NCBI RefSeq assembly: GCF_014639315.1
Contig: NZ_BMFY01000007.1
Coordinates: 62,001 to 126,000 of the forward strand
Reading direction: 5' to 3'
Origin: Sediminivirga luteola
GTDB taxonomy: Bacteria > Actinomycetota > Actinomycetes > Actinomycetales > Brevibacteriaceae
DNA: 64,000 bases
The notes under the pieces were generated by a model that was given only the letters and a program-made list of their open reading frames with translations, had not been told where the DNA came from and did no database searches. Made by a program: the position numbers and the translations under genes. This document shows positions 1 to 64,000 of this stretch, piece by piece; position 1 is the first letter of the stretch; each line of letters begins with the position of its first letter.

Positions 1-95
1 TCAAGGACAGGTCCTTCGTCTGCCAGCACCAGCTCCATCCTGCCGAATTGGAGGCCTTCGACACTCGGCTCCGGATGACCGGGGGCCAGTCATGA
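1..95 (+). CDS. VirB4-type conjugation ATPase, C-terminal end (partial)
   Basis: An open frame enters the window and ends in TGA at 93-95. The visible residues, read from base 3, include KDRSFVCQHQLHPAELEAFD. The end of the VirB4-like ATPase at 52028..53530 reads KDRSFVTQHQLHPAELGLFD at the same place. VirB4 ATPases energise type IV secretion and pilus assembly at the inner membrane face. The stop overlaps the ATG of the next gene as ATGA, so the genes are translationally coupled. Only about 30 residues are present, so the identification rests on this alignment and on identical gene order in the second element. Confidence 0.75.
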   Translation, partial: KDRSFVCQHQLHPAELEAFDTRLRMTGGQS

Positions 96-676
96 GCCGC
101 CCCCGCTACCGCCGCTCCGGCAACCCCGGTGAGCCGGACGCCGGCCGGACACAGGACCACGACAAGTCGGCGGCGCCGGTGGTGCTGCCGCATGTTCTGG
201 TGCGGGTCGACGACGACGGCACACTCGCGGTCACCGTGGACGGTGAGCCGTTCGAGCCCGAAGAGTTCGCCCCGCCCTGGCGGCGCTCGGGCTTCGGGAC
301 GCTGATCGATGCGGTGACCGGTGACCGGCGGGTGCCGGTGCGGGTGGAGGTCCGTGAGGTCGACGGCACCGCGTTCACCGACATCATCACCGCCGCCCGA
401 CGGCGCCCCGCCCCCGAACCCGAAGGCGAGTCGGCGCCCGAGGAGGCGACGGCGGCGGTCGAACTGGTGGAGGTCACCGGTGAGGGCTTCGTGCCGGGCG
501 AGGATGTCGCGGTCGCGGTCATCGTCGCTCACACCGACGCCACACCGGCTGGCAACGCCCGCGCGCTGATCGACGCGGCCCAGCTCGACGCCGCCCGCTT
601 GGCCAGTGCTGGAACCGGTGAGGTGTTCCTGCTCGGCAGGGTCTCGGGTGTCCAGGTGATCGTGAGGCCGCGATGA
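92..676 (+). CDS. Conserved hypothetical ICE protein
   Basis: A 194-residue soluble protein of unknown function. It is a clear paralogue of the gene at 53530..54093. Both have a variable charged N-terminus, then a block starting VLPHVLVRV with TVDGEPF and VREVDGTAFTDI, a variable linker, and a conserved C-terminal block LVEVTGEGFVPGEDVAVAV ending near VVAHTDAT. No signal peptide or membrane segment is seen. It lies between VirB4 and VirD4 genes and overlaps both by 4 nt, which suggests a role at the transfer ATPase or coupling protein. That role is inferred from position only. Confidence 0.8.
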   Translation: MSRPRYRRSGNPGEPDAGRTQDHDKSAAPVVLPHVLVRVDDDGTLAVTVDGEPFEPEEFAPPWRRSGFGTLIDAVTGDRRVPVRVEVREVDGTAFTDIITAARRRPAPEPEGESAPEEATAAVELVEVTGEGFVPGEDVAVAVIVAHTDATPAGNARALIDAAQLDAARLASAGTGEVFLLGRVSGVQVIVRPR

Positions 677-2448
677 GTGCGCCGCGGACGCCGGGGACGG
701 GTGACGGTCTGGCGAATCTCGCGATCGGCGCCCTGATCGGACTGGCGGGACTGGCTGGGGTGCTGCGCTTGGCGGGCACGATCGCCGCGTTCCTCACAGG
801 CGCCCCACAACCGCGAGCGGGGGTCGCAACCGGGTTCATGGTCCTGGTGCAGCCTGGCGATCCCGGCGCCGCTCTGGACGCCGAGGGGCTGAGCGCGGTG
901 GCGTACTGGATCACCGCGGTCATGCTGCTCGTCGGTTTGGGGGTGCTGGCGTGGTGGGTGTGGGGTCAGGTCCGCGACCATGCCCGCCGGGTCGAGGTCG
1001 ATCCGCGACGACTGGCGGGCACAGCGACTCGTAGTGAGGTTGCCCGCGCCGCCTCCGGGCGTGCGCTGCTGGGTCGCGCGTCGACGTTGCGGCCTTCGCT
1101 CGACAAGCCCCAGACCGGGGATGTCGGCTACCTGCTGGGGCGTTCGCGTGGCGCGAGCGTGTGGGCGAGTGTGGAGGACTCGATCCTGCTCGTCGGCCCA
1201 CCTCGTTCGGGCAAGGGCCTGCACGTGGTCATCAACGCCATCCTCGATGCGCCCGGCGCCGTGGTGACCACGAGTACCCGGCCGGACAACCTCACCGCGA
1301 CGTTGAAGGCGCGTGAGCGTGATGGGCGGCCGGTGGCGGTGTTCGACCCCCAGCACTTGGCTGAGGGTGTGCCGGCGGGGTTGCGGTGGTCTCCGGTGCG
1401 CGGCTGTGAGGACCCGCTGACGGCGATGATCCGCGCCACCGGTCTGGCCTCTGGCACCGGCCTGTCGGCTGGTGGTGTGGAAGGTGGCGGGTTCTGGGAA
1501 GGCAAGACCCGCGCCGCACTGCAAGCGCTCCTGCACGCCGCCGCCCTCGACGGGCGTCCGCCATCGGAGCTGTTCCGGTGGACCCTCGACCCCACCGCCG
1601 CCGCCGAGGCCGTCAGCATCCTGTCGAACTCCTCCCAGGCCGCGACCGGGTGGGCCGAGTCGTTGGAGGCGATGATCGAGGCCGACCCCCGCACCCGCGA
1701 CTCGATCTGGCAAGGCGTCTCCCTGTCCCTGGCCGCGCTGGCCGACCCGCGGGTGCTCGACGCGGTGAGCCCACGGGCAGGTGAGCACTTCGACCCCCAG
1801 ACCTTCCTCACCGGCTCGGGCACCCTGTATCTGCTGGCCACCGGCGCGGGGGCGGGGGCGTCGTCGGCATTGGTGGCGGCGTTCGTCGAAGACCTCGTGG
1901 AGACCGCACGGCGCATCGCGGCCCGATCGGCTGGCGCGCGGTTGGACCCGCCGCTGTTGCTGGCGCTGGATGAGATCGGCAACCTCGCACCCCTGCCGTC
2001 GCTGCCGACGTTGATGGCCGAGGGTGGCGGGACCGGGATCACCACCCTGCCCGTCCTGCAGTCCCTCGCCCAAGCGCGGGACAAATGGGGTGAGAACGCC
2101 GCGAACGCGATCTGGGACGCCGCGATCGTGAAGATCATCCTGGGTGGGGCGTCGAACTCGCGTGATCTGGCGGACTTGTCGACCTTGATCGGCGAACGCG
2201 ACGAGTACACCGACTCCACCACCGTCGGCGACCACGGCTCCCGGTCGGCTCAGCGCTCGGTACGCCGGGTGGCGATCCTGCCCCCGGACCGGCTCCGGAC
2301 GTTGCCGTTCGGCACCGGCATCACCATGCTCCGCTCCGCGCCCCCGATCGTGACCGACCTGCGCCCCTGGACGAGCCGCGACGACGCCACGACGTTGAAG
2401 ACCGACCGGGGCGCGGTCGAAGCGCTGCTCAGAAGCGAGCGCCCGTGA
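673..2448 (+). CDS. Type IV coupling protein, VirD4/TraG (TraM) family ATPase
   Basis: A 591-residue inner-membrane ATPase that hands the relaxase-DNA complex to the secretion channel. Two hydrophobic segments occupy the first 100 residues (one starts IGALIGLAGLAGVL, the second is around AVMLLVGLGVLAWWVW). A Walker A motif, GPPRSGKG, lies near residue 175. A Walker B type segment, LLALDEIGNLAPLPSLP, lies near residue 430 and is followed by the GGGTGITTLPVLQSLAQ stretch typical of TraG/TraM C-terminal domains. Length is normal for the actinobacterial family. Its ATG overlaps the upstream stop. It is highly similar to 54090..55868 across its whole length, which supports two related ICEs in this window. 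Confidence 0.92.
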   Translation: MSAPRTPGTGDGLANLAIGALIGLAGLAGVLRLAGTIAAFLTGAPQPRAGVATGFMVLVQPGDPGAALDAEGLSAVAYWITAVMLLVGLGVLAWWVWGQVRDHARRVEVDPRRLAGTATRSEVARAASGRALLGRASTLRPSLDKPQTGDVGYLLGRSRGASVWASVEDSILLVGPPRSGKGLHVVINAILDAPGAVVTTSTRPDNLTATLKARERDGRPVAVFDPQHLAEGVPAGLRWSPVRGCEDPLTAMIRATGLASGTGLSAGGVEGGGFWEGKTRAALQALLHAAALDGRPPSELFRWTLDPTAAAEAVSILSNSSQAATGWAESLEAMIEADPRTRDSIWQGVSLSLAALADPRVLDAVSPRAGEHFDPQTFLTGSGTLYLLATGAGAGASSALVAAFVEDLVETARRIAARSAGARLDPPLLLALDEIGNLAPLPSLPTLMAEGGGTGITTLPVLQSLAQARDKWGENAANAIWDAAIVKIILGGASNSRDLADLSTLIGERDEYTDSTTVGDHGSRSAQRSVRRVAILPPDRLRTLPFGTGITMLRSAPPIVTDLRPWTSRDDATTLKTDRGAVEALLRSERP

Positions 2449-2482
2449 ACCCCCGTCACTGGCGCCAGAGCGGGTGGCACTG

Positions 2483-5400
2483 ATGGCCGCCCGCAGGCGC
2501 ACGCCCCCGCCGGGTCAGCTCGAGCTGGACCTGTGGGGACTGGACGAGAGCGCGGCCGACGGCGCAATTAGCGACGCGCCGATCGCCGATGACGACGGAG
2601 CACCGGCTACGACGAGTCAGGGAGTCGATGATGAACCACTACGCGATCCGGGTCCGGGAGCACTGGACCCTGCACGCCCCGGACCGGGTGGCGGCGCTGG
2701 AGGACCCGGAGCGGTTCTTCAGCGACCTGGGGGCGCAGATCGCCGCCGAAGTGGCGGACCTGGCAGGCAGACTGCAGCACAGTCCGGCGTTGACCGTGGA
2801 GATGAGGCGCTCTTCGGGGCAGACTTACTTGCAGGACGCATCTCGTCGGATGACGGCGCGCAGGATCGCGGAGGAGATCGTGATGAACCAGCACCTGGCC
2901 TGGGCCGGCGATCCGAGCCTGCCGCTGGATCAGGCCCGCGAGGAGTGGGAGCAGACGCGCCCGGCCGACGAGAACCTGATCGCCTGGGCCGAGCGGACGC
3001 AGGACTCCCCGTACCCGATCTACTCGACAGCGGAGCTGGAGGACAAGGCGACCGAGTGGGCGCTGCCGACCGAGTTCCTGACCGGGCTCCTGGAGGCGGA
3101 GATCCCCCGGATGTACCTGGAAGCGAACCGGGAGATTCTCGCGGAGGCCGCGACTATCCGGTTCCTGCGCGAAGTCCACTAGCACCAGTCGGCGGGCCTG
3201 CGGCGGGTGCGCAGCGGTTCGTGCCGTCCTCCCAGGACGACCTGGCCCCCTCGGGTGCGAAAGCACGGTTCGAAGCGAACGTCGCCGCGATCCGCCTCGC
3301 CCGCGCACTCACCAAGGAAGACAGGACGGCGACGGCCGAGGAGCAGCACGTGCTGGCCCGGTGGTCCTCCTGGGGTGCGATCCCGGAGGTCTTCGACAAC
3401 GCCAAGTCGGAGTGGGCGGGCGAGCGTACCGAGCTGCGTGAGTTGTTGAGCGACAGCGAGTGGGATGCTGCCGCGCGGACGACGATCAACGCGCACTACA
3501 CCGACCCGGCGATCGCACGGCAGATGTGGCGCGCGCTCGGCGCGCTGGGGTTGGACAGCGGGCAGGTGCTGGAGCCGGGCTCGGGGGCGGGCACGTTCAT
3601 CGGACTGGCGCCCGAACAGGCCCAGGTGACCGGGGTGGAGTTGGACCCGATCACCGCGGCGATCAGCCACGGCCTCTACCCCCACGCCACGATCCGTGCC
3701 GAGTCGTTCGCTGACACCCGCCTGCCCGAGGGCCACTTCGACGCGGCGATCGGCAACGTGCCCTTCGCCAATGTCAGGCTGCATGATCCGGTGCACAACC
3801 CGACGGGTCAGTCGATGCACAACCACTTCATCCTCAAGTCCCTGCACCTGGTCAGGCCGGGCGGGCTGGTGGCGGTACTGACTTCGCACTACACGATGGA
3901 TGCCCAGAACCCCGGCGCCCGCCGGGAGATGAACGCTCTGGCCGATCTGGTCGGCGCGATCCGCCTCCCCTCTGGTGCGCACCGGCGGGCTGCGGGCACC
4001 GAGGTCATCACCGACCTGCTGATCCTGCGCCGCCGCGAAGACGGCCAGCCCCCGGCCGATGACCTGTGGGAGAGGGTCACTCCGATCACCATCGACGGGC
4101 AGCGGATCAAGGTCAACGCCTACTTCGATCACCACCCGGAGCACGTCCTGGGCGATATCAGCATTGGGCAGGGCATGTACGGAGGCGACAGCCTCCTCGT
4201 CACCGGCGACCTCGACCGGCTCGACGCCGCCCTGGCCGATGCGATCGACCAGGTGACCTTCACCGCCCGCCGTGGCGGGCTGTCGATGACCGCCCGTTCC
4301 GCGGTGCAAGAGTCGCGGCGGGCGGCGTTCGTGCCCTCGCCTCCGGAGCTGTGGGACGGCAGCATCACCACCACCGAAGGTGGCGGGTTCGGCACCGTGG
4401 CCGCCGGGACCGTCGAGCCGCTACCGGTGCCCAAGTCCGCGGCGAGCGAGCTGCGCGCACTGGTCGGGCTGCGCGATACCGCGATCCGGCTGTTGACACT
4501 GGAAGCCGCGAGCGTCGACGACACCGACGACATCGCCACCGCCCGCGAGGAGCTACGCCGCGGGTATCAGAAGTACCTCGGCACCTACGGACCCTTGAAC
4601 CGGTACACGCTGCGACGCACCGGCCGCACCAATGAGGCCGGGGAGGACACCTACGCGCGGATCGTGCCCACCCCGATCCGGCTCCTGCGAGGCGACCCCT
4701 TCGGGGCGCTGGTGATGGCCCTGGAACAGTTCGACGACACCAACCAGAGCGCCACCCCTGCGGCGATCATGACCCGCCGGGTGGTCGCACCGCGCGCCGA
4801 AGTCCAGGGAGTGGAGACCCCGGCCGATGCGATCGCGGTCAGCCTGGACAAGACGGGCGGGATCGACCTGGCTCTGATCGCCGACATGCTCGGTATGGGC
4901 GAGCCCGAAGCCCGCCAGGCTTTGGAGGGGCTGGTGTTCACCGACCCCGGCACCGACGACCTCATCCACGCCCCGGCCTATCTGTCCGGGGACGTCCGCA
5001 CCAAACTGGATGCTGCCAAAGCCCGCGCCGCCGACGAGCCCGCGTTCGGGACGAATGTGGAGGCGCTGGCCGGGGTGCTGCCCGAGGCGCTCGGGGTCGA
5101 GGACATCACCGCCCGGCTCGGGGCGGTGTGGATCAGCGCGGAGGTCCACGAACAGTTCCTGAACGAGTTGCTGCGCACGAGCGAGGTGCGGGTGGAGAAC
5201 CCGCTGCCGGGGATGTGGGAGGTCCGCGGCGGACGCCAAGGGCTGCTCGCGACCAGCGAGTGGGGCACCGAACGCCGCCCGGCACCGGACATCGCGCAGG
5301 CCGTGATGGAACAACGCACCCTGCTGGTCTACGACGAGGTCGAAGACTCAGGCGGCCGCAAACGCCAGGTCCTCAACCCGCTGGAGACCACCGCGGCACA

Positions 5401-8248
5401 GGAGAAGGCCGACGCGTTGGTCGAGCGGTTCGCCGAGTGGGTGTGGGAAGACCCCGAACGCGCGGCAGGCCTGGTGACCGAGTACAACCGGCGGTTCAAC
5501 TCCATCGTGCTGCGCGACTACACCGGCGCTGGCGAGTACCTGTCCCTTCCCGGTCTGGCGGCGACGTTCACGCCCCGCCCGCACCAGCGGGCCGCGGTCG
5601 CACGGATGATCGCCGAACCTTCCGCGGGCCTGTTCCACGAGGTCGGGGCGGGCAAGACCGCGGAGATGATCATGGGCGCGATGGAGATGCGCCGGATGGG
5701 CCTGATCGACAAGCCCGTGGTCGTGGTCCCGAACCACATGCTGGAGCAGTTCGGCCGCGAATGGCTCCAGATCTACCCGCGGGCGCGGGTTCTTGCCGCC
5801 TCCAGCCAAGACCTGAGCGCCGAGAAGCGTCGGCTGTTCGTCGCCCGCGCGTCGGCCAACGAGTGGGACGCGGTGATCCTCACCCAGGGGGCGTTCGCGA
5901 AGATCCCGCTGCGGGCCGAGACCCAGACCGCGTACATCCAGGGGCAGGTCGATCAGGTCAAGCAGGTCCTCGACGACGCCCAGGGTGAGGACCGGATGAG
6001 CGTCAAGCGCGTCCAACGCAAGCTGCTCCAGCTGGAGAACAAGGTCAAGGCACGCGTCGACACCGGCCGGGACGCCGGGGTGTGCTTCGAGGACACCGGG
6101 ATCGACTACGTGATCGTCGACGAGATGCACATGTACAAGAACCTCGCCACCGAGTCCAACATCCGCGACGCCTCCATCGAGGGCTCCGCCCGCGCCTCGG
6201 ACCTGCACATGAAACTGGACTACCTGCGGTCCCAAGGCCGCGAACGCATCGTCACCGGCGCCACCGCGACCCCGATCTCCAACTCGGTGACCGAGGCGTA
6301 CGTGATGCAGCGCTACCTGCGCCCCGACCTGTTGGAGGCCGCCGGGATCGGGGCATTCGATGCCTGGGCGGCGACGTTCGGACAGACCGTCACGAGCATG
6401 GAGATGGCACCGGCCGGGAGTAACACCTTCCGGATGAAGACCCGGTTCGCGAAGTTCTCCAACGTGCCCGAGATGTTGAAGATGTGGTCGATCTTCGCCG
6501 ACGTAAAGACCGCCGACGACCTCGACCTGCCCACCCCCGACCTTGCCCCACGTGGCGACGGCAAACGCGCCCCGGCCACCGTCGCCGTGCAGCCGACCGT
6601 GGAGCTGGAGCAGTTCATTGAGCAGCTCGGCGCCCGGGCCGAGAAGGTTGCCAACAAGAGCGTGTCTCCGGATGAGGACAACATGCTCGTCATCTCCACC
6701 GATGGCCGCAAGGCCGCCCTCGATGTCCGCATGATCGTCCCCAACACCCCATCAGGGCCGACGAAGGTCGACGTCGCCGCCGACGCGATCCACCGGGTCT
6801 GGGAGCAGACACGCGACCACGAGTACCTCGACACCCTCACCGGACAGCCCTCACCCATCCGCGGTGGGTTGCAGCTGGTGTTCTCCGACATCGGCACCCC
6901 CAACGTCGACCGGTGGAACGCCTACGACGAACTCCACGCCCAGCTCGTCTTGCGCGGGATGCCCGGCGAGGCGATCCGGTACATGCACGAGGCGAAAACC
7001 GACACCGACAAGGCCCGACTGTTCGCCGCCGCCCGCAACGGCCACATCGCAGTCCTCATCGGCTCAACCGAGAAGATGGGCGTCGGCACCAACGTCCAGA
7101 ACCGAGCCGTCGCGCTCTATCACCTGGACTGCCCCTGGCGACCGTCCGATATCGCCCAACGCGAGGGCCGCATCCTGCGGCAAGGCAATCAGAACCCCGA
7201 GGTCGCGATCGTCCGGTTCGTCACCGAACGATCCTTCGACTCCTACATGTGGCAAGGCGTCGAACGCAAAGCCACCTTCATCGCCCAGCTCATGCGCGGC
7301 CGGCTCGACACCCGCGAGATCGAGGAGATCGACTCCACAGCGTTGTCTGCCGCCGAGGCTAAGGCCATCAGCTCTGGCAACCCGCTGCTACTGGAGCACT
7401 CCACCATCCAGAACGAGGTCACCCGGCTGCGCCGCCTGGAACGGGCCTACCACCGCAACCAGTCCATGCTCGTCCACACCCGCGACCGCGCTACTGACGA
7501 TGCTCGCCGCACCGAAGCCGACATCACCGCCCTACAAGCTGCGCTCCCGAGAGTGCGCGATACCTCGGGCGACGGGTTCCGCATCGACCTCGCCGAGAAG
7601 AGCTACACCTCGCGGGCCGATGCCGCCCACGCGCTGGCCGAGTGGTCACACAGCTCGGACCTGAAGTGGGCGCCGCGCTACCAGTCCCGTGACTACGGCA
7701 CCATCGGATCTATCAGCGGCTTCGACATCACCGTGTCCACCCGGCCCGCGCTCGGTGGCGACCTGGTCGTGAATGTCGCGCTGGCCGGGGTACCGCGCAG
7801 CGGGTTCATCGTCACCCGCGAGGCGTTCCTCGACGGCGGCGTCGGTCTGATCCAGCGCATCGAGAACCGCGCCTCCGGCATCCCTGCCCTGCTCGACCAC
7901 GCCCGCGACGACCTCGCCGAAGCCGAGCAAGCAGCCGCCGATGCCGACCAGCGCATCGGACAACCCTTCCGGCACGCCACCGCGCTGGCTCACAGCGAGG
8001 AAGACCTCGCCCGCGTCGAGACACAACTGGCCGCGATGCAAGAAGAGACCGACCAACCCTTAGAACCCCAACCAGCACCCGAAGCCGGACCGTCGTCCTC
8101 GCCGGCTGACGCGCTGACCGTCGAGGAGGTCAAGGCCCACCGACCAGCCCTCGGCGTCCGTGCCGACCGGAGCCGCACCGCGATCGCACGAGCGGCCGGG
8201 GCAGACAGCTCAGCGGTCACGATGCGGCACCGCGGTCCGGCGTTCTGA
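2483..8248 (+). CDS. Giant N6-methylase-like / SNF2-type helicase (DarB-like ICE protein)
   Basis: A protein of about 1921 residues. An N-terminal methyltransferase-like domain shows VLEPGSGAGTF (about residue 363) and GNVPF, a variant of the N6-adenine NPPY motif (about 424). A superfamily 2 helicase follows, with HEVGAGKT (about 1050), the DEMH box (about 1212) and QREGRILRQGN motif VI (about 1560). The C-terminus is rich in charged helices. Proteins of this kind occur on ICEs and phages and are thought to protect incoming DNA or remodel it, as DarB does in phage P1; that role is inferred. The ATG at 2483 begins MAARRRTPPPGQLELDLW. The frame stays open to 8248, but from about 2630 to 3180 its codon use is poor because another gene is read there in a different frame. 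A GTG at 3221 is an alternative start. ICE-2 lacks this gene. Confidence 0.85.
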   Translation: MAARRRTPPPGQLELDLWGLDESAADGAISDAPIADDDGAPATTSQGVDDEPLRDPGPGALDPARPGPGGGAGGPGAVLQRPGGADRRRSGGPGRQTAAQSGVDRGDEALFGADLLAGRISSDDGAQDRGGDRDEPAPGLGRRSEPAAGSGPRGVGADAPGRREPDRLGRADAGLPVPDLLDSGAGGQGDRVGAADRVPDRAPGGGDPPDVPGSEPGDSRGGRDYPVPARSPLAPVGGPAAGAQRFVPSSQDDLAPSGAKARFEANVAAIRLARALTKEDRTATAEEQHVLARWSSWGAIPEVFDNAKSEWAGERTELRELLSDSEWDAAARTTINAHYTDPAIARQMWRALGALGLDSGQVLEPGSGAGTFIGLAPEQAQVTGVELDPITAAISHGLYPHATIRAESFADTRLPEGHFDAAIGNVPFANVRLHDPVHNPTGQSMHNHFILKSLHLVRPGGLVAVLTSHYTMDAQNPGARREMNALADLVGAIRLPSGAHRRAAGTEVITDLLILRRREDGQPPADDLWERVTPITIDGQRIKVNAYFDHHPEHVLGDISIGQGMYGGDSLLVTGDLDRLDAALADAIDQVTFTARRGGLSMTARSAVQESRRAAFVPSPPELWDGSITTTEGGGFGTVAAGTVEPLPVPKSAASELRALVGLRDTAIRLLTLEAASVDDTDDIATAREELRRGYQKYLGTYGPLNRYTLRRTGRTNEAGEDTYARIVPTPIRLLRGDPFGALVMALEQFDDTNQSATPAAIMTRRVVAPRAEVQGVETPADAIAVSLDKTGGIDLALIADMLGMGEPEARQALEGLVFTDPGTDDLIHAPAYLSGDVRTKLDAAKARAADEPAFGTNVEALAGVLPEALGVEDITARLGAVWISAEVHEQFLNELLRTSEVRVENPLPGMWEVRGGRQGLLATSEWGTERRPAPDIAQAVMEQRTLLVYDEVEDSGGRKRQVLNPLETTAAQEKADALVERFAEWVWEDPERAAGLVTEYNRRFNSIVLRDYTGAGEYLSLPGLAATFTPRPHQRAAVARMIAEPSAGLFHEVGAGKTAEMIMGAMEMRRMGLIDKPVVVVPNHMLEQFGREWLQIYPRARVLAASSQDLSAEKRRLFVARASANEWDAVILTQGAFAKIPLRAETQTAYIQGQVDQVKQVLDDAQGEDRMSVKRVQRKLLQLENKVKARVDTGRDAGVCFEDTGIDYVIVDEMHMYKNLATESNIRDASIEGSARASDLHMKLDYLRSQGRERIVTGATATPISNSVTEAYVMQRYLRPDLLEAAGIGAFDAWAATFGQTVTSMEMAPAGSNTFRMKTRFAKFSNVPEMLKMWSIFADVKTADDLDLPTPDLAPRGDGKRAPATVAVQPTVELEQFIEQLGARAEKVANKSVSPDEDNMLVISTDGRKAALDVRMIVPNTPSGPTKVDVAADAIHRVWEQTRDHEYLDTLTGQPSPIRGGLQLVFSDIGTPNVDRWNAYDELHAQLVLRGMPGEAIRYMHEAKTDTDKARLFAAARNGHIAVLIGSTEKMGVGTNVQNRAVALYHLDCPWRPSDIAQREGRILRQGNQNPEVAIVRFVTERSFDSYMWQGVERKATFIAQLMRGRLDTREIEEIDSTALSAAEAKAISSGNPLLLEHSTIQNEVTRLRRLERAYHRNQSMLVHTRDRATDDARRTEADITALQAALPRVRDTSGDGFRIDLAEKSYTSRADAAHALAEWSHSSDLKWAPRYQSRDYGTIGSISGFDITVSTRPALGGDLVVNVALAGVPRSGFIVTREAFLDGGVGLIQRIENRASGIPALLDHARDDLAEAEQAAADADQRIGQPFRHATALAHSEEDLARVETQLAAMQEETDQPLEPQPAPEAGPSSSPADALTVEEVKAHRPALGVRADRSRTAIARAAGADSSAVTMRHRGPAF
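2631..3182 (+). CDS. Small ICE protein nested within the methylase/helicase gene
   Basis: A 183-residue protein starting MNHYAIRVREHWTLHAPDRV, with no function that I recognise. It is acidic, helical, rich in Trp and Glu, and has no membrane segment. Two ATG codons at 2628 and 2631 follow a GGGAG Shine-Dalgarno at about 2620-2624. Third codon positions in this frame are almost all G or C, while the overlapping long frame shows random third positions and Gly/Pro/Arg/Asp-rich low-complexity translation. This frame is therefore the coding one between about 2630 and 3180. Both frames stay open over 550 bases. It was probably inserted into, or grew inside, the linker region of the neighbouring gene. 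Confidence 0.75.
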   Translation: MNHYAIRVREHWTLHAPDRVAALEDPERFFSDLGAQIAAEVADLAGRLQHSPALTVEMRRSSGQTYLQDASRRMTARRIAEEIVMNQHLAWAGDPSLPLDQAREEWEQTRPADENLIAWAERTQDSPYPIYSTAELEDKATEWALPTEFLTGLLEAEIPRMYLEANREILAEAATIRFLREVH

Positions 8249-8365
8249 ATCGGACTCCTGCGCTGAGGTCCGTCTTGTGTTCGATCTGTCGGCGCGAAGT
8301 GCTCCCGAAGTCGAGCAAGCGGCACGCTGCCCAACCTGCTCGTTCGGCGGGAGATCATTGGGGAT

Positions 8366-9403
8366 GTGAGCGCTCGCCACCACCTCGTCCCGCAGTTCTA
8401 CCTGCGGAACTTTGCCAACGGCAACCAGCAGCTCGCCCTGGTCGATCGAGCCCGACCAGACCGAGCGATCAGAAACGCGGTCCGCAAGGCATGCTCGGAA
8501 GTTGGCTTCTACCGGATCGAGACCGACGTGCTCGCCCGCGAGCAGGACCGAATCGGTCACGACCCCGAGGTGGTCGAGCACCACTTGAGTCAGTTCGAGC
8601 GCGCGGCAGCGCCCGCCATTTACAAGTTGATCCGGACCGGCCTCTCGGACTTCACCAAGGAGGACTGGTACCACCTGATCAACCACATCGCGCTCCAGAC
8701 CGTTCGCGGGCATCGGTGGCGCGAGGACTTCAACGCGGCTGCCACCCATCAGATGCGGCTCCACCTGGGGCAGACCGTCACCGACGAGCAGATCCGTGCC
8801 TGGCTTCGTGAGAGCGATCGGCCGATCACCGACGAGGAAGTGAGCGCGTTCCGAGTTGAACTGTTAGGCCCGAAGGGTCCCAGATTGGTTGCGCCCGAAG
8901 CGGTGATGGTTCAGGAGAGCCTCAAACTCGCCCTGAGCGGACTTGGGGAACGCCTGGCAGACGGGATGCACTGGACCCTGATCCGCAGCGACGAGGCCCC
9001 GGTCCTGACCTCTGATGAGCCAGTCTGTTGGTGGTCGCCGGGCGATGGGCCGGTTGGATATGCGACGGCCAACGTCGTGTGGTTCCCTCTGAGCCCGCGG
9101 TTGATCCTGCAACTACGTGACCGAGACCTCGACCAGCGGGCCCTCGGCCTTCCGACGATCGACACTGCCGCCGGGAGAGATGACCTGATACGCCTCATCA
9201 ACGGTCAGGTCGGAGGTCAAGCGCACCGCTGGATCATCCACCACCCCGATGACCGTCCCCTCGACCGCCTCCAACTGGCACCCCGCACGAAGTGGGGAGA
9301 TCAACTCGTGAGTTCCACGCATGAAGGAAGTACGCGTCGCGAGCTCTGGTACCACCGCCGCCTGCCCGAACTGGATGACGGAGACTCCACCTCCAGGAAA
9401 TGA
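8366..9403 (+). CDS. DUF4238 domain-containing protein
   Basis: A 345-residue soluble protein. The N-terminus, RHHLVPQFYLRNFA, is the signature of the DUF4238 family, and the later TSDEPV segment near residue 214 is also typical. The biochemical function of the family is not established. The gene begins at GTG 8366 after a GGGAG-like site near 8350 and lies between the helicase and ssb genes. Spacers of 117 bp before it and 205 bp after it, and its absence from ICE-2, mark it as cargo rather than core transfer machinery. Lone DUF4238 genes are often found in variable regions, so a defence or toxin role is possible but unproven. Confidence 0.8.
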   Translation: MSARHHLVPQFYLRNFANGNQQLALVDRARPDRAIRNAVRKACSEVGFYRIETDVLAREQDRIGHDPEVVEHHLSQFERAAAPAIYKLIRTGLSDFTKEDWYHLINHIALQTVRGHRWREDFNAAATHQMRLHLGQTVTDEQIRAWLRESDRPITDEEVSAFRVELLGPKGPRLVAPEAVMVQESLKLALSGLGERLADGMHWTLIRSDEAPVLTSDEPVCWWSPGDGPVGYATANVVWFPLSPRLILQLRDRDLDQRALGLPTIDTAAGRDDLIRLINGQVGGQAHRWIIHHPDDRPLDRLQLAPRTKWGDQLVSSTHEGSTRRELWYHRRLPELDDGDSTSRK

Positions 9404-9608
9404 TTCGGAGTGCGGCCACGTCGACCGACATGCACCCGCACATGTATCGCCATGTCGGGTACGACCTCGTCGCCCGAGAGTTCCTTCCGTGGTCGCCTCT
9501 GTCCCGACGCAACTGGGCAGGCGTGTGGCGGTCACGCGGGTGCACCTACCAGTCGAGAGACAGTCGCGCCCACTGCGGTCTGTCGCCGACGAGGACAGGA
9601 GCAGACCG

Positions 9609-10082
9609 ATGGCTATTCGCACGCAGCAGTCTCTGACGGGGTTCATCGCAACCGATCCGCAGCTGACTTACACCGAGAAGGGCGAAGCGCGGTTCTATGC
9701 GCGGGTCGGGCAGGAGAACTACCGGCGAGAGACCGACGGGTCGTTCACCAAGCTGGAGCCGGACTTCCACAACCTAGTGATCTACCGCGCCAGCGCCGAG
9801 CGCGCCTATGAGCGGTTCGCCAAGGGCGACAGCTTCGTCGCCGAGGGGTACGCCCACGAGTACTCCTACACCCGCGACGGCCAGCAGATCGAGGGTGAGG
9901 AGTTCGTAGCCAAGAAGATCGGCCACGACACGGCCCGCACCACCTACGAGGTCGCGCGCACCCGCCGCGAGGAGCCCACCGTCGAGCGGGCTGCCGAACG
10001 CGACGGCCCCGCCCGCAACGCCACGGCCCCTTCCGCCGCGAGCAATGCCAGCGCGAGCCGGCAGCCCGCGCTCGGCCTCTGA
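9609..10082 (+). CDS. ssb: Single-stranded DNA-binding protein of ICE-1
   Basis: A 157-residue OB-fold protein that would coat the transferred single strand. The start MAIRTQQSLTGFIATDPQLT and the later block EGEEFVAKKIGHD match the SSB at 55952..56398 very closely. The ATG at 9609 is preceded by an AGGAG-type site (about 9598). The frame is open further upstream, but that extension has no similarity to the paralogue. The C-terminal tail is Ala/Ser/Arg-rich and lacks the acidic DDDIPF tip of housekeeping SSB, so it may not recruit the usual host partners. It is followed 15 bp later by the next ICE gene. Confidence 0.88.
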   Translation: MAIRTQQSLTGFIATDPQLTYTEKGEARFYARVGQENYRRETDGSFTKLEPDFHNLVIYRASAERAYERFAKGDSFVAEGYAHEYSYTRDGQQIEGEEFVAKKIGHDTARTTYEVARTRREEPTVERAAERDGPARNATAPSAASNASASRQPALGL

Positions 10083-10097
10083 CCCCGAGACCCGACG

Positions 10098-10733
10098 ATG
10101 AATGAGCACACACCACCGAAGCCGCCGGACCTGGACGAGCCCGAACCTGACACCCCGCCTCCTTCTGAAAGCGGTCCGGCTGGTGGTGCGCGGGTGCTGG
10201 ACGAGCCGCCGCACCCGGTGAACTGGAACCTGCTGACCGCCAAGCAGGCCGCGATCGAGTGGCGGGAGCTGAACGCCTGGGTGGACTGGCTGCGCCACGC
10301 CTACGGTCTGCCCGCCAGTGTGGTGCCGCCGTTCTGGTACCGCCACCCAGAGTTGGTGTGGGAGCTGTCGGCGCTGCACGTTCATTGGCTGTGTAGCTAC
10401 GACCCCGAGCAAGACGGGTCCGCGGGGCTGGGGTGGCATCACGACTTCGCCGAAGCGAGGCTCCGGCTGCGCGACTGGGTCGCCGCGTCCGGAACGCGGG
10501 TGGACCGTGACCGGCCGACCCGTCAAGCCGTCTGGCCCGGCCAGGACGCTCCCGAGCCGGTCGAGGAGACCGTGATCGCCGACCGGGATGCGGACTTCGT
10601 GGCGTTCGTCAACGTCGACCTCGCCCGCCGTCGCGACGCCGAAGAGGCGTACTACGCCTCCCTGATCGCCCACGCCACCGACGGAGACGGTTTCGGTGAG
10701 CAGACCGGGCGCTCCGGCTCCGAGGCCGAGTAG
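10098..10733 (+). CDS. Conserved hypothetical ICE protein, Trp-rich
   Basis: A 211-residue protein, function unknown. An acidic, proline-rich N-terminal tail is followed by a conserved block with PHPVNWNLL, a WRELNAWVDWLR segment, YGLPASVVPPFWYRHPELVW and HWLCSYDPEQ. It has many Trp and Tyr residues and no membrane segment. It is a full-length paralogue of 56418..57011, also directly after ssb. The fixed position after ssb suggests a role with single-stranded DNA or recombination, but nothing in the sequence shows an activity. Confidence 0.8.
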   Translation: MNEHTPPKPPDLDEPEPDTPPPSESGPAGGARVLDEPPHPVNWNLLTAKQAAIEWRELNAWVDWLRHAYGLPASVVPPFWYRHPELVWELSALHVHWLCSYDPEQDGSAGLGWHHDFAEARLRLRDWVAASGTRVDRDRPTRQAVWPGQDAPEPVEETVIADRDADFVAFVNVDLARRRDAEEAYYASLIAHATDGDGFGEQTGRSGSEAE

Positions 10734-10744
10734 GTGCACGGGCG

Positions 10745-10945
10745 ATGGTGCGTTCCTATGACCGCAAGACCGACCGGGCCGGCGCGGACCGGCCGGTGCG
10801 GGTCCGGTTCGTCAGACGCGAGGAGATTGATGCCGAGAAGGTCGCCGAGGTCCTCATCCGTCTTGCTCTGCGCGCGGCCGGGGATGGCACCGCCACCGGA
10901 CGGGCCGGTGAGCACCTCCGCGGTCTGCTCGAACCGCGGCGGTAG
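10745..10945 (+). CDS. Small hypothetical ICE protein
   Basis: A 66-residue basic protein beginning MVRSYDRKTDRAGADRPVRV, with a helical segment EEIDAEKVAEVLIRLALRAA. It has the same position as the 79-residue gene at 57008..57247, between the Trp-rich protein and the recombinase, and a loosely similar core (a helix before a Gly/Pro-rich end). GC-ending codons support coding. Function unknown. Confidence 0.6.
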   Translation: MVRSYDRKTDRAGADRPVRVRFVRREEIDAEKVAEVLIRLALRAAGDGTATGRAGEHLRGLLEPRR

Positions 10946-10997
10946 ACTGGCGGGGTACGAACCACGATCACGGCGCCCACTGGCACCCGACCGTAAG

Positions 10998-11020
10998 CCC
11001 CACTGATGGGGTGTTCTTTT
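10998..11020 (+). terminator. Possible intrinsic terminator before the ICE-1 recombinase
   Basis: A short stem CCCCA/TGGGG with a CTGA loop (10998-11011) is followed by TGTTCTTTT. It ends the SSB operon and would separate it from the recombinase gene. The stem is only 5 bp, so strength is uncertain. Confidence 0.4.
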
Positions 11021-11097
11021 CGCATATCTGACGTGACCGCCACCCCGGCGCCCCAGCCGCCCGACCCTTGTCGGGCCTCTGAAAGGCGGTCACACCG

Positions 11098-13257
11098 ATG
11101 ACGCTCACCGACCACACCACCGGCCTGGACCTACGCGCCTTGCGCGCCCTGGCCGCCGGCACGACTCGTCGCGCCGACCACAGCGAGGAGCCGCCGGCCG
11201 ACGGTCTGGTGCCGGCAGTGTCCTACCTGCGGGTCTCGACCAAGGACCAGGCCACCCGCAACGGCCTCGAAGAGGGCCTGTCCATCCCCGCCCAGCGTGA
11301 TGCCGCCGCCAGGAAGGCCGAGCAGCTCGGCGCGGTCATCGTCAAGGAGTTCATCGAACCCGGCGAGTCCGCCAAGACCGCCAGGCGTCGCGCGTTGCAG
11401 GAGATGCTCGACTACCTGGCTGCGAATGCGGTGCAGTACTGCATCATCAACAAGGTCGACCGCCTCGCCCGCAACCGGCTCGACGACGCAATCATCCACG
11501 CCACCCTGCGCGGTGCCAACATCACCCTGGTCTCGGTCACCGAGAACATCGACGAGACCCCTTCCGGGATGCTGATGCACGGCATCCTGGCCTCGATGGC
11601 CGAGTTCTACTCCCTCAACCTCGCCCAAGAGGTCACCAAGGGCATGGTCCAGAAGGCCACCCTCGGCGGCACCCCCACCAAGGCCCCACTCGGCTACCTC
11701 AACGTCCGCACCACCGACGCCAAGGGCCGAGAAGTCCGCGACGTGCAGGTCGACCCCGAGCGTGCCGAGCTGATCCGGTTCGCGTTCACCGCCTACGCAG
11801 GCGGCGAGCACTCCCTCTCATCGCTGGCGCGGGAGTTGAAGACCCGCGGCCTGACCACCCGCCCCACACCGTCCCAGCCCGCCCGGCCCGTGACGACCAC
11901 CGCGTTGCACAAGATCCTGACCAACCCCTACTACCAGGGCACCGTCACCTTCCGCGGCATCACCTACGACGGCGCCCACACCCCACTGGTGGATTCGGAG
12001 ACCTGGCTGCGCGTGCAGACCCAGCTCGATGCGAAGAACGCCGTCGGAGAACGCCCGCAGAAGTACGACCACTACCTCAAAGGCAACCTCTACTGCTCCT
12101 GCGGCGCCAAGCTCATGATCGAACGCCCCCGCGACAAGAACGGCGAACGATACGAGTACTTCACCTGCTCCGGCCGCCGGAAGAAGACCGGCTGCACCCG
12201 CTCCGCCGTCCTCGCACCGCGAGTCGAGGACCGGATCGACCGGGACTACGGCACCAACGGCCTCACCACCGCCGAAGCCGAACAGATCGCCTCGGTGCTG
12301 CACCATGTGTTCGCCCAGCTCGAAGCCTCCAGCGACGACGAACGCAAGCTCCTCCAGACCCAGCGCGACAAGCTCGACGCCGAACGCCTCAAGCTCGTCC
12401 AGGCCCACTACGCCGACGCCATCCCCCTCGACCTGCTCAAGGCCGAACAGGACCGCATCCGCACCAGCCTGGACGCGATCACGAACCGTCTCGACGGCCT
12501 CGCGACCACCTACCGCGACGCACACGACGGGCTCGATCAGCTCCTCGGCGTCCTCACCGACCTTGGCGATCTCTACGCCCGATGCGAACCCACTGAACGC
12601 CGGATGCTCAACCGCGCCCTCTTCAAGCGCATCGTCGTCGACGAAGACGAGAACATCACGTTCTTCCCCACCGAGCCCGCAGCCACCGTCCTCGCCCACG
12701 CTCGCAGCGGTGGGACCACCGAACCCAGCCCGGACGCGAAACTGCCCCGTCATCAGACGGGGCAGGTTTCGAATTTCTCGACTTACGTGGACCTCCGTAG
12801 CAGCTTCTCAAACCCCCGGAAGCCGCTCGGATCGCTGATTTCCCGCGTCCTACGGAGATCGCCGGGTCGTCGGCCGCACACTCAGCGTGCTCAGATCGCC
12901 GATGGGCGCGGTCCGGTGCGTGAGAATTCGCGTCAGTCTCAAACCCGTTTGAGCGTCTCCAATCGAGCCGAGCTGGTCGCCGGTTACGCCGCTGGTGTGC
13001 CCGTGCGCGAGCTGGCGACACGATTCAACGTGCACCGCGGCACCGTGCGGGAGATAGCTCGGGAGGCGGGCTTGGCGGCGCGTCGCCCGGAGTTGCCCGA
13101 CGCGATCCGAGTGGACGCCGCTCAGCTCTATGCGGGTGGGATGACGCTCGCTCAGGTCGCCGCGCGACTCGGAGTAAGCCATGAGGCCGTGCGCTCGGCG
13201 GTGCTCGCGTGCGGCGGGACCATCCGTGTCGGCGGTCGTCGCCGGGTCGGCGCCTGA
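11098..13257 (+). CDS. Large serine recombinase fused to tandem HTH C-terminus
   Basis: A 719-residue integrase/excisionase of the large serine recombinase family. The catalytic domain has YLRVSTKDQ with the nucleophile Ser47, and the zinc-ribbon region has LYCSCGAKL and YFTCSGRRKKTGC. A coiled-coil-like stretch follows from about residue 395. It aligns with the ICE-2 recombinase (571 aa) up to about residue 545. The remaining 170 residues are unlike that protein and contain two HTH-like repeats (ELVAGYAAGVPVRELATRF and a second around LAQVAARLGVSHEAVRSAV). Such repeats resemble the small resolvase-associated HTH proteins often found beside recombinases. A terminator-like hairpin sits inside the junction (12742-12765), so the long form looks like a gene fusion. 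Confidence 0.85.
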   Translation: MTLTDHTTGLDLRALRALAAGTTRRADHSEEPPADGLVPAVSYLRVSTKDQATRNGLEEGLSIPAQRDAAARKAEQLGAVIVKEFIEPGESAKTARRRALQEMLDYLAANAVQYCIINKVDRLARNRLDDAIIHATLRGANITLVSVTENIDETPSGMLMHGILASMAEFYSLNLAQEVTKGMVQKATLGGTPTKAPLGYLNVRTTDAKGREVRDVQVDPERAELIRFAFTAYAGGEHSLSSLARELKTRGLTTRPTPSQPARPVTTTALHKILTNPYYQGTVTFRGITYDGAHTPLVDSETWLRVQTQLDAKNAVGERPQKYDHYLKGNLYCSCGAKLMIERPRDKNGERYEYFTCSGRRKKTGCTRSAVLAPRVEDRIDRDYGTNGLTTAEAEQIASVLHHVFAQLEASSDDERKLLQTQRDKLDAERLKLVQAHYADAIPLDLLKAEQDRIRTSLDAITNRLDGLATTYRDAHDGLDQLLGVLTDLGDLYARCEPTERRMLNRALFKRIVVDEDENITFFPTEPAATVLAHARSGGTTEPSPDAKLPRHQTGQVSNFSTYVDLRSSFSNPRKPLGSLISRVLRRSPGRRPHTQRAQIADGRGPVRENSRQSQTRLSVSNRAELVAGYAAGVPVRELATRFNVHRGTVREIAREAGLAARRPELPDAIRVDAAQLYAGGMTLAQVAARLGVSHEAVRSAVLACGGTIRVGGRRRVGA
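12742..12765. terminator. Hairpin embedded at the recombinase/HTH junction
   Basis: A perfect 10-bp stem CTGCCCCGTC / GACGGGGCAG with an ATCA loop, followed by GTTTCGAATTTC. It lies exactly where recombinase homology ends and is now translated inside the 719-aa frame. It was probably the original recombinase terminator. Downstream on the minus strand (stop at 12783-12785) a short frame ends GFEKLLRRST, which looks like the tail of an unrelated gene and supports a junction here. Confidence 0.5.
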
Positions 13258-13269
13258 GTTCTTCACACC

Positions 13270-13662
13270 TCACCGGATACCTATCGCGTCCACCACGGCC
13301 CGCTCTTTTGCGTCGTCTGCTTCGCTGGGCGAGCTGGCGCGCTCGCGACGGGCGGTGACGGACTCGCGGACACGGGCGCGGATTAGGAGCACAGCGCTGA
13401 CCGGCCCGATCCAGAGCATCTTGAGCATGTTCCAGATCGCCCACAGCACTGCGAGGTGGAGCCATCCGGGTGCGCCGTCCTCGATGAGTTGGACACAGAC
13501 GTTCGCGATCAGGATGTACGGGACTGCGAGCAGCATCGCGGGGATACCCCACTTCAAGCCGCGTCGGTGAGTTCGGATCGCATCCAGCAGGATGTTGGTG
13601 GGCATGTAGCGCCGCAGGAAGTAGCGGGTGTGGACGCTGACGGTCCAGATCAGACGGATCAT
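13270..13662 (-). CDS. Small membrane protein of unknown function
   Basis: A 130-residue protein starting MIRLIWTVSVHTRYFLRRYM, with two hydrophobic segments (PAMLLAVPYILIANVCVQLI and the LAVLWAIWNMLKMLWIGPVS region) and a charged C-terminal tail. The ATG at 13662 has a GGAGAGG site 7 bp upstream, so the longer frame to 13743 is unlikely. Similar small proteins are common in actinobacterial accessory regions without a known role. It converges with the recombinase gene. Confidence 0.7.
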   Translation of the reverse strand: MIRLIWTVSVHTRYFLRRYMPTNILLDAIRTHRRGLKWGIPAMLLAVPYILIANVCVQLIEDGAPGWLHLAVLWAIWNMLKMLWIGPVSAVLLIRARVRESVTARRERASSPSEADDAKERAVVDAIGIR

Positions 13663-13855
13663 GGTCTTCCTCTCCATCGCACAGTTAATATGACGAGGCG
13701 GTGCGTTGAAGAGTGACCCGAGGGTCTGCCGCGAGCGGCGCATTACAGAGGAGAAATCCGCCTCGAGGCCAAGTCTACGCCTCGGGCCGGACGTGAAGGA
13801 AGGGACGGGCGAACTCGCACCGAGCCCAGGCCGATCGCCCGCTGCTGGGTCGCAA

Positions 13856-14428
13856 CTATCGGTAGGAGCTGGGCGCCTTAGACCACTTGGCGCGAGCGCG
13901 TTCCATGACCTTGCGGGCGCCGCTGTGGTTCATCCTCCAGCGGGCGACAGCGAGGCTGACGTGGTAGGCATCCGCGGCCTCCTCGTCGGTGGCGTTCGCT
14001 CGGGCGAGCCGGAAGGCTCCGTCGTTGGGGATCAGCATCTCCCCCGAGAGCCAGTCGGCTTCGGCTTCTTGGTCGCCGCCCAGCCCACACTTCCTCTCGT
14101 CGGAAAGCGAAACGCCGAACTGGTGCTCCAGGACGACGTGGGCGAGTTCGTGGCACATGGTGGTGCGCCGACGAGTCAAGGGCTGAGCATCGTTCTCCAG
14201 GATGACCACCCCGCTGCCGTTCGGGATCAGCGCCCCGGATAGTGCGCTCCCGTCCGCTCGTAGGAAGTGGTCGCGCGCCACACCATCGAGGTCGCTGAGC
14301 TGGACGACGGGGATGCCGTACTCAGACGCGAAGGCATAGGGGTCGAACGGCGCGTGCGCGTCGAGGCCGATTTCGGTTCGTAGCTCCAACGCGAGGCGCT
14401 TCGCCTCGGTCTTGAATCCTCGACGCAC
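13856..14428 (-). CDS. capP: CapP-like ImmA/IrrE metallopeptidase
   Basis: A 190-residue zinc peptidase of the ImmA/IrrE family. The HExxH site is in TTMCHELAHVVLEHQ (about residue 90), with downstream acidic residues in QEAEADWLSGEMLIP that supply the third ligand. The start is GTG 14428, 3 bp after the stop of the repressor gene. In characterised CBASS loci a protease of this type, CapP, is activated on DNA damage and cleaves the repressor CapH to switch on the operon. Here the pair is divergent from a CBASS operon, which supports the same job. A generic ImmA-type element regulator is the alternative. Confidence 0.82.
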   Translation of the reverse strand: MRRGFKTEAKRLALELRTEIGLDAHAPFDPYAFASEYGIPVVQLSDLDGVARDHFLRADGSALSGALIPNGSGVVILENDAQPLTRRRTTMCHELAHVVLEHQFGVSLSDERKCGLGGDQEAEADWLSGEMLIPNDGAFRLARANATDEEAADAYHVSLAVARWRMNHSGARKVMERARAKWSKAPSSYR

Positions 14429-14431
14429 GAG

Positions 14432-14800
14432 TCATCCCTGGGCCCGTGCACGTTCGATGGTCGCGCCGATCACCTGCTGCAGGTACTTGACGTCGGTTTC
14501 GCTGAGGTCCTTCCGGGCGCGCAGGAGCGGTGCGAGCTGGGCCATGAGGTCGGGTTCGCGAGTGTCGTCGGCGTCACGTTCTCCCTCGTGCTCGAAGAAG
14601 TCCTCGGCCGGGAGTCGGAGCCAGGCGATGATCGTGGCGAAGCCATCGGTGTCTGGCTTGAGGCCGTTGCCGAGCCGGGAGAGCAAGGAGGGGCTCACGC
14701 CGATCTCACCGGCCAGTGCTCGCCAGGAGAGTTGGCGCTCTTGACGCGCGGCGTCTAGGGCGGAGTACAGCGCGGCCGTGTTGATCGTGGTTTTGGCCAT
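14432..14800 (-). CDS. capH: CapH-like XRE-family repressor
   Basis: A 122-residue protein with an N-terminal XRE helix-turn-helix (WRALAGEIGVSPSLLSRLG, about residues 26-44) and a helical C-terminal segment (LSETDVKYLQQVIGATIERA) that could form the dimer. The linker holds a Phe-Phe pair at residues 68-69 (AEDFFEHEG). It is in one operon with the peptidase gene and divergent from the CBASS genes, with a near-palindrome at 14811-14826 just upstream. The expected role is to repress CBASS transcription until cleaved by CapP. Assignment is by family, pairing and position. Confidence 0.82.
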   Translation of the reverse strand: MAKTTINTAALYSALDAARQERQLSWRALAGEIGVSPSLLSRLGNGLKPDTDGFATIIAWLRLPAEDFFEHEGERDADDTREPDLMAQLAPLLRARKDLSETDVKYLQQVIGATIERARAQG

Positions 14801-14810
14801 ACCCCCAGTG

Positions 14811-14826
14811 TGTCACATCTGCGACA
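14811..14826. promoter_or_regulatory. Putative CapH operator
   Basis: The sequence TGTCACATCTGCGACA is a palindrome with one mismatch, 11 bp upstream of the capH ATG and in the shared intergenic region with the CBASS operon. A TTAGAAT element at about 14852-14858 is a possible -10 for the rightward promoter. Operator function is inferred. Confidence 0.45.
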
Positions 14827-14902
14827 GTCCGTCGCCTCCGACACGGAGTGTGTTAGAATTGAAACGCAGCATCGAGTCTAGAACACCGAGGAGGTGAGGA
14901 GC

Positions 14903-15022
14903 ATGGCAGGCAAGCGAGGGCGCAGCGCGGTCACGGGTCGGTTCGTGAAGCAGTCCACGGTGAAGCGTCACCCGAAGACCACGACCAACGAGACCACCGG
15001 CAAGCGCAGCAAGAAGAAGTAG
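14903..15022 (+). CDS. 39-residue basic peptide, first gene of CBASS operon
   Basis: A short open frame MAGKRGRSAVTGRFVKQSTV that continues to a run of lysines (RSKKK). Twelve of 39 residues are Lys or Arg. The ATG follows an excellent AGGAGGTGAGG ribosome site, and codons end mainly in G/C. No membrane segment. Small proteins with a RSAVTGRFV-type core followed by HPKTT are familiar from actinobacterial mobile DNA but have no assigned function. It is 84 bp upstream of the CD-NTase gene on the same strand and probably shares its promoter. A nucleic-acid-binding or regulatory role is a guess from charge. Confidence 0.75.
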   Translation: MAGKRGRSAVTGRFVKQSTVKRHPKTTTNETTGKRSKKK

Positions 15023-15106
15023 GCAACGAGCCGCACCTGCTCGACGCAGCAATGTCGGTGGCAGTAACTACGGTGATCGAACGACGAACCAACCAGGAGA
15101 ACGACT

Positions 15107-16072
15107 ATGAGTGTGACGGACGCCTTCAAGACCTTTCAGGACGTCGTGAACGCTGACATCACACACGTCCGCGAAGCGCGCGCCCGGCGCGATCTCTTCA
15201 AGAGTGCCTTCGGCACCGAGGACGATGTGGAGGAAGTCATCGCGTCCGGATCGCTCGCGCGAGGGACGCACAAGGACCCGATCCATGACGTCGATGTGAT
15301 CGTCGTCTTCGATCAGGACGATCATCCTGAGTGGGGAGCGCCGGGAGGTTCCGCCGCGGACGCTCTCGATCACACGCGCGAGCGTGTCAACGCGCTGCTC
15401 GGGGCGACGAACGGCACCTACGACCACGCCGTCCGACTGGCCCGGTGGCGCAACCATGCCGTCAAGTGCTTCCTAGATGACCCTGACGATCCTGACGCTT
15501 TCACGGTTGATGCCATGCCAGCACTTCGCCGCGATGGGCGGCTCCTCATTCCTGAAGCACTCTCGGAAGACTGGGTCGCTTGCGACCCCGAGTCCCTGAT
15601 CGCCGAGGTCGCGGATAGGCACGCACAGTGGAACAAGTTCGCCGGCACTGTTCGGATGCTCAAGTGGTGGGCCGCCGAGCAAGACACCAAGATCAAGTCT
15701 CTCGTCATGGAGGTCCTCGCGCTCGACTTCCTGCCGACGGACGTCAACCAGCCCGCTGCGATCAAGCAGTTCTTCGTCAGCGCCTGCTACCACATTGAGG
15801 GTGGGAACGAAGTCGCCGATCCTGCTGGGCTCTGTGGACCGATTCAGCCTGACATCGACTACTGCGAGTTCGCCGATTCCCTTGGATCTGCACGAGATAA
15901 CGCGATCAAGGCCTTCCAGGCACAGGCGAACAACGACACTGCCGCTGCGATTAAGCACTGGGGTGAGGTGTTTGGGGACGACTTCCCGAAGCCTCCCGCC
16001 TCCACTGGCAACCCGGCGCCTGCGGTCGTACCAGCGGCGCCCCGACCGGTGAAGGACACTCCGCAGGGATGA
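15107..16072 (+). CDS. CBASS CD-NTase (cGAS-like nucleotidyltransferase)
   Basis: A 321-residue enzyme that makes a cyclic oligonucleotide alarm signal on phage infection. The nucleotidyltransferase motif is GSLARGTHKDPIHDVDV, with Gly48-Ser49, Asp61 and Asp63, and a third acidic residue at about Asp135 (FTVDAMP). The helical C-terminal domain is of usual size. The tail is Pro/Ala-rich and ends in KDTPQG: a C-terminal glycine is what E2/E1 machinery of type II CBASS conjugates to targets. Its stop overlaps the E2 gene by 4 nt. The nucleotide product cannot be read from sequence, but the SAVED effector downstream predicts a cyclic trinucleotide. Confidence 0.9.
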   Translation: MSVTDAFKTFQDVVNADITHVREARARRDLFKSAFGTEDDVEEVIASGSLARGTHKDPIHDVDVIVVFDQDDHPEWGAPGGSAADALDHTRERVNALLGATNGTYDHAVRLARWRNHAVKCFLDDPDDPDAFTVDAMPALRRDGRLLIPEALSEDWVACDPESLIAEVADRHAQWNKFAGTVRMLKWWAAEQDTKIKSLVMEVLALDFLPTDVNQPAAIKQFFVSACYHIEGGNEVADPAGLCGPIQPDIDYCEFADSLGSARDNAIKAFQAQANNDTAAAIKHWGEVFGDDFPKPPASTGNPAPAVVPAAPRPVKDTPQG

Positions 16073-16683
16073 CTCGCGCAACAGGGCCGGATCGCGGCGC
16101 GGGCACCGCGGCGCTCAACCCCGTGCTCTGGACTGAACGTGAACCTGTGCGACTGGCGCGCGACCAAGATGAAGTCCAGGCTTTCGCGCCGTTGCTCGAA
16201 TACCAGAGTCCAGCAGACGACGGCTTGCCGCACGGCGGATGGATCGGCGTGCTCCCCCGCTGGCCGTTCGAGCGGCCGCAGCCCAATGCTCTCGACGAGC
16301 TGCTCGGGGACCAGGAACTGCGGGTGCTCGTCGCCTACTCCGCGGCGCACCCGATGGTGCCGCCGACCATCTACTCCCTCGATCCGGAGCCGTCGATCTG
16401 GGAACAGACACAGTCCGCATGGCACGTAGCCCCAGGAGGATCGCTCTGTCTGCTCCAGAGCGATGGCGGCTGGCAGCCCGAAGCCAGCCTCACCGAGCTT
16501 CTGGCGAAGGCATCGGGGTGGCGAATCGAGTACGCCCTCATGAAGGCTGGAGTCATCAATGAGATGTCGGTCCATGGCATCGTCTCTGACCCCTCACACG
16601 ACCACCTGATTGACCGAGCGATTCAGCGAGCAGCTCCAACACCGGACCCGACCGAGGCGGGAGACACAGATGTCTCCCCATAA
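16069..16683 (+). CDS. E2-like ubiquitin-transfer protein of CBASS
   Basis: A 204-residue E2-fold protein. The signature is a PMVPPTIYSL segment followed by GGSLCLLQSDGGWQPEASL, where Cys127 is the predicted catalytic cysteine and WxP is typical of prokaryotic E2 domains. It would accept the CD-NTase C-terminus from the E1 and transfer it to a target, priming the synthase. In most type II CBASS this domain is fused to E1 as Cap2. Here it is a separate gene overlapping the E1 gene by 14 nt. Function is by family and operon context. Confidence 0.82.
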   Translation: MTRATGPDRGAGTAALNPVLWTEREPVRLARDQDEVQAFAPLLEYQSPADDGLPHGGWIGVLPRWPFERPQPNALDELLGDQELRVLVAYSAAHPMVPPTIYSLDPEPSIWEQTQSAWHVAPGGSLCLLQSDGGWQPEASLTELLAKASGWRIEYALMKAGVINEMSVHGIVSDPSHDHLIDRAIQRAAPTPDPTEAGDTDVSP

Positions 16684-17968
16684 CCCCTACATCGTGATGC
16701 CCAGAGACGCGGTCACCAAGATCGCAGGCTCCGACCTGTCGGGCGGATCGCTGGTGCTCCGCCGCGTTCCCGCGGACGATATGTATGTCGTCCAGACCGT
16801 GGAAACCGGCAAAGACATCCGTCTTCCAGCCGAAGTCCCACGCGAGTACGCCGCGCTTCGTTCAGGCGACCCTCACCATGCCGCTCAGTGGATCAGGGTG
16901 GCACCGAACGACGCCCATCTTCACCATCTCTTCTTGTCCAGACGCCCCGATATCTCCATAGGGTTCAAAGAATTCAGGGAGCTGGTGCCGGGCGTTGGCG
17001 ATCCCGGCAACCACCTTGGCGTGGTCGTCACTCACGACCCCGATCTTCCACCGGAGCTGGTGGAGGCGGGTGCCTCGGAGTTTGCGGGATGGGCTGTCCG
17101 GCGCAGCGGTGTGGAACCTCTCGCTATCGAGATAGAGCCAGAAGTTGTTGGCCTGGCACAGTTGGCTGGCAAGTGGCCGATCGAGCAGCTCGCCGCCAAC
17201 AGCGTCATGGTCGTGGGCTGCGGCAGCATCGGCAGCGCCGCAGCAGAAGCGCTCGCAGGATATGGAGTCGGACGTGTGGAACTGGTCGACCCGGACCGAT
17301 TCCTCTGGCACAACATGCTCCGCCACACTCTCGGCGCCGAAAGCGTCGGGCGGTTCAAGGTGGCGGCCATGAAAGATCACCTCGCCCAGCACTGGCCGCA
17401 ACAGACAGTGCTTGCCCACCGACGCGACGTGGTTGCCGAGGCGCACTACATCCGGCCTATCGTCGACCGCGTCGATCTGGTGCTCTGTGCCGCAGACGGT
17501 ATTGCTCCCAGGCGTGTCGTCAGCCACCTCTCCAGGCGCGCACGGAGGCCGGCGATCTTGGCGTGCGTGCTCGACAATGGCTCGATCGGAGAAGTCATCA
17601 GGCTGCGACCAACACCCCGGTTCGGATGTCTCCTCTGTCTACGGCAGCAGCTTGCAGATCAGGGAGCGATGGACGCTGAGGCGGATCAGGAGTTGGATTA
17701 CGGCACCGGGCGCGTCCACCAGCCAATGACGGCTGTGCCGCCTGATCTCCGATACATCGGCACGTTCGCCGCAAAAGTAGCGATCGCGACACTGCTGGAA
17801 TCGCTTCACGGTGACCACACCCAGCAGGTTCCCGGCGAACACGCCATCATCGGTCTTCGACCAGCAGGTGACCTCGCAGCCCCTTTCGACCTCAGCCAAG
17901 CCGGCGATGTTCGGTGGTCGTCCATTCCCAGACCTCGTGCATCGTGCCCGACCTGCTCGCCAGGATGA
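16670..17968 (+). CDS. E1-like ThiF-family adenylyltransferase of CBASS
   Basis: A 432-residue protein. About 175 N-terminal residues are of unknown fold, then comes a ThiF/E1 nucleotide-binding domain with VMVVGCGSIGSAAAEALAGY (from about residue 179) and VELVDPDRFLWHN. Two cysteine pairs, CLLC and CPTC near the end, are likely to bind zinc. A possible catalytic cysteine is in AILACVLDNGS. It would adenylate the CD-NTase C-terminus and pass it to the E2. The ATG at 16670 follows GAGGCGGGAG. The frame is open upstream to about 16610 inside the E2 gene, so a frameshift there would restore a Cap2-like fusion. Confidence 0.85.
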   Translation: MSPHNPYIVMPRDAVTKIAGSDLSGGSLVLRRVPADDMYVVQTVETGKDIRLPAEVPREYAALRSGDPHHAAQWIRVAPNDAHLHHLFLSRRPDISIGFKEFRELVPGVGDPGNHLGVVVTHDPDLPPELVEAGASEFAGWAVRRSGVEPLAIEIEPEVVGLAQLAGKWPIEQLAANSVMVVGCGSIGSAAAEALAGYGVGRVELVDPDRFLWHNMLRHTLGAESVGRFKVAAMKDHLAQHWPQQTVLAHRRDVVAEAHYIRPIVDRVDLVLCAADGIAPRRVVSHLSRRARRPAILACVLDNGSIGEVIRLRPTPRFGCLLCLRQQLADQGAMDAEADQELDYGTGRVHQPMTAVPPDLRYIGTFAAKVAIATLLESLHGDHTQQVPGEHAIIGLRPAGDLAAPFDLSQAGDVRWSSIPRPRASCPTCSPG

Positions 17969-18522
17969 CAGGTCGAAGAGAGGTGCCTCCGGTGACGATC
18001 ACTGACGTCGCACTCAGCACGATCGCGCGCGAGGCGTTGCGGTCCGTCGATGGACTCGAAACTGGCGGCATCCTGCTCGGGAACGACGCGACTGATGGGA
18101 TCGACATCCGACACGCCGGCGGACCTGGACCCAACGCCACCCGCGGCGAACGCACCTTTATGCGAGACCTCGACCATGCCCGGCGTCTCGCGGACTACGC
18201 CTGGTCGGAGGACCGTAGCCAGTGGATAGGCGAATGGCACACCCACCCGACCGGAGGACTCTCCCCGAGCGAGGTTGATCTCCACTCCTACATGCGCCAT
18301 CTGCACGACCCCGAACTGGGGTTCGACAAGTTCGTCGCGATCATCGCTGGATTCGATTCATCGACACGAGTGGTCGTTGCAATTTGGCTCGTAGAACGGG
18401 ACCGCATCTTGGCAGTGTCACCCGAGAGGCTTCCTACGGCGCCTGCTGTAAACAGCCCGCACGCCAGTGACGCGGTGAGGCACGCCACCTTCGTAACTGA
18501 AGAACACAAGGAGACGCCATGA
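17965..18522 (+). CDS. cap3: JAB/JAMM isopeptidase of CBASS (Cap3-like)
   Basis: A 185-residue zinc isopeptidase. The JAMM residues are visible: a Glu in GLETGGILLG, the HTH of IGEWHTHPTGG, and the Ser/Asp of LSPSEVD. In type II CBASS it removes the CD-NTase from its conjugates and keeps the system in check. The ATG at 17965 overlaps the E1 stop (ATGA). GTG starts at 17914 and 17992 are possible. Its own stop overlaps the effector gene by 4 nt, so all five genes are translationally coupled. Confidence 0.88.
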   Translation: MTGRREVPPVTITDVALSTIAREALRSVDGLETGGILLGNDATDGIDIRHAGGPGPNATRGERTFMRDLDHARRLADYAWSEDRSQWIGEWHTHPTGGLSPSEVDLHSYMRHLHDPELGFDKFVAIIAGFDSSTRVVVAIWLVERDRILAVSPERLPTAPAVNSPHASDAVRHATFVTEEHKETP

Positions 18523-19823
18523 CATCCGATTCCGCCGCCCCTGACCCAGCAGACCCTGTCTTCATCTCGTACCGCCAGAAGGACGGTACTGGTGTTGCTA
18601 CGGAGCTCGCCTGGCTCCTCCGGGCCGCCGGCATCCCTGTCTGGCGGGACCGAGACGATCTGCCGCCAGGCGACACCGAGGCCCGACTCAAGCAAGCGAT
18701 AGCGGCCGGCATCTCCGGCGGCGTTCTCGTGACGACACCGGACGTGGTGAACAGCAGAGTCGTGAAGACGTTGGAAGCACCTCAACTCCTTGAGCTACAC
18801 CGCGACCACGAAGTGTTTGCACTTGGCATCATCAACTCGGTGAAGACAGACGACGGCGGAACAGATTACGACGCTCCCGACCGGCTCCTAGAGATTCGTC
18901 CCGGCACCTTGAGCGGTGTAGATCAGCAATCCGCCGAGCGCGATGGTCTGCTGGCATTGATCCGCAGTTTGGTCTGGCACCGGATCGCGTCTCTTCGCAA
19001 GCGAATCGAGACAACCGACCAGACGTTCCACCTGAGCCTCCAGACCAGGAACACGCCACAGGTCTATGACCGAACCGGTGACGAACTGGACATCCGGCTC
19101 ATGCCCTCCGATCACGAACGGCTTCCGAGCGCCGATGGGCTCCGAGACCTCAAGGACACCATCGGTCTCCTCCCCGATGCCGTGACCCGTTCCGGGGCAC
19201 ATCGCCTACGTGTTGCTGGAGGGGCTCATCTCTCCGTGGCCTTCGCGGTCGGGGCGGCCTTGCCTTCGTCTCGAATCGGACACATGGACGTGATCGACCA
19301 ACAGGGCGCCACCTGGTCGAGCGATGGCGAAGCGCGGTTCATCACGCAAACGCAAGTGCAAATCGCAGATCAAGGCGGCGAGCCATCGGCGATCACGGCC
19401 GGCCGTCCCTCCGTAGCCGTGTATGTCGATCTCCTGCCCCAACTCAGCGACACCGCCTTCACCCGCTATATCGAAGACCATAGGCCGTTTCTCGCGGCCT
19501 GGCGTCATCTCACAAGTGCGAGCGGCACGCTCCTCGACCCCACTGATGCAGGCCTGATCGCCGCCGACGTCGCCGCGCACATCCGTGCCCTGTCGAACGA
19601 CAACTCCAACGCCGAGGTGCACCTCCTGCTGCGGTGCCCGTTCCCACTTGCGCTTCTCATCGGGCGATTGACCAACACCCTGCGTGTAGTAGTCCATGAA
19701 TGGGACGACTCCGACCCCATCGACGGTGAAGACTACCGCGCAAGGTACGTGCCCACCATGCGTTTACGTACGTCTGCAAGATCAGGTGTCATCGAAGATG
19801 TGCTCCTCCCGGATGCGTCTTGA
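18519..19823 (+). CDS. TIR-SAVED effector of CBASS
   Basis: A 434-residue killer protein. The N-terminal TIR domain (residues 13-140) starts PVFISYRQKDG, continues with GIPVWRDRDDLPPG, and has the probable catalytic glutamate Glu86 in KTLEAPQL. The C-terminal SAVED sensor (about 200-430) shows HRLRVAGGAHLSVAFAVG and EVHLLLRCPFPLALLIG. SAVED domains bind cyclic oligonucleotides. TIR-SAVED proteins, including one studied from Microbacterium, assemble on cyclic tri-adenylate and destroy NAD+. The same action is inferred here: abortive infection in the cytosol. It is the last gene of the coupled operon. Confidence 0.9.
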   Translation: MTSDSAAPDPADPVFISYRQKDGTGVATELAWLLRAAGIPVWRDRDDLPPGDTEARLKQAIAAGISGGVLVTTPDVVNSRVVKTLEAPQLLELHRDHEVFALGIINSVKTDDGGTDYDAPDRLLEIRPGTLSGVDQQSAERDGLLALIRSLVWHRIASLRKRIETTDQTFHLSLQTRNTPQVYDRTGDELDIRLMPSDHERLPSADGLRDLKDTIGLLPDAVTRSGAHRLRVAGGAHLSVAFAVGAALPSSRIGHMDVIDQQGATWSSDGEARFITQTQVQIADQGGEPSAITAGRPSVAVYVDLLPQLSDTAFTRYIEDHRPFLAAWRHLTSASGTLLDPTDAGLIAADVAAHIRALSNDNSNAEVHLLLRCPFPLALLIGRLTNTLRVVVHEWDDSDPIDGEDYRARYVPTMRLRTSARSGVIEDVLLPDAS

Positions 19824-19932
19824 CTGCGCCAACCGACCTCGCGGTCGCCCGTAACACCATGTTGAGCGTCACTCTCGCGTGGAGGATTCGCTCGACGTCT
19901 AGACAACGGCGCTCCGAAGGACACGGACGTCT

Positions 19933-21441
19933 ATGAGCTTCTCGCGCGATCCGGGCTTGCCCTACTCGGCATTCACTCAAGCGTGCCGCGCCTTCAAACC
20001 CAGCGAGCTGATCCCGGCGATCGCGCAGGCCTCGGCCTCGCTCGGCGAACCGCCGTATCCAGATGCTGTGAAACATCGGATGCCGCCGTGGGGATTGGCT
20101 GCGGCCGCGCGAGATTCGCTTCTCTACGGCAATGAGTATCGCTCAAAGGCCGTCGATGAGAAGGCGCTGCGGAAGCTGATGCACAAGTTCCAGATCGCGA
20201 TGGACATCGACGATGCTGATGTGGGGTCCGAGGACTTCCTCGTCAAACTGATGACTCGGGTCACGTACGAGCAGTTCCCCTACCAGGAGTCGATGTTCGA
20301 GGAACTTGCTCGCTCCCACGCCTGGATGGTCGAGGGTCTGCCCGACGTCGAGACCCGAGTGATCACGGAGGACTCGCTGGCGGCCATGCTCGACGGAATT
20401 CCGTTCCGCGAGGCGATCGGCGCGACGTTCTTCCTCCAAGTGGGTGCCTTCCAGAACGGTGGAGCATACAAGCCTGGCTGGCTGGATCAGCCAAACTTCA
20501 CTGAAGTGCTGAAGCTCTATCCGCGGACGAACATAGAGAAGATCGCCTCTCGACTCACCACGACACCCGCAGCCTTTCGGACTGCTTTCAACGACCACTC
20601 GGTCGGAACAGCCACAGCGGCCCGATTCGATTACAACCCGTTGATGGCGACGCCGTTCGTGGACATGGGCGACGGGGAGCCTGTTGCTCCAGCGACGCGT
20701 CTGATCATGCGGACGGTCACGCCGGGAGGCTTGTACTACGCCGGGATGACCAAGCACGGCAAGGCTTTCGCGGATGATCTCGGAGGCCTGTTCGAGCACT
20801 ACATTGGTCGACAACTCAACCTGATCGAAGACGCGGAGGTCGAACCCGAGATTGTCTTCGGCAAGGGTGGCGGTCACAAGAGCGTTGACTGGTTTGTGAT
20901 CCTGCCCAATCTGGTCATCTTAGTGGAGGTCAAGTCTCGCCGCCTCGCCCCGGCAGCACGGGCCGGCGATGCGACGCTGATGAACTCGCTCAGCGAGACC
21001 CTGGGCGGCGCACGGAAGCAGTTGACCCGGACTGTCAGCCATCTTGCTGACAGTCACCCGGCGTTCACGCACATCCCAACGGACCGCCCCATGTTGGGGT
21101 TGATCGTCACGGCGGAGCCGTTCTATACCGGGGCCGCGTACCTTCTCGACCATGACGTTGCGGTCATCCCCGGCGGGAGGCTCCCAGATGTTCCTGTAGC
21201 CGCGGCGAGCGCGCGTGAAGTCGAGTGGCTCGTGACGCACGGCAAAGACGTTGAGCCGCTGCTCCTCGCAGAGATAGCGAAGAGTGCAGGAGGTGTCGTC
21301 AGCCTGCGTGACATCGGTAAGAACGCTGATACCGAGAATCCGATTCTGCTGAACGCTTGGAATGCGTATCCCTGGCCGACCGGCGAAGGTGATGGCGATG
21401 GCGATGGCGAATCATCAGCGACGCCGTTCGGCAACGGCTGA
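19933..21441 (+). CDS. PD-(D/E)XK nuclease-like protein of unknown function
   Basis: A 502-residue soluble protein that I do not recognise as a named family. A restriction-endonuclease-like core is suggested near residues 315-340 by VDWFVILPNLVILVEVKSRR: an Asp, then EVK after a hydrophobic strand, preceded by a Glu-rich helix (FEHYIGRQLNLIEDAEVEPE). The N-terminal 300 residues are helical without clear motifs. The tail is Gly/Asp-rich from a small GATGGC-type DNA repeat (about 21388-21410). It lies 109 bp after the CBASS effector on the same strand and may be a further defence gene. The ribosome site is weak. Confidence 0.65.
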   Translation: MSFSRDPGLPYSAFTQACRAFKPSELIPAIAQASASLGEPPYPDAVKHRMPPWGLAAAARDSLLYGNEYRSKAVDEKALRKLMHKFQIAMDIDDADVGSEDFLVKLMTRVTYEQFPYQESMFEELARSHAWMVEGLPDVETRVITEDSLAAMLDGIPFREAIGATFFLQVGAFQNGGAYKPGWLDQPNFTEVLKLYPRTNIEKIASRLTTTPAAFRTAFNDHSVGTATAARFDYNPLMATPFVDMGDGEPVAPATRLIMRTVTPGGLYYAGMTKHGKAFADDLGGLFEHYIGRQLNLIEDAEVEPEIVFGKGGGHKSVDWFVILPNLVILVEVKSRRLAPAARAGDATLMNSLSETLGGARKQLTRTVSHLADSHPAFTHIPTDRPMLGLIVTAEPFYTGAAYLLDHDVAVIPGGRLPDVPVAAASAREVEWLVTHGKDVEPLLLAEIAKSAGGVVSLRDIGKNADTENPILLNAWNAYPWPTGEGDGDGDGESSATPFGNG

Positions 21442-21498
21442 CCCTCACAATCGAATCAAGTCGACTGCAAGCTTCGGAAGTGCCGAATTGCGCCACAC

Positions 21499-24400
21499 TT
21501 ACAACGAGCGCTCGATGTCCTCGCGTCCCGGTGAATGCTGCGGTACATCGCTCGCTTGGATGATGAAGCCACGTGCTCGATCGAAAGCAGTTCGTGCACG
21601 GGCGGCGTCAATGCTCTGCGCCGTGGACTGCGGCGGCGGTCCCAGAGGTCGGGCATCCGTGACGCCGTATCTGTCGCGGTAGGCCGCAACGGTGCGCCCG
21701 TAACGTCGCCACGCAGTGGCTTGGCGCTGATCGCGGGGTGGCTCGCCAAGATGCTGCACCCACGCTTCGCCGGTCTCGCGTGCGGTGTCGAGCACGGCAT
21801 CAGCGCGAGCTTCGATCATCTCGCGCCGCTCATCGAGGGCCTGCCGCATATCGTCGGTCATCGGGCCGTCCGCAGCCGGGATCAGTCCGGCGATCAGCCG
21901 CGGCGTCTTGCGAGCACGACCCGAGCCCGCCGGGCGGGCGGTGGCGCGCGCAACGCGGTAGTGCAGCACGGAGGCGATGTCGTCGGCGTCGGTGAATCCG
22001 CGCGCGGCGGCCAGGCGCGGAAACAGGGTGTCGACGTTGTGGTGGTTGGCCTCGGCGCGGCGCAGTTCGGCGGTGAGTGCGCCGAACGCCTCGGACTCGA
22101 TCGCGGTGTCGGCTTGTTCGGCGGTGAGGCCGGAGGATCGGATGAGGGTGGCCCAGCGGTCTCGTTGGGCTGCGGCGGCGATGGTCTCGTACTCGGCGGC
22201 GAGCTGGGCGATCGACCCCCAGTTCTCCTGTTCGGCAGTGATGGTCTGGTGCGCGGACAACTCAGCACCCACATGCTGGAGCACCCCGAACAACACCGAC
22301 CGGCCGGTGGCGTCGGGATTCTCGCCGGGATGCGGCTGGGCGTGCTCGTCGGCCCGGTCGAGCATCACGTAGGCGTGGTTGGACTGCTTGCCGCGGGTCA
22401 TCGCGACGTAGAAGTTCTCCCTCGTCGTGGTCGGCTCCACCAGCACATGCGCGGTATCGACAGTGACGCCTTGCGCCCTGTGGGCGGTGACCGCGTATCC
22501 CAGATCGACGTGATCGGCCACGTAGGAGGCGGGGAGGGCAATTGAGCCGCCGAACCGGTGGCCGGTCTTGCGGATCGTGACCGAGCCGTCGTCGCGGACG
22601 CCGGTGATGGTCCAGGTGTCACCGTTGCGCACCCACGTCTTCCCGTTGCGGAGGCGGCGGTCGTTGCGGCGGGTGATGATCGTGTCCCCGACCCCAGCAG
22701 TGGTGCCGTCGTTAAGCTTGACCTCCCGACCAGGTGTCAACGTGCCGTCGAGAATCAGATCGGCACGAGCGCGCTGGTTGAGGGCGCTCACGTGGTCGCG
22801 GGTCTCGGCGACCAGCACCGACACCAAGCCTTGGTTCCGGTCGGCGCGCCAGGCGGTGTAGGCGGCGTCGGTCATCGCCTCGGCGTCGCCGTCGTGGATG
22901 CGGTCGTGGGCGAGGTAGGTGTCGATCACCTGCGTGCGACCGTGGCGCAGTGCCAGGGAGGCGATCTTCTCCCACTCGTTGGTGAACCGGTGCACGTCGA
23001 CCAGCTCGGGCGCATCGTCCCGGTCACCCACGAGGAGCCCGAACGCGCCACCGGCGTCCACCGACTGGAGCTGGGCGAAGTCGCCCACCAGCAACACCTT
23101 CGCCCCGGCCCGCTCGGCCAGGTGCGTGATCCGCTCCAACGAGAGCGTGCCGGCCAGAGAGGCTTCATCGATGATGACAAGCTGACCCGCCTGGAAGTCG
23201 GTGCCGTGGACGAGGTGGTTCTGCCACCACTTCGCCGTGTTCTCCGTCGCGATTCCCAAGTCCTCGGCGAGGACCTGCGCGGCCACCGCGGACGGTGCCA
23301 GCCCGACCACGGACCCGGCACCGTGCGCCTTCTCCCACGCCCGCCGCAACGCCGACATCGCCGTCGTCTTCCCGGCGCCGGCCGGGCCGACCAGCACGTC
23401 GAGCAAGCGCCCGGAGACCGCGATGCGTGTCAGCGCCTCCGCCTGGTCGGCACCGAGCATCCGTCCCTGACGGTCGGGCTTGGTGGTGATCTTCTCGACC
23501 GTCGCCACCGACACGGTCGGCGCGGTCAGGGTGCGGGTGCGGTCGAGCAGCCGGTCCTCGGCCGCGAGGAGTTCCTCGGAGGAGAACACGGTCGAGTGCT
23601 TCGGCCGGAACACGCTGGTGCCGTCCACGCGGCGGAACACGGCTGGGCTGGTCGCCAGGTCCGGCGGTGTCAGCCGCAACGACACAGCTTCGGCGGCGTC
23701 GGCGACCATCGCGACGATCGCCTCCCGGTCCTGCATGGACGCGAAGCGCCACCCCATAGTCTGCCGGGACGCCTCGGCCATCAGGTTCCACCGCCGCCAC
23801 GTCGAGCGCTTCTCACCCACCACGCCGATCACGCTCCGGCCGAGATCGGCGACCACGTCCAAAGGCACGTCGTCAGCGCGCAACAGCAACGGCTTGTCGT
23901 TGTCTGTCACCTCACGCGCCCAGGCCGTCGCGTCGGTTCCGAGCACTCCGGCGGCGCGGGTGCGCCACTCGGTGGTGAGGTCGGCAAGCGACCGGACCTT
24001 CTTCTCCGGACGCGTGGCGAGGGTGGCTTGGGCGCGGAGCTTGATGATCGTCGCCGTCGAGGGCTGGCGGCCGTGCCGGGCGACGTAGTCGGCGATCAGT
24101 CGGTCCTTCTCCACCTCGATGTGCCGCGCTCGGGTGGAGAACTCGGCTACCAGCTCCTCCGGCACGCTGCTGATCGCCCAGGCGGGATTGCGGTCCCGGC
24201 CCATGTCGCGAGCCTCCCATTCGACGCCGAAGCTGCGGGTCATGTGGTCGGCGAACACCGCCTCGTGCAGCTCCGACAGGGCGACCACCGCGGCGTGCAT
24301 CGGCCGCCCATCCAAGCTCCGCCACTTCCCGTCCAGCACGGTCTGCACCTTGTTGCTGATCACGACATGGGTGTGCAGATGAGGATCACCCGAGCGGGAG

Positions 24401-25047
24401 TCGAAGTGATCGAACGCCGTCGCCACCAAGCCGGCGACATCGACCTGCGCAACGGCCCCGTCGCCCGCGGTTGCACCGGTGCGGGTGGCCGCAACCTCCC
24501 GCTCCATGAACGCAACCACCTCCGCAACCGCCCGATGATGCGCCTCCCCGATCAACGCCTGGGTGCCGGCGTCGGCCACCGCCCACAACGCCGAGGCCGA
24601 CTTCGGGACCGAGAACGTGAAGTCGAACCCCGCCACCGCACGACGCTTCCCACGCTCGGCCTCCTCGGCCTCGATCCGCGCGACCGCCTCACCTTTCGCG
24701 CCCGGACTCAGCGATGGGTCGAGATCGGCGATCCGCGCCTCGACCCGCTCCGGAACCGACTTGTAGACCGGGAACGCGAGGCCGAGCGGGTCGCCGGTGA
24801 TCGGATCACGGCCCATCCCCATCACGAGCTGAAGCTGGGCCTCCGACACCCGATCACCGACCGCGAGCTGACCCTTGCCGAGCGCGGCGACCCCAGAGCC
24901 GAGCCACTGCCCCGGTGGGGTACCTTCCTCCGCGTAGTACCGCGTCAACGGCGTCGAAAGCGACCGATCACCGTCCGCTGCCGCAACGGAGCGCAGCAGG
25001 TATTTGTACCCGTCCCCAGCACTCATCACCCGCATCGACACCGTCAT
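21499..25047 (-). CDS. MobF-family relaxase/helicase (TrwC/TraA-like)
   Basis: An 1182-residue conjugative relaxase that nicks oriT, stays bound to the strand and unwinds it. The N-terminus MTVSMRVMSAGDGYKYLL leads to the catalytic tyrosine motif TRYYAEEGTPPGQW (about residues 35-48). The metal-binding HUH triad is in DPHLHTHVVISN (about 220). A RecD-like helicase follows, with GPAGAGKTTA (about 550) and QLVIIDEASLAG, and a C-terminal AHRAQGVTVD segment. The ATG at 25047 is chosen because the same start is conserved in two truncated copies at 27.7 and 32.6 kb. It is transcribed away from the conjugation operon. Confidence 0.93.
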   Translation of the reverse strand: MTVSMRVMSAGDGYKYLLRSVAAADGDRSLSTPLTRYYAEEGTPPGQWLGSGVAALGKGQLAVGDRVSEAQLQLVMGMGRDPITGDPLGLAFPVYKSVPERVEARIADLDPSLSPGAKGEAVARIEAEEAERGKRRAVAGFDFTFSVPKSASALWAVADAGTQALIGEAHHRAVAEVVAFMEREVAATRTGATAGDGAVAQVDVAGLVATAFDHFDSRSGDPHLHTHVVISNKVQTVLDGKWRSLDGRPMHAAVVALSELHEAVFADHMTRSFGVEWEARDMGRDRNPAWAISSVPEELVAEFSTRARHIEVEKDRLIADYVARHGRQPSTATIIKLRAQATLATRPEKKVRSLADLTTEWRTRAAGVLGTDATAWAREVTDNDKPLLLRADDVPLDVVADLGRSVIGVVGEKRSTWRRWNLMAEASRQTMGWRFASMQDREAIVAMVADAAEAVSLRLTPPDLATSPAVFRRVDGTSVFRPKHSTVFSSEELLAAEDRLLDRTRTLTAPTVSVATVEKITTKPDRQGRMLGADQAEALTRIAVSGRLLDVLVGPAGAGKTTAMSALRRAWEKAHGAGSVVGLAPSAVAAQVLAEDLGIATENTAKWWQNHLVHGTDFQAGQLVIIDEASLAGTLSLERITHLAERAGAKVLLVGDFAQLQSVDAGGAFGLLVGDRDDAPELVDVHRFTNEWEKIASLALRHGRTQVIDTYLAHDRIHDGDAEAMTDAAYTAWRADRNQGLVSVLVAETRDHVSALNQRARADLILDGTLTPGREVKLNDGTTAGVGDTIITRRNDRRLRNGKTWVRNGDTWTITGVRDDGSVTIRKTGHRFGGSIALPASYVADHVDLGYAVTAHRAQGVTVDTAHVLVEPTTTRENFYVAMTRGKQSNHAYVMLDRADEHAQPHPGENPDATGRSVLFGVLQHVGAELSAHQTITAEQENWGSIAQLAAEYETIAAAAQRDRWATLIRSSGLTAEQADTAIESEAFGALTAELRRAEANHHNVDTLFPRLAAARGFTDADDIASVLHYRVARATARPAGSGRARKTPRLIAGLIPAADGPMTDDMRQALDERREMIEARADAVLDTARETGEAWVQHLGEPPRDQRQATAWRRYGRTVAAYRDRYGVTDARPLGPPPQSTAQSIDAARARTAFDRARGFIIQASDVPQHSPGREDIERSL

Positions 25048-25179
25048 GGTGACAAGGTGCGAGCTCCAGTTCACGGCAGCGGGCGGCCGACAGTTCACAG
25101 CGGAGGCGGGCGCGCGCGGCGACACCACGAGTGCCGCCGTGATCCCGTGGGCGCCCTGATTCGCAGAGGCGCTCTTTCA

Positions 25180-25197
25180 CACCGCCGTGAGGCGGTG
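25180..25197. terminator. Hairpin between relaxase and the small upstream gene
   Basis: A perfect stem CACCGCC / GGCGGTG with a GTGA loop, just beyond the stop of the small minus-strand frame at 25201. It may end that transcript. No T-run follows. The rest of 25048-25200 holds a direct repeat (CAGTTCAC at 25067 and 25091) and is a reasonable place to look for oriT, although nothing proves it. Confidence 0.4.
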
Positions 25198-25200
25198 AGG

Positions 25201-25433
25201 CTAGCAAGTGGTGTTCATGGCGTCTGTCCTCGGGCTGATGGCACCAGTAACTCCGTCAACGACCGGCTCCGAGAGGGCGGCCATGAGCCGTCTGGTGTCA
25301 TCCATGCCCGCCAGCAACCACAGCACTTTCGCTCGGGGACGCCGACCTCGACCCTCGTAGCGAGGCCGTCGAGGATATGCCCGTTCTCGTCGCGCACATC
25401 AGCGGCCGCGTGAAAGCTAGAGTCCGCATCCAT
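25201..25433 (-). pseudogene. Small ICE gene with a frameshift
   Basis: A minus-strand frame starts MDADSSFHAAADVRDENGHI and continues to VGVPERK. After a one-base shift near 25310 the sensible reading becomes VLWLLAGMDDTRRLMAALSE and ends in MNTTC at 25201. About 77 codons in all. Both halves have good GC-ending codons, so this is probably a recently broken gene or a sequencing slip. Unknown function. It overlaps the end of the EamA gene by 17 bp and precedes the relaxase. Confidence 0.5.
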
Positions 25434-26472
25434 AGACGTGGCCGCTCGGTCGCTTGGCGGCGGAGTTGGCGGTGAAGTCTCCGGACTGACGGCTGGGGTC
25501 GCTCCGGTGCAGGTCGGTTATCGGGCGAGCCGATGAAATCCCCCTCCGCCGGGCAGCGAGGCTCGCGCTGACATGCGGCGCGATTGCGAACCCCGCGCCG
25601 ACTAAGCAGAGGAGACCACCAAGAGCCGCCAGGGGCGGAGGAGTTTCGCCGAGGACCACCCACGACATGACGACGACGAGCGCGGGCACGACGAGCGACG
25701 AGGTGCTCAGCACTCCCGCCGGGGTGTGAGTCAGCGCGTATCCCCAGAGAACGAAGGCGATCGCGGTGGGGAAAACGCCGAGGTACACGATGACGAGGAC
25801 CGCCCCGAGCGGTGCCTCGGCTACCTGTCGGCCAAGCTCCGGGGCAAATGGCACGCACGCCAGGGCGGCGAACATGATCCCGATCACCGTCATCGTGGTC
25901 GAGTCGATGACGCGAAGAATCCGCTTCTGAGCGAGGACTGCACCGGCGTAGATCAGCGCGGCGACCACAGCCAGAACAACACCGATGATGGAGATCCTGC
26001 CGGTCGAGGTGGCGGCGGTGATGAGAGCGATGCCACCGAGTGCGACCGCAATGCCGCATAACAGACGCACGTTCAGGCCCTCACCGAAGAACAGGCCGGA
26101 GACCACCGCGACGATGAGAGGTGCAAGGTTCACCAGCATCGCGGCCGTCGCAGCGTCGAGGTCGCGTTCGGCAGCATTAAGGACGACCGTGTAGACCGCG
26201 AACCACAGAAGTCCCCATAGGCACACCGTGCACCAGGTCCGCCACGAGCGCGGCAGGCGGATCCGGGCGACGAAGGCGAACGCGAGCATGACGGCGGCGG
26301 CTGCGCTCATGCGCAACAGCGCCATCGGCCCCGGCTCAAAGTGCTCGGCGCCGGCACGGATGACGACGAATGACGAGGCCCAGAACAGCATGGTGAGTCC
26401 GCAGGCGAACCAGGGCAGCCAGCCTGGCGCGGTAGCGAGCGAGGACGAGAGGCGCGCGGAGATGTGGCTCAT
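25417..26472 (-). CDS. EamA/DMT-family exporter
   Basis: A 351-residue inner-membrane transporter of the drug/metabolite superfamily, with about ten hydrophobic segments in two EamA repeats (one around LPWFACGLTMLFWASSFVVI, the other around IGVVLAVVAALIYAGAVLAQ). The ATG at 26472 (MSHISARLSSS) is preferred over the extended frame to 26556, which would overlap the divergent LysR gene. It is divergently arranged with the LysR regulator 82 bp away. The exported substrate cannot be told. The C-terminal tail is unusually long and charged. Confidence 0.85.
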   Translation of the reverse strand: MSHISARLSSSLATAPGWLPWFACGLTMLFWASSFVVIRAGAEHFEPGPMALLRMSAAAAVMLAFAFVARIRLPRSWRTWCTVCLWGLLWFAVYTVVLNAAERDLDAATAAMLVNLAPLIVAVVSGLFFGEGLNVRLLCGIAVALGGIALITAATSTGRISIIGVVLAVVAALIYAGAVLAQKRILRVIDSTTMTVIGIMFAALACVPFAPELGRQVAEAPLGAVLVIVYLGVFPTAIAFVLWGYALTHTPAGVLSTSSLVVPALVVVMSWVVLGETPPPLAALGGLLCLVGAGFAIAPHVSASLAARRRGISSARPITDLHRSDPSRQSGDFTANSAAKRPSGHVYGCGL

Positions 26473-26520
26473 AGCTCTCAGCTTGGCCTCCGCGTGGATG
26501 AAAGAGAAGCGCACGTTTGA

Positions 26521-26532
26521 GCACAACTGTGC
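26521..26532. promoter_or_regulatory. Putative LysR operator
   Basis: GCACAACTGTGC, an interrupted dyad of GCACA/TGTGC with an AC centre, lies in the 82-bp divergent region between the exporter and lysR genes. LysR regulators usually bind such a site and control the divergent partner. Confidence 0.45.
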
Positions 26533-26554
26533 AGGAATTGCGTACGCTCGGGAC

Positions 26555-27442
26555 ATGCGCGATCTCCGTCAGCTTCAGTCCTTCCGTTCGACAGCGCTGT
26601 GCGGGTCGGTCCGCGCGGCCGCGGAGCGGCTGGGCTATACGCCCTCGGCCGTGAGCGCCCAGATCCGAGCCCTGGAACGCGACATCGGCTTCGATCTGTT
26701 CGTTCGCGGCGGGCGCAGACTGATCGTCAGCGAGGCCGGGTCCGAACTGGTGGCAGCGATCGACGAAGTTTTCGGCGCCGTCGCCGTGCTGGACGAGCGA
26801 ATCGCCGATCTGGCTGCAGCGCGGTTGGGTTGCTTGACGATCGGCTACTTCTCCTCCGCTGGCGCCCGGTGGCTACCGGATCTCGTGGCATACCTCGAAA
26901 ACACCCATCCGGCCTCCGGAGTGCGCCTCGAACTCACCGACGGCCACGTGAAGCCAGCAGGCTTCGAGGTGCAACTTGTCGTGACAGCGGAACGCGAACT
27001 CGCGACGCCCTCCGGGATGAGCAGTCGGATTCTGCTCGCGGACGACTATGTGGCCGCCGTTCCGACCGGCCACGAGTGCACTCGGCTCTCCGCGGTTTCC
27101 CTGGCGCAGTTGCGCGCTCTGCCATGGATCGACAACGAACTGCGCGACAGTAGCTGCAGACAGATGCTGATCGACGCCTGCCGGTCTGCCGGCGTTGAAC
27201 CGGTGTTCCGGCATCAGGCACACGACTACGCCACAGCGCTCGACATGGTCGACCGGGGACTTGGCGCCACGGTCCTGCCGCGGCTGGGACTCCGCGGAAC
27301 TCGGGAGCACGTCTCGGTAATCGAAATCCTCACCCCGCGCCCGGTCCGGTTCATCCACGTCGTCTACGTCAACAACGGACCGCTCGCGGCGATGGCCGCC
27401 GATGCCGTCCGCGCTCTCGGAGATCTCATCACCCCCGGCTGA
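26555..27442 (+). CDS. LysR-family transcriptional regulator
   Basis: A 295-residue regulator. The N-terminal winged HTH covers MRDLRQLQSFRSTALCGS through AAERLGYTPSAVSAQIRALE (residues 1-60), followed by a two-lobed effector-binding domain (start LGCLTIGYFSSAGARWLPDL). The ATG at 26555 gives the standard LysR N-terminus. The longer open frame upstream runs antisense through the exporter gene. By its divergent placement it should control the EamA exporter in response to a small molecule. Confidence 0.9.
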   Translation: MRDLRQLQSFRSTALCGSVRAAAERLGYTPSAVSAQIRALERDIGFDLFVRGGRRLIVSEAGSELVAAIDEVFGAVAVLDERIADLAAARLGCLTIGYFSSAGARWLPDLVAYLENTHPASGVRLELTDGHVKPAGFEVQLVVTAERELATPSGMSSRILLADDYVAAVPTGHECTRLSAVSLAQLRALPWIDNELRDSSCRQMLIDACRSAGVEPVFRHQAHDYATALDMVDRGLGATVLPRLGLRGTREHVSVIEILTPRPVRFIHVVYVNNGPLAAMAADAVRALGDLITPG

Positions 27443-27602
27443 GGCACGTTCTCCCCTGAGCTTCCAGAATTCACATTGCTGAGCCGTCTTCCATCGCATG
27501 GCCACCACCAACGTAAGCATTCGCCCGGCCAGCACCTACCTGCGCCCTGCTCGGGTTACGAGTTGAGGCTGCAGCACCAGCACCAAGTCCGGGTAAGGTT
27601 CC

Positions 27603-27640
27603 AGCGATCAGGACGCAGCTACGTCTGCTCCCCTACGGGG
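27603..27640. repeat. 38-bp repeat, copy 1, at relaxase-fragment junction
   Basis: A 38-bp sequence that matches 32512..32549 at 32 of 38 positions and ends in the shared GCTCCCCTACGGGG. It abuts the truncated relaxase fragment and is not part of relaxase coding homology, so it marks a common module end. The rest of 27443-27602 holds nothing recognisable. Confidence 0.65.
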
Positions 27641-27767
27641 TACCTTCCTCCGCGCAATACCGCGTCAACGGAGTGGAGAGCGAGCGGTCGCCATCCGCGG
27701 CGACCACGCTACGAAGCAGATACTTGTGGCCGTCGCCGGCGCTCATCACCCGCATCGAGACCGTCAT
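27633..27767 (-). pseudogene. Truncated relaxase 5' end, copy 2
   Basis: Encodes 44 residues beginning MTVSMRVMSAGDGHKYLLRS and ending CAEEGTP, then TAG. It aligns without gaps to residues 1-44 of the relaxase at 21499..25047. The active-site Tyr-Tyr is Tyr-Cys here. The stop lies in a CCCC-GTA-GGGG palindrome where the intact gene has CCCC-ACC-GGGG, and homology ends there. It cannot encode a working relaxase. It is best read as a displaced 5' end left by an insertion or recombination event. Confidence 0.8.
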
Positions 27768-27835
27768 GCACGTCAGGTGCGCACTGCGCCGGTAGCCTCA
27801 CGATCGTTATGCAGCGGGGCGGCGGTGGCTGGCCG

Positions 27836-28852
27836 CTACAGGGTCGTGCCCGTGAGCGGGCAGCTTTGCTGGCCGCCTATGGGAAGATGCGAATGTCCTG
27901 TGGACGGTCCTTCGTGGACGAGGCGTCGGTACCGACTCGGGGTGACGCCGACGGCCTCGCGGAACACCCGGGCGGCATGTCCACGGCTGTGCCATCCCAC
28001 TTCACGCATCGCGGCCTCGATGGGGAGGTCGGTCTGTCGCAGGAGTCGCGTCAGGTTCTCCACCCGGATTGTTGCGAGGCAGCCCAGGGGTGTCTTGCCG
28101 TAGGTCTGGACGAATACTCGGCCGAGCTGGGACGGCGAGAGATGCACGGCTGCGGCAAGCTCGCGCAGGGTCCATCGCTTGGCTGGTGCGTCACGTAGCA
28201 GGTCGATCACGGTGCGGACCTCCTCCCGCAGCGGCGCAAGTTGTCGGATCTCCGGCGCGCCACGGCGTGTAGTGCCGCGCTGAATCGAAGGTGGTGGTGT
28301 CGGCGTCGTTGTCACGTAGGGAGCGATGACGTCGAGAACGGCGAACAGCAGCGCTTGGGCGCGGTAGAAGCGTTCCGGGGCGGGGCGGTCGAGACTGAGG
28401 GTGGTCAGCTCATCGAGCCAGGGCATGATCATTCCTAGCCGTTGTTTGCCGAGCCGGAGGATCTGAGCGGGTGGGCAGAACAGCTTTGCGAGGATGTCCT
28501 GCGCGGCCCAGCGATCTGTCAGGAGGTGGGCGTACTGCCAGAACACCTGGTCGGCGACGTAGCCGCGGTCGAGGTAGATCGTCGTGACGGTGACCGCGTG
28601 CTCGGGCTCGCTCCCGCATAGCGTGCTCGCACTGAGCAGGATGACGTCGCCGGCGCTCACCGGCTTCTCACCGAACTCGCTCAGCAGGATCGCCGAGCCT
28701 GACCGGACCGCGATGAGCTTCACCCTGTCGTAAGCCACCGGTGTGATCGGGGCATGGATCGTCGTGGTCCTGACGACAATCGGAGTGAGTGCCCCACCAG
28801 CAACCGTCACGGCGTGGTGCGGCGCCAGGCCGGCTCGTGCGACATTCTTCAC
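27836..28852 (-). CDS. AraC-family transcriptional regulator, copy 1
   Basis: A 338-residue regulator with an N-terminal cupin-like sensing region (SGSAILLSEFGEKPVSAGDV) and a C-terminal double HTH of the AraC type (WTLRELAAAVHLSPSQLGRV and REVGWHSRGHAARVFREAVG, about residues 225-310). A full-length paralogue lies at 38131..39084. The GTG at 28852 is taken as start. It sits at the end of the minus-strand run after the flavin reductase gene, just inside a truncated relaxase end. Regulators of this type recur beside relaxase and ArdC genes in related ICEs, so control of transfer is a possible role. Confidence 0.85.
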   Translation of the reverse strand: MKNVARAGLAPHHAVTVAGGALTPIVVRTTTIHAPITPVAYDRVKLIAVRSGSAILLSEFGEKPVSAGDVILLSASTLCGSEPEHAVTVTTIYLDRGYVADQVFWQYAHLLTDRWAAQDILAKLFCPPAQILRLGKQRLGMIMPWLDELTTLSLDRPAPERFYRAQALLFAVLDVIAPYVTTTPTPPPSIQRGTTRRGAPEIRQLAPLREEVRTVIDLLRDAPAKRWTLRELAAAVHLSPSQLGRVFVQTYGKTPLGCLATIRVENLTRLLRQTDLPIEAAMREVGWHSRGHAARVFREAVGVTPSRYRRLVHEGPSTGHSHLPIGGQQSCPLTGTTL

Positions 28853-28873
28853 TAGGCGGTGTGGACGGCCTGT

Positions 28874-29530
28874 TTACGGCGATGATCGGCGACCATCAGG
28901 CCCGGGGCGGAACATGTCGAAGCGGTGGTGTTCGTCGAGTGTGAAGTAGGTGCCTGGCCCGCCGCCGCGCAGGACCGGGTCGGCCAGCGCGGTCTGGTAG
29001 ATGCCCTCGGCCAGCAGGCCGCGGTCAATATGCACGCCCACCACCTCACCGAAGACCACGCGGGTGTCGGTGAGGGTCCCGGTGGCGGTGTGGAGGGTGA
29101 CGATTTGTGTGGCGCGGCATTCGAACACCGCTTGGGATTCGGCGACGTGCGGGGTGTCGATGATGCGCGACGGCGCGGGGGTCAGGCCGGCGAGGGCGAA
29201 CTCGTCGACCTCCGGGGGCGCTGCCGCCGAGGTGACGTTCATCGCTTCTGCGAGTTCTCGGGTGACCAAGTTCCAGCAGAACTGTCCGGTCGCTTCGACG
29301 TTCGCAAGAGTGTCCTTCGAGCCGTTGCTGGCGAATCCGATGATCGGCGGGGTGTAGTGGAAGGCCGTGAAGAAGCTGTACGGCGCCAGATTCAACACCC
29401 CATCGACGTTCCGGCTCGATATCCAGCCGATCGGCCGAGGCGCGATGATGGCGTTGAACGGTGAGTGCGGAAGCCCAGTCCCGGATGCGGGCTCGTAGAA
29501 GTAGTAATCTCGCTCTGCCTGGACAGTCAT
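28874..29530 (-). CDS. Flavin reductase-like FMN-binding protein
   Basis: A 218-residue protein of the flavin reductase-like split-barrel family, starting MTVQAERDYYFYEP. The family marks are HSPFNAIIAPRPIGWISS and FTAFHYTPPIIGFASN, with a GFA-type FMN phosphate contact. The ATG at 29530 follows GGAGGG, 7 bp away. It would bind FMN and transfer electrons from NAD(P)H to an unknown acceptor. It lies in the module with SMR exporters, deaminase and DsbA, and 21 bp before the AraC gene. Confidence 0.85.
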   Translation of the reverse strand: MTVQAERDYYFYEPASGTGLPHSPFNAIIAPRPIGWISSRNVDGVLNLAPYSFFTAFHYTPPIIGFASNGSKDTLANVEATGQFCWNLVTRELAEAMNVTSAAAPPEVDEFALAGLTPAPSRIIDTPHVAESQAVFECRATQIVTLHTATGTLTDTRVVFGEVVGVHIDRGLLAEGIYQTALADPVLRGGGPGTYFTLDEHHRFDMFRPGPDGRRSSP

Positions 29531-29682
29531 TGACGCCCCCTCCGTCGTTACCGTGCGGCACGGTGGTCCCTGTCGTGGAAGTGACTTTCCCGGCCCGTCT
29601 GCGCGGTCCGCACCCGGCGTGGGGACACCTGGTTTCTCGTTTCGCCCCGGCGGCCCCACGCCGCGCTGCTCTTGCAGCATGG

Positions 29683-30108
29683 TCAGGACTGCTGATCGGA
29701 CGCTCCCGGTTCGGAATCTGTCTGGTGGGCGGTGAGCTTGGGGCTGTCGGCGAGCTTGAGCCACACAACGCCGCCGATGATGACCGCCAGCCAGAACGCC
29801 TTGGTCATCGTCAGGGTCTCGTCGAAGAAGACCGGGCCCAGGAGTGCGGCACCGATGGCGCCGATGCCTGCCCAGACGGCGTAGCCGATCCCGACGTCGA
29901 TGCCTTTGAGGGCGACGCTGAGGAAGAACAGGGTGAGCAGGAAGAAGACGACGGCGACGATGGACCAGACGAGGTTGGTGAATCCCTGGCTGCCGTTGAC
30001 GCTGAGTGCGTAGCCGACCTCGAACCCTCCGGCCAGCAGCAGGGCGAGCCAGGGGCCCGTCTTCTTCTCGGCGGTACCCGATGCCGGGGTGTGCGTCGTG
30101 GTGGTCAT
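29683..30108 (-). CDS. Small multidrug resistance (SMR) protein, subunit 2
   Basis: A 141-residue four-helix membrane protein of the SMR/EmrE family, longer than usual because of tails at both ends. The essential glutamate is in the first helix (LLLAGGFEVGYALSV). It is encoded 37 bp after a second SMR gene on the same strand. Paired SMR proteins normally work as a heterodimer that exports cationic compounds in exchange for protons. The substrate cannot be predicted. Confidence 0.88.
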   Translation of the reverse strand: MTTTTHTPASGTAEKKTGPWLALLLAGGFEVGYALSVNGSQGFTNLVWSIVAVVFFLLTLFFLSVALKGIDVGIGYAVWAGIGAIGAALLGPVFFDETLTMTKAFWLAVIIGGVVWLKLADSPKLTAHQTDSEPGASDQQS

Positions 30109-30145
30109 GGAGTATGTCCTTTCACAGTGTTTGCGCGGGGGTGGT

Positions 30146-30466
30146 TCAGGCGGTGCTGGCGAGGTTGAGCCCCACGACGCCGCCGATCACGATGGCGATG
30201 CCGAGGAACTTCTTCCACGTCAGGCGCTGGCTGAGGAAGAGTGCACCGACGATGACGATCCCGACGCCGGCCAGCGAGGTCCACAGCGCGTAGCCGACGC
30301 CGACGTCGAAGGTCAACAGCGCGAGGCTGAGGAAGAAGGTGGCAATCCCTCCGCTGACCAGGGTTGCGATGGTCCACCACAGCCTGGTGAAACCCTGCGC
30401 CTTGCCGGCAGAGATGCCGACGGCGACTTCGAAGATGACGGCAATGCCGAGGTAGAGCCAGCTCAT
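30146..30466 (-). CDS. Small multidrug resistance (SMR) protein, subunit 1
   Basis: A 106-residue, four-helix SMR protein of normal length, starting MSWLYLGIAVIFEVAVGISA with Glu13 as the proton/substrate residue, and ending GIAIVIGGVVGLNLA. An AAAGGAAC ribosome site precedes the ATG. It is the first of the SMR pair and presumably forms a heterodimeric exporter with the next gene. Confidence 0.9.
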   Translation of the reverse strand: MSWLYLGIAVIFEVAVGISAGKAQGFTRLWWTIATLVSGGIATFFLSLALLTFDVGVGYALWTSLAGVGIVIVGALFLSQRLTWKKFLGIAIVIGGVVGLNLASTA

Positions 30467-30508
30467 GATGGTGTTCCTTTACGTCAGTTCGTTGTGTGAG
30501 CGCCCTTG

Positions 30509-30988
30509 TCAGCGCCCGTGAAGTGTGTAGTTGTGGAGGTACCTGGTGAAGGGCTCTGCGCCCCGCTCAACGGGCAGGTGACGCAGGAGGCCGGCGCGCA
30601 ACTCGTCGGTGATCTCCAGCGCCGGGTAGCTGCCGCGGTAGTCGAAGCCGAAGTCCGCGACCGCATCGCGGTCAACGGCGACGTGGATGGCGTCAACGCG
30701 GTGGTCGATCGCGAAGCGGTAGCACAAGCCGCAGGGCTCCCCGGTGGCCAACAACGCGGTCCCGGCCAGACTTTGAATCCCGTGCGAGACCATCGCGTCT
30801 CGCATCGCCACGATCTCGGCGTGTGCGCTCGGGTCACCGGTTTCATGCACCCGGTTGACGCCGAACTCGGAGACGACCCCGCCCTGATCCACGACGACGC
30901 CGACGAAGGGCAGACCACCGGTCGTAACGTGCGCGATGCACTCCTCGACCGCCCGCTCCATGACCGCCCGCAACCGGGCCGGCCTCAC
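30509..30988 (-). CDS. Nucleoside/cytidine deaminase-family enzyme
   Basis: A 159-residue zinc deaminase. The HAE motif is in DPSAHAEIVAMRDAM and the PCxxC ligand pair in GEPCGLCYRF, as in guanine, cytosine and tRNA deaminases. The C-terminus ends NYTLHGR. The GTG at 30988 overlaps the DsbA stop by 4 nt; an ATG at 30961 is possible. It would hydrolyse an amino group from a base, nucleoside or analogue. Next to efflux genes, detoxification of an amino-heterocycle is conceivable but not shown. Confidence 0.82.
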   Translation of the reverse strand: MRPARLRAVMERAVEECIAHVTTGGLPFVGVVVDQGGVVSEFGVNRVHETGDPSAHAEIVAMRDAMVSHGIQSLAGTALLATGEPCGLCYRFAIDHRVDAIHVAVDRDAVADFGFDYRGSYPALEITDELRAGLLRHLPVERGAEPFTRYLHNYTLHGR

Positions 30989-31605
30989 GGCTCGGGCCTC
31001 GGAGGGACGTCCTGTGCGGTGAGCTGGTCGACGACCTTCTTCAACCGGGTCGCGCTGGGCACTCCACGCAGCAGTTGGCCCTCGACAACGATGCCCGGCA
31101 CCGCTTCGATCCCGACGGTGTTCACCGCATAGTCCTGATCAGCGCGCTGCCGGTCCCGGCGCTGATCGCTGTGCAGGGCCTCTTCCACTTGGGAGCGGTC
31201 CAAGCCCACCGAGAGCGCCACCTCGATGATCACGGCGTCGTGGCCGATATCGCGGTCGTCCTGGAAGAACGCTTTGAACATTGCCTCGGTGTACTCCTCG
31301 GCCTTGCCCTGTTCCTGAGCCAGCTGCAGCACCATGAACGCCTTCTCGGTGCGCGGCTGCGGAGAAATCGACGGCAAGGTGATATCGACGCCCAGACGCT
31401 CGGCCATCGGATACACCGAGGACTTCCACACCCGCGGCAGGTACTCATCCTCCGGCCGCAGAGTCGGCACCGGATCAGGCCGTAGCTCGAACGGCCGAAT
31501 CCGCACTTCCACATCCCGGTCACGCTTCAACTCCTCGACCGCTCCCTCGACCAGGAAGCAGAACGGGCACACGTAGTCCACGAAGACATCGACCTGCGTA
31601 CTCAC
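30985..31605 (-). CDS. DsbA-family thiol oxidoreductase
   Basis: A 206-residue thioredoxin-fold protein starting VSTQVDVFVDYVCPFCFLVE, with the active site CPFC and the cis-Pro loop VPGIVVEGQLL. The helical insertion has the pattern of the DsbA/FrnE group. It has no signal peptide, so it is cytosolic. The GTG at 31605 follows AAGGAG, 8 bp away. It is the first gene of the efflux module. Its upstream region has a CATGCATGTAC element shared with the marR promoter, so MarR control is likely. Confidence 0.87.
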   Translation of the reverse strand: MSTQVDVFVDYVCPFCFLVEGAVEELKRDRDVEVRIRPFELRPDPVPTLRPEDEYLPRVWKSSVYPMAERLGVDITLPSISPQPRTEKAFMVLQLAQEQGKAEEYTEAMFKAFFQDDRDIGHDAVIIEVALSVGLDRSQVEEALHSDQRRDRQRADQDYAVNTVGIEAVPGIVVEGQLLRGVPSATRLKKVVDQLTAQDVPPRPEP

Positions 31606-31647
31606 CTGATGGGCTCCTTCTCGCGTTGTCATTCTTGCCGATTTACT

Positions 31648-31666
31648 TACATGTACATGCATGTAC
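31648..31666. promoter_or_regulatory. MarR operator upstream of dsbA-like gene
   Basis: TACATGTACATGCATGTAC, a dense run of overlapping palindromes between marR and dsbA. The core CATGCATGTAC is also present before marR (32177-32187). Confidence 0.6.
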
Positions 31667-31699
31667 TACTCCAAAGGATCTGGCGGGTGCCGTGCGGAT

Positions 31700-32179
31700 T
31701 CAGGACCCGATCACCGCTCCGACCTCATCCAGGGCGCGGCCGAGCTGCCCCGCATCAAGGTGCGGAAAGTGCAGCGACGGCCGGTCCAGCAATTCCCGAA
31801 CCCGGCCCTCGTAGGGTTCCCGCACCTGGCGCAGCAGCCCCTCTCCCTGCTCAGTAATCACTGCGTACACACCGCGCCCGTCGTCCTCGCAGACATCTCG
31901 GCGAGCAAACCCCTTGGCCTCCAACCGACTGACCAGGCGGGTCGCCGAACTCTGGGTCAACCCCACGCGCTGCGCGAGGTCATTGACGCGCAGTTCCTTG
32001 TCTGACGACTGACTCACGAAGACCAGGGCGCGGAACTCCGTCAGCCCGACCCGGTGCGTGTCCGCGAGCCACTTGTCCAAACTCGCATCCACCGCCGACG
32101 CGAACGCGGCGACCTTCGACCAAGCGGCGCTGACACCGCTGCCGAGCGAAACCTCTGTTGCGTCTGTCTGCATGTGCAT
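31700..32179 (-). CDS. MarR-family transcriptional regulator
   Basis: A 159-residue winged-helix regulator. The recognition region is LRVNDLAQRVGLTQSSATRL VSRLE-like (about residues 62-88) with the DGRGVYAVITEQG wing. Two ATGs (32179, 32173) lie within the ATGCATG palindromes, so binding there would block its own expression. It sits upstream of the dsbA-deaminase-SMR-flavin reductase run on the same strand and likely represses it until a ligand or oxidant binds. Confidence 0.88.
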   Translation of the reverse strand: MHMQTDATEVSLGSGVSAAWSKVAAFASAVDASLDKWLADTHRVGLTEFRALVFVSQSSDKELRVNDLAQRVGLTQSSATRLVSRLEAKGFARRDVCEDDGRGVYAVITEQGEGLLRQVREPYEGRVRELLDRPSLHFPHLDAGQLGRALDEVGAVIGS

Positions 32180-32187
32180 GCATGTAC
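32176..32187. promoter_or_regulatory. MarR autoregulatory operator
   Basis: GCATGCATGTAC at the marR start, sharing CATGCATGTAC with the site before the dsbA-like gene. A second CATGTGCATG overlaps it at 32171. Confidence 0.55.
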
Positions 32188-32319
32188 CGTATCACGACCT
32201 ATCCCTGCCAGGAAACGGGCCGGTCGCCTTCACCGCGCAGGGTCGAATGCCGAGGTGCTCACCCCTGGTCGGACGCGAGCTTCTCAAGGCGAGATCAGGT
32301 ACGGACTGAGCGTCCTCCC

Positions 32320-32436
32320 CAATACGTCAAGGCCCGCATCGGCAAGTTGCTGGCGAAGGTTCACTCCGGCGACCGCGCTCACTTGGTGATCGCCGTCTAC
32401 GACCATCGTCTCATTACGCCGATCCACCGAGGATAA
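32320..32436 (+). pseudogene. C-terminal remnant of a LuxR-type response regulator
   Basis: A short frame reading VKARIGKLLAKVHSGDRAHL and then VIAVYDHRLITP to a stop at 32436. This is the recognition helix and tail of NarL/LuxR output domains (normally VKTHVGRLLAKL...). The receiver domain and the start of the HTH are absent. Apart from it and the repeat/fragment below, 32196-32734 holds no gene that I can see. Confidence 0.6.
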
Positions 32437-32511
32437 TCCGCCGACCGCGAGGCCGACGCGTGCCACCGACACTGGCCACCCTGCACGACGCCAGTGTTCG
32501 AGTCGGCATCG

Positions 32512-32549
32512 AGCAATCACGACGCGACTACTTTTGCTCCCCTACGGGG
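32512..32549. repeat. 38-bp repeat, copy 2, at relaxase-fragment junction
   Basis: Partner of 27603..27640 (32 of 38 bases identical), ending in GCTCCCCTACGGGG at the same codon of a truncated relaxase copy. It marks the right end of the AraC-to-MarR module. Confidence 0.65.
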
Positions 32550-32676
32550 TGCCCGCCTCCACGTAGTACCTCGTCAGCGGCGTCGACAGCGAACGGTCCC
32601 CATCAGCGGCGGCCACCGTGCGCAGCAGGTACTTGTAGCCATCGCCGGCACTCATCACCCGCATCGAAACCGTCAC
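32542..32676 (-). pseudogene. Truncated relaxase 5' end, copy 3
   Basis: Encodes 44 residues from GTG: VTVSMRVMSAGDGYKYLLRT to YVEAGTP and TAG. It aligns without gaps to the intact relaxase N-terminus and ends at exactly the same codon as copy 2. The catalytic Tyr-Tyr is kept but the rest of the enzyme is missing. Different silent changes from copy 2 show that the copies are not a recent duplication of each other. Confidence 0.8.
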
Positions 32677-32734
32677 GCTGCGAGGTGCGCGCTCGCCCAC
32701 ATGCCAACGCCGGTCACATCGATAGAGTCACAGC

Positions 32735-33442
32735 ATGAGAAAAGCGTCGCCCAACGATGTAGCTGCGGCCTTCACCACGGCGACGGCCGACGCACTCGCG
32801 GACTGGGAGACGATCGACGCAGCGCTTGCGTCGCAGTCGCTTAGCCTCCGCCGTCGAGCAGCCTCTGACGCCTTCCTCTCGCTAGCTGTCTCGTGGGAGT
32901 CGTTCCTCTCACGCTGGTTGGTCGCCGCAGTGAACAAGGATGCGTCGCAGGCCGTGAGGCAACTCGCAACCCGCTTGCAAGAGCACGCGGAGGAGGAGCT
33001 TCGTGTCCCTAGCTCACATCTTGCAGCGACCCTCATCACGCAGTCTCACTTCAGCCTGAATCTGGTTCGCCAGCTATTGGACCCGCAGGAGAACAACATC
33101 GTGATTCGTGAACACGGCGATCTCGATAAGTTCGCTCGGCGGTGGCTCGCCGACCCTTACCGGACGGCACTGGGTGGAATCTCCTCGTTTCAGTTCAAAC
33201 CCGTGCTCGCCACCCGACTCATTCGCAACGCGCTCGCACACCAGTCTGAGTCCGCACTCAAGCGAGCGAACGATGAGCTACGGAAGAGCACAGTGCCTTT
33301 AGGCCTTCGAGTGACTGGAGATCGTCGGCTCAGCGTGGACGGATGGCGGCGCTATCTTCTTTCAATCAGCAGCACCCGCCCGAGAATCGCCGTGCTACAC
33401 GACGAACTTGTGGCAGTCGCGGGTCTGCTCGTCGTTCCGTGA
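32735..33442 (+). CDS. HEPN-like protein
   Basis: A 235-residue helical protein. The RNALAH segment (in ATRLIRNALAHQSE) is the R-x4-H signature of HEPN ribonucleases, and the N-terminal SDAFLSLAVSWESFLSRWLV helix fits MAE_28990/RiboL-PSP-type HEPN proteins. It would be an RNase used in phage defence or as a toxin; activity is inferred from the motif. It stands alone, with no recognisable antitoxin neighbour, 58 bp after the third relaxase fragment. Confidence 0.65.
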   Translation: MRKASPNDVAAAFTTATADALADWETIDAALASQSLSLRRRAASDAFLSLAVSWESFLSRWLVAAVNKDASQAVRQLATRLQEHAEEELRVPSSHLAATLITQSHFSLNLVRQLLDPQENNIVIREHGDLDKFARRWLADPYRTALGGISSFQFKPVLATRLIRNALAHQSESALKRANDELRKSTVPLGLRVTGDRRLSVDGWRRYLLSISSTRPRIAVLHDELVAVAGLLVVP

Positions 33443-33687
33443 CGCGGCTGGCCGTACCGTAGCGGCTCGATCTACCTCGACCTGCAAGACGCGTGGCAGT
33501 TCCGATGGTGGGCTGAGCGAGAGACGGATCGGGGTCGGGCCGACGGCCGGGAGTGGGCGTGCCTGGTCGTGTTGTCAGCGAGGCATCGGCGGCCGTTGAT
33601 CGGGGTCGCGCACCTGGCAGGTGATCAGCCCGGCGAAGGGGTCCGCGAGGGGTTCGGGTCCGGGATCACCGAACCGCCGGAGCCCTC

Positions 33688-34320
33688 ATGCGCAACCACT
33701 CGGTTCCACCCGAGGGCTGTCGTCTGCGGGTCGGGTCGCTGTTTTCCGGATACGGCGGCCTCGACTTCGCCGTCGAGCACGTCTTCGACGCTGAGACGAT
33801 CTGGTTCTTCGAGATCGATTAGCCCTCACCCGGGTCTTCGCCCACTACTGGCCCGACGCGCCGAACCTAGGTGCCGTCACCACCATCGACTGAAACGCCG
33901 TCGAACCGGTGGAGATCCCCTGCGAAGGATTCCCCTGACAGAACGTATCCACTGCCGGCAAGCAGGCCGACCTCGCGCCCAGCACTCACTCGGGGTTCTG
34001 GTCGCACATGGGGCCGCAATCGAGGCCTTGCCCCCGGAGTTCGTGGTGATCGAGAACGGTCGTGGTCTGCTCTTCGCACCGGCAGTCCGCAACCTTCCCG
34101 GAGGCGCAACCGATTCCCGATGCAACCCCACCACCGCAGCCCCGGCGACGATGCAAGTGCGATCCTTCGCCAGGTGGAACCCGCCCCGTGGCAACTGGGA
34201 GAGGGCTCAGTCCGGGGCTGGCGGGTAGGGCACGGAGCACTTGGTGGGGTCCACCGGGGTTCAGGACTTCTGGGGGTAGGTCGATGGGTTCGCCGCCGAG
34301 CGGAGCGCACGGCGGTGAGG
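33688..34320 (+). pseudogene. Degraded C5-cytosine DNA methyltransferase
   Basis: The start MRNHSVPPEGCRLRVGSLFS with SGYGGLDFAVEHVF is motif I of Dcm-type methylases. It then breaks at a TAG (33820). Reading continues in another frame (HYWPDAPNLG), meets TGA where Trp is expected, and reaches GFP-stop-QNVS at 33936, where the catalytic Cys of the PCQ motif is now TGA. A third frame gives EALPPEFVVIENGRGLLF (the ENV motif region). At least two frameshifts and two nonsense changes are needed, so it is dead. 34321-34643 contains nothing recognisable. Confidence 0.75.
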
Positions 34321-34643
34321 CGCAGCCAGACGTGTTCACGGGGTATCGCGTTGCAGGGCTGGCGCCGGAGGAGACGCCGAGCCTGAGTCGTCCGCCGCTG
34401 AGTAGGTCGGCGGTGGCGGCTTACTCGGCGAGCTTGCCGGGGTCTTCGCCGGCGAGCGGGATCACCCCGGCGCCCAGGCCGATCGGGCTGGTCCCGCGTG
34501 CGGCGGCGAGGAGCGCGAAGGGTGCGGACAGGGTGCGTTCGTGCATCTATCTATTCAGTTGGCTAGAAGTGGTTGGAAGAAGCGCGGGCACCACTAAGGA
34601 AGCGTTGCCGTAGGGGCCCGGGTGCGAATGTGGAAGTCAGGAC

Positions 34644-35024
34644 TCAGCGACCGGGAAGGTCGCAGCGCTTGGTCTCGGATTTCAGGTCTGCGAGCACGGC
34701 GTGGAGTTCGGCGATCCGGCGTTCGGCGTCAGCGATGAGGTGGTCGGTCAGTCGCTGCCAGTCCTCGGGTGTCGGCTCATCCGGAACATCCTCCAGCACC
34801 TTGGCGATCTCCTGCACGGACAACCCAACGCGCTGGGCCACTCGGGCCACGCGAACCACGCAGGGAACCCAGGGCTGGTAGCGGCGCTGGTTGCCGGAGG
34901 TGCGCTGTGACTCGATCAGTCCTTGCCGCTCGTAGAACCTGATCGCTGAGGTTGCGGTGCCGCTGAGCTCAGCCGCCTCGCCGACCGTCAGCAACTCGGG
35001 GGCGTGAGTCTCGATGGTGGTCAT
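34644..35024 (-). CDS. MerR-family transcriptional regulator
   Basis: A 126-residue regulator. The N-terminal MerR HTH reads LLTVGEAAELSGTATSAIRF, then YERQGLI, and a coiled-coil helix follows to the end (LKSETKRCDLPGR). It lacks the four-cysteine iron-sulphur cluster of SoxR, having only single cysteines, so a different signal is sensed. The ATG at 35024 lies 15 bp from a TTGACT promoter with a dyad facing the divergent MFS gene; the same promoter form recurs before the FMN reductase gene. Confidence 0.87.
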   Translation of the reverse strand: MTTIETHAPELLTVGEAAELSGTATSAIRFYERQGLIESQRTSGNQRRYQPWVPCVVRVARVAQRVGLSVQEIAKVLEDVPDEPTPEDWQRLTDHLIADAERRIAELHAVLADLKSETKRCDLPGR

Positions 35025-35038
35025 GGTTCCAGCATGGC

Positions 35039-35068
35039 TTGACTTCAACCAATGTTCAAGTTCTAGCG
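35039..35068 (+). promoter_or_regulatory. MerR-controlled promoter of the MFS gene
   Basis: TTGACT at 35039 followed by the imperfect dyad CTTCAACCAATGTTCAAG (35043-35060). An operator lying in a long -35/-10 spacer is typical of MerR-activated promoters. It closely resembles the site at 36661. Confidence 0.55.
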
Positions 35069-35076
35069 TCGTGGGT

Positions 35077-36627
35077 ATGAAGATGAATCCGCGCCAGCGT
35101 CTGGCCCTGACCACGTTGCTGCTGCCGGTAGTGGTGGTGTCGATGGATCTCACGGTGCTCTATCTCGCGGTGCCGTCGCTGAGTGAGCAGTTGCGCCCGT
35201 CGGGTTCACAACTGCTGTGGATCATGGACGCCTACGGGTTCGTCCTGGCTGCACTCTTGATCCCGGCGGGCAGGCTCGGGGATCGCATCGGACGCCGCCG
35301 CCTGCTCGTGATCGGGGCGGTGCTGTTCGGGCTCGCATCGTTGGCTGCCGCGTTTTCGACCTCAGCCGGGTGGCTGATCTTCGCTCGCGCGATGATGGGA
35401 GTCGGCGGTGCCACGCTGATGCCCTCGACGCTCGCACTCATCCGCACGACGTTCACCGACGAGCAGCAGCGTGCTAGAGCCATCGGCCTGTGGACGGCAG
35501 CGTTCGCGGCGGGCGGTGCGCTGGGGCCGGTGGTCGCAGGCGGACTGCTTGAGTTCTTCCCCTGGGGGTCGGTGTTCATCATCAATGCCCCCGTCGTGGC
35601 GCTCCTGCTGCTCGGGTTGCGGCTGTGGGTGGCGGAGTCTCGCGCCGAGGCCTCTGCGCCGTTGCCCCTCGTCGGTGCTCTGATCGGTCTCGCGTTGGTC
35701 GTCTCGGCGATGGCGTTGCTGAAGCAAGCAACCTCCGGCGGCTGGGGTGTGACCGAGTGGCTGCTGCTCGCTCTCACGCTGGCAGCGGGTGTCGGGTTCG
35801 TGTGGCATCAGCGCCGCGCACGGCATCCCCTGATCGACCGCGACCTGATCCGCGTGCCCGGCGTCAGGCTCGGACTGCTGATCGTCGCGGTCGGAATGTT
35901 CGCCCTCACCGGGCCGAACATGTCGCTGGCCCAGTACCTGCAACTCGTACTCGGCCTCTCTCCGCTGCTCGCATCACTGGCGATGATCCCGATGGCCGTG
36001 TTCGGCATCGGCGGCGCGATCCTGGCCAGCGTCCTCATCACCCGGCTATCGAAACCGCGCGTCATCGTCCTCGGGCTGGGTGCCGCAAGCCTTGGCCTAT
36101 TCGGTATCGCCTTGGCCACCCCCACGCAGTCACTCGTCTTGGTGCTGCTGAGCGGTGTCGCACTGAGCGTTGGCGTGACCGCGTTTCTCTCCCTGGCCAC
36201 TGACCTCACCGTCGCTGCCGCGCCGCCCGATCACGCGGGGTCGGCTTCGGCGCTCTCGGAGACCAGTTCCGAACTCGGCGCAGCGCTGAGCATCGCTGTC
36301 CTCGGCACTGCCGCCTCGGTGGTCTACCGCAACGGACTCTCGCTTCCGTCAGAGCTAAGTGCCAGCGATGCCGAGCAAGCCGGGCAGTCACTCCAGAACG
36401 CCGTCACAACTGCCGACACCCTTCCCGAAACGGTCGGGAACACGCTATTGGAGGCGGCGCAGTCGGCTTTCAACGCTGGACAGTCCACCATCACCGCCGG
36501 TGCCGCCGTCCTGCTCCTGGCGCTGGCCTGCGTCGTGATGATGACCAGCAGGGGCAGGTCTCTGAAAGACGGACAACCTCCCTCACCAGCGCCAGCGAAC
36601 GCTGGCGAACGGTCTGCCGATGGCTAG
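35077..36627 (+). CDS. MFS efflux transporter, DHA2 (QacA/EmrB) family
   Basis: A 516-residue, 14-helix proton-driven drug exporter. The first helix contains the DHA2 motif VVSMDLTVLYLAVPSL (D1-type motif), motif A is GRLGDRIGRRRLL, and motif C is ALGPVVAGGLLEFF. The start MKMNPRQRL at 35077 is close to the promoter, so the leader is very short. It is divergent from merR and is followed by redox enzymes, which suggests export of a redox-active or quinone-like toxic compound. The substrate is inferred only. Confidence 0.9.
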   Translation: MKMNPRQRLALTTLLLPVVVVSMDLTVLYLAVPSLSEQLRPSGSQLLWIMDAYGFVLAALLIPAGRLGDRIGRRRLLVIGAVLFGLASLAAAFSTSAGWLIFARAMMGVGGATLMPSTLALIRTTFTDEQQRARAIGLWTAAFAAGGALGPVVAGGLLEFFPWGSVFIINAPVVALLLLGLRLWVAESRAEASAPLPLVGALIGLALVVSAMALLKQATSGGWGVTEWLLLALTLAAGVGFVWHQRRARHPLIDRDLIRVPGVRLGLLIVAVGMFALTGPNMSLAQYLQLVLGLSPLLASLAMIPMAVFGIGGAILASVLITRLSKPRVIVLGLGAASLGLFGIALATPTQSLVLVLLSGVALSVGVTAFLSLATDLTVAAAPPDHAGSASALSETSSELGAALSIAVLGTAASVVYRNGLSLPSELSASDAEQAGQSLQNAVTTADTLPETVGNTLLEAAQSAFNAGQSTITAGAAVLLLALACVVMMTSRGRSLKDGQPPSPAPANAGERSADG

Positions 36628-36660
36628 TCGTTCATCCCACTCGCGGTTCAACGACCGCCC

Positions 36661-36690
36661 TTGACTTCAACATATGTTCAACCCTCAGTC
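36661..36690 (+). promoter_or_regulatory. Second MerR-type promoter, before FMN reductase
   Basis: TTGACTTCAACATATGTTCA begins at 36661: the same -35 and TTCAAC...GTTCAA dyad as at 35039, so this gene is probably in the same MerR regulon. Confidence 0.55.
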
Positions 36691-36699
36691 TGGAGAAAT

Positions 36700-37314
36700 A
36701 TGACATCACCGAGACCACAGCCCACCGAGCAACAAACTGCTCCCGCACCCGCTCAGAGCCGGATCGCGGTCATCTCTTCCAGCATTCGCGACGACCGTAT
36801 GAGTCCGAGCATCGCCGACTGGGTGCTGACCTCCCTGGCCGAGAATCACGGCATCGAGGTCGATCTGATCGACCTGGCTCAGATCGCACTGCCCGATGAC
36901 AACCTGCTCTCCCCAGGCGGCGGACCAGCGACAGAGGTAGGCGAGCGGATCGAGGCGGCTGCTGCATTCGTCTTCGTCACCCCGGAGTACAACCACTCCT
37001 ACCCGGCGTCGCTGAAGCGGCTGATCGACTGGCACTACACCCAGTGGAAGTTGAAGCCCGCCACCATCGTCGCCTACGGCGTACACGGCGGATACTCGGC
37101 GATTGAGCATCTACGCGGAGTGCTGGCCGAACTGAACATGGTCACCACCCGCCGCTGTCTCGGACTGCCCGCCCCGTGGGAGGCCGTAGACGATGCCGAG
37201 CGCTTTGCACCGAGCGAGACCGTGGCCAAGGCGCTGGAAGGTGCCCTGGCGGAACTGGCTTGGTGGGCCGACCTGCTTACCGACGCCCGCGCCCACCATC
37301 CGTTTCCCAACTGA
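36700..37314 (+). CDS. NAD(P)H-dependent FMN/quinone reductase
   Basis: A 204-residue flavodoxin-fold reductase. The phosphate-binding loop is SSSIRDDRMSPSIADW and the family motif is FVTPEYNHSYPASLKRLIDW. The ATG at 36700 follows GGAGA. It would reduce quinones, azo or nitro compounds with NAD(P)H. It lies between the MFS exporter and a monooxygenase-like gene, and carries its own MerR-type promoter. Confidence 0.9.
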   Translation: MTSPRPQPTEQQTAPAPAQSRIAVISSSIRDDRMSPSIADWVLTSLAENHGIEVDLIDLAQIALPDDNLLSPGGGPATEVGERIEAAAAFVFVTPEYNHSYPASLKRLIDWHYTQWKLKPATIVAYGVHGGYSAIEHLRGVLAELNMVTTRRCLGLPAPWEAVDDAERFAPSETVAKALEGALAELAWWADLLTDARAHHPFPN

Positions 37315-37361
37315 GCGCGGCGCTATTGCCGCGATCCGAGCATTCACAGAGGAGCTTCCCC

Positions 37362-37721
37362 ATGACCGATCAGCGGCACCAGAGTCCATCCATCTCGATC
37401 AACACGTTCACCGCTGTTGAAGGCGGCATCGACGCACTGACTGTCTTCCAGATAGCCGAAATGGAGGACATGAGAGCAGAGGCCACCGCGCACGGCTGGC
37501 TGGGCAACGAGGTCTATCGCTCAGACGACGACACCAGCCTGATCGTCCTCACCCGCTTCCGATCCGCAGAGGCTAAGGAGAACTGGGCGCAGACGGATCG
37601 CTTCCGACGGCACTTCGAAGGTCTCAAGCCACTGATCCAGAACGGCACATCAATCCCCGTGACCTTCGTCGTGGCCCATGGCCAGAATCTCTCACCCCAA
37701 GACTCGACAGATTGGCCCTGA
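37362..37721 (+). CDS. Antibiotic biosynthesis monooxygenase (ABM)-like protein
   Basis: A 119-residue ferredoxin-like-fold protein starting MTDQRHQSPSISINTFTAVE, with the ABM pattern GWLGNEVYRSDDDTSLIVLT and WAQTDRFRRHFE. Such proteins act as quinol monooxygenases or bind small aromatic compounds without a cofactor. The ribosome site is AGAGGAG. It follows the FMN reductase by 47 bp and probably shares its transcript. Confidence 0.83.
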   Translation: MTDQRHQSPSISINTFTAVEGGIDALTVFQIAEMEDMRAEATAHGWLGNEVYRSDDDTSLIVLTRFRSAEAKENWAQTDRFRRHFEGLKPLIQNGTSIPVTFVVAHGQNLSPQDSTDWP

Positions 37722-38008
37722 ACTCAGGGCATGTCTGCGCCCTCGACTCCGCACAGCCCGGTGTTGCTTTGAGGATGGTCGTCGGCCCACCGGTCCTAGC
37801 CGCTGCAGCCGTGGGCGGCGCCTTCGCCACCGTTGCGTTGAACGTCGGTGCCGTCGTCGGACCCATCACCGACCGCCTCGCTATCGAAGCCATCGGCGTG
37901 CGCGGCCCGGTCTTCATCAGTGCGGTCCTGGTGATTCTCACCGTCCTCCTGTGGCGCACCGTGTCAATGCTCTCGCGCCGCGGCGGGCCGGCACCAGTAG
38001 CTCGATAG
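37712..38008 (+). pseudogene. Remnant of an MFS transporter (C-terminal part)
   Basis: The segment LAAAAVGGAFATVALNVGAV then VGPITDR...GVRGPVFISAVLVI is the last two helices and loop of a Cmx/CraA-like MFS exporter. The first three quarters of the gene are missing, and the frame starts inside the previous gene. It may be translated as a 98-residue fragment but should not transport. Confidence 0.55.
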
Positions 38009-38130
38009 CCAGTTGGTCGATCCTCGATGACCGGCGCTTCGGTACCACCACGAGCTGGGACCGTGAGGCGCGCTAGCAGCTTCGGGCACAGGCCGGACCA
38101 GCCGGGGAACAGTCAGCCGGGGCCGAGATC

Positions 38131-39084
38131 GTGAACGACGGCGAACCACTGCAACGGTGCCCAGAGCGGTCAGCGCTCGATGAGGCCACGTTTGCGCCCA
38201 TCGTGGCACGCTCCACCACCGTTTCGTCGGCGCGGCCACCAGTCGCCTACGACTGCGTGAAGCTCATCTTCGTCCGGTACGGTTCGTCGATCCTGCTCAG
38301 CGAGTTCGGCGAGCGCCACGTCAAAGTCGGTGATGTGATCGCACTGGCTGCGAACACGCTGTGCGGGAGCGAGCCCGAGGGGTCGATCACCGTCACAACG
38401 CTCTATCTGGATCGGGACTATGTGACCGATCAGGTGTTCTGGCAGCACGCAGGGCTCTTGACCGACAGGCTCGACGCCCAAGACTTCACCGCTGAACTGT
38501 ACTCCGACCCGGCGCAGATTCTCCGCCTCGGCGAGGAACGTGCTGGGATGCTCATGCCCTGGCTGGATGAACTGGTGGCTCTGAGCCTGGACGGACCATC
38601 ACCGGAACGGTTCTACCGGATGCAAGCGCTGCTGTTCGCGGTCCTGGACGTGATCGCGCCCTACGTGAAGACCACCGCGGTGCGCCGCTCGCCGACCCAG
38701 CGCAGGACGGCGCACCCGAGTAGCCCGCGCCACCGTAAGTTCGTGCCCCTGCGGGAAGAGGCGCGAGAAGCCGTCGAGTTGCTGCGTGCTGATCCAGCCG
38801 GGCGGTGGACACTCCAGGGTCTGGCCGAGGCGGTGCACTTGTCGCCTTCGCAGCTCGGCCGGGTCTTCGTCGACGCTTACGGCAAGACCCCGATGACGTA
38901 CCTGGTGACCATCCGCGCGGAGCAGCTCGCCCGGTTGTTGCGTGAGACCGACCTGCCGATCGAGGAGGCGATGCGACGGGTCGGCTGGTACAGCCGAGGT
39001 CACGCTGCTCGGATGTTCCGCCAAGCCGTGGGCGTCACCCCGGCCCGCTACCGCGAACTGAGCCGACAGAAGACTGCCGCCTGA
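38131..39084 (+). CDS. AraC-family transcriptional regulator, copy 2
   Basis: A 317-residue AraC regulator, a full-length paralogue of 27836..28852. Shared blocks include PVAYDCVKLIFVRYGSSILL, QILRLGEERAGMLMPWLDEL and the HTH pair VHLSPSQLGRVFVDAYGKTP and RVGWYSRGHAARMFRQAVGV. GTG start at 38131. It faces the conjugation operon that begins with ardC 236 bp downstream, so a role in switching transfer on is reasonable. The 39085-39320 gap holds a palindrome (39175-39189) that might be its target. Confidence 0.87.
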   Translation: MNDGEPLQRCPERSALDEATFAPIVARSTTVSSARPPVAYDCVKLIFVRYGSSILLSEFGERHVKVGDVIALAANTLCGSEPEGSITVTTLYLDRDYVTDQVFWQHAGLLTDRLDAQDFTAELYSDPAQILRLGEERAGMLMPWLDELVALSLDGPSPERFYRMQALLFAVLDVIAPYVKTTAVRRSPTQRRTAHPSSPRHRKFVPLREEAREAVELLRADPAGRWTLQGLAEAVHLSPSQLGRVFVDAYGKTPMTYLVTIRAEQLARLLRETDLPIEEAMRRVGWYSRGHAARMFRQAVGVTPARYRELSRQKTAA

Positions 39085-39174
39085 GAAGGCGCGGGCGATA
39101 CAGATCGCCGCAACGCCGATACAGGTATCCGCATCATCGCCGGCCTCGGCGCCCGAGACCGCTGAGGGGCTGAT

Positions 39175-39189
39175 AGTCCGGTACGGACT
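39175..39189. promoter_or_regulatory. Palindrome upstream of the conjugation operon
   Basis: AGTCCG-GTA-CGGACT, a perfect 6-bp inverted repeat in the araC-ardC spacer. Possible operator for the ICE-2 transfer operon. Confidence 0.35.
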
Positions 39190-39320
39190 CGTCGGGTTCG
39201 CCACACGCCTGACGGTCACGTCATCCGTTGTCCGTCTCGTCATTGCTGGTGATCCCGGCGCACCTGGTGGTCACCGGGGCCTGGTTCGGCCCGGTGCTCA
39301 GGGTATCGGAGGACACGACG

Positions 39321-40436
39321 ATGGCGACAACACGGGAGCAGGCCAAAGCCGCGCGGGAGGCGAAGCTCGACGAGCTGCACGAGCGTCTGACCGGTGCGGT
39401 CGAACAGCTCGTCTCCGATGAGGACTGGGCGCGGGCGCTCGCGTTCGCGGCACGGTTCAGGGCAAGATCGTTTTCCAACACGCTGCTGATCTGGGAGCAG
39501 CACCAAGGTGCTTACGAGGCTGGGCTGGTGCCCGAGCCGTTCCCGTCGTATGTGGCCGGGTATCGGCAGTGGCAGGGCCTGGGTAGGCAGGTGCAGAAGG
39601 GCCAGTCGGGGTATCAGATTCTCGCGCCGGTCACCGGACGTTTCGCCACCGCCACCCCGGCGGATGCTGAGTCGTGGCGGCGCCTGGGCAAGGGCGAGAA
39701 GCCTCGTGCCGGTGAGGTCGTGCGCACGCGGATGGTCGGCGTCCGGCCCGCCTATGTGTGGGACGCCTCCCAGACCGCCGGCGACCCCATCCCCGAACCA
39801 CCGGCACCGAAGCTGCTGGAAGGCCAGGCCCCGGCAGGGCTGTGGGACGGGCTGGCGGCGCAGGTCGAGGCAGCCGGGTTCACGGTGCTGCGAGTGCCGC
39901 ACGAGGGCATGATCCACGGCGCCAACGGCATGACCGACTACACCGCGAACACGGTCGCGGTGCGGGAGAACATGGACCCGGCCGCGCAGGTCAAGACCCT
40001 CGCCCACGAACTCGGCCACGTCCTCCTCCACGGCCCCGATCAGGACGAGGCGCGGCAGCATCGCGGCATCGGGGAGGTCGAAGCCGAGTCCGTCGCGCTG
40101 ATGGTCGGCGCCGCGCACGGGATGGACACCAGCGGTTACACGATCCCGTACGTCTCCACATGGGCGGCACGGGTTGATGGCAAGGAGCCGGTGGAGGTGG
40201 TCAAGGCGACCGGGGAGCGGGTCCGCAAGACCGCGCTGACGATCCTGGACCAGCTCGACACGACGCAGGTCGGTGACGGCACCCCGCCGGGTCTGGACCG
40301 AGACGCGACCCGCCGCGACGCAGCCGCGCAGGCATCGCCGGTGCCGGAGCCGGCTTCGCCGCGGCGGACGGCTCCATCGCTTGAGCCGGCCGCGCGACCC
40401 GCCGCGGTGTCGGCGGTCGTGGGGCGGGGGCTGTGA
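39321..40436 (+). CDS. ardC: ArdC-like antirestriction protein
   Basis: A 371-residue protein with an N-terminal ArdC ssDNA-binding domain (FSNTLLIWEQHQ, SYVAGYRQWQGLGRQVQKGQ) and a metallopeptidase-like domain with VKTLAHELGHVLLHG, a zinc HExxH site near residue 229. ArdC proteins protect incoming single-stranded conjugative DNA from host restriction. The C-terminal 50 residues are Ala/Pro-rich. The ATG at 39321 follows GGAGG, and the stop overlaps the next gene (TGATG). It is the first gene of the transfer operon, fitting early expression in a recipient. Confidence 0.92.
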   Translation: MATTREQAKAAREAKLDELHERLTGAVEQLVSDEDWARALAFAARFRARSFSNTLLIWEQHQGAYEAGLVPEPFPSYVAGYRQWQGLGRQVQKGQSGYQILAPVTGRFATATPADAESWRRLGKGEKPRAGEVVRTRMVGVRPAYVWDASQTAGDPIPEPPAPKLLEGQAPAGLWDGLAAQVEAAGFTVLRVPHEGMIHGANGMTDYTANTVAVRENMDPAAQVKTLAHELGHVLLHGPDQDEARQHRGIGEVEAESVALMVGAAHGMDTSGYTIPYVSTWAARVDGKEPVEVVKATGERVRKTALTILDQLDTTQVGDGTPPGLDRDATRRDAAAQASPVPEPASPRRTAPSLEPAARPAAVSAVVGRGL

Positions 40437-41404
40437 TGATCGAGCACGGAGTCGTTTCCTCGGTGCTGCTGCGGATGAACGCGGCGTGGCCGCTGTCGGC
40501 CGCCGCGCGGGAGTTCGCCCGTGCGGGGGTGCCGGTCTTCCCCTGCGCACCGTGGGGGAAGCGTCCGGCCACCGGACACGGGTTCCACGACGCCACCACG
40601 GACCTGGATCAGATCGAGGCGTGGTGGCGGCAGTCGCCGGGCGCGAACATCGGGGTTCCGACCGGCGCCGCCTCGGGCGCGGTCGTGGTGGATGTCGACG
40701 TGCACGGCCCGGTCGATGGGCGGACCCGTTTCGATCGCGCCGCCCGTGCCGGGCTGGTGGAGGGGTGGGAGCTGCTGGTGCGCACTCCCACGGGCGGGAT
40801 GCACGCCTACTACCCGGCCACGCCCGGCACGGAGCAGCGGTCGTGGCAGGCGGCACGTGCTGGGATCGACTTCCGCGGCGACGGTGGCTACATCGTCGTC
40901 CCGCCCTCGGTCCGCTCCATCGAGGGCACCACAGTCGCCTACGAAGTGGAAACGATCAACACCGGCCCCGCCAGCAGCACGCTGGATGCGGGAGGGCTGC
41001 GGGACTTCCTCGACCCCCGCCCCACACCGCGCCCCGCGCCCGCGGGTCTGGATCGGGGTGCCGATGTATCGCGGCTGACAGCGTGGGTCGCTGCCCGTGA
41101 TGAGGGCGAGCGGAACCGTGGACTGTTCTGGGCGGCGTGCCGGCTCGCGGAGAACGGGCTACCTGCGTCGGAGGCGCTCGATGTGCTGACCGCGGCCGCC
41201 GGTCACGCCGGGCTCGCCGAGCGCGAGATCACCGCCACGGTCCGCTCCGCCTACCGCACCGTCCACCCCACCCCCGCCCGGCGCGGCGCACACGATGGGT
41301 CGTCGCCGGCGCGGGGTGAGCCGCCGCTGGCCGCGGACGGCTGGTTCGACCGCAACACCAGCACCCGCCCGTCGGCGGGGTCGTCGAGGGTGCGGGGGCT
41401 GTGA
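40436..41404 (+). CDS. Bifunctional primase/polymerase (Prim-Pol) protein
   Basis: A 322-residue protein. The Prim-Pol N-terminal domain shows FPCAPWGKRPATGHGFHDAT, the metal-binding GAVVVDVDVHG (two Asp) and GIDFRGDGGYIVVPPS. A helical C-terminal region follows (RNRGLFWAACRLAENGL). It would prime or copy the transferred strand. It lacks the helicase part of full RepA/D5-like proteins. ATG 40436 (or GTG 40433) overlaps the ardC stop. Confidence 0.88.
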   Translation: MIEHGVVSSVLLRMNAAWPLSAAAREFARAGVPVFPCAPWGKRPATGHGFHDATTDLDQIEAWWRQSPGANIGVPTGAASGAVVVDVDVHGPVDGRTRFDRAARAGLVEGWELLVRTPTGGMHAYYPATPGTEQRSWQAARAGIDFRGDGGYIVVPPSVRSIEGTTVAYEVETINTGPASSTLDAGGLRDFLDPRPTPRPAPAGLDRGADVSRLTAWVAARDEGERNRGLFWAACRLAENGLPASEALDVLTAAAGHAGLAEREITATVRSAYRTVHPTPARRGAHDGSSPARGEPPLAADGWFDRNTSTRPSAGSSRVRGL

Positions 41405-42183
41405 TGACCACCCCGATCACGAGCAGCACGGTCGCGAGCAGGGCGGCGGGTCGCCGCTGGGCGGTGGTGACGGCGGTGTCCGGGACGGTGTTCATCGCCG
41501 CCGGCGCCTTCTGGCTGTCCTTCACCGCGTTGGCAGACCTCGCCGCCAGGTCCGGGATCGGTGCCGGGCAGGCGTGGGCGTGGCCGCTGATTGTGGATGG
41601 CATCATCGTGGTCGCCACCGTCGCCGTCGTCGCACTCGCCGGCCAGAAGACGGCGTGGTATCCGTGGGTGCTGCTGATCGGCGGCGCCGCGGTCTCGGTG
41701 ACCGCCAACGCCCTCCACGCCGTGGTCGCCGCCGACGCCGACGTACCGGGCGTGCTGGCCGCCGCAGTGGCGGCGGTGCCGCCGGTGGTGCTGCTGGCGA
41801 TCACCCACCTGACCGTGATCCTCACCCGACCACTCCCAACAGCCGCTGAACTCGACACGGGCGCAGTCGACCGCGAGCAGCTCGCGCCCGTGGAGCATCC
41901 GACGCAGTCGCCTGTGCCCGTCGAAGCCCCGGCGGAGAGTGCCGCAGATGGGGACAGCGCGCCAGTTGCCCCGCCACCGCCACCGCAGGGGGTCAACTCA
42001 CGCCTGCGGGCCGGCGCCACGAGCTCGGATCGGCGTGAGCGTGCCGCGAGGCTGCGTGAGCAGGGGTGGTCGAACAAGCGCATCGCCCGCGACCTCGGCG
42101 TGCACCCGTCCACGGTCGGCCGCTGGTTCACGTCCGCGCACCTTCCCGACAAGCAGACCGTCGAGGAGGCGAAGACACCATGA
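41404..42183 (+). CDS. DUF2637 membrane protein with C-terminal HTH
   Basis: A 259-residue protein with four N-terminal membrane helices (around VTAVSGTVFIAAGAFWLSFT and IVDGIIVVATVAVVALAGQK), a proline-rich linker, and a C-terminal homeodomain-like HTH (LREQGWSNKRIARDLGVHPS). DUF2637 proteins recur in actinobacterial conjugative elements and may help plasmid spread or replication at the membrane. The HTH suggests that it binds DNA. It overlaps both neighbours by 1-4 nt. Confidence 0.85.
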   Translation: MTTPITSSTVASRAAGRRWAVVTAVSGTVFIAAGAFWLSFTALADLAARSGIGAGQAWAWPLIVDGIIVVATVAVVALAGQKTAWYPWVLLIGGAAVSVTANALHAVVAADADVPGVLAAAVAAVPPVVLLAITHLTVILTRPLPTAAELDTGAVDREQLAPVEHPTQSPVPVEAPAESAADGDSAPVAPPPPPQGVNSRLRAGATSSDRRERAARLREQGWSNKRIARDLGVHPSTVGRWFTSAHLPDKQTVEEAKTP

Positions 42184-42629
42184 ATACCACAGACCAGGCC
42201 CGCCACCAGCATGAGCGCCGGCAGAACGCACCCGAGCCGACCAAGGACCACTCGGTCCCGGAGGAGCCGGAGAAGGCGGGGACGCCGGAGGCGGTGCAGG
42301 CCGCCAAGGTCGCCCAACGCAACCGTCCCGACAAGGCCACGATCGCGGATAGCGCGCGGCGGGCGCGGAGTGTGGAGTGGATGCGGCCCACCGACCTGCT
42401 CGCCCGCCAGTCCGCGGCGGTGGCGGGGCGGGGTATCGACTTCGAGGTCGAACTCGCCCGCCGCACCCGCAAGCTCACCAGCCGCGTCACGCGCGCCAGC
42501 GGCCGCGGTCTCGGCAAGGCTGGCAAAGCCATCAGTGAGCGGGCGCGGCGGCTGCCCGATGTTTCGGAGTTCGGCCGTAGCAGTCGGCATCAGTCGTGGG
42601 TGTCTCGTTCGGGGATCGGGCTGGGGTGA
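42180..42629 (+). CDS. Hypothetical ICE protein, basic
   Basis: A 149-residue hydrophilic protein. The first half is acidic and proline-rich, the second half is strongly basic and helical (IDFEVELARRTRKLTSRVTR). No recognised domain. The ATG overlaps the previous stop as ATGA. It may bind nucleic acid or a partner protein, judged only by charge. Confidence 0.75.
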   Translation: MNTTDQARHQHERRQNAPEPTKDHSVPEEPEKAGTPEAVQAAKVAQRNRPDKATIADSARRARSVEWMRPTDLLARQSAAVAGRGIDFEVELARRTRKLTSRVTRASGRGLGKAGKAISERARRLPDVSEFGRSSRHQSWVSRSGIGLG

Positions 42630-42718
42630 CCTGAGATGCGCGCCCCCACCACAACGTCGCCGACGCTGCCGGTGGTGTGGGGACGTGCGCGCACCTCTCT
42701 GTCAGGAGGTGCCAGACC

Positions 42719-43648
42719 ATGACCACGACCACCAACCGACACACTCCCGGCGGCACAACCGGGGAGGACTTCGCCACCAGCAACGGGCTCCGCACCCTGC
42801 TGCACCGGCTCCACGACGCCGGGCCAGGCTCGTGGAGCCATGATCCGACGGCCGCGGAGCTGATGGCCCACACCGCGACCAAGTACGAACCCCTCGCCCG
42901 CAAGCACGGCCTCGACCCGTGGGAAGCCGCCAGCGCGGCGTTCAAGGTGATGATCACCCGCGCCGCCCGCGAAGCACGCGACCCCTGGGCGGTGATCACG
43001 CACGCGGTGCGGATCACCTGCATCTTCGAAGAACGCGCCCAAGGCCTGCTCTGCTCGGTGCATCAGGCTCGTCGTCCGCACGTCTCGGCGTTCCACGATC
43101 CGGAGCGGTTCTCCGACCGGGAGAACGCGTTGATGGACTATCACCCGGCCTTCCAGATCACCGACCCCCACTACCACGCCACCGGCGACGCGGAGACGGA
43201 CGCTGGCGGGGCGGGCTCCGATGATGGTGGGCGCGGTTCGGATCGGGCGTGCATGTCCGCTGGGTCGGCGGCCGAGGACGCCATCGCGCTGTTCACGCTG
43301 CTGGGCTGGGACCCGGCGACCGCCCGGGCCGGGGTCGAGCATGTCTGCGTCGCGTTGACCAAGACCGGCACCCGCCAAGCCGCCTACGAGGCGTTGCGGC
43401 GGGACAAGCACGCCCGCGCACTGCTGGACGTACCGCGTTCCTCGTGGACGGCGCTGCTGCGCGCCTTGTTGGGCAACCCGCACCCCGCCTACGCCGCTAC
43501 GACCGCGGGGCGGGGTGTGCTGTTGCGGCTGCTGATCGGCGAGACCCTGCCGGTGCTGCTGCGCGATGACGACCTCATCCTGACCATCTCCCTGGCCGCA
43601 CCCGGCACCCATGAGGACCCCGACGATTCTGGTGGTGGTCGGTCGTGA
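42719..43648 (+). CDS. Hypothetical ICE protein
   Basis: A 309-residue soluble protein with an excellent AGGAGGT ribosome site. The N-terminal half contains AAELMAHTATKYEPLARKHG and GLDPWEAASAAFKVMITRAA, helical and possibly DNA-binding. A low-complexity linker near residue 170 follows, and the C-terminus has LLIGETLPVLLRDDDLILTI. It lies directly before the parB-like gene (GTGA overlap), which suggests a replication or partition role. I do not recognise the family. Confidence 0.8.
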   Translation: MTTTTNRHTPGGTTGEDFATSNGLRTLLHRLHDAGPGSWSHDPTAAELMAHTATKYEPLARKHGLDPWEAASAAFKVMITRAAREARDPWAVITHAVRITCIFEERAQGLLCSVHQARRPHVSAFHDPERFSDRENALMDYHPAFQITDPHYHATGDAETDAGGAGSDDGGRGSDRACMSAGSAAEDAIALFTLLGWDPATARAGVEHVCVALTKTGTRQAAYEALRRDKHARALLDVPRSSWTALLRALLGNPHPAYAATTAGRGVLLRLLIGETLPVLLRDDDLILTISLAAPGTHEDPDDSGGGRS

Positions 43649-44655
43649 CCGCACCGGCCGGGTACATCGAGCTGGAACGCACCGTCGACTCGATCCGGGT
43701 CGGGCGCCGACACCGGACCGCGTTCGGCAACATCGACGAACTCGCCGCCTCGATCGGCCGGGACGGGCTGTTGCAGCCCATCACCATCACCCCCGACGGA
43801 GTGCTGGTGTGCGGGGCGCGCCGGTTGGCGGCGATCAAGAAGCTCGGCTGGCGCAAGGTCAACGTCTGGGTCCGCTCGGGCATCTCCGACCGCCTCGGGC
43901 ACCTGCTGGCCGAGCAGGACGACAACGTGCTCCACAAGCCGCTGACTCAGATCGAGGCGGCCGCTCTGTATCGGGAGCTGAAGACGCTGATGGCCGAGGA
44001 CGCCGACCGCAGGAAGGCAGCGACCCAGTTCAGTGCCCAGAATCAACCCGGCGCTGACGGTCCCGCAAATTTTGCGGGACCGTCAGGAGCGTTGGGCGAG
44101 GCACGTCAACAGGCGGCAGCGATGATCCCCGGTGGTGCCTCGCACACGACGTTGGAGAAGATCGGCTACCTCCAGAAGATCGCCGAAGACCCTGCCCAGC
44201 CCGCCGCGCTCCGGGCACAGGTGAGCGCTGAGCTGGAGCGCATCGACGCCGGGGCTCCGGTGCATCCGATCTTTGAGGCGATCCGCGCCGCCGGCCAGAG
44301 CGCGCAGGCCGAACGTGAGACCGACCTGCATCAGCTCGCCGCCGACGCCCTCGCCCGCGCCAAGCAGACGAAGACCGGTAAGCGCCCGCTCCGGCCCCGA
44401 CCGGTCACCGACGACGGCGAGCCCGCCCAGTACCCGGTGCGGGCATTCGTGCTCACCTGGGGCGAGCTGGACGGGTGGTGGAGGCACTACGACGTCGAAC
44501 ATCTCGCCGCTGAGCTGAGCGATGAGCAGATCGAGTTGTTTCTGACCACCGTCGAGGGAACCAGCCGCTTCGCCGAGGAACTGCGCGCCCTGCGCGACCG
44601 CGACACTGCTGACGATGAGCCGGTGCCGGCCCGCGTGCATCTGCGCGCCCTCTGA
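43645..44655 (+). CDS. ParB/Spo0J-type partition protein
   Basis: A 336-residue protein. The ParB N-terminal domain shows GNIDELAASIGRDGLLQPIT, GVLVCGARRLAAIKKLGW and the adjacent GEQ/ERR-like box. A central helical region (ASHTTLEKIGYLQKIAEDPA) could be an HTH. The C-terminal part (RAFVLTWGELDGWWRHYDVE) is ICE-specific. No ParA is present nearby, so it may act as a regulator or nuclease-like DNA-binding protein rather than in classical partition. A perfect 33-bp palindrome lies inside the gene. Confidence 0.88.
   Translation: MTAPAGYIELERTVDSIRVGRRHRTAFGNIDELAASIGRDGLLQPITITPDGVLVCGARRLAAIKKLGWRKVNVWVRSGISDRLGHLLAEQDDNVLHKPLTQIEAAALYRELKTLMAEDADRRKAATQFSAQNQPGADGPANFAGPSGALGEARQQAAAMIPGGASHTTLEKIGYLQKIAEDPAQPAALRAQVSAELERIDAGAPVHPIFEAIRAAGQSAQAERETDLHQLAADALARAKQTKTGKRPLRPRPVTDDGEPAQYPVRAFVLTWGELDGWWRHYDVEHLAAELSDEQIELFLTTVEGTSRFAEELRALRDRDTADDEPVPARVHLRAL
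44054..44086. promoter_or_regulatory. Perfect 33-bp palindrome inside the parB gene
   Basis: Two 16-bp arms CTGACGGTCCCGCAAA and its exact complement flank a single T. It encodes the linker around GPANFAGPSG. A perfect dyad of this size within a coding region is not expected by chance and may be a ParB-binding (parS-like) site or a transcription attenuator. Confidence 0.6.
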
Positions 44656-44705
44656 CGGCCACCCTTGACCTGCCTCGGTTGGTGGTGGGAGTGCACCTGG
44701 TGGGT

Positions 44706-45395
44706 ATGAAGACTCCCGACCTCTCCGAACCTCGTACCCGCCGCCGACTCATCGCCGCCCTCACCGCGGCGGTCATCGTCCTCGTGCTGGCCGGTGTCGG
44801 CGTTTACGGCCTGCTGGTCGGACCACCCAGCCCGGGCCGGGACGATGACGGCGGCAGCCCTGAGCCGAGTGTCACCGCGCCGTCCGATCCGGTGCCCACG
44901 ACCACGCCGCGGCTGCCGGCGGTGCGGGCGTCGGACGATCCGCAGACCTTCGCCCGCAACGTCGCCACCGTGCTGTTCGAGTGGGACACCGCCAGCGGGT
45001 TCATGCCCCTGGACTACACCAGCGTGGTCCTCGATGTCGGCGACCCCACCGGCCAAGAGCAGGCGGGGCTCGCCTCGGACATCGCCTCCTACCTCCCGAG
45101 CCGGGATGCCTGGCTGGAGCTGCGGCAGTACGCCACCGCCCAGCACATCACTATCGACAACGCGTTCGTCCCCGACGCGTGGGCGGCCGCGGTAGAGCAG
45201 GCCCAGCCTGGTCAGCTTGGCGAGGGCACGGTCGCGGTCACGATCGAGGGCACCCGCCACCGCACCGGGCTGTGGAACGACGAGCAGGTGACCTCCGAGC
45301 ACGCGGTGGCGTTCACGGTGTTCGTGGTCTGCGGCCCGACCTATGAGACCTGTCATCTGCTGCGGCTGTCCCAGCTCGACAACCCCCTCCGATAG
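44706..45395 (+). CDS. Membrane-anchored conjugation protein
   Basis: A 229-residue protein with a single N-terminal membrane helix (IAALTAAVIVLVLAGVGVYG), a Pro/Ser/Thr-rich spacer, then a soluble extracytoplasmic domain (FARNVATVLFEWDTASG, TVAVTIEGTRHRTGLW). Topology and size fit a VirB8/TcpC-like channel component, but similarity is not evident by eye. ATG at 44706 (MKTPDLSEP). It stands just before the lytic enzyme gene. Confidence 0.7.
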   Translation: MKTPDLSEPRTRRRLIAALTAAVIVLVLAGVGVYGLLVGPPSPGRDDDGGSPEPSVTAPSDPVPTTTPRLPAVRASDDPQTFARNVATVLFEWDTASGFMPLDYTSVVLDVGDPTGQEQAGLASDIASYLPSRDAWLELRQYATAQHITIDNAFVPDAWAAAVEQAQPGQLGEGTVAVTIEGTRHRTGLWNDEQVTSEHAVAFTVFVVCGPTYETCHLLRLSQLDNPLR

Positions 45396-45409
45396 GTCGG
45401 TGACGCGTT

Positions 45410-46885
45410 GTGTTGAAGAAGCTCGCCATCGCCGCCCTCGCACTGGTCTTCCTCGCGCCGTCGCTGGTGCTGATCGGGATCGGGGTGGTGATGAACCCCG
45501 CCCTGACGGCCACCGGCTCCTGCACCATCCCCGGCGGCTCGAACGTCACCGTCGGGGACGTCCCCGACGAACTGGAGGTCACCACCGCGAACGGTGAGAC
45601 GTTCACGCTGAACCGGACCCAGCTCACCCATGCCGCGACGATCATCGAGAGCGGCAGCAGCATCGACGGGATCACCCGCGATGGGCTGGTGATCGCGCTC
45701 ATGGCGGCACTGACCGAGTCCACGCTGCGGATGCTGTCCAACACCAGCGCCTACCCCGAGTCCGCGGACTATCCCAATGACGGCGACGGCTCCGACCACG
45801 ACTCCCTGGGCTTGTTTCAGATGCGGCCGCAGTCCGGCTGGGGCACGGTCGCGGAGCTGATGGACCCCGTCTACCAAGCGCAGGCGTTCTTCGGCGGCCC
45901 CACCGGACCCAACCACCCCTCACCTCGGGGACTGTTGGACATTCCCGGGTGGGAGGAGATGGACAAGGGCGAGGCCGCCCAAGCCGTCGAGGTCAGCGCG
46001 TATCCGGACCGGTATCGCAACTACGAGCCGGTCGCTGAGACCATCCTGTCCACCCTCACCACCACAGCGTCCGGCACGGACGCGTCCGCCGGCGATGCTG
46101 TGGTCCCGGCTGCCCAGACGACAACGGCATCCACGTCGCGGGTGGTGTTCCCGATGCCCGAGGGCACCTGGGTGCTCACCAGCGAGTACGGCCCGCGAGT
46201 GCATCCGATCACTGGCGAGGACTCCTTCCACACCGGCACCGACTTCGCCGCACCCGACGGCACACCCCTCCTGGCTGCCGCGGACGGGACCGTGACGGTG
46301 GCGGAGTTCTCCGGCGGCTACGGCGGCCTCATCGTCATCGAACACACCATCGACGGCGACACGGTGGCCACGGCGTATGCGCACATGTGGGAACACGGCA
46401 TCCACGTCGCCCCCGGTGACACCGTGACGGCTGGTCAGCACATCGGCGACACCGGCAGCTCCGGCAACAGCACGGGGCCGCATCTGCATTTCGAGGTCCG
46501 CCTCGGCGGCACGAACGGTGAGCACACCGACCCCGCCGCCTGGCTGAATGCCCACAACGCCGCCGACCTCCCCGAACCCGAAACCGGAGCGCCCAACGGC
46601 GACTGCGACACCAGCAACGGCACACCCGGCGGTGACCCGGACCCCTCGACGGCGAACCCGACCGCCTGGTCGACGATCCGACCTCGGATGGGCAGATCAC
46701 CGCGCGGATGCTGCACCTCTACACCCAGACCATCGCCGCGTTCCCCGACACGAGCTGGGCCTGTTACTCACCCCGGCCCGGCACCGTCTCCGAGCACCCC
46801 CTCGGGCGCGCCTGTGACGGGACGTTCGGCAACGCCATCGGCGAACACCCCACCCCGGAGCAGCGCGAACTCGGGTGGGAGGTGA
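45410..46885 (+). CDS. Cell-wall hydrolase: lysozyme-like + M23 peptidase (frameshifted)
   Basis: A secreted or anchored wall-cutting enzyme for the conjugation channel. GTG start, then an N-terminal membrane segment (LAIAALALVFLAPSLVLIGI), a lysozyme/transglycosylase-like region (IALMAALTESTLRML, DSLGLFQMRPQSGWGT), and an M23/LytM domain with HTGTDFAAPDGT (about residue 274) and GPHLHFEVRLGG (about 358). After about 46640 the frame turns into Pro/Arg/Ser-rich nonsense, while the sensible C-terminus continues in another frame (next entry). The annotated 491-residue product therefore has a false tail. Confidence 0.82.
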   Translation: MLKKLAIAALALVFLAPSLVLIGIGVVMNPALTATGSCTIPGGSNVTVGDVPDELEVTTANGETFTLNRTQLTHAATIIESGSSIDGITRDGLVIALMAALTESTLRMLSNTSAYPESADYPNDGDGSDHDSLGLFQMRPQSGWGTVAELMDPVYQAQAFFGGPTGPNHPSPRGLLDIPGWEEMDKGEAAQAVEVSAYPDRYRNYEPVAETILSTLTTTASGTDASAGDAVVPAAQTTTASTSRVVFPMPEGTWVLTSEYGPRVHPITGEDSFHTGTDFAAPDGTPLLAAADGTVTVAEFSGGYGGLIVIEHTIDGDTVATAYAHMWEHGIHVAPGDTVTAGQHIGDTGSSGNSTGPHLHFEVRLGGTNGEHTDPAAWLNAHNAADLPEPETGAPNGDCDTSNGTPGGDPDPSTANPTAWSTIRPRMGRSPRGCCTSTPRPSPRSPTRAGPVTHPGPAPSPSTPSGAPVTGRSATPSANTPPRSSANSGGR

Positions 46886-47073
46886 CGAACTGGATGCAGG
46901 ACCACGCCCAGACCCTGGGCGTGGAGTACCTGATCTGGGACGGCCTCATCTGGTCCCTGGCCCGCGATGCCGAGGGCTGGCGTCCCTACGACGGCGGCGG
47001 CATGCACGACCCCGACAGCATCACGGGCTCGCACGCCGACCACCTCCATGTCACCGTCCGGGCGGGGAGCTGA
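46648..47073 (+). pseudogene. Displaced C-terminal part of the cell-wall hydrolase
   Basis: In the +1-shifted frame the sequence reads DGEPDRLVDDPTSDGQITAR and MLHLYTQTIAAFPDTSWACY up to SHADHLHVTVRAGS at 47073. It has good codon use and no own ribosome site, so it is the true end of the upstream gene. A one-base difference between 46636 and about 46650 restores one continuous frame. It resembles the ARB-07466-like/Cys-rich C-terminal domain found in such ICE peptidases. Either a real mutation or a sequence error. Confidence 0.65.
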
Positions 47074-47079
47074 GTCGTC

Positions 47080-47346
47080 ATGGACGTGTTCCCCAACTTC
47101 GAAGGTCTCGGTGGGATCGGTGACCTGCGTGAGGTGATCGGTGCCCTGCTCACCTTCGTGCTCATCATCGCGGTGCTGATGCTGATCATCTGCATCATCG
47201 TGTGGGCGCTGTCGACCGCGAACGGCCATCACGCCGCTGCCACCAAAGCACGTGTCGGCGCCTGGACCGCCCTGGGCGCAGCAGTCCTCGCCGGGGGTGG
47301 CGTGGCCTGGATGAACTGGCTGATCGACCTCGGCCAACAACTCTGA
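47080..47346 (+). CDS. DUF6112-like small membrane protein (pilin-like)
   Basis: An 88-residue protein with two membrane helices (GALLTFVLIIAVLMLIICII and AWTALGAAVLAGGGVAWMNW). Size and topology are like VirB2-type subunits. It is 33 bases upstream of, and about the same size as, a second similar protein at 47455. A channel or pilus subunit role is inferred. Confidence 0.78.
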   Translation: MDVFPNFEGLGGIGDLREVIGALLTFVLIIAVLMLIICIIVWALSTANGHHAAATKARVGAWTALGAAVLAGGGVAWMNWLIDLGQQL

Positions 47347-47454
47347 ACACACCCCATTCGCGGACCCCTTCATGGTCCCGACTGTGTGGGGCGGGCGGTG
47401 CACCTGATCGGCGAGACCCACTGTTTCGCCGACGCCCCGAAGGAGCACCCCGCC

Positions 47455-47793
47455 ATGACCGTCCTGAGCCTGCTCACCGAAACCACCGCCACCGCCACCG
47501 CCTTGCCGATGGTGCTGCCGGCCAACATCGACATCAACCCCAACGACTCCGGACTTCCCGGCATCAGCCAGCTCCGCACCATCGTCGGCGCCGTGATGAC
47601 CATCGGGCTGATTCTGTCCGTCCTCGCGCTGATCATTTCGGCGATCGTGTGGGGCTTCGGCGCCAACTCCTCCAACCCGCACCTGGCGGGCAGGGGGAAG
47701 GTCGGCGTCCTCGTGAGCTGTGGCGCCGCCGTCATCTGCGGCGCCAGCGTCACGCTGATCAACTTCTTCTGGGACGTCGGCCAGCAGGTCTGA
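47455..47793 (+). CDS. DUF6112-family membrane protein (pilin-like)
   Basis: A 112-residue protein: a leader-like segment (MTVLSLLTETTATATALPMV), then NDSGLPGISQLRTIVGAVMT and two membrane helices ending INFFWDVGQQV. The ending closely parallels WLIDLGQQL of the previous gene, so the two are tandem paralogues. ATG at 47455 with AAGGAG upstream. Probably a structural subunit of the conjugation channel. Confidence 0.82.
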   Translation: MTVLSLLTETTATATALPMVLPANIDINPNDSGLPGISQLRTIVGAVMTIGLILSVLALIISAIVWGFGANSSNPHLAGRGKVGVLVSCGAAVICGASVTLINFFWDVGQQV

Positions 47794-47834
47794 CCCCACC
47801 CACTCGACTCTGCTTCGTGAAGGAGTGATCTGCG

Positions 47835-49247
47835 GTGGGTGTGTGCGATATCCCCCTTGTCTCAACTGTCTGTGACACCGCCGGCGAGGCCGCCGCCTCG
47901 CTGGTCTCCGCTCCGTTCGACTGGCTCGCCGGCGCGATGGGCGCCGCCGCCGGCTGGTTGTTCGAGGCCGTGTGGTCGGTGTTCGACACGACGACCCTGG
48001 TCGACGTCACGTCGCCGGAGTATGTGGCGGTCTACAACATCCTGTTCGGCATCGCGGTGTTCGTGATGCTGCTGTTCTTCTGCCTCCAACTCATCACCGG
48101 ACTGATCCGCCGCGACCCCACCGCGCTCAGTCGTGCAGCCCTCGGCCTCGCCAAGTCTGTGCTGGGGTCGTTCGTGGTCATCACCCTGACCGCGTTGCTG
48201 TTGGAGATCGTCGATCAGCTCTGCATCGGGATCATCCAAGCCGCCGGCGAGACCACCGAGTCGATGGGCGACAAGATCACCCTGCTCGCCGCAGGGCTGG
48301 TGGGGATCAACATCGCCGCACCAGGGGTCGGCGCGATCATCACCATCTTCCTCGCCGGGCTGGCGATATCGGCCGCCACCATCGTCTGGCTCAGTCTCTT
48401 GGTCAGGAAGGCGCTGCTGCTGGTCGCGATCGTGCTCGCCCCGCTGGCGTTCTCCGGCGCCTCCTGGGATGCGACGAAGGGGTGGATCAGCAAGTGGGCG
48501 ATGTTCGTCATCGCCCTGATCGTCTCCAAACTCGTCCTGGTCGTGATGTTCCTCGTTGCCATCACCCAGGTGTCGGCACCGATCGACGGCGACCTGGCCT
48601 CCGTGGCGGACCCGATCGCCGGGATCGTGCTTATGGCGATGGCCGCCTTCGCCCCCTACATGACCTACAAGTTCCTGAACTTCGTCGGGTTCGACATGTA
48701 CCACGCCATCGGATCGGAGCAGGACGCCAAGAACGCCCTCAACCGCCCCGTCCCCACCCCCTCCAAGCCCGGCGGCAACGGGAACGAGCCGAAGAAGGTG
48801 CTCGACGGCGGTGACGACAAGTCCGGTGGAGGCGGGAGCGGCGGTGGGGGTGGAAAGAAGCCCCCGGAGCCGAAGAACCCGAAGCCGCAAGCATCCAGCG
48901 GCACCGCTGGCTCGGCCGGGGCCGGTGGCGGGAAGGCGGCCGCGAGCAGCGGTGCAGGTGCTGGGGCTGGGGCTGCAGCGGCGGGGCCCGCAGCAGCGGC
49001 CGTGGTGGCGGCGAAGGTCGCCAAGGACGCCGCGACCGCCGGACCCAAGGCCGGCAAGGCCCTGGGCAACCAGGGCGAGACCGCGGCCGACTCCGCCGGG
49101 CAGACCGGCAGCACCCCGCCGTCCGCGCAGGCACCCCCGTCGTCGACGCCTCAGCCCAAGGCGCCCACTGGTGGGGCGTCGGGGACGGAGGCGCGTCCGC
49201 CGAAGCAGCCCCCACCGCCGGCACCAAAGCCGACAGGGAAGGAGTGA
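47835..49247 (+). CDS. VirB6/TrbL-like conjugation membrane protein
   Basis: A 470-residue protein. Five to seven membrane helices lie in residues 1-280 (for example LFGIAVFVMLLFFCLQLITG and KALLLVAIVLAPLAFSGASW), then comes a very long low-complexity Gly/Ala/Pro/Lys tail. The layout is that of TrbL/VirB6 polytopic channel proteins. GTG start at 47835 after AAGGAG. The tail is probably cytoplasmic and disordered. Confidence 0.87.
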   Translation: MGVCDIPLVSTVCDTAGEAAASLVSAPFDWLAGAMGAAAGWLFEAVWSVFDTTTLVDVTSPEYVAVYNILFGIAVFVMLLFFCLQLITGLIRRDPTALSRAALGLAKSVLGSFVVITLTALLLEIVDQLCIGIIQAAGETTESMGDKITLLAAGLVGINIAAPGVGAIITIFLAGLAISAATIVWLSLLVRKALLLVAIVLAPLAFSGASWDATKGWISKWAMFVIALIVSKLVLVVMFLVAITQVSAPIDGDLASVADPIAGIVLMAMAAFAPYMTYKFLNFVGFDMYHAIGSEQDAKNALNRPVPTPSKPGGNGNEPKKVLDGGDDKSGGGGSGGGGGKKPPEPKNPKPQASSGTAGSAGAGGGKAAASSGAGAGAGAAAAGPAAAAVVAAKVAKDAATAGPKAGKALGNQGETAADSAGQTGSTPPSAQAPPSSTPQPKAPTGGASGTEARPPKQPPPPAPKPTGKE

Positions 49248-49254
49248 ATCCGCA

Positions 49255-50724
49255 ATGCCCACGAAGCAGACCGAGCCCGCCACGTCGGCGGAGTTGGTGC
49301 CGGTGAAGTTCTCCCGGCTCACCCGCCGTGGCATCCTCCTGGGCCTCTCGCTGTCTCAGCTCATCACCCTCGCCACCGGCATCCTCTCCTTGGTCGGGGC
49401 CCTGTATGCCGGTGGCGGCATCCTGCTCGCCTACACCGCCCCGGTCTGGGCGATCGCCGCCGCGCTGACGTGGATACCGATTGCCGGCCGGCCCGCGGTG
49501 GAGTGGCTGCCGGTCGCGTTCTGGTGGCTCTGGCGTTCGACCGGCGGACAACTCCTGTACCGCCGTCGGGTCGTCACCCCACGCCCGGCCGGGGCGCTGG
49601 CGCTGCCCGGTGACATGGCCAGGCTGCGCGAGTACACCGACCCCGAAACAGAGGCCGGGATGATCCACGACCCCCACGCCCAGACCCTCACCGTGGTCTG
49701 CGAAGTGTCCCATCCGGCATTCGTACTCCTCGACCCCGGCGAGCAGGAACGACGAGTCACCTCCTGGGGCCGCGTCCTGGCCACAGTCTGCCGCTCCGGA
49801 CGCATCGCCACGTTGCAGGTGCTAGAGCGGACGCTGCCGGACTCCGGCACCGGACTGGCCGAGTGGTGGGCCGCCCACGGCACCGCCGACGACACCTGGG
49901 CCGCGACCACCTACGCCGAGCTGATCGACCGCGCCGGACCAGCCGGCGAACGCCACGCCACCACCCTGAGCTTGTCGCTGGACATGAAGTCCTCCGCCCG
50001 GCAGATCAGAACCGCCGGCGGCGGCATCCGCGGCGCCGCCGCCGTCCTGTGCCAAGAGATGTCCACCCTCGTGGCCGCGCTCCGGTCCGCCGACCTGACA
50101 CCTTCGGGATGGCTGTCACCGGGCGAGATCGCGGTGATCCTGCGCTCGGCGTATGACCCGGCGATCGCCGCCACCTTGGAACGCCACGGCGAACTCGGCC
50201 AATCCCTCGCCACCGCCGGGCCGGTCGCGGTCAACGAGTCCTGGACCCGCATCCGCACCGACTCCGCCCACCACGCCGTGCTGTGGGTCTCGGAGTGGCC
50301 CCGCTCGATGGTGTATCCGGGGTTCTTGTCCCCGGTGCTCTTGTCGACCGGCATCCAGCGGTCGTTCTCGCTGATCTGCACCCCAATGCGCTCCGACCAA
50401 GCCGCACGCGACATCCGCAAGAAGAGGGTCGAGCACATCTCCGACCAAGCTCAGCGGGCAAAGATCGGGCAGATCGAAGACGCCGCCCACACCGCCGAAT
50501 ACCAAGACGTGCTCCAGCAGGAAGCCGACCTCACCGCCGGCCACGGCGTCCTCAGATACACCGGCCTCATCTCTGTCTCCGCCCCGACAGTGGAAGAGCT
50601 CGAAGCGGGGGTGGCGGCGATCGAGCAGGCCGCCATTCAGGCCTCGTGCGAGACCCGGTTACTGGTGGGCCAGCAGGCCGCGGCGTTCACCGCCGCCGCA
50701 CTGCCGTTGTGCCGCCGCGTCTGA
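49255..50724 (+). CDS. SCO6880/PrgI-family type IV secretion protein
   Basis: A 489-residue protein. The N-terminal PrgI-like region has two membrane helices (GLSLSQLITLATGILSLVGA and the next), as in VirB3. The soluble part matches the SCO6880 family (PVAVNESWTRIRTDSAHHAV, HTAEYQDVLQQEADLTAGHG). It acts as a partner of the VirB4 ATPase gene two places downstream. The ribosome site is GGAAGGAG. Position and length are usual for actinobacterial ICEs. Confidence 0.88.
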   Translation: MPTKQTEPATSAELVPVKFSRLTRRGILLGLSLSQLITLATGILSLVGALYAGGGILLAYTAPVWAIAAALTWIPIAGRPAVEWLPVAFWWLWRSTGGQLLYRRRVVTPRPAGALALPGDMARLREYTDPETEAGMIHDPHAQTLTVVCEVSHPAFVLLDPGEQERRVTSWGRVLATVCRSGRIATLQVLERTLPDSGTGLAEWWAAHGTADDTWAATTYAELIDRAGPAGERHATTLSLSLDMKSSARQIRTAGGGIRGAAAVLCQEMSTLVAALRSADLTPSGWLSPGEIAVILRSAYDPAIAATLERHGELGQSLATAGPVAVNESWTRIRTDSAHHAVLWVSEWPRSMVYPGFLSPVLLSTGIQRSFSLICTPMRSDQAARDIRKKRVEHISDQAQRAKIGQIEDAAHTAEYQDVLQQEADLTAGHGVLRYTGLISVSAPTVEELEAGVAAIEQAAIQASCETRLLVGQQAAAFTAAALPLCRRV

Positions 50725-50822
50725 GCTGACCAGCCGGGGGTGGGTGCCGGTGTGCACCTGAGGGGTGAGCCCGAACTACCGGGTTCGCCCCTCTCTGTTC
50801 GCCCATCGTCTTGGAGGCTGTG

Positions 50823-52031
50823 ATGCCCACGTTCCACGATCCGCTCGCCGATGCGGCCGAGGCCTCCGAGGCCCTGCGGGGCCTGGCCCACGCTTCCCGC
50901 GTGTTCGATGATCCGGCGGACACGTACCGGGTGTTCGGTGACCTCGTGGCGGGGGTTCGGTCGCTGCTCCAGGTGCTCGACCAGCTCGCCAGCACCCACC
51001 TGGGTGCGCGGGATCGGGCGTTCGACGATGACGGCGACCCCACCGCGGGCGCGGCGTCCGCGCTGGCCGCGGCCGATGAGCTGCACCAGGCCGGCACGCT
51101 GCTGGATCAGGCCTATGACCGGCTCGACGCGGCGTTCTCGCACTCCGGGAGGATCGCCTGGCACCCCGAACCGGTCGTCGACCGAGACGCCGCCCGGGAA
51201 CGACTGGTGGCACGCCTCGGCGGCGACCCCGCCACCACGACCGTGCAGGCCGGTTCGCTCACGTTGGCGGTGTGGACCGATGCGCCGGTGGGTGAGCATC
51301 AGCGCTACGCCTACCGGATCACCGACACCACCACCGGCGAAGCGGTGGAGGGCCGGGACCTGTTCACCGGCGCCGGCACTCCCGTCGACCCCGACCGCGC
51401 CATCCGCGACCTCGTGACCTTCCTGAGCGCCGCGGGTGAGGCTCGCCAGTACGCGATCGATCATCCCGGCAGCAGCCCTGATCACGAGGGCCTGTTCCCG
51501 GCGTGGGTGGCCGAGGCCGCCCGCACCAACGCCGACGCCCTGGCCGAGCTGAGCGAGCACGGCTCCACCGAGCGCGTCGCCGGACCGGCGCGGGTGGGGC
51601 GGCGGTGGCTGAACGTGGCCTTCCTCCAGGGGGAGGAGACCGATGCGGTGCTCGATCTGATCGACAGCGACGGCGCCGAGGCTGCCATCGGACGCCTGAG
51701 CGGGTACGACTATGGCGAGGAGACCACCCAGGCGGCCTTGGAGAACGGGTACGTCTACGACGACCAACCGCCCACCGGCAGCACCGACCGGACCGTCCAG
51801 GACGGCGGGTACGCGCTGACCTACAACCACGCGCTCGGGCATGTTGGCCTGTACCGCGAGTTCGACACACCATCAGACGCTTCGGTGCACGAGGCCGAGC
51901 AGCCACACCGGGACCCCGCACCGGCTCGGGAGACGTCGGCTGCCCGGCGCGCCGCCCTCGGCGCGGACCGCGACTGGTACGCCACCCCCTCTGGCAATTC
52001 GGCCGGTTCGGGACGGGGGCTGTCACTATGA
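50823..52031 (+). CDS. Hypothetical ICE protein between PrgI and VirB4 genes
   Basis: A 402-residue soluble protein, acidic, beginning MPTFHDPLADAAEASEALRG. The N-terminal half is helical (VRSLLQVLDQLASTHLGARD). The C-terminal half contains two short repeats of YGEETTQAALENGYVYDD type and a Glu/Pro tail. No recognised domain. Its stop overlaps the VirB4 ATG (ATGA). It was possibly assembled from two smaller proteins, because residues 1-150 and 150-390 differ in composition. Confidence 0.78.
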   Translation: MPTFHDPLADAAEASEALRGLAHASRVFDDPADTYRVFGDLVAGVRSLLQVLDQLASTHLGARDRAFDDDGDPTAGAASALAAADELHQAGTLLDQAYDRLDAAFSHSGRIAWHPEPVVDRDAARERLVARLGGDPATTTVQAGSLTLAVWTDAPVGEHQRYAYRITDTTTGEAVEGRDLFTGAGTPVDPDRAIRDLVTFLSAAGEARQYAIDHPGSSPDHEGLFPAWVAEAARTNADALAELSEHGSTERVAGPARVGRRWLNVAFLQGEETDAVLDLIDSDGAEAAIGRLSGYDYGEETTQAALENGYVYDDQPPTGSTDRTVQDGGYALTYNHALGHVGLYREFDTPSDASVHEAEQPHRDPAPARETSAARRAALGADRDWYATPSGNSAGSGRGLSL

Positions 52032-53530
52032 CCGGCGAGGGAGACGAGCGGGAGCGGCTGCACACCTCGGTCCTCGTCGCCCCCGCCGCCGAGCGCCGCC
52101 GCCTGCGCAGGCAACGCCGGAAGGCAGCCGCCAAACTCCTGACCGAGCAGCATGCCGCCGAGAAAGCCGCCGCGCGCGCGAAGGCCGAGGCTGAGCGCGC
52201 CGAACGCCGCGCCACCCGCTACCTACCCGCCGCTGGCGAACCCGGCCCGGCTGCGCTCAGGTCACCGGGTCGGTTCCGGCTCCCGCGCCACCAGGACACC
52301 TCGGCGACGTTGGCGGGGGCGTATCCGTTCGTCGCCGAAGGCGGGCTGGGCTCCGACGGGGTGTTCGTGGGCCAAGACCTCTACTCCGGCGGCAGCTTCG
52401 TCTACGACCCCTGGGTCTTGTACGCCCGTGGCATCATCACCGCACCCAACGTCGTGTTGGCCGGGATCGTCGGCTCCGGCAAGTCGAGTCTCGCCAAGTC
52501 CCTCTACACCCGGTCCCTGCCGTTCGGGCGCCGCGTCTACGTCCCCGGCGACCCCAAAGGCGAACACACCGCGGTCGCGAACGCGGTCGGAGGCCGGGCG
52601 ATCGTCCTCGGCCACGGCCTGAACACTCGGCTCAACCCTCTCGACGAGGGCCACCGCCCCGGCGGGCTCAGTGATGAGCAGTGGAAGACGACCGTGGCCT
52701 CCCGCCGCCGGGACCTCATCGGCGCCCTGGCGGAGACCGTCCTCGCGCGCGGGTTGACGCCGTTGGAGCACACCGCCATCGACCTCGCGTTGACAGCCAC
52801 GGTGCGGGAGAACGACGTGCCGATCCTGCCGATGGTCGTCGACCACATCCTCAACCCCAGCACCTCAGAGGCAGACGCCGACAGTCGATTGGCCGAGGAT
52901 GGCCGGCTCGTCGGCCACGCCCTACGCAGGCTCGTCGCTGGTGACCTTCAAGGGCTCTTCGACGGACCGAGCACTGTTGCGTTCGACGCGTCGCTGCCGA
53001 TGATCAGCCTCGACCTGTCGCGGGTGACGGAGAACTCCACCCTCATCTCGGTGCTGATGACGTGCTCCAGCGCGTGGATGGAGTCCGCACTGCTGGACCC
53101 GGCCGGTGGGCAGCGGTGGGTGATCTACGACGAGGCCTGGCGTCTCATGTCCCACCCGGCGCTGTTGAAGCGCATGGACGCGCACTGGCGGCTCGCTCGT
53201 CATTACGGGATCGCGAACATGCTGATCTTCCACAAGCTCTCCGACCTCGACAACGTCGGCGACCACGGCTCAGCCATGCGCTCCCTCGCCAACAGCCTGC
53301 TGGCGAACGCCGAGACGAGGATCGTGTACCGGCAGGAATCCGACCAGCTCGGACCTACCGCCACCGCCCTCGGACTGACCGGCACCGAACAGAAGCTGCT
53401 CCCCTCGCTGGGGGTCGGGCAGGGGTTGTGGCGGATCAAGGATCGCTCCTTCGTGACCCAGCACCAGCTTCACCCCGCCGAGCTGGGACTGTTCGACACC
53501 AGCTCCCGCCTCACCCAGGGGGTCATCTGA
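52028..53530 (+). CDS. VirB4-type conjugation ATPase
   Basis: A 500-residue ATPase. An Arg/Lys/Ala-rich N-terminal helix (residues 20-65) is followed by the ATPase core with Walker A in GIVGSGKSSLAKSLYTR (about residue 148), NPLDEGHRPGGL, and Walker B QRWVIYDEAWRLM (about 365). The C-terminal motif ALGLTGTEQKLLPSLGVGQG is also typical. It lacks the large N-terminal domain of full VirB4, which is split off in the PrgI/SCO6880 partner. The ATG at 52028 is chosen over the longer frame, which overlaps the previous gene. Its end is repeated at the start of the window. Confidence 0.9.
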   Translation: MTGEGDERERLHTSVLVAPAAERRRLRRQRRKAAAKLLTEQHAAEKAAARAKAEAERAERRATRYLPAAGEPGPAALRSPGRFRLPRHQDTSATLAGAYPFVAEGGLGSDGVFVGQDLYSGGSFVYDPWVLYARGIITAPNVVLAGIVGSGKSSLAKSLYTRSLPFGRRVYVPGDPKGEHTAVANAVGGRAIVLGHGLNTRLNPLDEGHRPGGLSDEQWKTTVASRRRDLIGALAETVLARGLTPLEHTAIDLALTATVRENDVPILPMVVDHILNPSTSEADADSRLAEDGRLVGHALRRLVAGDLQGLFDGPSTVAFDASLPMISLDLSRVTENSTLISVLMTCSSAWMESALLDPAGGQRWVIYDEAWRLMSHPALLKRMDAHWRLARHYGIANMLIFHKLSDLDNVGDHGSAMRSLANSLLANAETRIVYRQESDQLGPTATALGLTGTEQKLLPSLGVGQGLWRIKDRSFVTQHQLHPAELGLFDTSSRLTQGVI

Positions 53531-54093
53531 TGGCATCGAAGAAGCCACGCCGCACCACCGGGCAGGACCGGGCAGAGACCCCGGTGCTGCTGCCACACGT
53601 CATCGTCACAGTCGCCGAAAACGGTGCCCTGGACGTCACCGTCGACGGCACACCGTTCCCGCCACCACAACAGGGCGCCGCGTGGACGCGCAGCACCTTC
53701 GGTGAGCTGATGGACGCGATCACTGCGGACCGGACCATCGCGGTGCGGATCGAGGTCCGCGAGGTCGACGGGTCCGTGTTCACCGACCTCATCCGCGCCC
53801 GCAAGCCCACACCGGCAGAACCCGCGGAGACCAAGCCGCAGGAACAGCGTGACAAGCACACCAAGACCAAGCAGGGGCCGGAGCTGGTGGAGGTCACCGG
53901 TGAGGGGTTCGTGCCCGGTGAGGACATCGCGGTCGCCGTCGTCGTCGCTCACACCGACGCCACCGGCACCGGCCACGCCCGCGCCCTGATCGACACCGAC
54001 CGGCTCGCGCCTGTCCTGGCCGGCGGCGCCGGTGAGGTCGTGCTGCTGGGACGGGTCTCAGGCACCCTGCACATCCGGCGGTTCTCACGGTGA
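53530..54093 (+). CDS. Conserved hypothetical ICE protein (paralogue of 92..676)
   Basis: A 187-residue protein with the same layout as the ICE-1 copy: VLLPHVIVTVAENGALDVTV, REVDGSVFTDLI, a Lys/Glu/Gln-rich linker, and the conserved LVEVTGEGFVPGEDIAVAV block. The C-terminus (GEVVLLGRVSGTLHIRR) matches GEVFLLGRVSGVQVIVR. It overlaps VirB4 and VirD4 genes. Function unknown. Conservation concentrates at both ends, so the middle is only a tether. Confidence 0.8.
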   Translation: MASKKPRRTTGQDRAETPVLLPHVIVTVAENGALDVTVDGTPFPPPQQGAAWTRSTFGELMDAITADRTIAVRIEVREVDGSVFTDLIRARKPTPAEPAETKPQEQRDKHTKTKQGPELVEVTGEGFVPGEDIAVAVVVAHTDATGTGHARALIDTDRLAPVLAGGAGEVVLLGRVSGTLHIRRFSR

Positions 54094-55868
54094 CCGGGCA
54101 GCGGCAGACTGGGAGCATGGGCGATGAGCTGACCAATGCCGCCATCGTCACCCTGATCGGTGCCTTCGGCTTCGCGCTCGTCCTGCGCGCCGCAGGATCA
54201 GCGGCCGCGCTCCTCACCGGCACACCCCAACCCGCCTCCGGCCCTGCATCCGGGCTCAGAGTGCTGTTCAATCCCGCCGACCCCGCGACGGCGCTGGATG
54301 CGGATGGTCTGAACCCGGCTGCGTACTGGATCACTACCGCCGTCCTGCTCGGCGTGCTCGCTGCGGCGGGGATGTGGGTGTGGGTACGGCTGCGTCGCCA
54401 CTCGCGCAAGGTCGAGACCGACCCGCGTCGCCTGGCCGGCACCGCCACGGCACATGAGGTCACTCAGACCGCGTCTTCGAAGGCATTGCTACGCCGCGCC
54501 GCGACGTTGCGTCCCTCGCTCGACGAGGCCGCACCGTCCGATGTGGGCTACCTGTTGGGTCGTTCGCGCGGCAGGCAGGTGTGGGCTTCGGTGGAGGACT
54601 CGATCCTGCTGATCGGCCCACCCCGCTCGGGTAAGGGCCTGCATGTGGTCATCAACGCCATCCTGGACGCGCCCGGCGCTGTCGTCACCACTTCGACGCG
54701 GCCGGACAACCTCACCGCCACCCTCCGCGCCCGCCAACGAGACGGTCGGCCGGTGGCGGTGTTCGACCCCCAGCACCTCGCAGAAGGCATCCCCGCCGGG
54801 ATGCGGTGGTCACCGATCCGCGGCTGCCACGACCCCCTGACCGCGATGATCCGCGCCACCGGACTCGCCTCCGCCACCGGACTCTCCGCCGGCGGGGTGG
54901 AATCCGGCGGGTTCTGGGAAGGCAAGACCCGCACCGCCCTCCAAGCCCTCCTGCACGCCGCCGCCCTCGACCACCGCCCACCCGCGGAGCTGTTCCGCTG
55001 GACTCTCGACCCGACCGCCGCCGCCGAGGCCGTCGCCATCCTCACCAACACCACCCAGGCCGCGACCGGGTGGGCGGACTCGCTCGGGGCGATGATCGAC
55101 TCAGACCCCAAGACCAGGGACTCCATCTGGCAAGGCGTGGCGCTGGCCCTCGGAGCCCTGGCCGATCCTCGCGTGCTGGATGCGGTCTCACCGGGGCCGG
55201 GTGAGGGCTTCGACCCCGAGACTTTCATCCAAGACCGCGGCACCCTCTATCTGCTCGCCACCGGCGCCGGAGCCGGCGCCTCGGCCGCTCTGGTGGCGGC
55301 GTTCGTCGAAGACCTCATCGAGACCGCCCGCCGGATCGCCGCACGCTCACCCGGCGCACGCCTCGACCCGCCGCTGCTGCTGGCACTCGATGAGATCGGC
55401 AACCTCGCCCCGTTGCCCTCCCTGCCGACGCTGATGGCCGAGGGCGGTGGCACGGGGATAACGACCCTGCCGGTGTTGCAGTCGTTGGCCCAGGCGCGGG
55501 AGAAGTGGTCCGACAACGCCGCCGGAGCCATCTGGGACGCCTCCATCGTGAAGGTCATCCTCGGCGGTGCCTCCAACTCCCGCGACCTCCAAGACCTCTC
55601 CACCCTCATCGGCGAACGCGACGAATACACCGACTCGGTGACCCTGGGCGATCACGGCACCCGCTCCAATCAGCGCTCGGTGCGCCGGGTGCCGATACTC
55701 CCGCCGGACCGGATCAGGACCCTGCCGTTCGGCACCGGGGTGACCCTGCTGCGTGCCGCATCGCCGATCGTGACCGATCTGCGTCCTTGGCCCTCGCGGT
55801 CTGATGCCGCCCAGCTCAAGGGTGACCGGGCCGAGATCGAAGCGCTGTTGCGCCGCCCTGGCTCCTGA
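54090..55868 (+). CDS. Type IV coupling protein, VirD4/TraG (TraM) family ATPase
   Basis: A 592-residue paralogue of 673..2448, very similar over the whole length: membrane helices IVTLIGAFGFALVLRAAGSA and TTAVLLGVLAAAGMWVWVRL, Walker A GPPRSGKG near residue 175, Walker B LLALDEIGNLAPLPSLP near 430, and the C-terminal SNSRDLQDLSTLIGERDEY block. GTG 54090 overlaps the previous stop; ATG 54117 is an alternative start. Unlike ICE-1, the next gene is ssb with no helicase gene between. Confidence 0.92.
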   Translation: MTGQRQTGSMGDELTNAAIVTLIGAFGFALVLRAAGSAAALLTGTPQPASGPASGLRVLFNPADPATALDADGLNPAAYWITTAVLLGVLAAAGMWVWVRLRRHSRKVETDPRRLAGTATAHEVTQTASSKALLRRAATLRPSLDEAAPSDVGYLLGRSRGRQVWASVEDSILLIGPPRSGKGLHVVINAILDAPGAVVTTSTRPDNLTATLRARQRDGRPVAVFDPQHLAEGIPAGMRWSPIRGCHDPLTAMIRATGLASATGLSAGGVESGGFWEGKTRTALQALLHAAALDHRPPAELFRWTLDPTAAAEAVAILTNTTQAATGWADSLGAMIDSDPKTRDSIWQGVALALGALADPRVLDAVSPGPGEGFDPETFIQDRGTLYLLATGAGAGASAALVAAFVEDLIETARRIAARSPGARLDPPLLLALDEIGNLAPLPSLPTLMAEGGGTGITTLPVLQSLAQAREKWSDNAAGAIWDASIVKVILGGASNSRDLQDLSTLIGERDEYTDSVTLGDHGTRSNQRSVRRVPILPPDRIRTLPFGTGVTLLRAASPIVTDLRPWPSRSDAAQLKGDRAEIEALLRRPGS

Positions 55869-55951
55869 CCACGTCTGGTCGCGTGGGTGCACCTGTCTGA
55901 CACGAGCGGTCCTGCACGTGGGGTCGCGTGATGTGTCAGGAGGAGAGTCAG

Positions 55952-56398
55952 ATGGCTATCCGCACCCAGCAGTCGTTCTCGGGGTTCGTGGCGTCCGACC
56001 CGCAGCTCAGCCACACCGAGAGCGGTGATGCCCGCCTGTTCATGAAGGTCGGCAAGGAGCACTACCGGCAAGAGGACGACGGGTCGTTCACCCAGACCGA
56101 GACCACCTTCCACAACCTGGTCGCGTTCAAGGCCGCCGCCGAGCAGGGCCACGAACGTCTGGCCAAGGGTGACAAGTTCGTCGCCGAGGGGTACGTCCGC
56201 GAGCACACCTACCAGCGCGACGGGCAGAACATCGAAGGCGAGGAGTTCGTCGCCCGCCGCCTCGGCCATGACATGGCCCGCACCCGCTACGACGTCGACC
56301 GCACACCCCGCCGCACCGCACCCGAACGCGACTCCGCCGCGTTCACCGCACCCGAGCGTCGACCGGCCACCCAGTCGGCGCCGGCCGTGAGTATGTGA
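55952..56398 (+). CDS. ssb: Single-stranded DNA-binding protein of ICE-2
   Basis: A 148-residue OB-fold SSB starting MAIRTQQSFSGFVASDPQLS, close to the ICE-1 copy. The strong AGGAGGAG site 7 bp before ATG 55952 fixes the start. The C-terminus is Thr/Ala/Pro/Arg-rich and lacks the acidic tip of chromosomal SSB. It would protect the transferred strand. Confidence 0.88.
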   Translation: MAIRTQQSFSGFVASDPQLSHTESGDARLFMKVGKEHYRQEDDGSFTQTETTFHNLVAFKAAAEQGHERLAKGDKFVAEGYVREHTYQRDGQNIEGEEFVARRLGHDMARTRYDVDRTPRRTAPERDSAAFTAPERRPATQSAPAVSM

Positions 56399-56417
56399 CC
56401 GACAGGGGCTATCGACG

Positions 56418-57011
56418 ATGAGCAAGCACACTCCCGAACCAGACGAACCCGACCACCCAGGCGACGAGCCGGACTATCTGGACGACGAGCCCGACACCGA
56501 CGACCCAGCCGGTAATGTGGCTGAGCCACCGCACCCGGTGAACTGGAACCTGCTGAGCGCCGATGACCTGGAAGCCGAGTGGCTGGCGCTCAATGACTGG
56601 GTCGCCTGGCTGCGCCGCACCTACGGGCTCCCCGCGTCGGTGGTGCCGCCGTTCTGGCACCGCCACCCCGAACTCCTCTGGGAACTATCCGCGCTGCACC
56701 TGCACTGGCTGTGCGCCTACGACCCCGAACAGAACGGGTCCGCACCCAACGGCTGGCACCGCGACTTCGCCGACACCCGCAATCGGCTCCGCGAATGGGT
56801 AAGTGCTTCCGGCACCCGCCTCGACCGGGACCGGACCACCCGCCAGACCGTCTGGCCTGGCGAGGACCCCGCACCGCCGGTGGAGGAGACCGTGATCGCC
56901 GACCGGGGTGAGGACTTCGTACAGTTCGTCTTCGAGCAGGTCCAAGCCCGCCGCGAAGCCGAGGAGGCGTTCTTCCGCACCCTCGATGAACCCACCGGAG
57001 AAGTCTCATGA
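56418..57011 (+). CDS. Conserved hypothetical ICE protein, Trp-rich (paralogue of 10098..10733)
   Basis: A 197-residue protein with the same acidic N-terminus and conserved PHPVNWNLL, LNDWVAWLRRTYGLPASVVP, PFWHRHPELLWELSALHLHW and RTTRQTVWPGEDP blocks as the ICE-1 copy. Function unknown. Its stop overlaps the next ATG. Confidence 0.8.
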   Translation: MSKHTPEPDEPDHPGDEPDYLDDEPDTDDPAGNVAEPPHPVNWNLLSADDLEAEWLALNDWVAWLRRTYGLPASVVPPFWHRHPELLWELSALHLHWLCAYDPEQNGSAPNGWHRDFADTRNRLREWVSASGTRLDRDRTTRQTVWPGEDPAPPVEETVIADRGEDFVQFVFEQVQARREAEEAFFRTLDEPTGEVS

Positions 57012-57247
57012 CCCGCCCACATCGGCCCGCACGAGACGAGCGCCTGCCGGAGCGGATGCGCGACTACCGCATCGAGGCCGAACCACGGCAGAGCCCGGAC
57101 CTGCACAAGCTGGTCCAACTGTTCATCGGCGTGGCCCGCGCCCGCACCCAAGATGCCCAACGCCCCGCACCATGGCCCGAGCCGGACAGTACCGGGCCTG
57201 TCGGAGGCGACGAGGTAGAATCGAGCACGCAAGAAGCCAACGGCTGA
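57008..57247 (+). CDS. Small hypothetical ICE protein
   Basis: A 79-residue charged protein, MTRPHRPARDERLPERMRDY..., with a short helix (LHKLVQLFIGVARARTQ). It occupies the place of 10745..10945 in ICE-1. No domain recognised. Confidence 0.65.
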   Translation: MTRPHRPARDERLPERMRDYRIEAEPRQSPDLHKLVQLFIGVARARTQDAQRPAPWPEPDSTGPVGGDEVESSTQEANG

Positions 57248-57300
57248 ACCCGCGCGTGGTTCAGCCCGTGGTGCGCAGTCCTGTTTGGCCTTCGTGGCTT

Positions 57301-57336
57301 ACCCAGCAGGAACCGCTGAAGCGGAACCCGCTGGGT
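57301..57336. promoter_or_regulatory. Nested inverted repeat upstream of the ICE-2 recombinase
   Basis: Outer arms ACCCAGC / GCTGGGT enclose an inner CCGCT-GA-AGCGG hairpin. It could be a terminator of the SSB operon or a recombinase-binding element. No T-run follows directly. Confidence 0.4.
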
Positions 57337-57363
57337 CGTGTTTCCCCGTTACGAGTCGCACCG

Positions 57364-57389
57364 CACCAGCGGACCAAGTCCCGCTGGTG
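57364..57389. promoter_or_regulatory. 9-bp perfect inverted repeat before the recombinase start
   Basis: CACCAGCGG - ACCAAGTC - CCGCTGGTG, 36 bp before ATG 57425. Position suggests an operator of the recombinase gene or part of its attachment site. Confidence 0.4.
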
Positions 57390-57424
57390 CTGGCCCGACC
57401 ATTCGGGAAGGGAAAACACGACCC

Positions 57425-59140
57425 ATGAGCACCACAACACAAACCCCCTCTGCCACCGAGGTTCTGGATCACATCGGGGAGACCACCACCCTGGCGGTCT
57501 CCTACCTGCGCGTCTCCACCAAGGAACAGGCGTCCAAGGGCGGACGGGATGAGGGCTTCTCCATCCCCGCCCAGCGCGAGGCGAACCTGCGCAAGGCCCA
57601 GGGGTTGAACGCGATCATCGTCGAGGAGTTCATCGACGCCGGTGAGTCCGCACGTAAGGCCGACCGGCCCGAGCTGATGCGGATGATCGAGTACGTCAAG
57701 ACCCACCAGGTCGCCTACTGCATCGTCCACAAGGTCGACCGGCTCGCCCGCAACCGCGCCGACGACGTGACCATCCACCTCGCCCTCAAAGAGGCCGGCG
57801 TCATGCTCGTCTCCGCGACCGAGAACATCGACGAGACCCCCTCGGGGATGCTGCTGCACGGCATCATGTCCACCATCGCGGAGTTCTACTCCCGCAACCT
57901 CGCCGGCGAGGTCTCCAAGGGCATGAACCAGAAAGCACGGAGTGGTGGCACCAACGGCAAGGCCCCGATGGGCTACCTTAACGTCACGCGACGCGACGAA
58001 CTCGGCCGTGAGGTCCGCGCTGTGGAGGTCGATCCCGACCGGGCACCGCTGGTCAAGTGGGCCTTCGAGGCCTACGCCACCGGGAACCACTCCACGATCA
58101 GCCTGCGCGAAGAACTCATCGACCGGGGCCTGACCACCGTCCCGACGCCGAAGCGGCCCTCGAAGCCGCCGGTGCTGTCCACGATCCACAAGATGCTCAC
58201 CAACCCCTACTACAAGGGCAGCGTCCGCTTCCGCGGCGCCACCTACGAGGGCCTACACGAACCCCTCGTCGCCCCCGAGGTCTGGTACCGCGTCCAGGCC
58301 GTGCTCACCGCGCATCAGACCTCCGGGGAGAAGACCCAATCCCATGACCACTACCTCAAGGGCAGCCTCTACTGCGGCCAATGCGGATCACGCTTGACGT
58401 TGACCAACGCCAAGAGTCGCCGCGGCGTGATCTATCCGTACTTCATGTGCACCGGGCGGCACGCCAAGCGCACCAACTGCGAACGCAAGTCCATGTTCGT
58501 GCCAGACATCGAAGCCGCCGTCGAGGACCACTACCGGCACATGCAGATACCCGAACACGTCCTGCCAGCGCTCCGTGAGCTGGTCACCAGCGAGTTCGAC
58601 CGACTCCACCAGGTCGCCAAACAAGAGGCCCAGGGGTACAAGGCCGAACGAGACGCCCTGCGCGACGAACGGCAGAAACTCATGCAGGCCCACTACGCCG
58701 GCGCAGTACCCCTCGACCTCCTAGGGACCGAGCAAGACCGCATCGCCCGTAGGCTCGCGTTCCTCGACGCCCAGCTCAACGCCGGGGACATCGAATACGA
58801 GCAAGCCAAGGCGCACCTGGATGACTGCCTCGCCCTCGCAGGCGACATGCACGCCATCTACATGAGCATCAACGACTCGCTACGGCGGATCGCCAATCAA
58901 GCCTTCTTCGACAAACTCATCGTCCACGACGACGACACCATCCACGCCGAACCCGGAGTGCCGTTCAACGTGTTCCTCGACCCGGACGTCCAGACCCTCG
59001 CCGTCCGCCGCCAAGGACAGACAGTCGAATCCGGAACTCAAACTGGTGATGTCGTTGGTTTGAACAACGACCTTCTGGTGGAGCTAAGGGGATTCGAACC
59101 CCTGACCTCTTCATTGCGAACGAAGCGCTCTACCAACTGA
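57425..59140 (+). CDS. Large serine recombinase (integrase) of ICE-2
   Basis: A 571-residue site-specific recombinase. The catalytic domain has SYLRVSTKEQ with Ser31, and the recombinase domain has GKAPMGYLNVTRRDELGREV. The zinc ribbon is LYCGQCGSRL ... YFMCTGRHAKRTNC, followed by coiled-coil helices. ATG 57425 follows GAAGGGAAA. The last residues, VELRGFEPLTSSLRTKRSTN, are encoded by the opposite strand of the tRNA-Ala gene, and the stop lies in the tRNA D-arm region. The integration site therefore supplies the protein's C-terminus. This identifies the tRNA as the attachment site of the element. Confidence 0.93.
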   Translation: MSTTTQTPSATEVLDHIGETTTLAVSYLRVSTKEQASKGGRDEGFSIPAQREANLRKAQGLNAIIVEEFIDAGESARKADRPELMRMIEYVKTHQVAYCIVHKVDRLARNRADDVTIHLALKEAGVMLVSATENIDETPSGMLLHGIMSTIAEFYSRNLAGEVSKGMNQKARSGGTNGKAPMGYLNVTRRDELGREVRAVEVDPDRAPLVKWAFEAYATGNHSTISLREELIDRGLTTVPTPKRPSKPPVLSTIHKMLTNPYYKGSVRFRGATYEGLHEPLVAPEVWYRVQAVLTAHQTSGEKTQSHDHYLKGSLYCGQCGSRLTLTNAKSRRGVIYPYFMCTGRHAKRTNCERKSMFVPDIEAAVEDHYRHMQIPEHVLPALRELVTSEFDRLHQVAKQEAQGYKAERDALRDERQKLMQAHYAGAVPLDLLGTEQDRIARRLAFLDAQLNAGDIEYEQAKAHLDDCLALAGDMHAIYMSINDSLRRIANQAFFDKLIVHDDDTIHAEPGVPFNVFLDPDVQTLAVRRQGQTVESGTQTGDVVGLNNDLLVELRGFEPLTSSLRTKRSTN

Positions 59141-59151
59141 GCTATAGCCCC
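59076..59151 (-). tRNA. tRNA-Ala (anticodon CGC)
   Basis: The minus strand gives a full cloverleaf: acceptor GGGGCTA/TAGCTCC, D-arm GCTCAGTTGGTAGAGC, anticodon loop TTCGCAA with CGC at 34-36, T-arm GGGGTTCGAATCCCC, discriminator A, and an encoded CCA (59076-59078). CGC reads the alanine codon GCG. It is the integration target of ICE-2 and stays intact. Confidence 0.95.
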
Positions 59152-59342
59152 GAGAACGGATATACTCTAGCACCCGCGGGCGCACGGCCACCAATCCGTT
59201 GCTGCCGTCACCCACGGGACAAACCGCTCCGTGCCCAGGACCGCGGCCGCGGCGGCCTCGGTTGTGGCTGCTGACCCGAGTTGCAGCCGGGGCCAGCAGC
59301 CACCACTCGGGTCGCACCTTCACGCCCGGCGGGTCAGTCTCC

Positions 59343-60242
59343 TCACACGGCCCGCCATCGGCGCCGCGGCCGGAGCGGGCCATCAGGACGGCTGGCCCAC
59401 AGCACCCCGCCGACGACGAGCACGCCGCCTGCCAGCTCCAGCCAGGTCGGCTGCTGCCCCAGCACCAGCCAGGCCGCCAGAACGCCGACCACCGGCACCA
59501 GCATGGAGAACGGCGCCACCACCCCGGCCGGATGCCGGGACATCAGCCATACCCAGATCGCCGAGCCGACCACCGTGCCCAGCAGCACCGTGTACGCCAG
59601 TCCCAGCCAGGCCGGCAGCGCCTGCACCTGCCACGCGGTGCCCAGCGCCGCGCCGATGCGGCCCGGCCCCTCCACCGCGAGGGACAGGGCGAACATCGGC
59701 AGCGGCGGGACGACGCACATCCACAGCGCCAGGCTCATCGGACGGGTGGTCTGCGCTTTGCGGGACGCGAGGTTCCCCAGCGCCCAGCCGAAACCGCCCA
59801 GCACCACCAGGAAGAACGGCGCCCAGCCGTCCATGCCTCCACGGGAGGCGCCCACCAGCACGAGACCGCCGACGGCCACGCCGACGCCCAGCGCACGACG
59901 TGGCGTGAGCCTCTCGCGGAGCAGCAGCGCGCCCAGGATCACAGTGAAAGGCGCCGAGGACTGCAGCACCAGCGAGGCCAGGCCGGCGGGGAAACCAGCC
60001 GCCATGCCCAGGTAGAGGCCGAAGAACTGCAACGTGCCGAACCCCAGCCCGTAGCCGATCAGCCAGCGCAGCGGCACCTGAGGCCGGGGCACGAACAGCA
60101 GAGCCGGGACCGCCAGGACGACGAAGCGCAGACCCGCCAGGAACAGCGGCGGGAACTGCTCCAGGGAGAAGTGGATCGCCAGGAAGTTGAGGCCCCACAG
60201 AGCGGCCACGCATACTGCCAGGCCCACATGACGAATCGGCAT
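59343..60242 (-). CDS. EamA/DMT-family exporter
   Basis: A 299-residue, ten-helix transporter (YdeD/EamA-like: MPIRHVGLAVCVAALWGLNF, ALVLQ-type second repeat around SSAPFTVILGALLLRERLTP). Start ATG 60242; the extended frame to 60281 is unlikely. It is on the chromosome side of the tRNA and lies beside an Lrp-type regulator on the same strand, an arrangement seen with amino-acid exporters, so an amino-acid substrate is possible. Confidence 0.87.
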   Translation of the reverse strand: MPIRHVGLAVCVAALWGLNFLAIHFSLEQFPPLFLAGLRFVVLAVPALLFVPRPQVPLRWLIGYGLGFGTLQFFGLYLGMAAGFPAGLASLVLQSSAPFTVILGALLLRERLTPRRALGVGVAVGGLVLVGASRGGMDGWAPFFLVVLGGFGWALGNLASRKAQTTRPMSLALWMCVVPPLPMFALSLAVEGPGRIGAALGTAWQVQALPAWLGLAYTVLLGTVVGSAIWVWLMSRHPAGVVAPFSMLVPVVGVLAAWLVLGQQPTWLELAGGVLVVGGVLWASRPDGPLRPRRRWRAV

Positions 60243-60339
60243 GGAGCCAGAGTAGGCCGTGGACCGCCCGGCCACGTTCACCAGCCCGTGCCGTCCGCCC
60301 TCCCGCTTGAGCCAGAGACCTCGCCTACCCGGGTTCCCG

Positions 60340-60810
60340 CTACTCCTCGATCACGGGCTCGACGACGCGCGGACGCAGGTGCTCGTAGACCACGGAGGTG
60401 CGCACGTCCGCGACTTCGGCGCGTTCGGTGAGCCGGTCGATCACGAACCCGTACAGGTGATCGTTGCCGGGCACCGCGACGTGGATCAGGAAGTCCTCGC
60501 TGCCGCTCGTCACGAACAGTCCCAGTACCTCCGGCAGGCCGGCCGCCCATTCGCGGAACCGTTCGATATTGCTCCGCGTGGGCGGACGGACCCGGACCGC
60601 CACGAGCGCCTGCACCGGCCGGCCGATGCGCGCCAGGTCCACGTCCAGCCGGGCACCGGTGATGATCCCGCGGTCGCGCAGCGAGCGGGTCCGGTCCAGG
60701 GCGGTGGTCGGGGCGACGCCGACGGCCCGGGCGAGGTCGCGATTGCTGCGCCGTGCATTGCGCTGGAGTTCCCGCAGGATCGCCGTATCAAGTGCGTCAA
60801 GATGAGCCAT
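60340..60810 (-). CDS. Lrp/AsnC-family transcriptional regulator
   Basis: A 156-residue regulator: an N-terminal HTH (LDALDTAILRELQRNARRSN, DLARAVGVAPTTALDRTRSL) and a C-terminal RAM/AsnC ligand domain (VLGLFVTSGSEDFLIHVAVP). It is divergent from a DUF2000 gene, with a perfect palindrome 13 bp before its ATG. It probably responds to an amino acid and controls the divergent gene, the exporter, or both. Confidence 0.9.
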   Translation of the reverse strand: MAHLDALDTAILRELQRNARRSNRDLARAVGVAPTTALDRTRSLRDRGIITGARLDVDLARIGRPVQALVAVRVRPPTRSNIERFREWAAGLPEVLGLFVTSGSEDFLIHVAVPGNDHLYGFVIDRLTERAEVADVRTSVVYEHLRPRVVEPVIEE

Positions 60811-60823
60811 ATCAGCACTCTAT

Positions 60824-60838
60824 CCGTATGACATACGG
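60824..60838. promoter_or_regulatory. Lrp-type operator
   Basis: CCGTATG-A-CATACGG, a perfect 7-bp-arm palindrome in the lrp/DUF2000 divergent region. A second half-like CCGTACG follows at 60844. Confidence 0.55.
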
Positions 60839-60912
60839 GTTTGCCGTACGCAGACCCAATGATGTGTAGCCTCATGGCGGACTACTCGGATCAATGACGG
60901 AAAGGCTGGAAC

Positions 60913-61386
60913 ATGAGCGAACCGGGGACAGTGGGTTTCGCGCCCGATGAGATCCGCACGGCAGAGCCCACCCGTGCGGCACGGCTGAAGTGGGTGATCG
61001 TGGTGGACGCCCAGCTGCCTGCTGGACGCGCCGCCAACGCCGCCGCGTGCGTCGCCGCGGCAACCTCGCGGGGCGTCCACGGACTGCTCGGACCGGAAGC
61101 GGTGGACGCCGCCGGCGCCAGCCATCCGGGACTGCCGTGGGCCGGGTGCACCGTCCTGGCCGCCGATACCGCGAAGCTGGGGCGAATCCGCCGCAAGGCA
61201 GCGTCGCGCGCCGGGGTGCATGTGGCGGATATGCCCGTCGATGCCCAGCTCACCCGGGTCTACGACGAATACCTGGAGCGCATGACGACGCAGGACGCGG
61301 AATCGATCGGCTACGCCGCCGTGAGCCTCGTCGGGCCCCGCGCCCAGGTGGACCGCCTCGTCGGCGGCCTGCCCCTGCTCGCCTGA
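60913..61386 (+). CDS. DUF2000 family protein
   Basis: A 157-residue protein with the DUF2000 (Pth2-like fold) pattern: LKWVIVVDAQLPAGRAANAA, LPWAGCTVLAADTAKLGRIR, and ESIGYAAVSLVGPRAQVDRL. Function unknown; often next to Lrp-type regulators. GGAAAGG ribosome site. Confidence 0.83.
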   Translation: MSEPGTVGFAPDEIRTAEPTRAARLKWVIVVDAQLPAGRAANAAACVAAATSRGVHGLLGPEAVDAAGASHPGLPWAGCTVLAADTAKLGRIRRKAASRAGVHVADMPVDAQLTRVYDEYLERMTTQDAESIGYAAVSLVGPRAQVDRLVGGLPLLA

Positions 61387-61395
61387 GCCCGGCGC

Positions 61396-62268
61396 TCAGC
61401 TCTTGCGGTTGTAGATGACCATCGACACCGGGCCGAAGATCACCACCAGCACGGCGCAGTAGATCAGCACCATCAGGAGGCTGGCCGGATCGTAGACGCC
61501 GTTCATCAGCTCCCGGATGGCCGCCACCACGGTGGAGACCGGATTGACCTCGGCGAAGGCGCGCACCGGCCCGGGCATGGTCTCGGTGGGCGCGAAGATG
61601 TTCGATACGAAGGTCAGCGGCATCATGATGAACATCGACACGCCCATGGCCGCCTGCTCGGTGCGCATCAGCAGCGCCACCGTCGTCCAGACCCAGGACA
61701 GGCAGAAGCTGAACACAAGCAGCAGCAGGAACGCCGCCAGCACGCCGTTCAGACCACCCTCGGGCCGGAAACCCATCACGAAGCCGACCACCAGGATGAT
61801 GACGCCGGCGATCATGTAGCGGACCTGATCCCCCAGCAGCGCGCCGACCAGCTGTGCCGGCCGCCAGGTCGGCAGCGAACGGAACCGGTCGAACACGCCC
61901 TTGGAGATGTCCCGGTTCAGCGTCAGGCCGGTGTACATCGTGATCATGACCAGGGTCTGGGCGAAGACGCCGGGAATGAGCCACTGCACATAGGCGCCGA
62001 CCGCGTCACCTCCGGCTTCGGTCCCGGAGACCGCGGCACCGATCGAGCCACCGAAGACGTAGGTCATCATGACCGTCATCATGATCGGGAAGATCGTGAC
62101 GTCGAAGAGCTGCTCGGGGATGTGCTTGATCTTCAGCAGCGCGCGCCAGCCGTAGGTGAGGGAGGCGGAGACCGGGCCCGAGCGCTTGGGCCGCTCCCCG
62201 GGCGCGACGAGGACCTGGGCGATCCGCTGGGCCTCGGTGGCCGGTGCGGCGGGAGTCGTCGTACTCAT
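61396..62268 (-). CDS. ABC-2 type exporter permease (DrrB-like)
   Basis: A 290-residue permease with six membrane helices and the ABC-2 motif AFAEVNPVSTVVAAIRELMN before the last helix. N-terminal LTYGWRALLKIKHIPEQLFD is typical of DrrB. ATG 62268; the extended frame is unlikely. It follows the ATPase gene by 7 bp on the same strand and forms a drug or lipid exporter with it. Confidence 0.9.
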   Translation of the reverse strand: MSTTTPAAPATEAQRIAQVLVAPGERPKRSGPVSASLTYGWRALLKIKHIPEQLFDVTIFPIMMTVMMTYVFGGSIGAAVSGTEAGGDAVGAYVQWLIPGVFAQTLVMITMYTGLTLNRDISKGVFDRFRSLPTWRPAQLVGALLGDQVRYMIAGVIILVVGFVMGFRPEGGLNGVLAAFLLLLVFSFCLSWVWTTVALLMRTEQAAMGVSMFIMMPLTFVSNIFAPTETMPGPVRAFAEVNPVSTVVAAIRELMNGVYDPASLLMVLIYCAVLVVIFGPVSMVIYNRKS

Positions 62269-62275
62269 CGGGTTC

Positions 62276-63325
62276 TCACTTCCTGTTCGCGCCGGTGCCC
62301 GGCGCCGCACCGGCCGGATCAACCGGATCAACGGATTCGGCCGGGCCGCCTGCGGGTGTCTCGTCATGCTGGGGATCCGCATCCGGCTCGGCCGGCTTGC
62401 CGGTCAGAGCCAGGAATACCTCGTCCAGGCTCGGCTGCCCCAGCGCGAAGGTCTCCAGCTCGACTCCCGCCTCCTCCAGGGCGTTCAGCGCGACCGCGGC
62501 GCGGGCGTTCTCGTCCAGGCGGGTGCTCAGGGCGGCGGCGTCGGACTCACGGACGACCTCGGCGCCGATGGTACGGGCCAGGATCTCCGCCGCCTCCTCG
62601 CGCCGGCCGGCATCGGCGACCCGGACCTTCAGGGCGCCCGAACCGACCTGAGCCTTGAGCTGACCGGGTGTGCCTTCGGCGATGACCTTGCCATGGTCGA
62701 TCACGGCGATCCGCCCGGCCAGCTGGTCGGCTTCCTCCAGGTACTGCGTGGTCAGCAGGATCGTGGTGCCGCCGGCCACCAGGGTTCGGATGATGTCCCA
62801 CACCTGGTTGCGGCTGCGCGGGTCGATGCCTGTGGTCGGCTCGTCCAGGAACATCAGCTCCGGGGTCACGATGAGCGAGCCGGCGATGTCCAGGCGCCTG
62901 CGCATACCGCCGGAATACTTCTTGACCTGACGGTTTGCGGCATCGGTCAGGGAGAAGGCCTCAAGCAGATCCATGCCCCGCGCCCGAGCCGCCCGGGAGC
63001 TGTAACCGAGCAGCCGGCCCAGCAGCACCAGGTTCTCGATCCCGGTGAGGTCCTCGTCCAGGGAGGCGAACTGACCGGTCAGGGCGATCTTCTCGCGGAT
63101 GGCCTTGGGCTCGGCGAAAACGTCATGCCCGAGCACGGTGGCCTGCCCGCCGTCGGGCCGCAGCAGGGTGGCGAGCATGCGGATGGCCGTCGTCTTGCCG
63201 GCGCCGTTGGGGCCCAGGACGCCGTAGATGCCCCCGCGCGGGATGCTCAGATCCACGCCGTCGACGGCGGTGTTGTCGCCGAACCTCTTGATCAGGCCCC
63301 TGGCTTCGATGGCCGGTTCAGGCAC
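62276..63325 (-). CDS. ABC exporter ATP-binding protein (DrrA-like)
   Basis: A 349-residue ATPase: Walker [11 protein letters not shown], signature [11 protein letters not shown], Walker [13 protein letters not shown], and the DrrA C-terminal domain ([20 protein letters not shown]). GTG 63325 follows GGAAGGAG; the much longer frame to 63619 has poor codon use. It is the first gene of a two-gene exporter operon. Confidence 0.92.
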
Positions 63326-63520
63326 GAGGAGGCTCCTTCCGGGAGATGGCGGGCCGCCGGGGTCATCCGCAGCGGGAACAGCATGGAGACGAGACGATGG
63401 CGGTATGAGCATCTCGCGCCGGCACGAGAGACGGCGCTGGCACTGGCCGCTCAATGGATCACGGCACGATCGTACCCGGATGAAGGGCGCGCCCGGGTGA
63501 ATTATCGCGTACGGCGTACA

Positions 63521-63564
63521 CGACGACGGCGGCGACACCTGCACGGGTATCGCCGCCGTCGTCG
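63521..63564. terminator. Long GC-rich hairpin in the ABC/symporter spacer
   Basis: CGACGACGGCGGCGACACC pairs with GGGTATCGCCGCCGTCGTCG around a TGCAC loop, nearly 19 bp. It lies downstream of the minus-strand symporter gene and may end its transcript. The other bases of 63326-63615 hold no gene that I can see. Confidence 0.5.
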
Positions 63565-63615
63565 CCCTCCCCGCGCCGGCCGTGGCTGCGGGACCGGCCG
63601 GCGCGGGAAGCCTCC

Positions 63616-64000
63616 TCATTCCCCTGAGGGCACTCGCTCCTGCCGCGTCGCCGGGTAGCGGATCTCCTCGACCATCTCCTGCACCCGCTCCGAGGGCGGC
63701 CGGGTCAGCAGGGAGACGATGATCGTCACCGCGAAGTTCACCGCCGCGCCGATCGCGCCGATGCCCTCCGGGCTGATGCCCATGATCGGATCGTTCGCCG
63801 AGGTGCCGAAGACCTCCAGCGTGTAGATCATGTAACTGCCGCTGAACACCAGCCCGGTGAGCACGCCCGCCGTGGCTCCTGCGGCGTTCGCCCGTTTCCA
63901 GAAGATCCCGAGGATCAGGATCGGGAAGAACGTCGATGCCGCCAGGCCGAAGGCGAAGGCGACCACCTGCGCCACGAACGCCGGCGGGTTGATGCCGGCC
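63616..64000 (-). CDS. Sodium:solute symporter, C-terminal part (partial)
   Basis: The window ends inside this gene. About 128 residues remain: [40 protein letters not shown] and two more helices, ending in a charged cytosolic tail ([18 protein letters not shown]). The pattern is of the SSS family, closest to cation/acetate symporters such as ActP. Function is inferred from the family. Confidence 0.82.

Follow-up and report, generated by a model that had tools for sequence, protein, structure and literature searches.

TnpV (Pfam PF14198) takes its name from Tn4451. The DarB-like methylase-helicase dyad of polyvalent proteins is reportedly the subject of a paper by Iyer et al. (2017). Passages in the literature describe P1 DarB as protecting element DNA from type I restriction (PMC5512222), and postulate an excision role for TnpV from its likeness to lambda Xis (PMC3158075). 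In Streptococcus suis, elements inserted in an snf2 gene are described as carrying TnpV (PMC9815147), and these may be related to the nested gene pair reported here. Overlapping genes are known in bacteria and are assumed to be very rare (PMC4683798, PMC2542354). One of them, nog1, is like our pair in being a complete gene embedded in another, citC; it is described as antisense and as limited to relatives of Escherichia and Salmonella (PMC4683798), whereas the pair described below lies on one strand, occurs in two phyla, and shows selection in both frames. Among the matches listed from the open-licence PubMed Central literature, none described a TnpV gene lying inside a methylase-helicase gene, and a word search of the main text of PMC5512222 found neither "TnpV" nor words beginning with "overlap."

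The locus lies in a 64,000-nucleotide stretch of Sediminivirga luteola DNA (the window), whose source genome comprises 3.86 Mb in 45 contigs. A preliminary description of the window had pointed to a complete gene nested in another frame of a methylase/helicase gene, and we found both open reading frames (ORFs) to be open and conserved. The features of the locus are as follows.

673..2448, plus strand: VirD4/TraG coupling protein gene (Pfam TraG-D_C, 7.3e-28; T4SS-DNA_transf, 8.6e-26)
2483..8248, plus strand: outer gene, with N-terminal motif, dual-coded linker, and adenine methylase plus SNF2 helicase core (1,921 aa; open frame, PHROG and Pfam matches)
2516..2533, plus strand: QLELDL, an outer-frame motif similar to those that bind the beta clamp
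2619..2624, plus strand: AGGGAG, Shine-Dalgarno-like site for the inner gene, within the outer coding sequence, 6 nt before ATG 2631
2631..3182, plus strand: inner gene, TnpV-like, 183 aa, predicted all-helical (homology, Shine-Dalgarno-like site, third-position GC)
2630..3181, plus strand: dual-coded stretch, whose outer reading is a predicted disordered linker (stop, codon-choice, and composition tests)
3242..8248, plus strand: catalytic core, starting LAPSGAKARF, adenine methylase-like and then SNF2 helicase (found with a core query of 3221-4500)
About 5585-6367, plus strand: SNF2 domain (Pfam, converted coordinates)
About 6959-7186, plus strand: Helicase_C domain (Pfam, converted coordinates)

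The outer ORF is open from 2474, its first listed start, to 8248 (1,924 aa), and alignment of 19 loci placed the conserved start at ATG 2483 (MAARRRTPPPGQLELDLWG), with the start and the N-terminal motif kept across all 19. Its product matched the DarB-like antirestriction family phrog_10089 over residues 166-1878 (E = 0, 1345.5 bits). In Pfam, Helicase_C scored above its cut-off (5.7e-6), SNF2-rel fell just under its own (2.2e-5; 24.2 bits against 24.9), and the methylase match was weak (0.0088). By these matches, a predicted adenine methylase and an SNF2 ATPase are combined within one protein, as in the DarB-like dyad (PMC5512222), and the conjugative context is also alike, the coupling protein gene adjoining the outer gene on its upstream side. 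A tRNA-Ala (cgc) gene at 59076-59151 of the window might mark where a mobile element integrates. Elsewhere in the window, two very long ORFs (21499-25128 on the minus strand and 22558-25413 on the plus strand) overlap by about 2.6 kb on opposite strands, probably a high-GC shadow frame.

The inner gene sits wholly inside the outer gene, on the same strand and in a different frame. It is open to its stop at 3182, with a first start at ATG 2589 and the conserved start at ATG 2631. We surveyed 71 entries, consisting of the window and 70 loci; L001, L002, and L060 are repeats of either the window or L003, and for L059 the match taken was that of L054. No core was detected in L045 and L050, and the inner gene was missed by tblastn in L039, L040, L042, and L070. 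In all 65 entries in which both the inner gene and the core were found, the frame offset was the same, the outer frame was open over the inner gene, and it was joined in frame to the core. L070, when read by eye, agreed with nesting and brought the set to 66, from which 27 redundant entries were dropped to leave 39 non-redundant representatives (inner identity <90%).

Across these representatives, the outer frame contained no stop within the inner gene in 6,065 codons, counted without regard to kinship. Shuffling each inner gene's own synonymous codons predicted 59.6 stops, core codon usage predicted 88.4, and the same offset within the core predicted 77.7; the third frame over the inner genes held 247. 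Codon choice at the junctions told the same story. A T-ending inner codon before AA, AG, or GA, which would create an outer stop, occurred at 0 of 1,157 such junctions, compared to 263 of 3,197 safe junctions, while in the core control T-ending codons were found at 413 of 6,312 junctions before AA, AG, or GA and at 1,883 of 23,578 safe ones. The stop and codon counts treat sequences as independent, and kinship makes that independence look greater than it is. Chance openness arising from composition was ruled out by the stop, codon-choice, third-frame, and core-offset controls together with the stand-alone TnpV control described below. Fourfold sites differed less in the inner gene than in the core (0.370 vs. 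0.457, 464 pairs). When protein identity was held equal, the outer frame also had a higher identity than a core pseudo-frame in each of the five identity bands, only slightly in the lowest, in a comparison whose three upper bands hold 11, 11, and 6 inner pairs and in which divergence time is unmatched. By these measures, both frames behave as protein-coding and selected, as expected of a conserved overlapping pair.

These results bear on a reading in which the real genes are just the inner one and a core that begins near 3221, and base composition alone accounts for the open outer frame across the inner gene. Such a reading would suit the public annotation of L044, L046, L052, L071, L072, and L083, where the helicase starts only after the inner gene, and it would suit the window itself, where GTG 3221 is an in-frame start codon for the core and no Shine-Dalgarno core of at least 4 nt was found upstream of ATG 2483. 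Among the representatives, 23 of 35 automatically picked outer starts had such a core; L014 had no in-frame ATG, GTG, or TTG ahead of its motif. Against it stand the absence of outer stops where 60 to 88 were expected, a result repeated at an inner GC of 0.40-0.49 in six of seven Bacillota loci, the conserved motif that lies upstream of the inner gene in the core's frame, and the shifted composition of the outer reading. We regard this explanation as exceedingly unlikely.

The preliminary description had also raised the possibility that the first 50 codons make a separate peptide and that translation of the large protein restarts near 3221. The in-frame GTG would allow re-initiation of the core, but in all 65 entries that have both parts the N-terminal codons run on to the core without an intervening stop. 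Moreover, the distance from the inner stop to the core anchor took 28 distinct lengths over the 66 entries, ranging from 32 to 281 nt, and every one of them was 2 mod 3 and so kept the frame. A separate peptide is hard to reconcile with this pattern, and we give it only the slightest chance of being correct; an additional short form started near 3221 may be produced alongside the full-length protein. Also raised was a comparison with helicase homologues for direct joining of the N-terminus and the core, and a homologue with a short spacing was indeed found in Methylosinus (L082), where the motif NQLTLSLFDS lies about 60 residues ahead of the core match and no TnpV-like gene was recognised between them.

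We then weighed whether the outer gene alone is translated and the inner frame is a by-product. Annotation of a sole SNF2 gene in L081, L085, and L089 (Enterococcus faecalis), L086 (E. hirae), and L087 (Virgibacillus), five of the six Enterococcus/Virgibacillus loci, is compatible with this idea. However, the inner protein retained 51 invariant columns among 26 sequences, and its mean identity exceeded that of the outer reading (0.614 vs. 0.468, 215 pairs). Differences at inner codon positions 1, 2, and 3 were 0.288, 0.228, and 0.357, compared to 0.219, 0.173, and 0.416 in the core; the inner order, 3>1>2, is that of a coding frame whose third position is damped. The G/C-rich third positions and ribosome site proposed earlier for the inner frame were borne out: third-position GC was 0.91, and 33 of 39 representatives carried a Shine-Dalgarno core ahead of their inner start, compared to 41% at random same-phase positions; inner starts in four of the 39 (L053, L056, L057, and L058) were extrapolated by alignment and have non-standard start codons. 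The inner protein of L081 matches Pfam TnpV, and TnpV genes stand alone in L090 and L091, which also argues against a by-product. We consider translation of the outer gene alone very unlikely, and we infer both the expression and the function of the inner gene.

Use of both frames through programmed frameshifting, with fusion products made in place of, or in addition to, independently initiated ones, found no support in the survey. The closest case is an Iamia plasmid (L077), where the N-terminal half of the inner gene reads into the core in a single frame. There, a single shift at 2084-2500 of the locus apparently moves both frames and disturbs both genes, and it could be a sequencing error or decay. 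Most inner genes have a Shine-Dalgarno sequence and a start codon, and the inner gene's own stop precedes the core, so we judge frameshifting to be highly unlikely. The evidence supports a large gene read, on its sequence, as one continuous frame, with a conserved TnpV-like gene wholly within its linker and selection maintaining both.

The relationship of the inner protein to TnpV differs among the loci. The nested Bacillota copy in L081, the only Bacillota copy scanned, matched Pfam TnpV well above the 27-bit cut-off (3.1e-15, 56.6 bits). Its actinobacterial relatives in L051 (24.6 bits, 2.6e-5), L048 (21.9 bits), and L044 (15.8 bits) fell below that cut-off and aligned over the same N-terminal half. 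The window's inner protein, which has a long C-terminal half, had no Pfam match and so did not reach the PF14198 cut-off; we therefore call it TnpV-like rather than TnpV. Neither NCBIfam nor PHROGs gave a useful match to the inner protein or its relatives, and the best E value against solved structures was 0.16. No match to the inner gene was found by tblastn in 50,697 phage records, and no relatives were confirmed in viral_contigs with two queries. A search for PF14198 across 148 genomes gave no matches and its controls were blank too, making it uninformative. The structure model of the inner protein was all-helical and weak (mean pLDDT of 58.7, with about 80 for the first 50 residues).

The core scan of genome_contigs yielded 35 loci. 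Searches with the inner protein found it in 7 of 60 genomes within the family, and searches with the inner alignment found it in 7 of 396 genomes within the phylum and 16 of 396 within the order, with the source genome counted each time. Inner relatives were 52-88% identical in the genome_contigs loci and as little as 27% identical in alignment A1; the most distant, L056 and L057, showed 26-28% identity to the best query used. A plasmid search with the inner gene returned 10 records. From core searches (2,034 records) we picked 13 plasmid loci to cover lineages, and an inner gene was nested in 11 of them: Kocuria, Paenarthrobacter, Arthrobacter FB24, Micromonospora, Nocardia, Rhodococcus, Brevibacterium, Natronoglycomyces, Streptomyces, Corynebacterium glutamicum, and Enterococcus faecalis L081. 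In the Streptomyces plasmid (L079), the annotated helicase ORF exceeds 16 kb (7355-23422 of the record) and also has a nested TnpV-like gene.

Several entries were kept out of the nested count: L039 and L042 (core cut short and unrelated sequence upstream), L082 (where no inner gene was recognised), L077 (with a disturbance of both frames at a single point), L050 (rearranged), L045 (where the outer frame is open across the inner gene and the core spans the start of the record), and the stand-alone L090 and L091. L050 is a rearranged copy in which, at 5700-6560, the N-terminal part of the outer gene and the beginning of the inner one seem to be fused to an M15 peptidase gene. L059 carries a second, tandem TnpV-like copy (1495-1840) upstream of the nested one and outside the core's frame, and this upstream copy was likewise left out. 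L040 was counted as nested, its inner gene having been spotted by eye rather than by homology. This gene in Tsukamurella (L040, 2994-3620) and that of C. glutamicum (L080, 1857-2378) are different-looking inner genes in the same slot and frame, and a QLDLF- or QGSLFD-like motif comes after them. The C. glutamicum type was present in 14 plasmid records.

The Bacillota set consisted of seven loci (L081 and L084 to L089, six of them drawn from 22 records), namely five from Enterococcus, one from Virgibacillus, and one from Subdoligranulum, for which the stretch seen did not include the core itself. None of the seven had an outer stop across TnpV, where 5.0-13.4 stops per locus were expected from downstream codon usage and 1.4-4.7 from shuffling of their own codons; the third frame held 12-18. 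Inner GC was 0.40-0.49 in six of the loci and 0.58 in Subdoligranulum. The outer reading of six Bacillota loci contained no cysteine (1.9% expected), fewer hydrophobic residues (13.0 vs. 21.4%), and more Asp+Glu (18.7 vs. 9.5%). Annotated TnpV was present in many further records. Two stand-alone TnpV genes (L090 and L091, one of them beside tet(O)) had four stops each in the matching offset frame, indicating that openness of this frame is not intrinsic to TnpV. Taken at the level of sequence, the two genes appear to be a real, conserved dual-coded pair in which selection keeps both frames in two bacterial phyla.

The preliminary description had called the outer frame low-complexity over the inner gene, as we also found, and had offered a host gene tolerating a junk linker of some 180 residues as one explanation. 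A linker is indeed present and predicted to be disordered, but its open frame and composition speak against junk. Relative to simulations with core codon usage and fixed inner proteins, the net charge of the outer linker was -3.0 instead of +7.9 per 100 residues, Asp+Glu rose to 15.5% from 9.6%, Arg fell to 12.4% from 16.9% and His to 1.3% from 3.7%, and cysteine was absent from all 6,065 residues (0.75% expected). The linker still departed from shuffles of its own codons, which gave a net charge of 0.0 and 12.9% Asp+Glu, 0.49% Cys, and 2.5% His; serine stood at 5.4% against 2.9% by this shuffle, and Arg, Gly, and Pro showed no departure from it. Because the inner codon choice renders the outer reading acidic and cysteine-free, the linker is probably translated. 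An AlphaFold model of the outer N-terminal part gave residues 31-246 a pLDDT below 50 and no secondary structure; residues 247-335, in the core, were better (up to 91 per block), and the cut end was poor again. This model was weak (mean pLDDT of 43.7 from 19 sequences). TnpV also exists as a stand-alone gene and resembles a normal helical protein, whereas the outer reading of the overlap is of low complexity; of the two readings, the outer linker was therefore probably the second to arise.

The sequence QLELDL ahead of the linker fits the published hexameric clamp-binding form Q-phi-x-[L/M]-x-[F/L] (PMC11139829). With an optional fifth residue (Q-phi-x-[L/M]-(x)-[F/L]), this form was found in 10 of the 39 representatives, including the window; the other 29 fail it, many with F where L or M is prescribed. 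A looser pattern, Qxx[LFIM]x(1-2)[LFW], chosen post hoc after the sequences had been viewed, had a match in 35 of 39 representatives among the 75 outer residues that precede the inner gene, compared to 2.6 in shuffled sequences and 0 of 39 in the overlap stretches. It was absent from the other four representatives, and the strict pentamer QL[SD]LF was present in one. A passage of the review cites LQLELDF as the most abundant clamp binder from phage display and describes the clamp motif of Hda as lying in a disordered N-terminus (PMC11139829). Given these two precedents and the 10 representatives with the published form, recruitment to the clamp by the outer N-terminal motif is a good, if putative, lead. 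The likeness to Hda-type binders (PMC11139829) lies in the window's hexamer, and the difference lies in the 29 representatives off the strict form and in clamp binding being, for this family, a prediction from sequence.

Public records handle the pair inconsistently, some clipping the large protein and others omitting the small one. In addition to the clipped and SNF2-only entries given above, L073 and L076 have only the long gene annotated, and L084 is annotated as a separate TnpV and a clipped SNF2 gene yet proved to be nested. Annotation is thus no guide to nesting.

We think it likely that the same DNA encodes both a motif-linker-core enzyme and a nested TnpV-like protein, both under selection, with the linker acting as a clamp-directed tether and the inner protein as an accessory. 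Ribosomes initiating at 2483 would make the full methylase-helicase, and others would initiate internally at ATG 2631 by means of the site at 2619-2624 to make the small helical protein. The linker would be an acidic, cysteine-free, flexible tether between the N-terminal motif and the catalytic core, and QLELDL near its tip would recruit the enzyme to the host sliding clamp. There, the methylase-helicase could act on element DNA that has just been replicated or is entering the cell, and could shield it against restriction, as proposed for DarB-like dyads. Because a tether demands only length and suitable composition, it could house a second gene, and because of the nesting the inner protein would be produced together with the enzyme, most likely to assist or regulate either that enzyme or the element.

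A more speculative proposal, which we hold to be possible but doubtful, is that TnpV is primarily an ancient partner of conjugative methylase-helicases and not an excision factor. Nesting would then enforce joint production and perhaps co-translational binding, selection on the linker would act chiefly on its length, its charge, and the absence of cysteine, and the same slot would also be filled by the second, different-looking inner gene of the Corynebacterium type. Since the pair recurs in Actinomycetota and Bacillota, including loci with an inner GC of 0.40-0.49, it offers a test case for the co-evolution of two reading frames. If the motif-and-tether reading is true, it would suggest how conjugative methylase-helicases locate the DNA that they protect.
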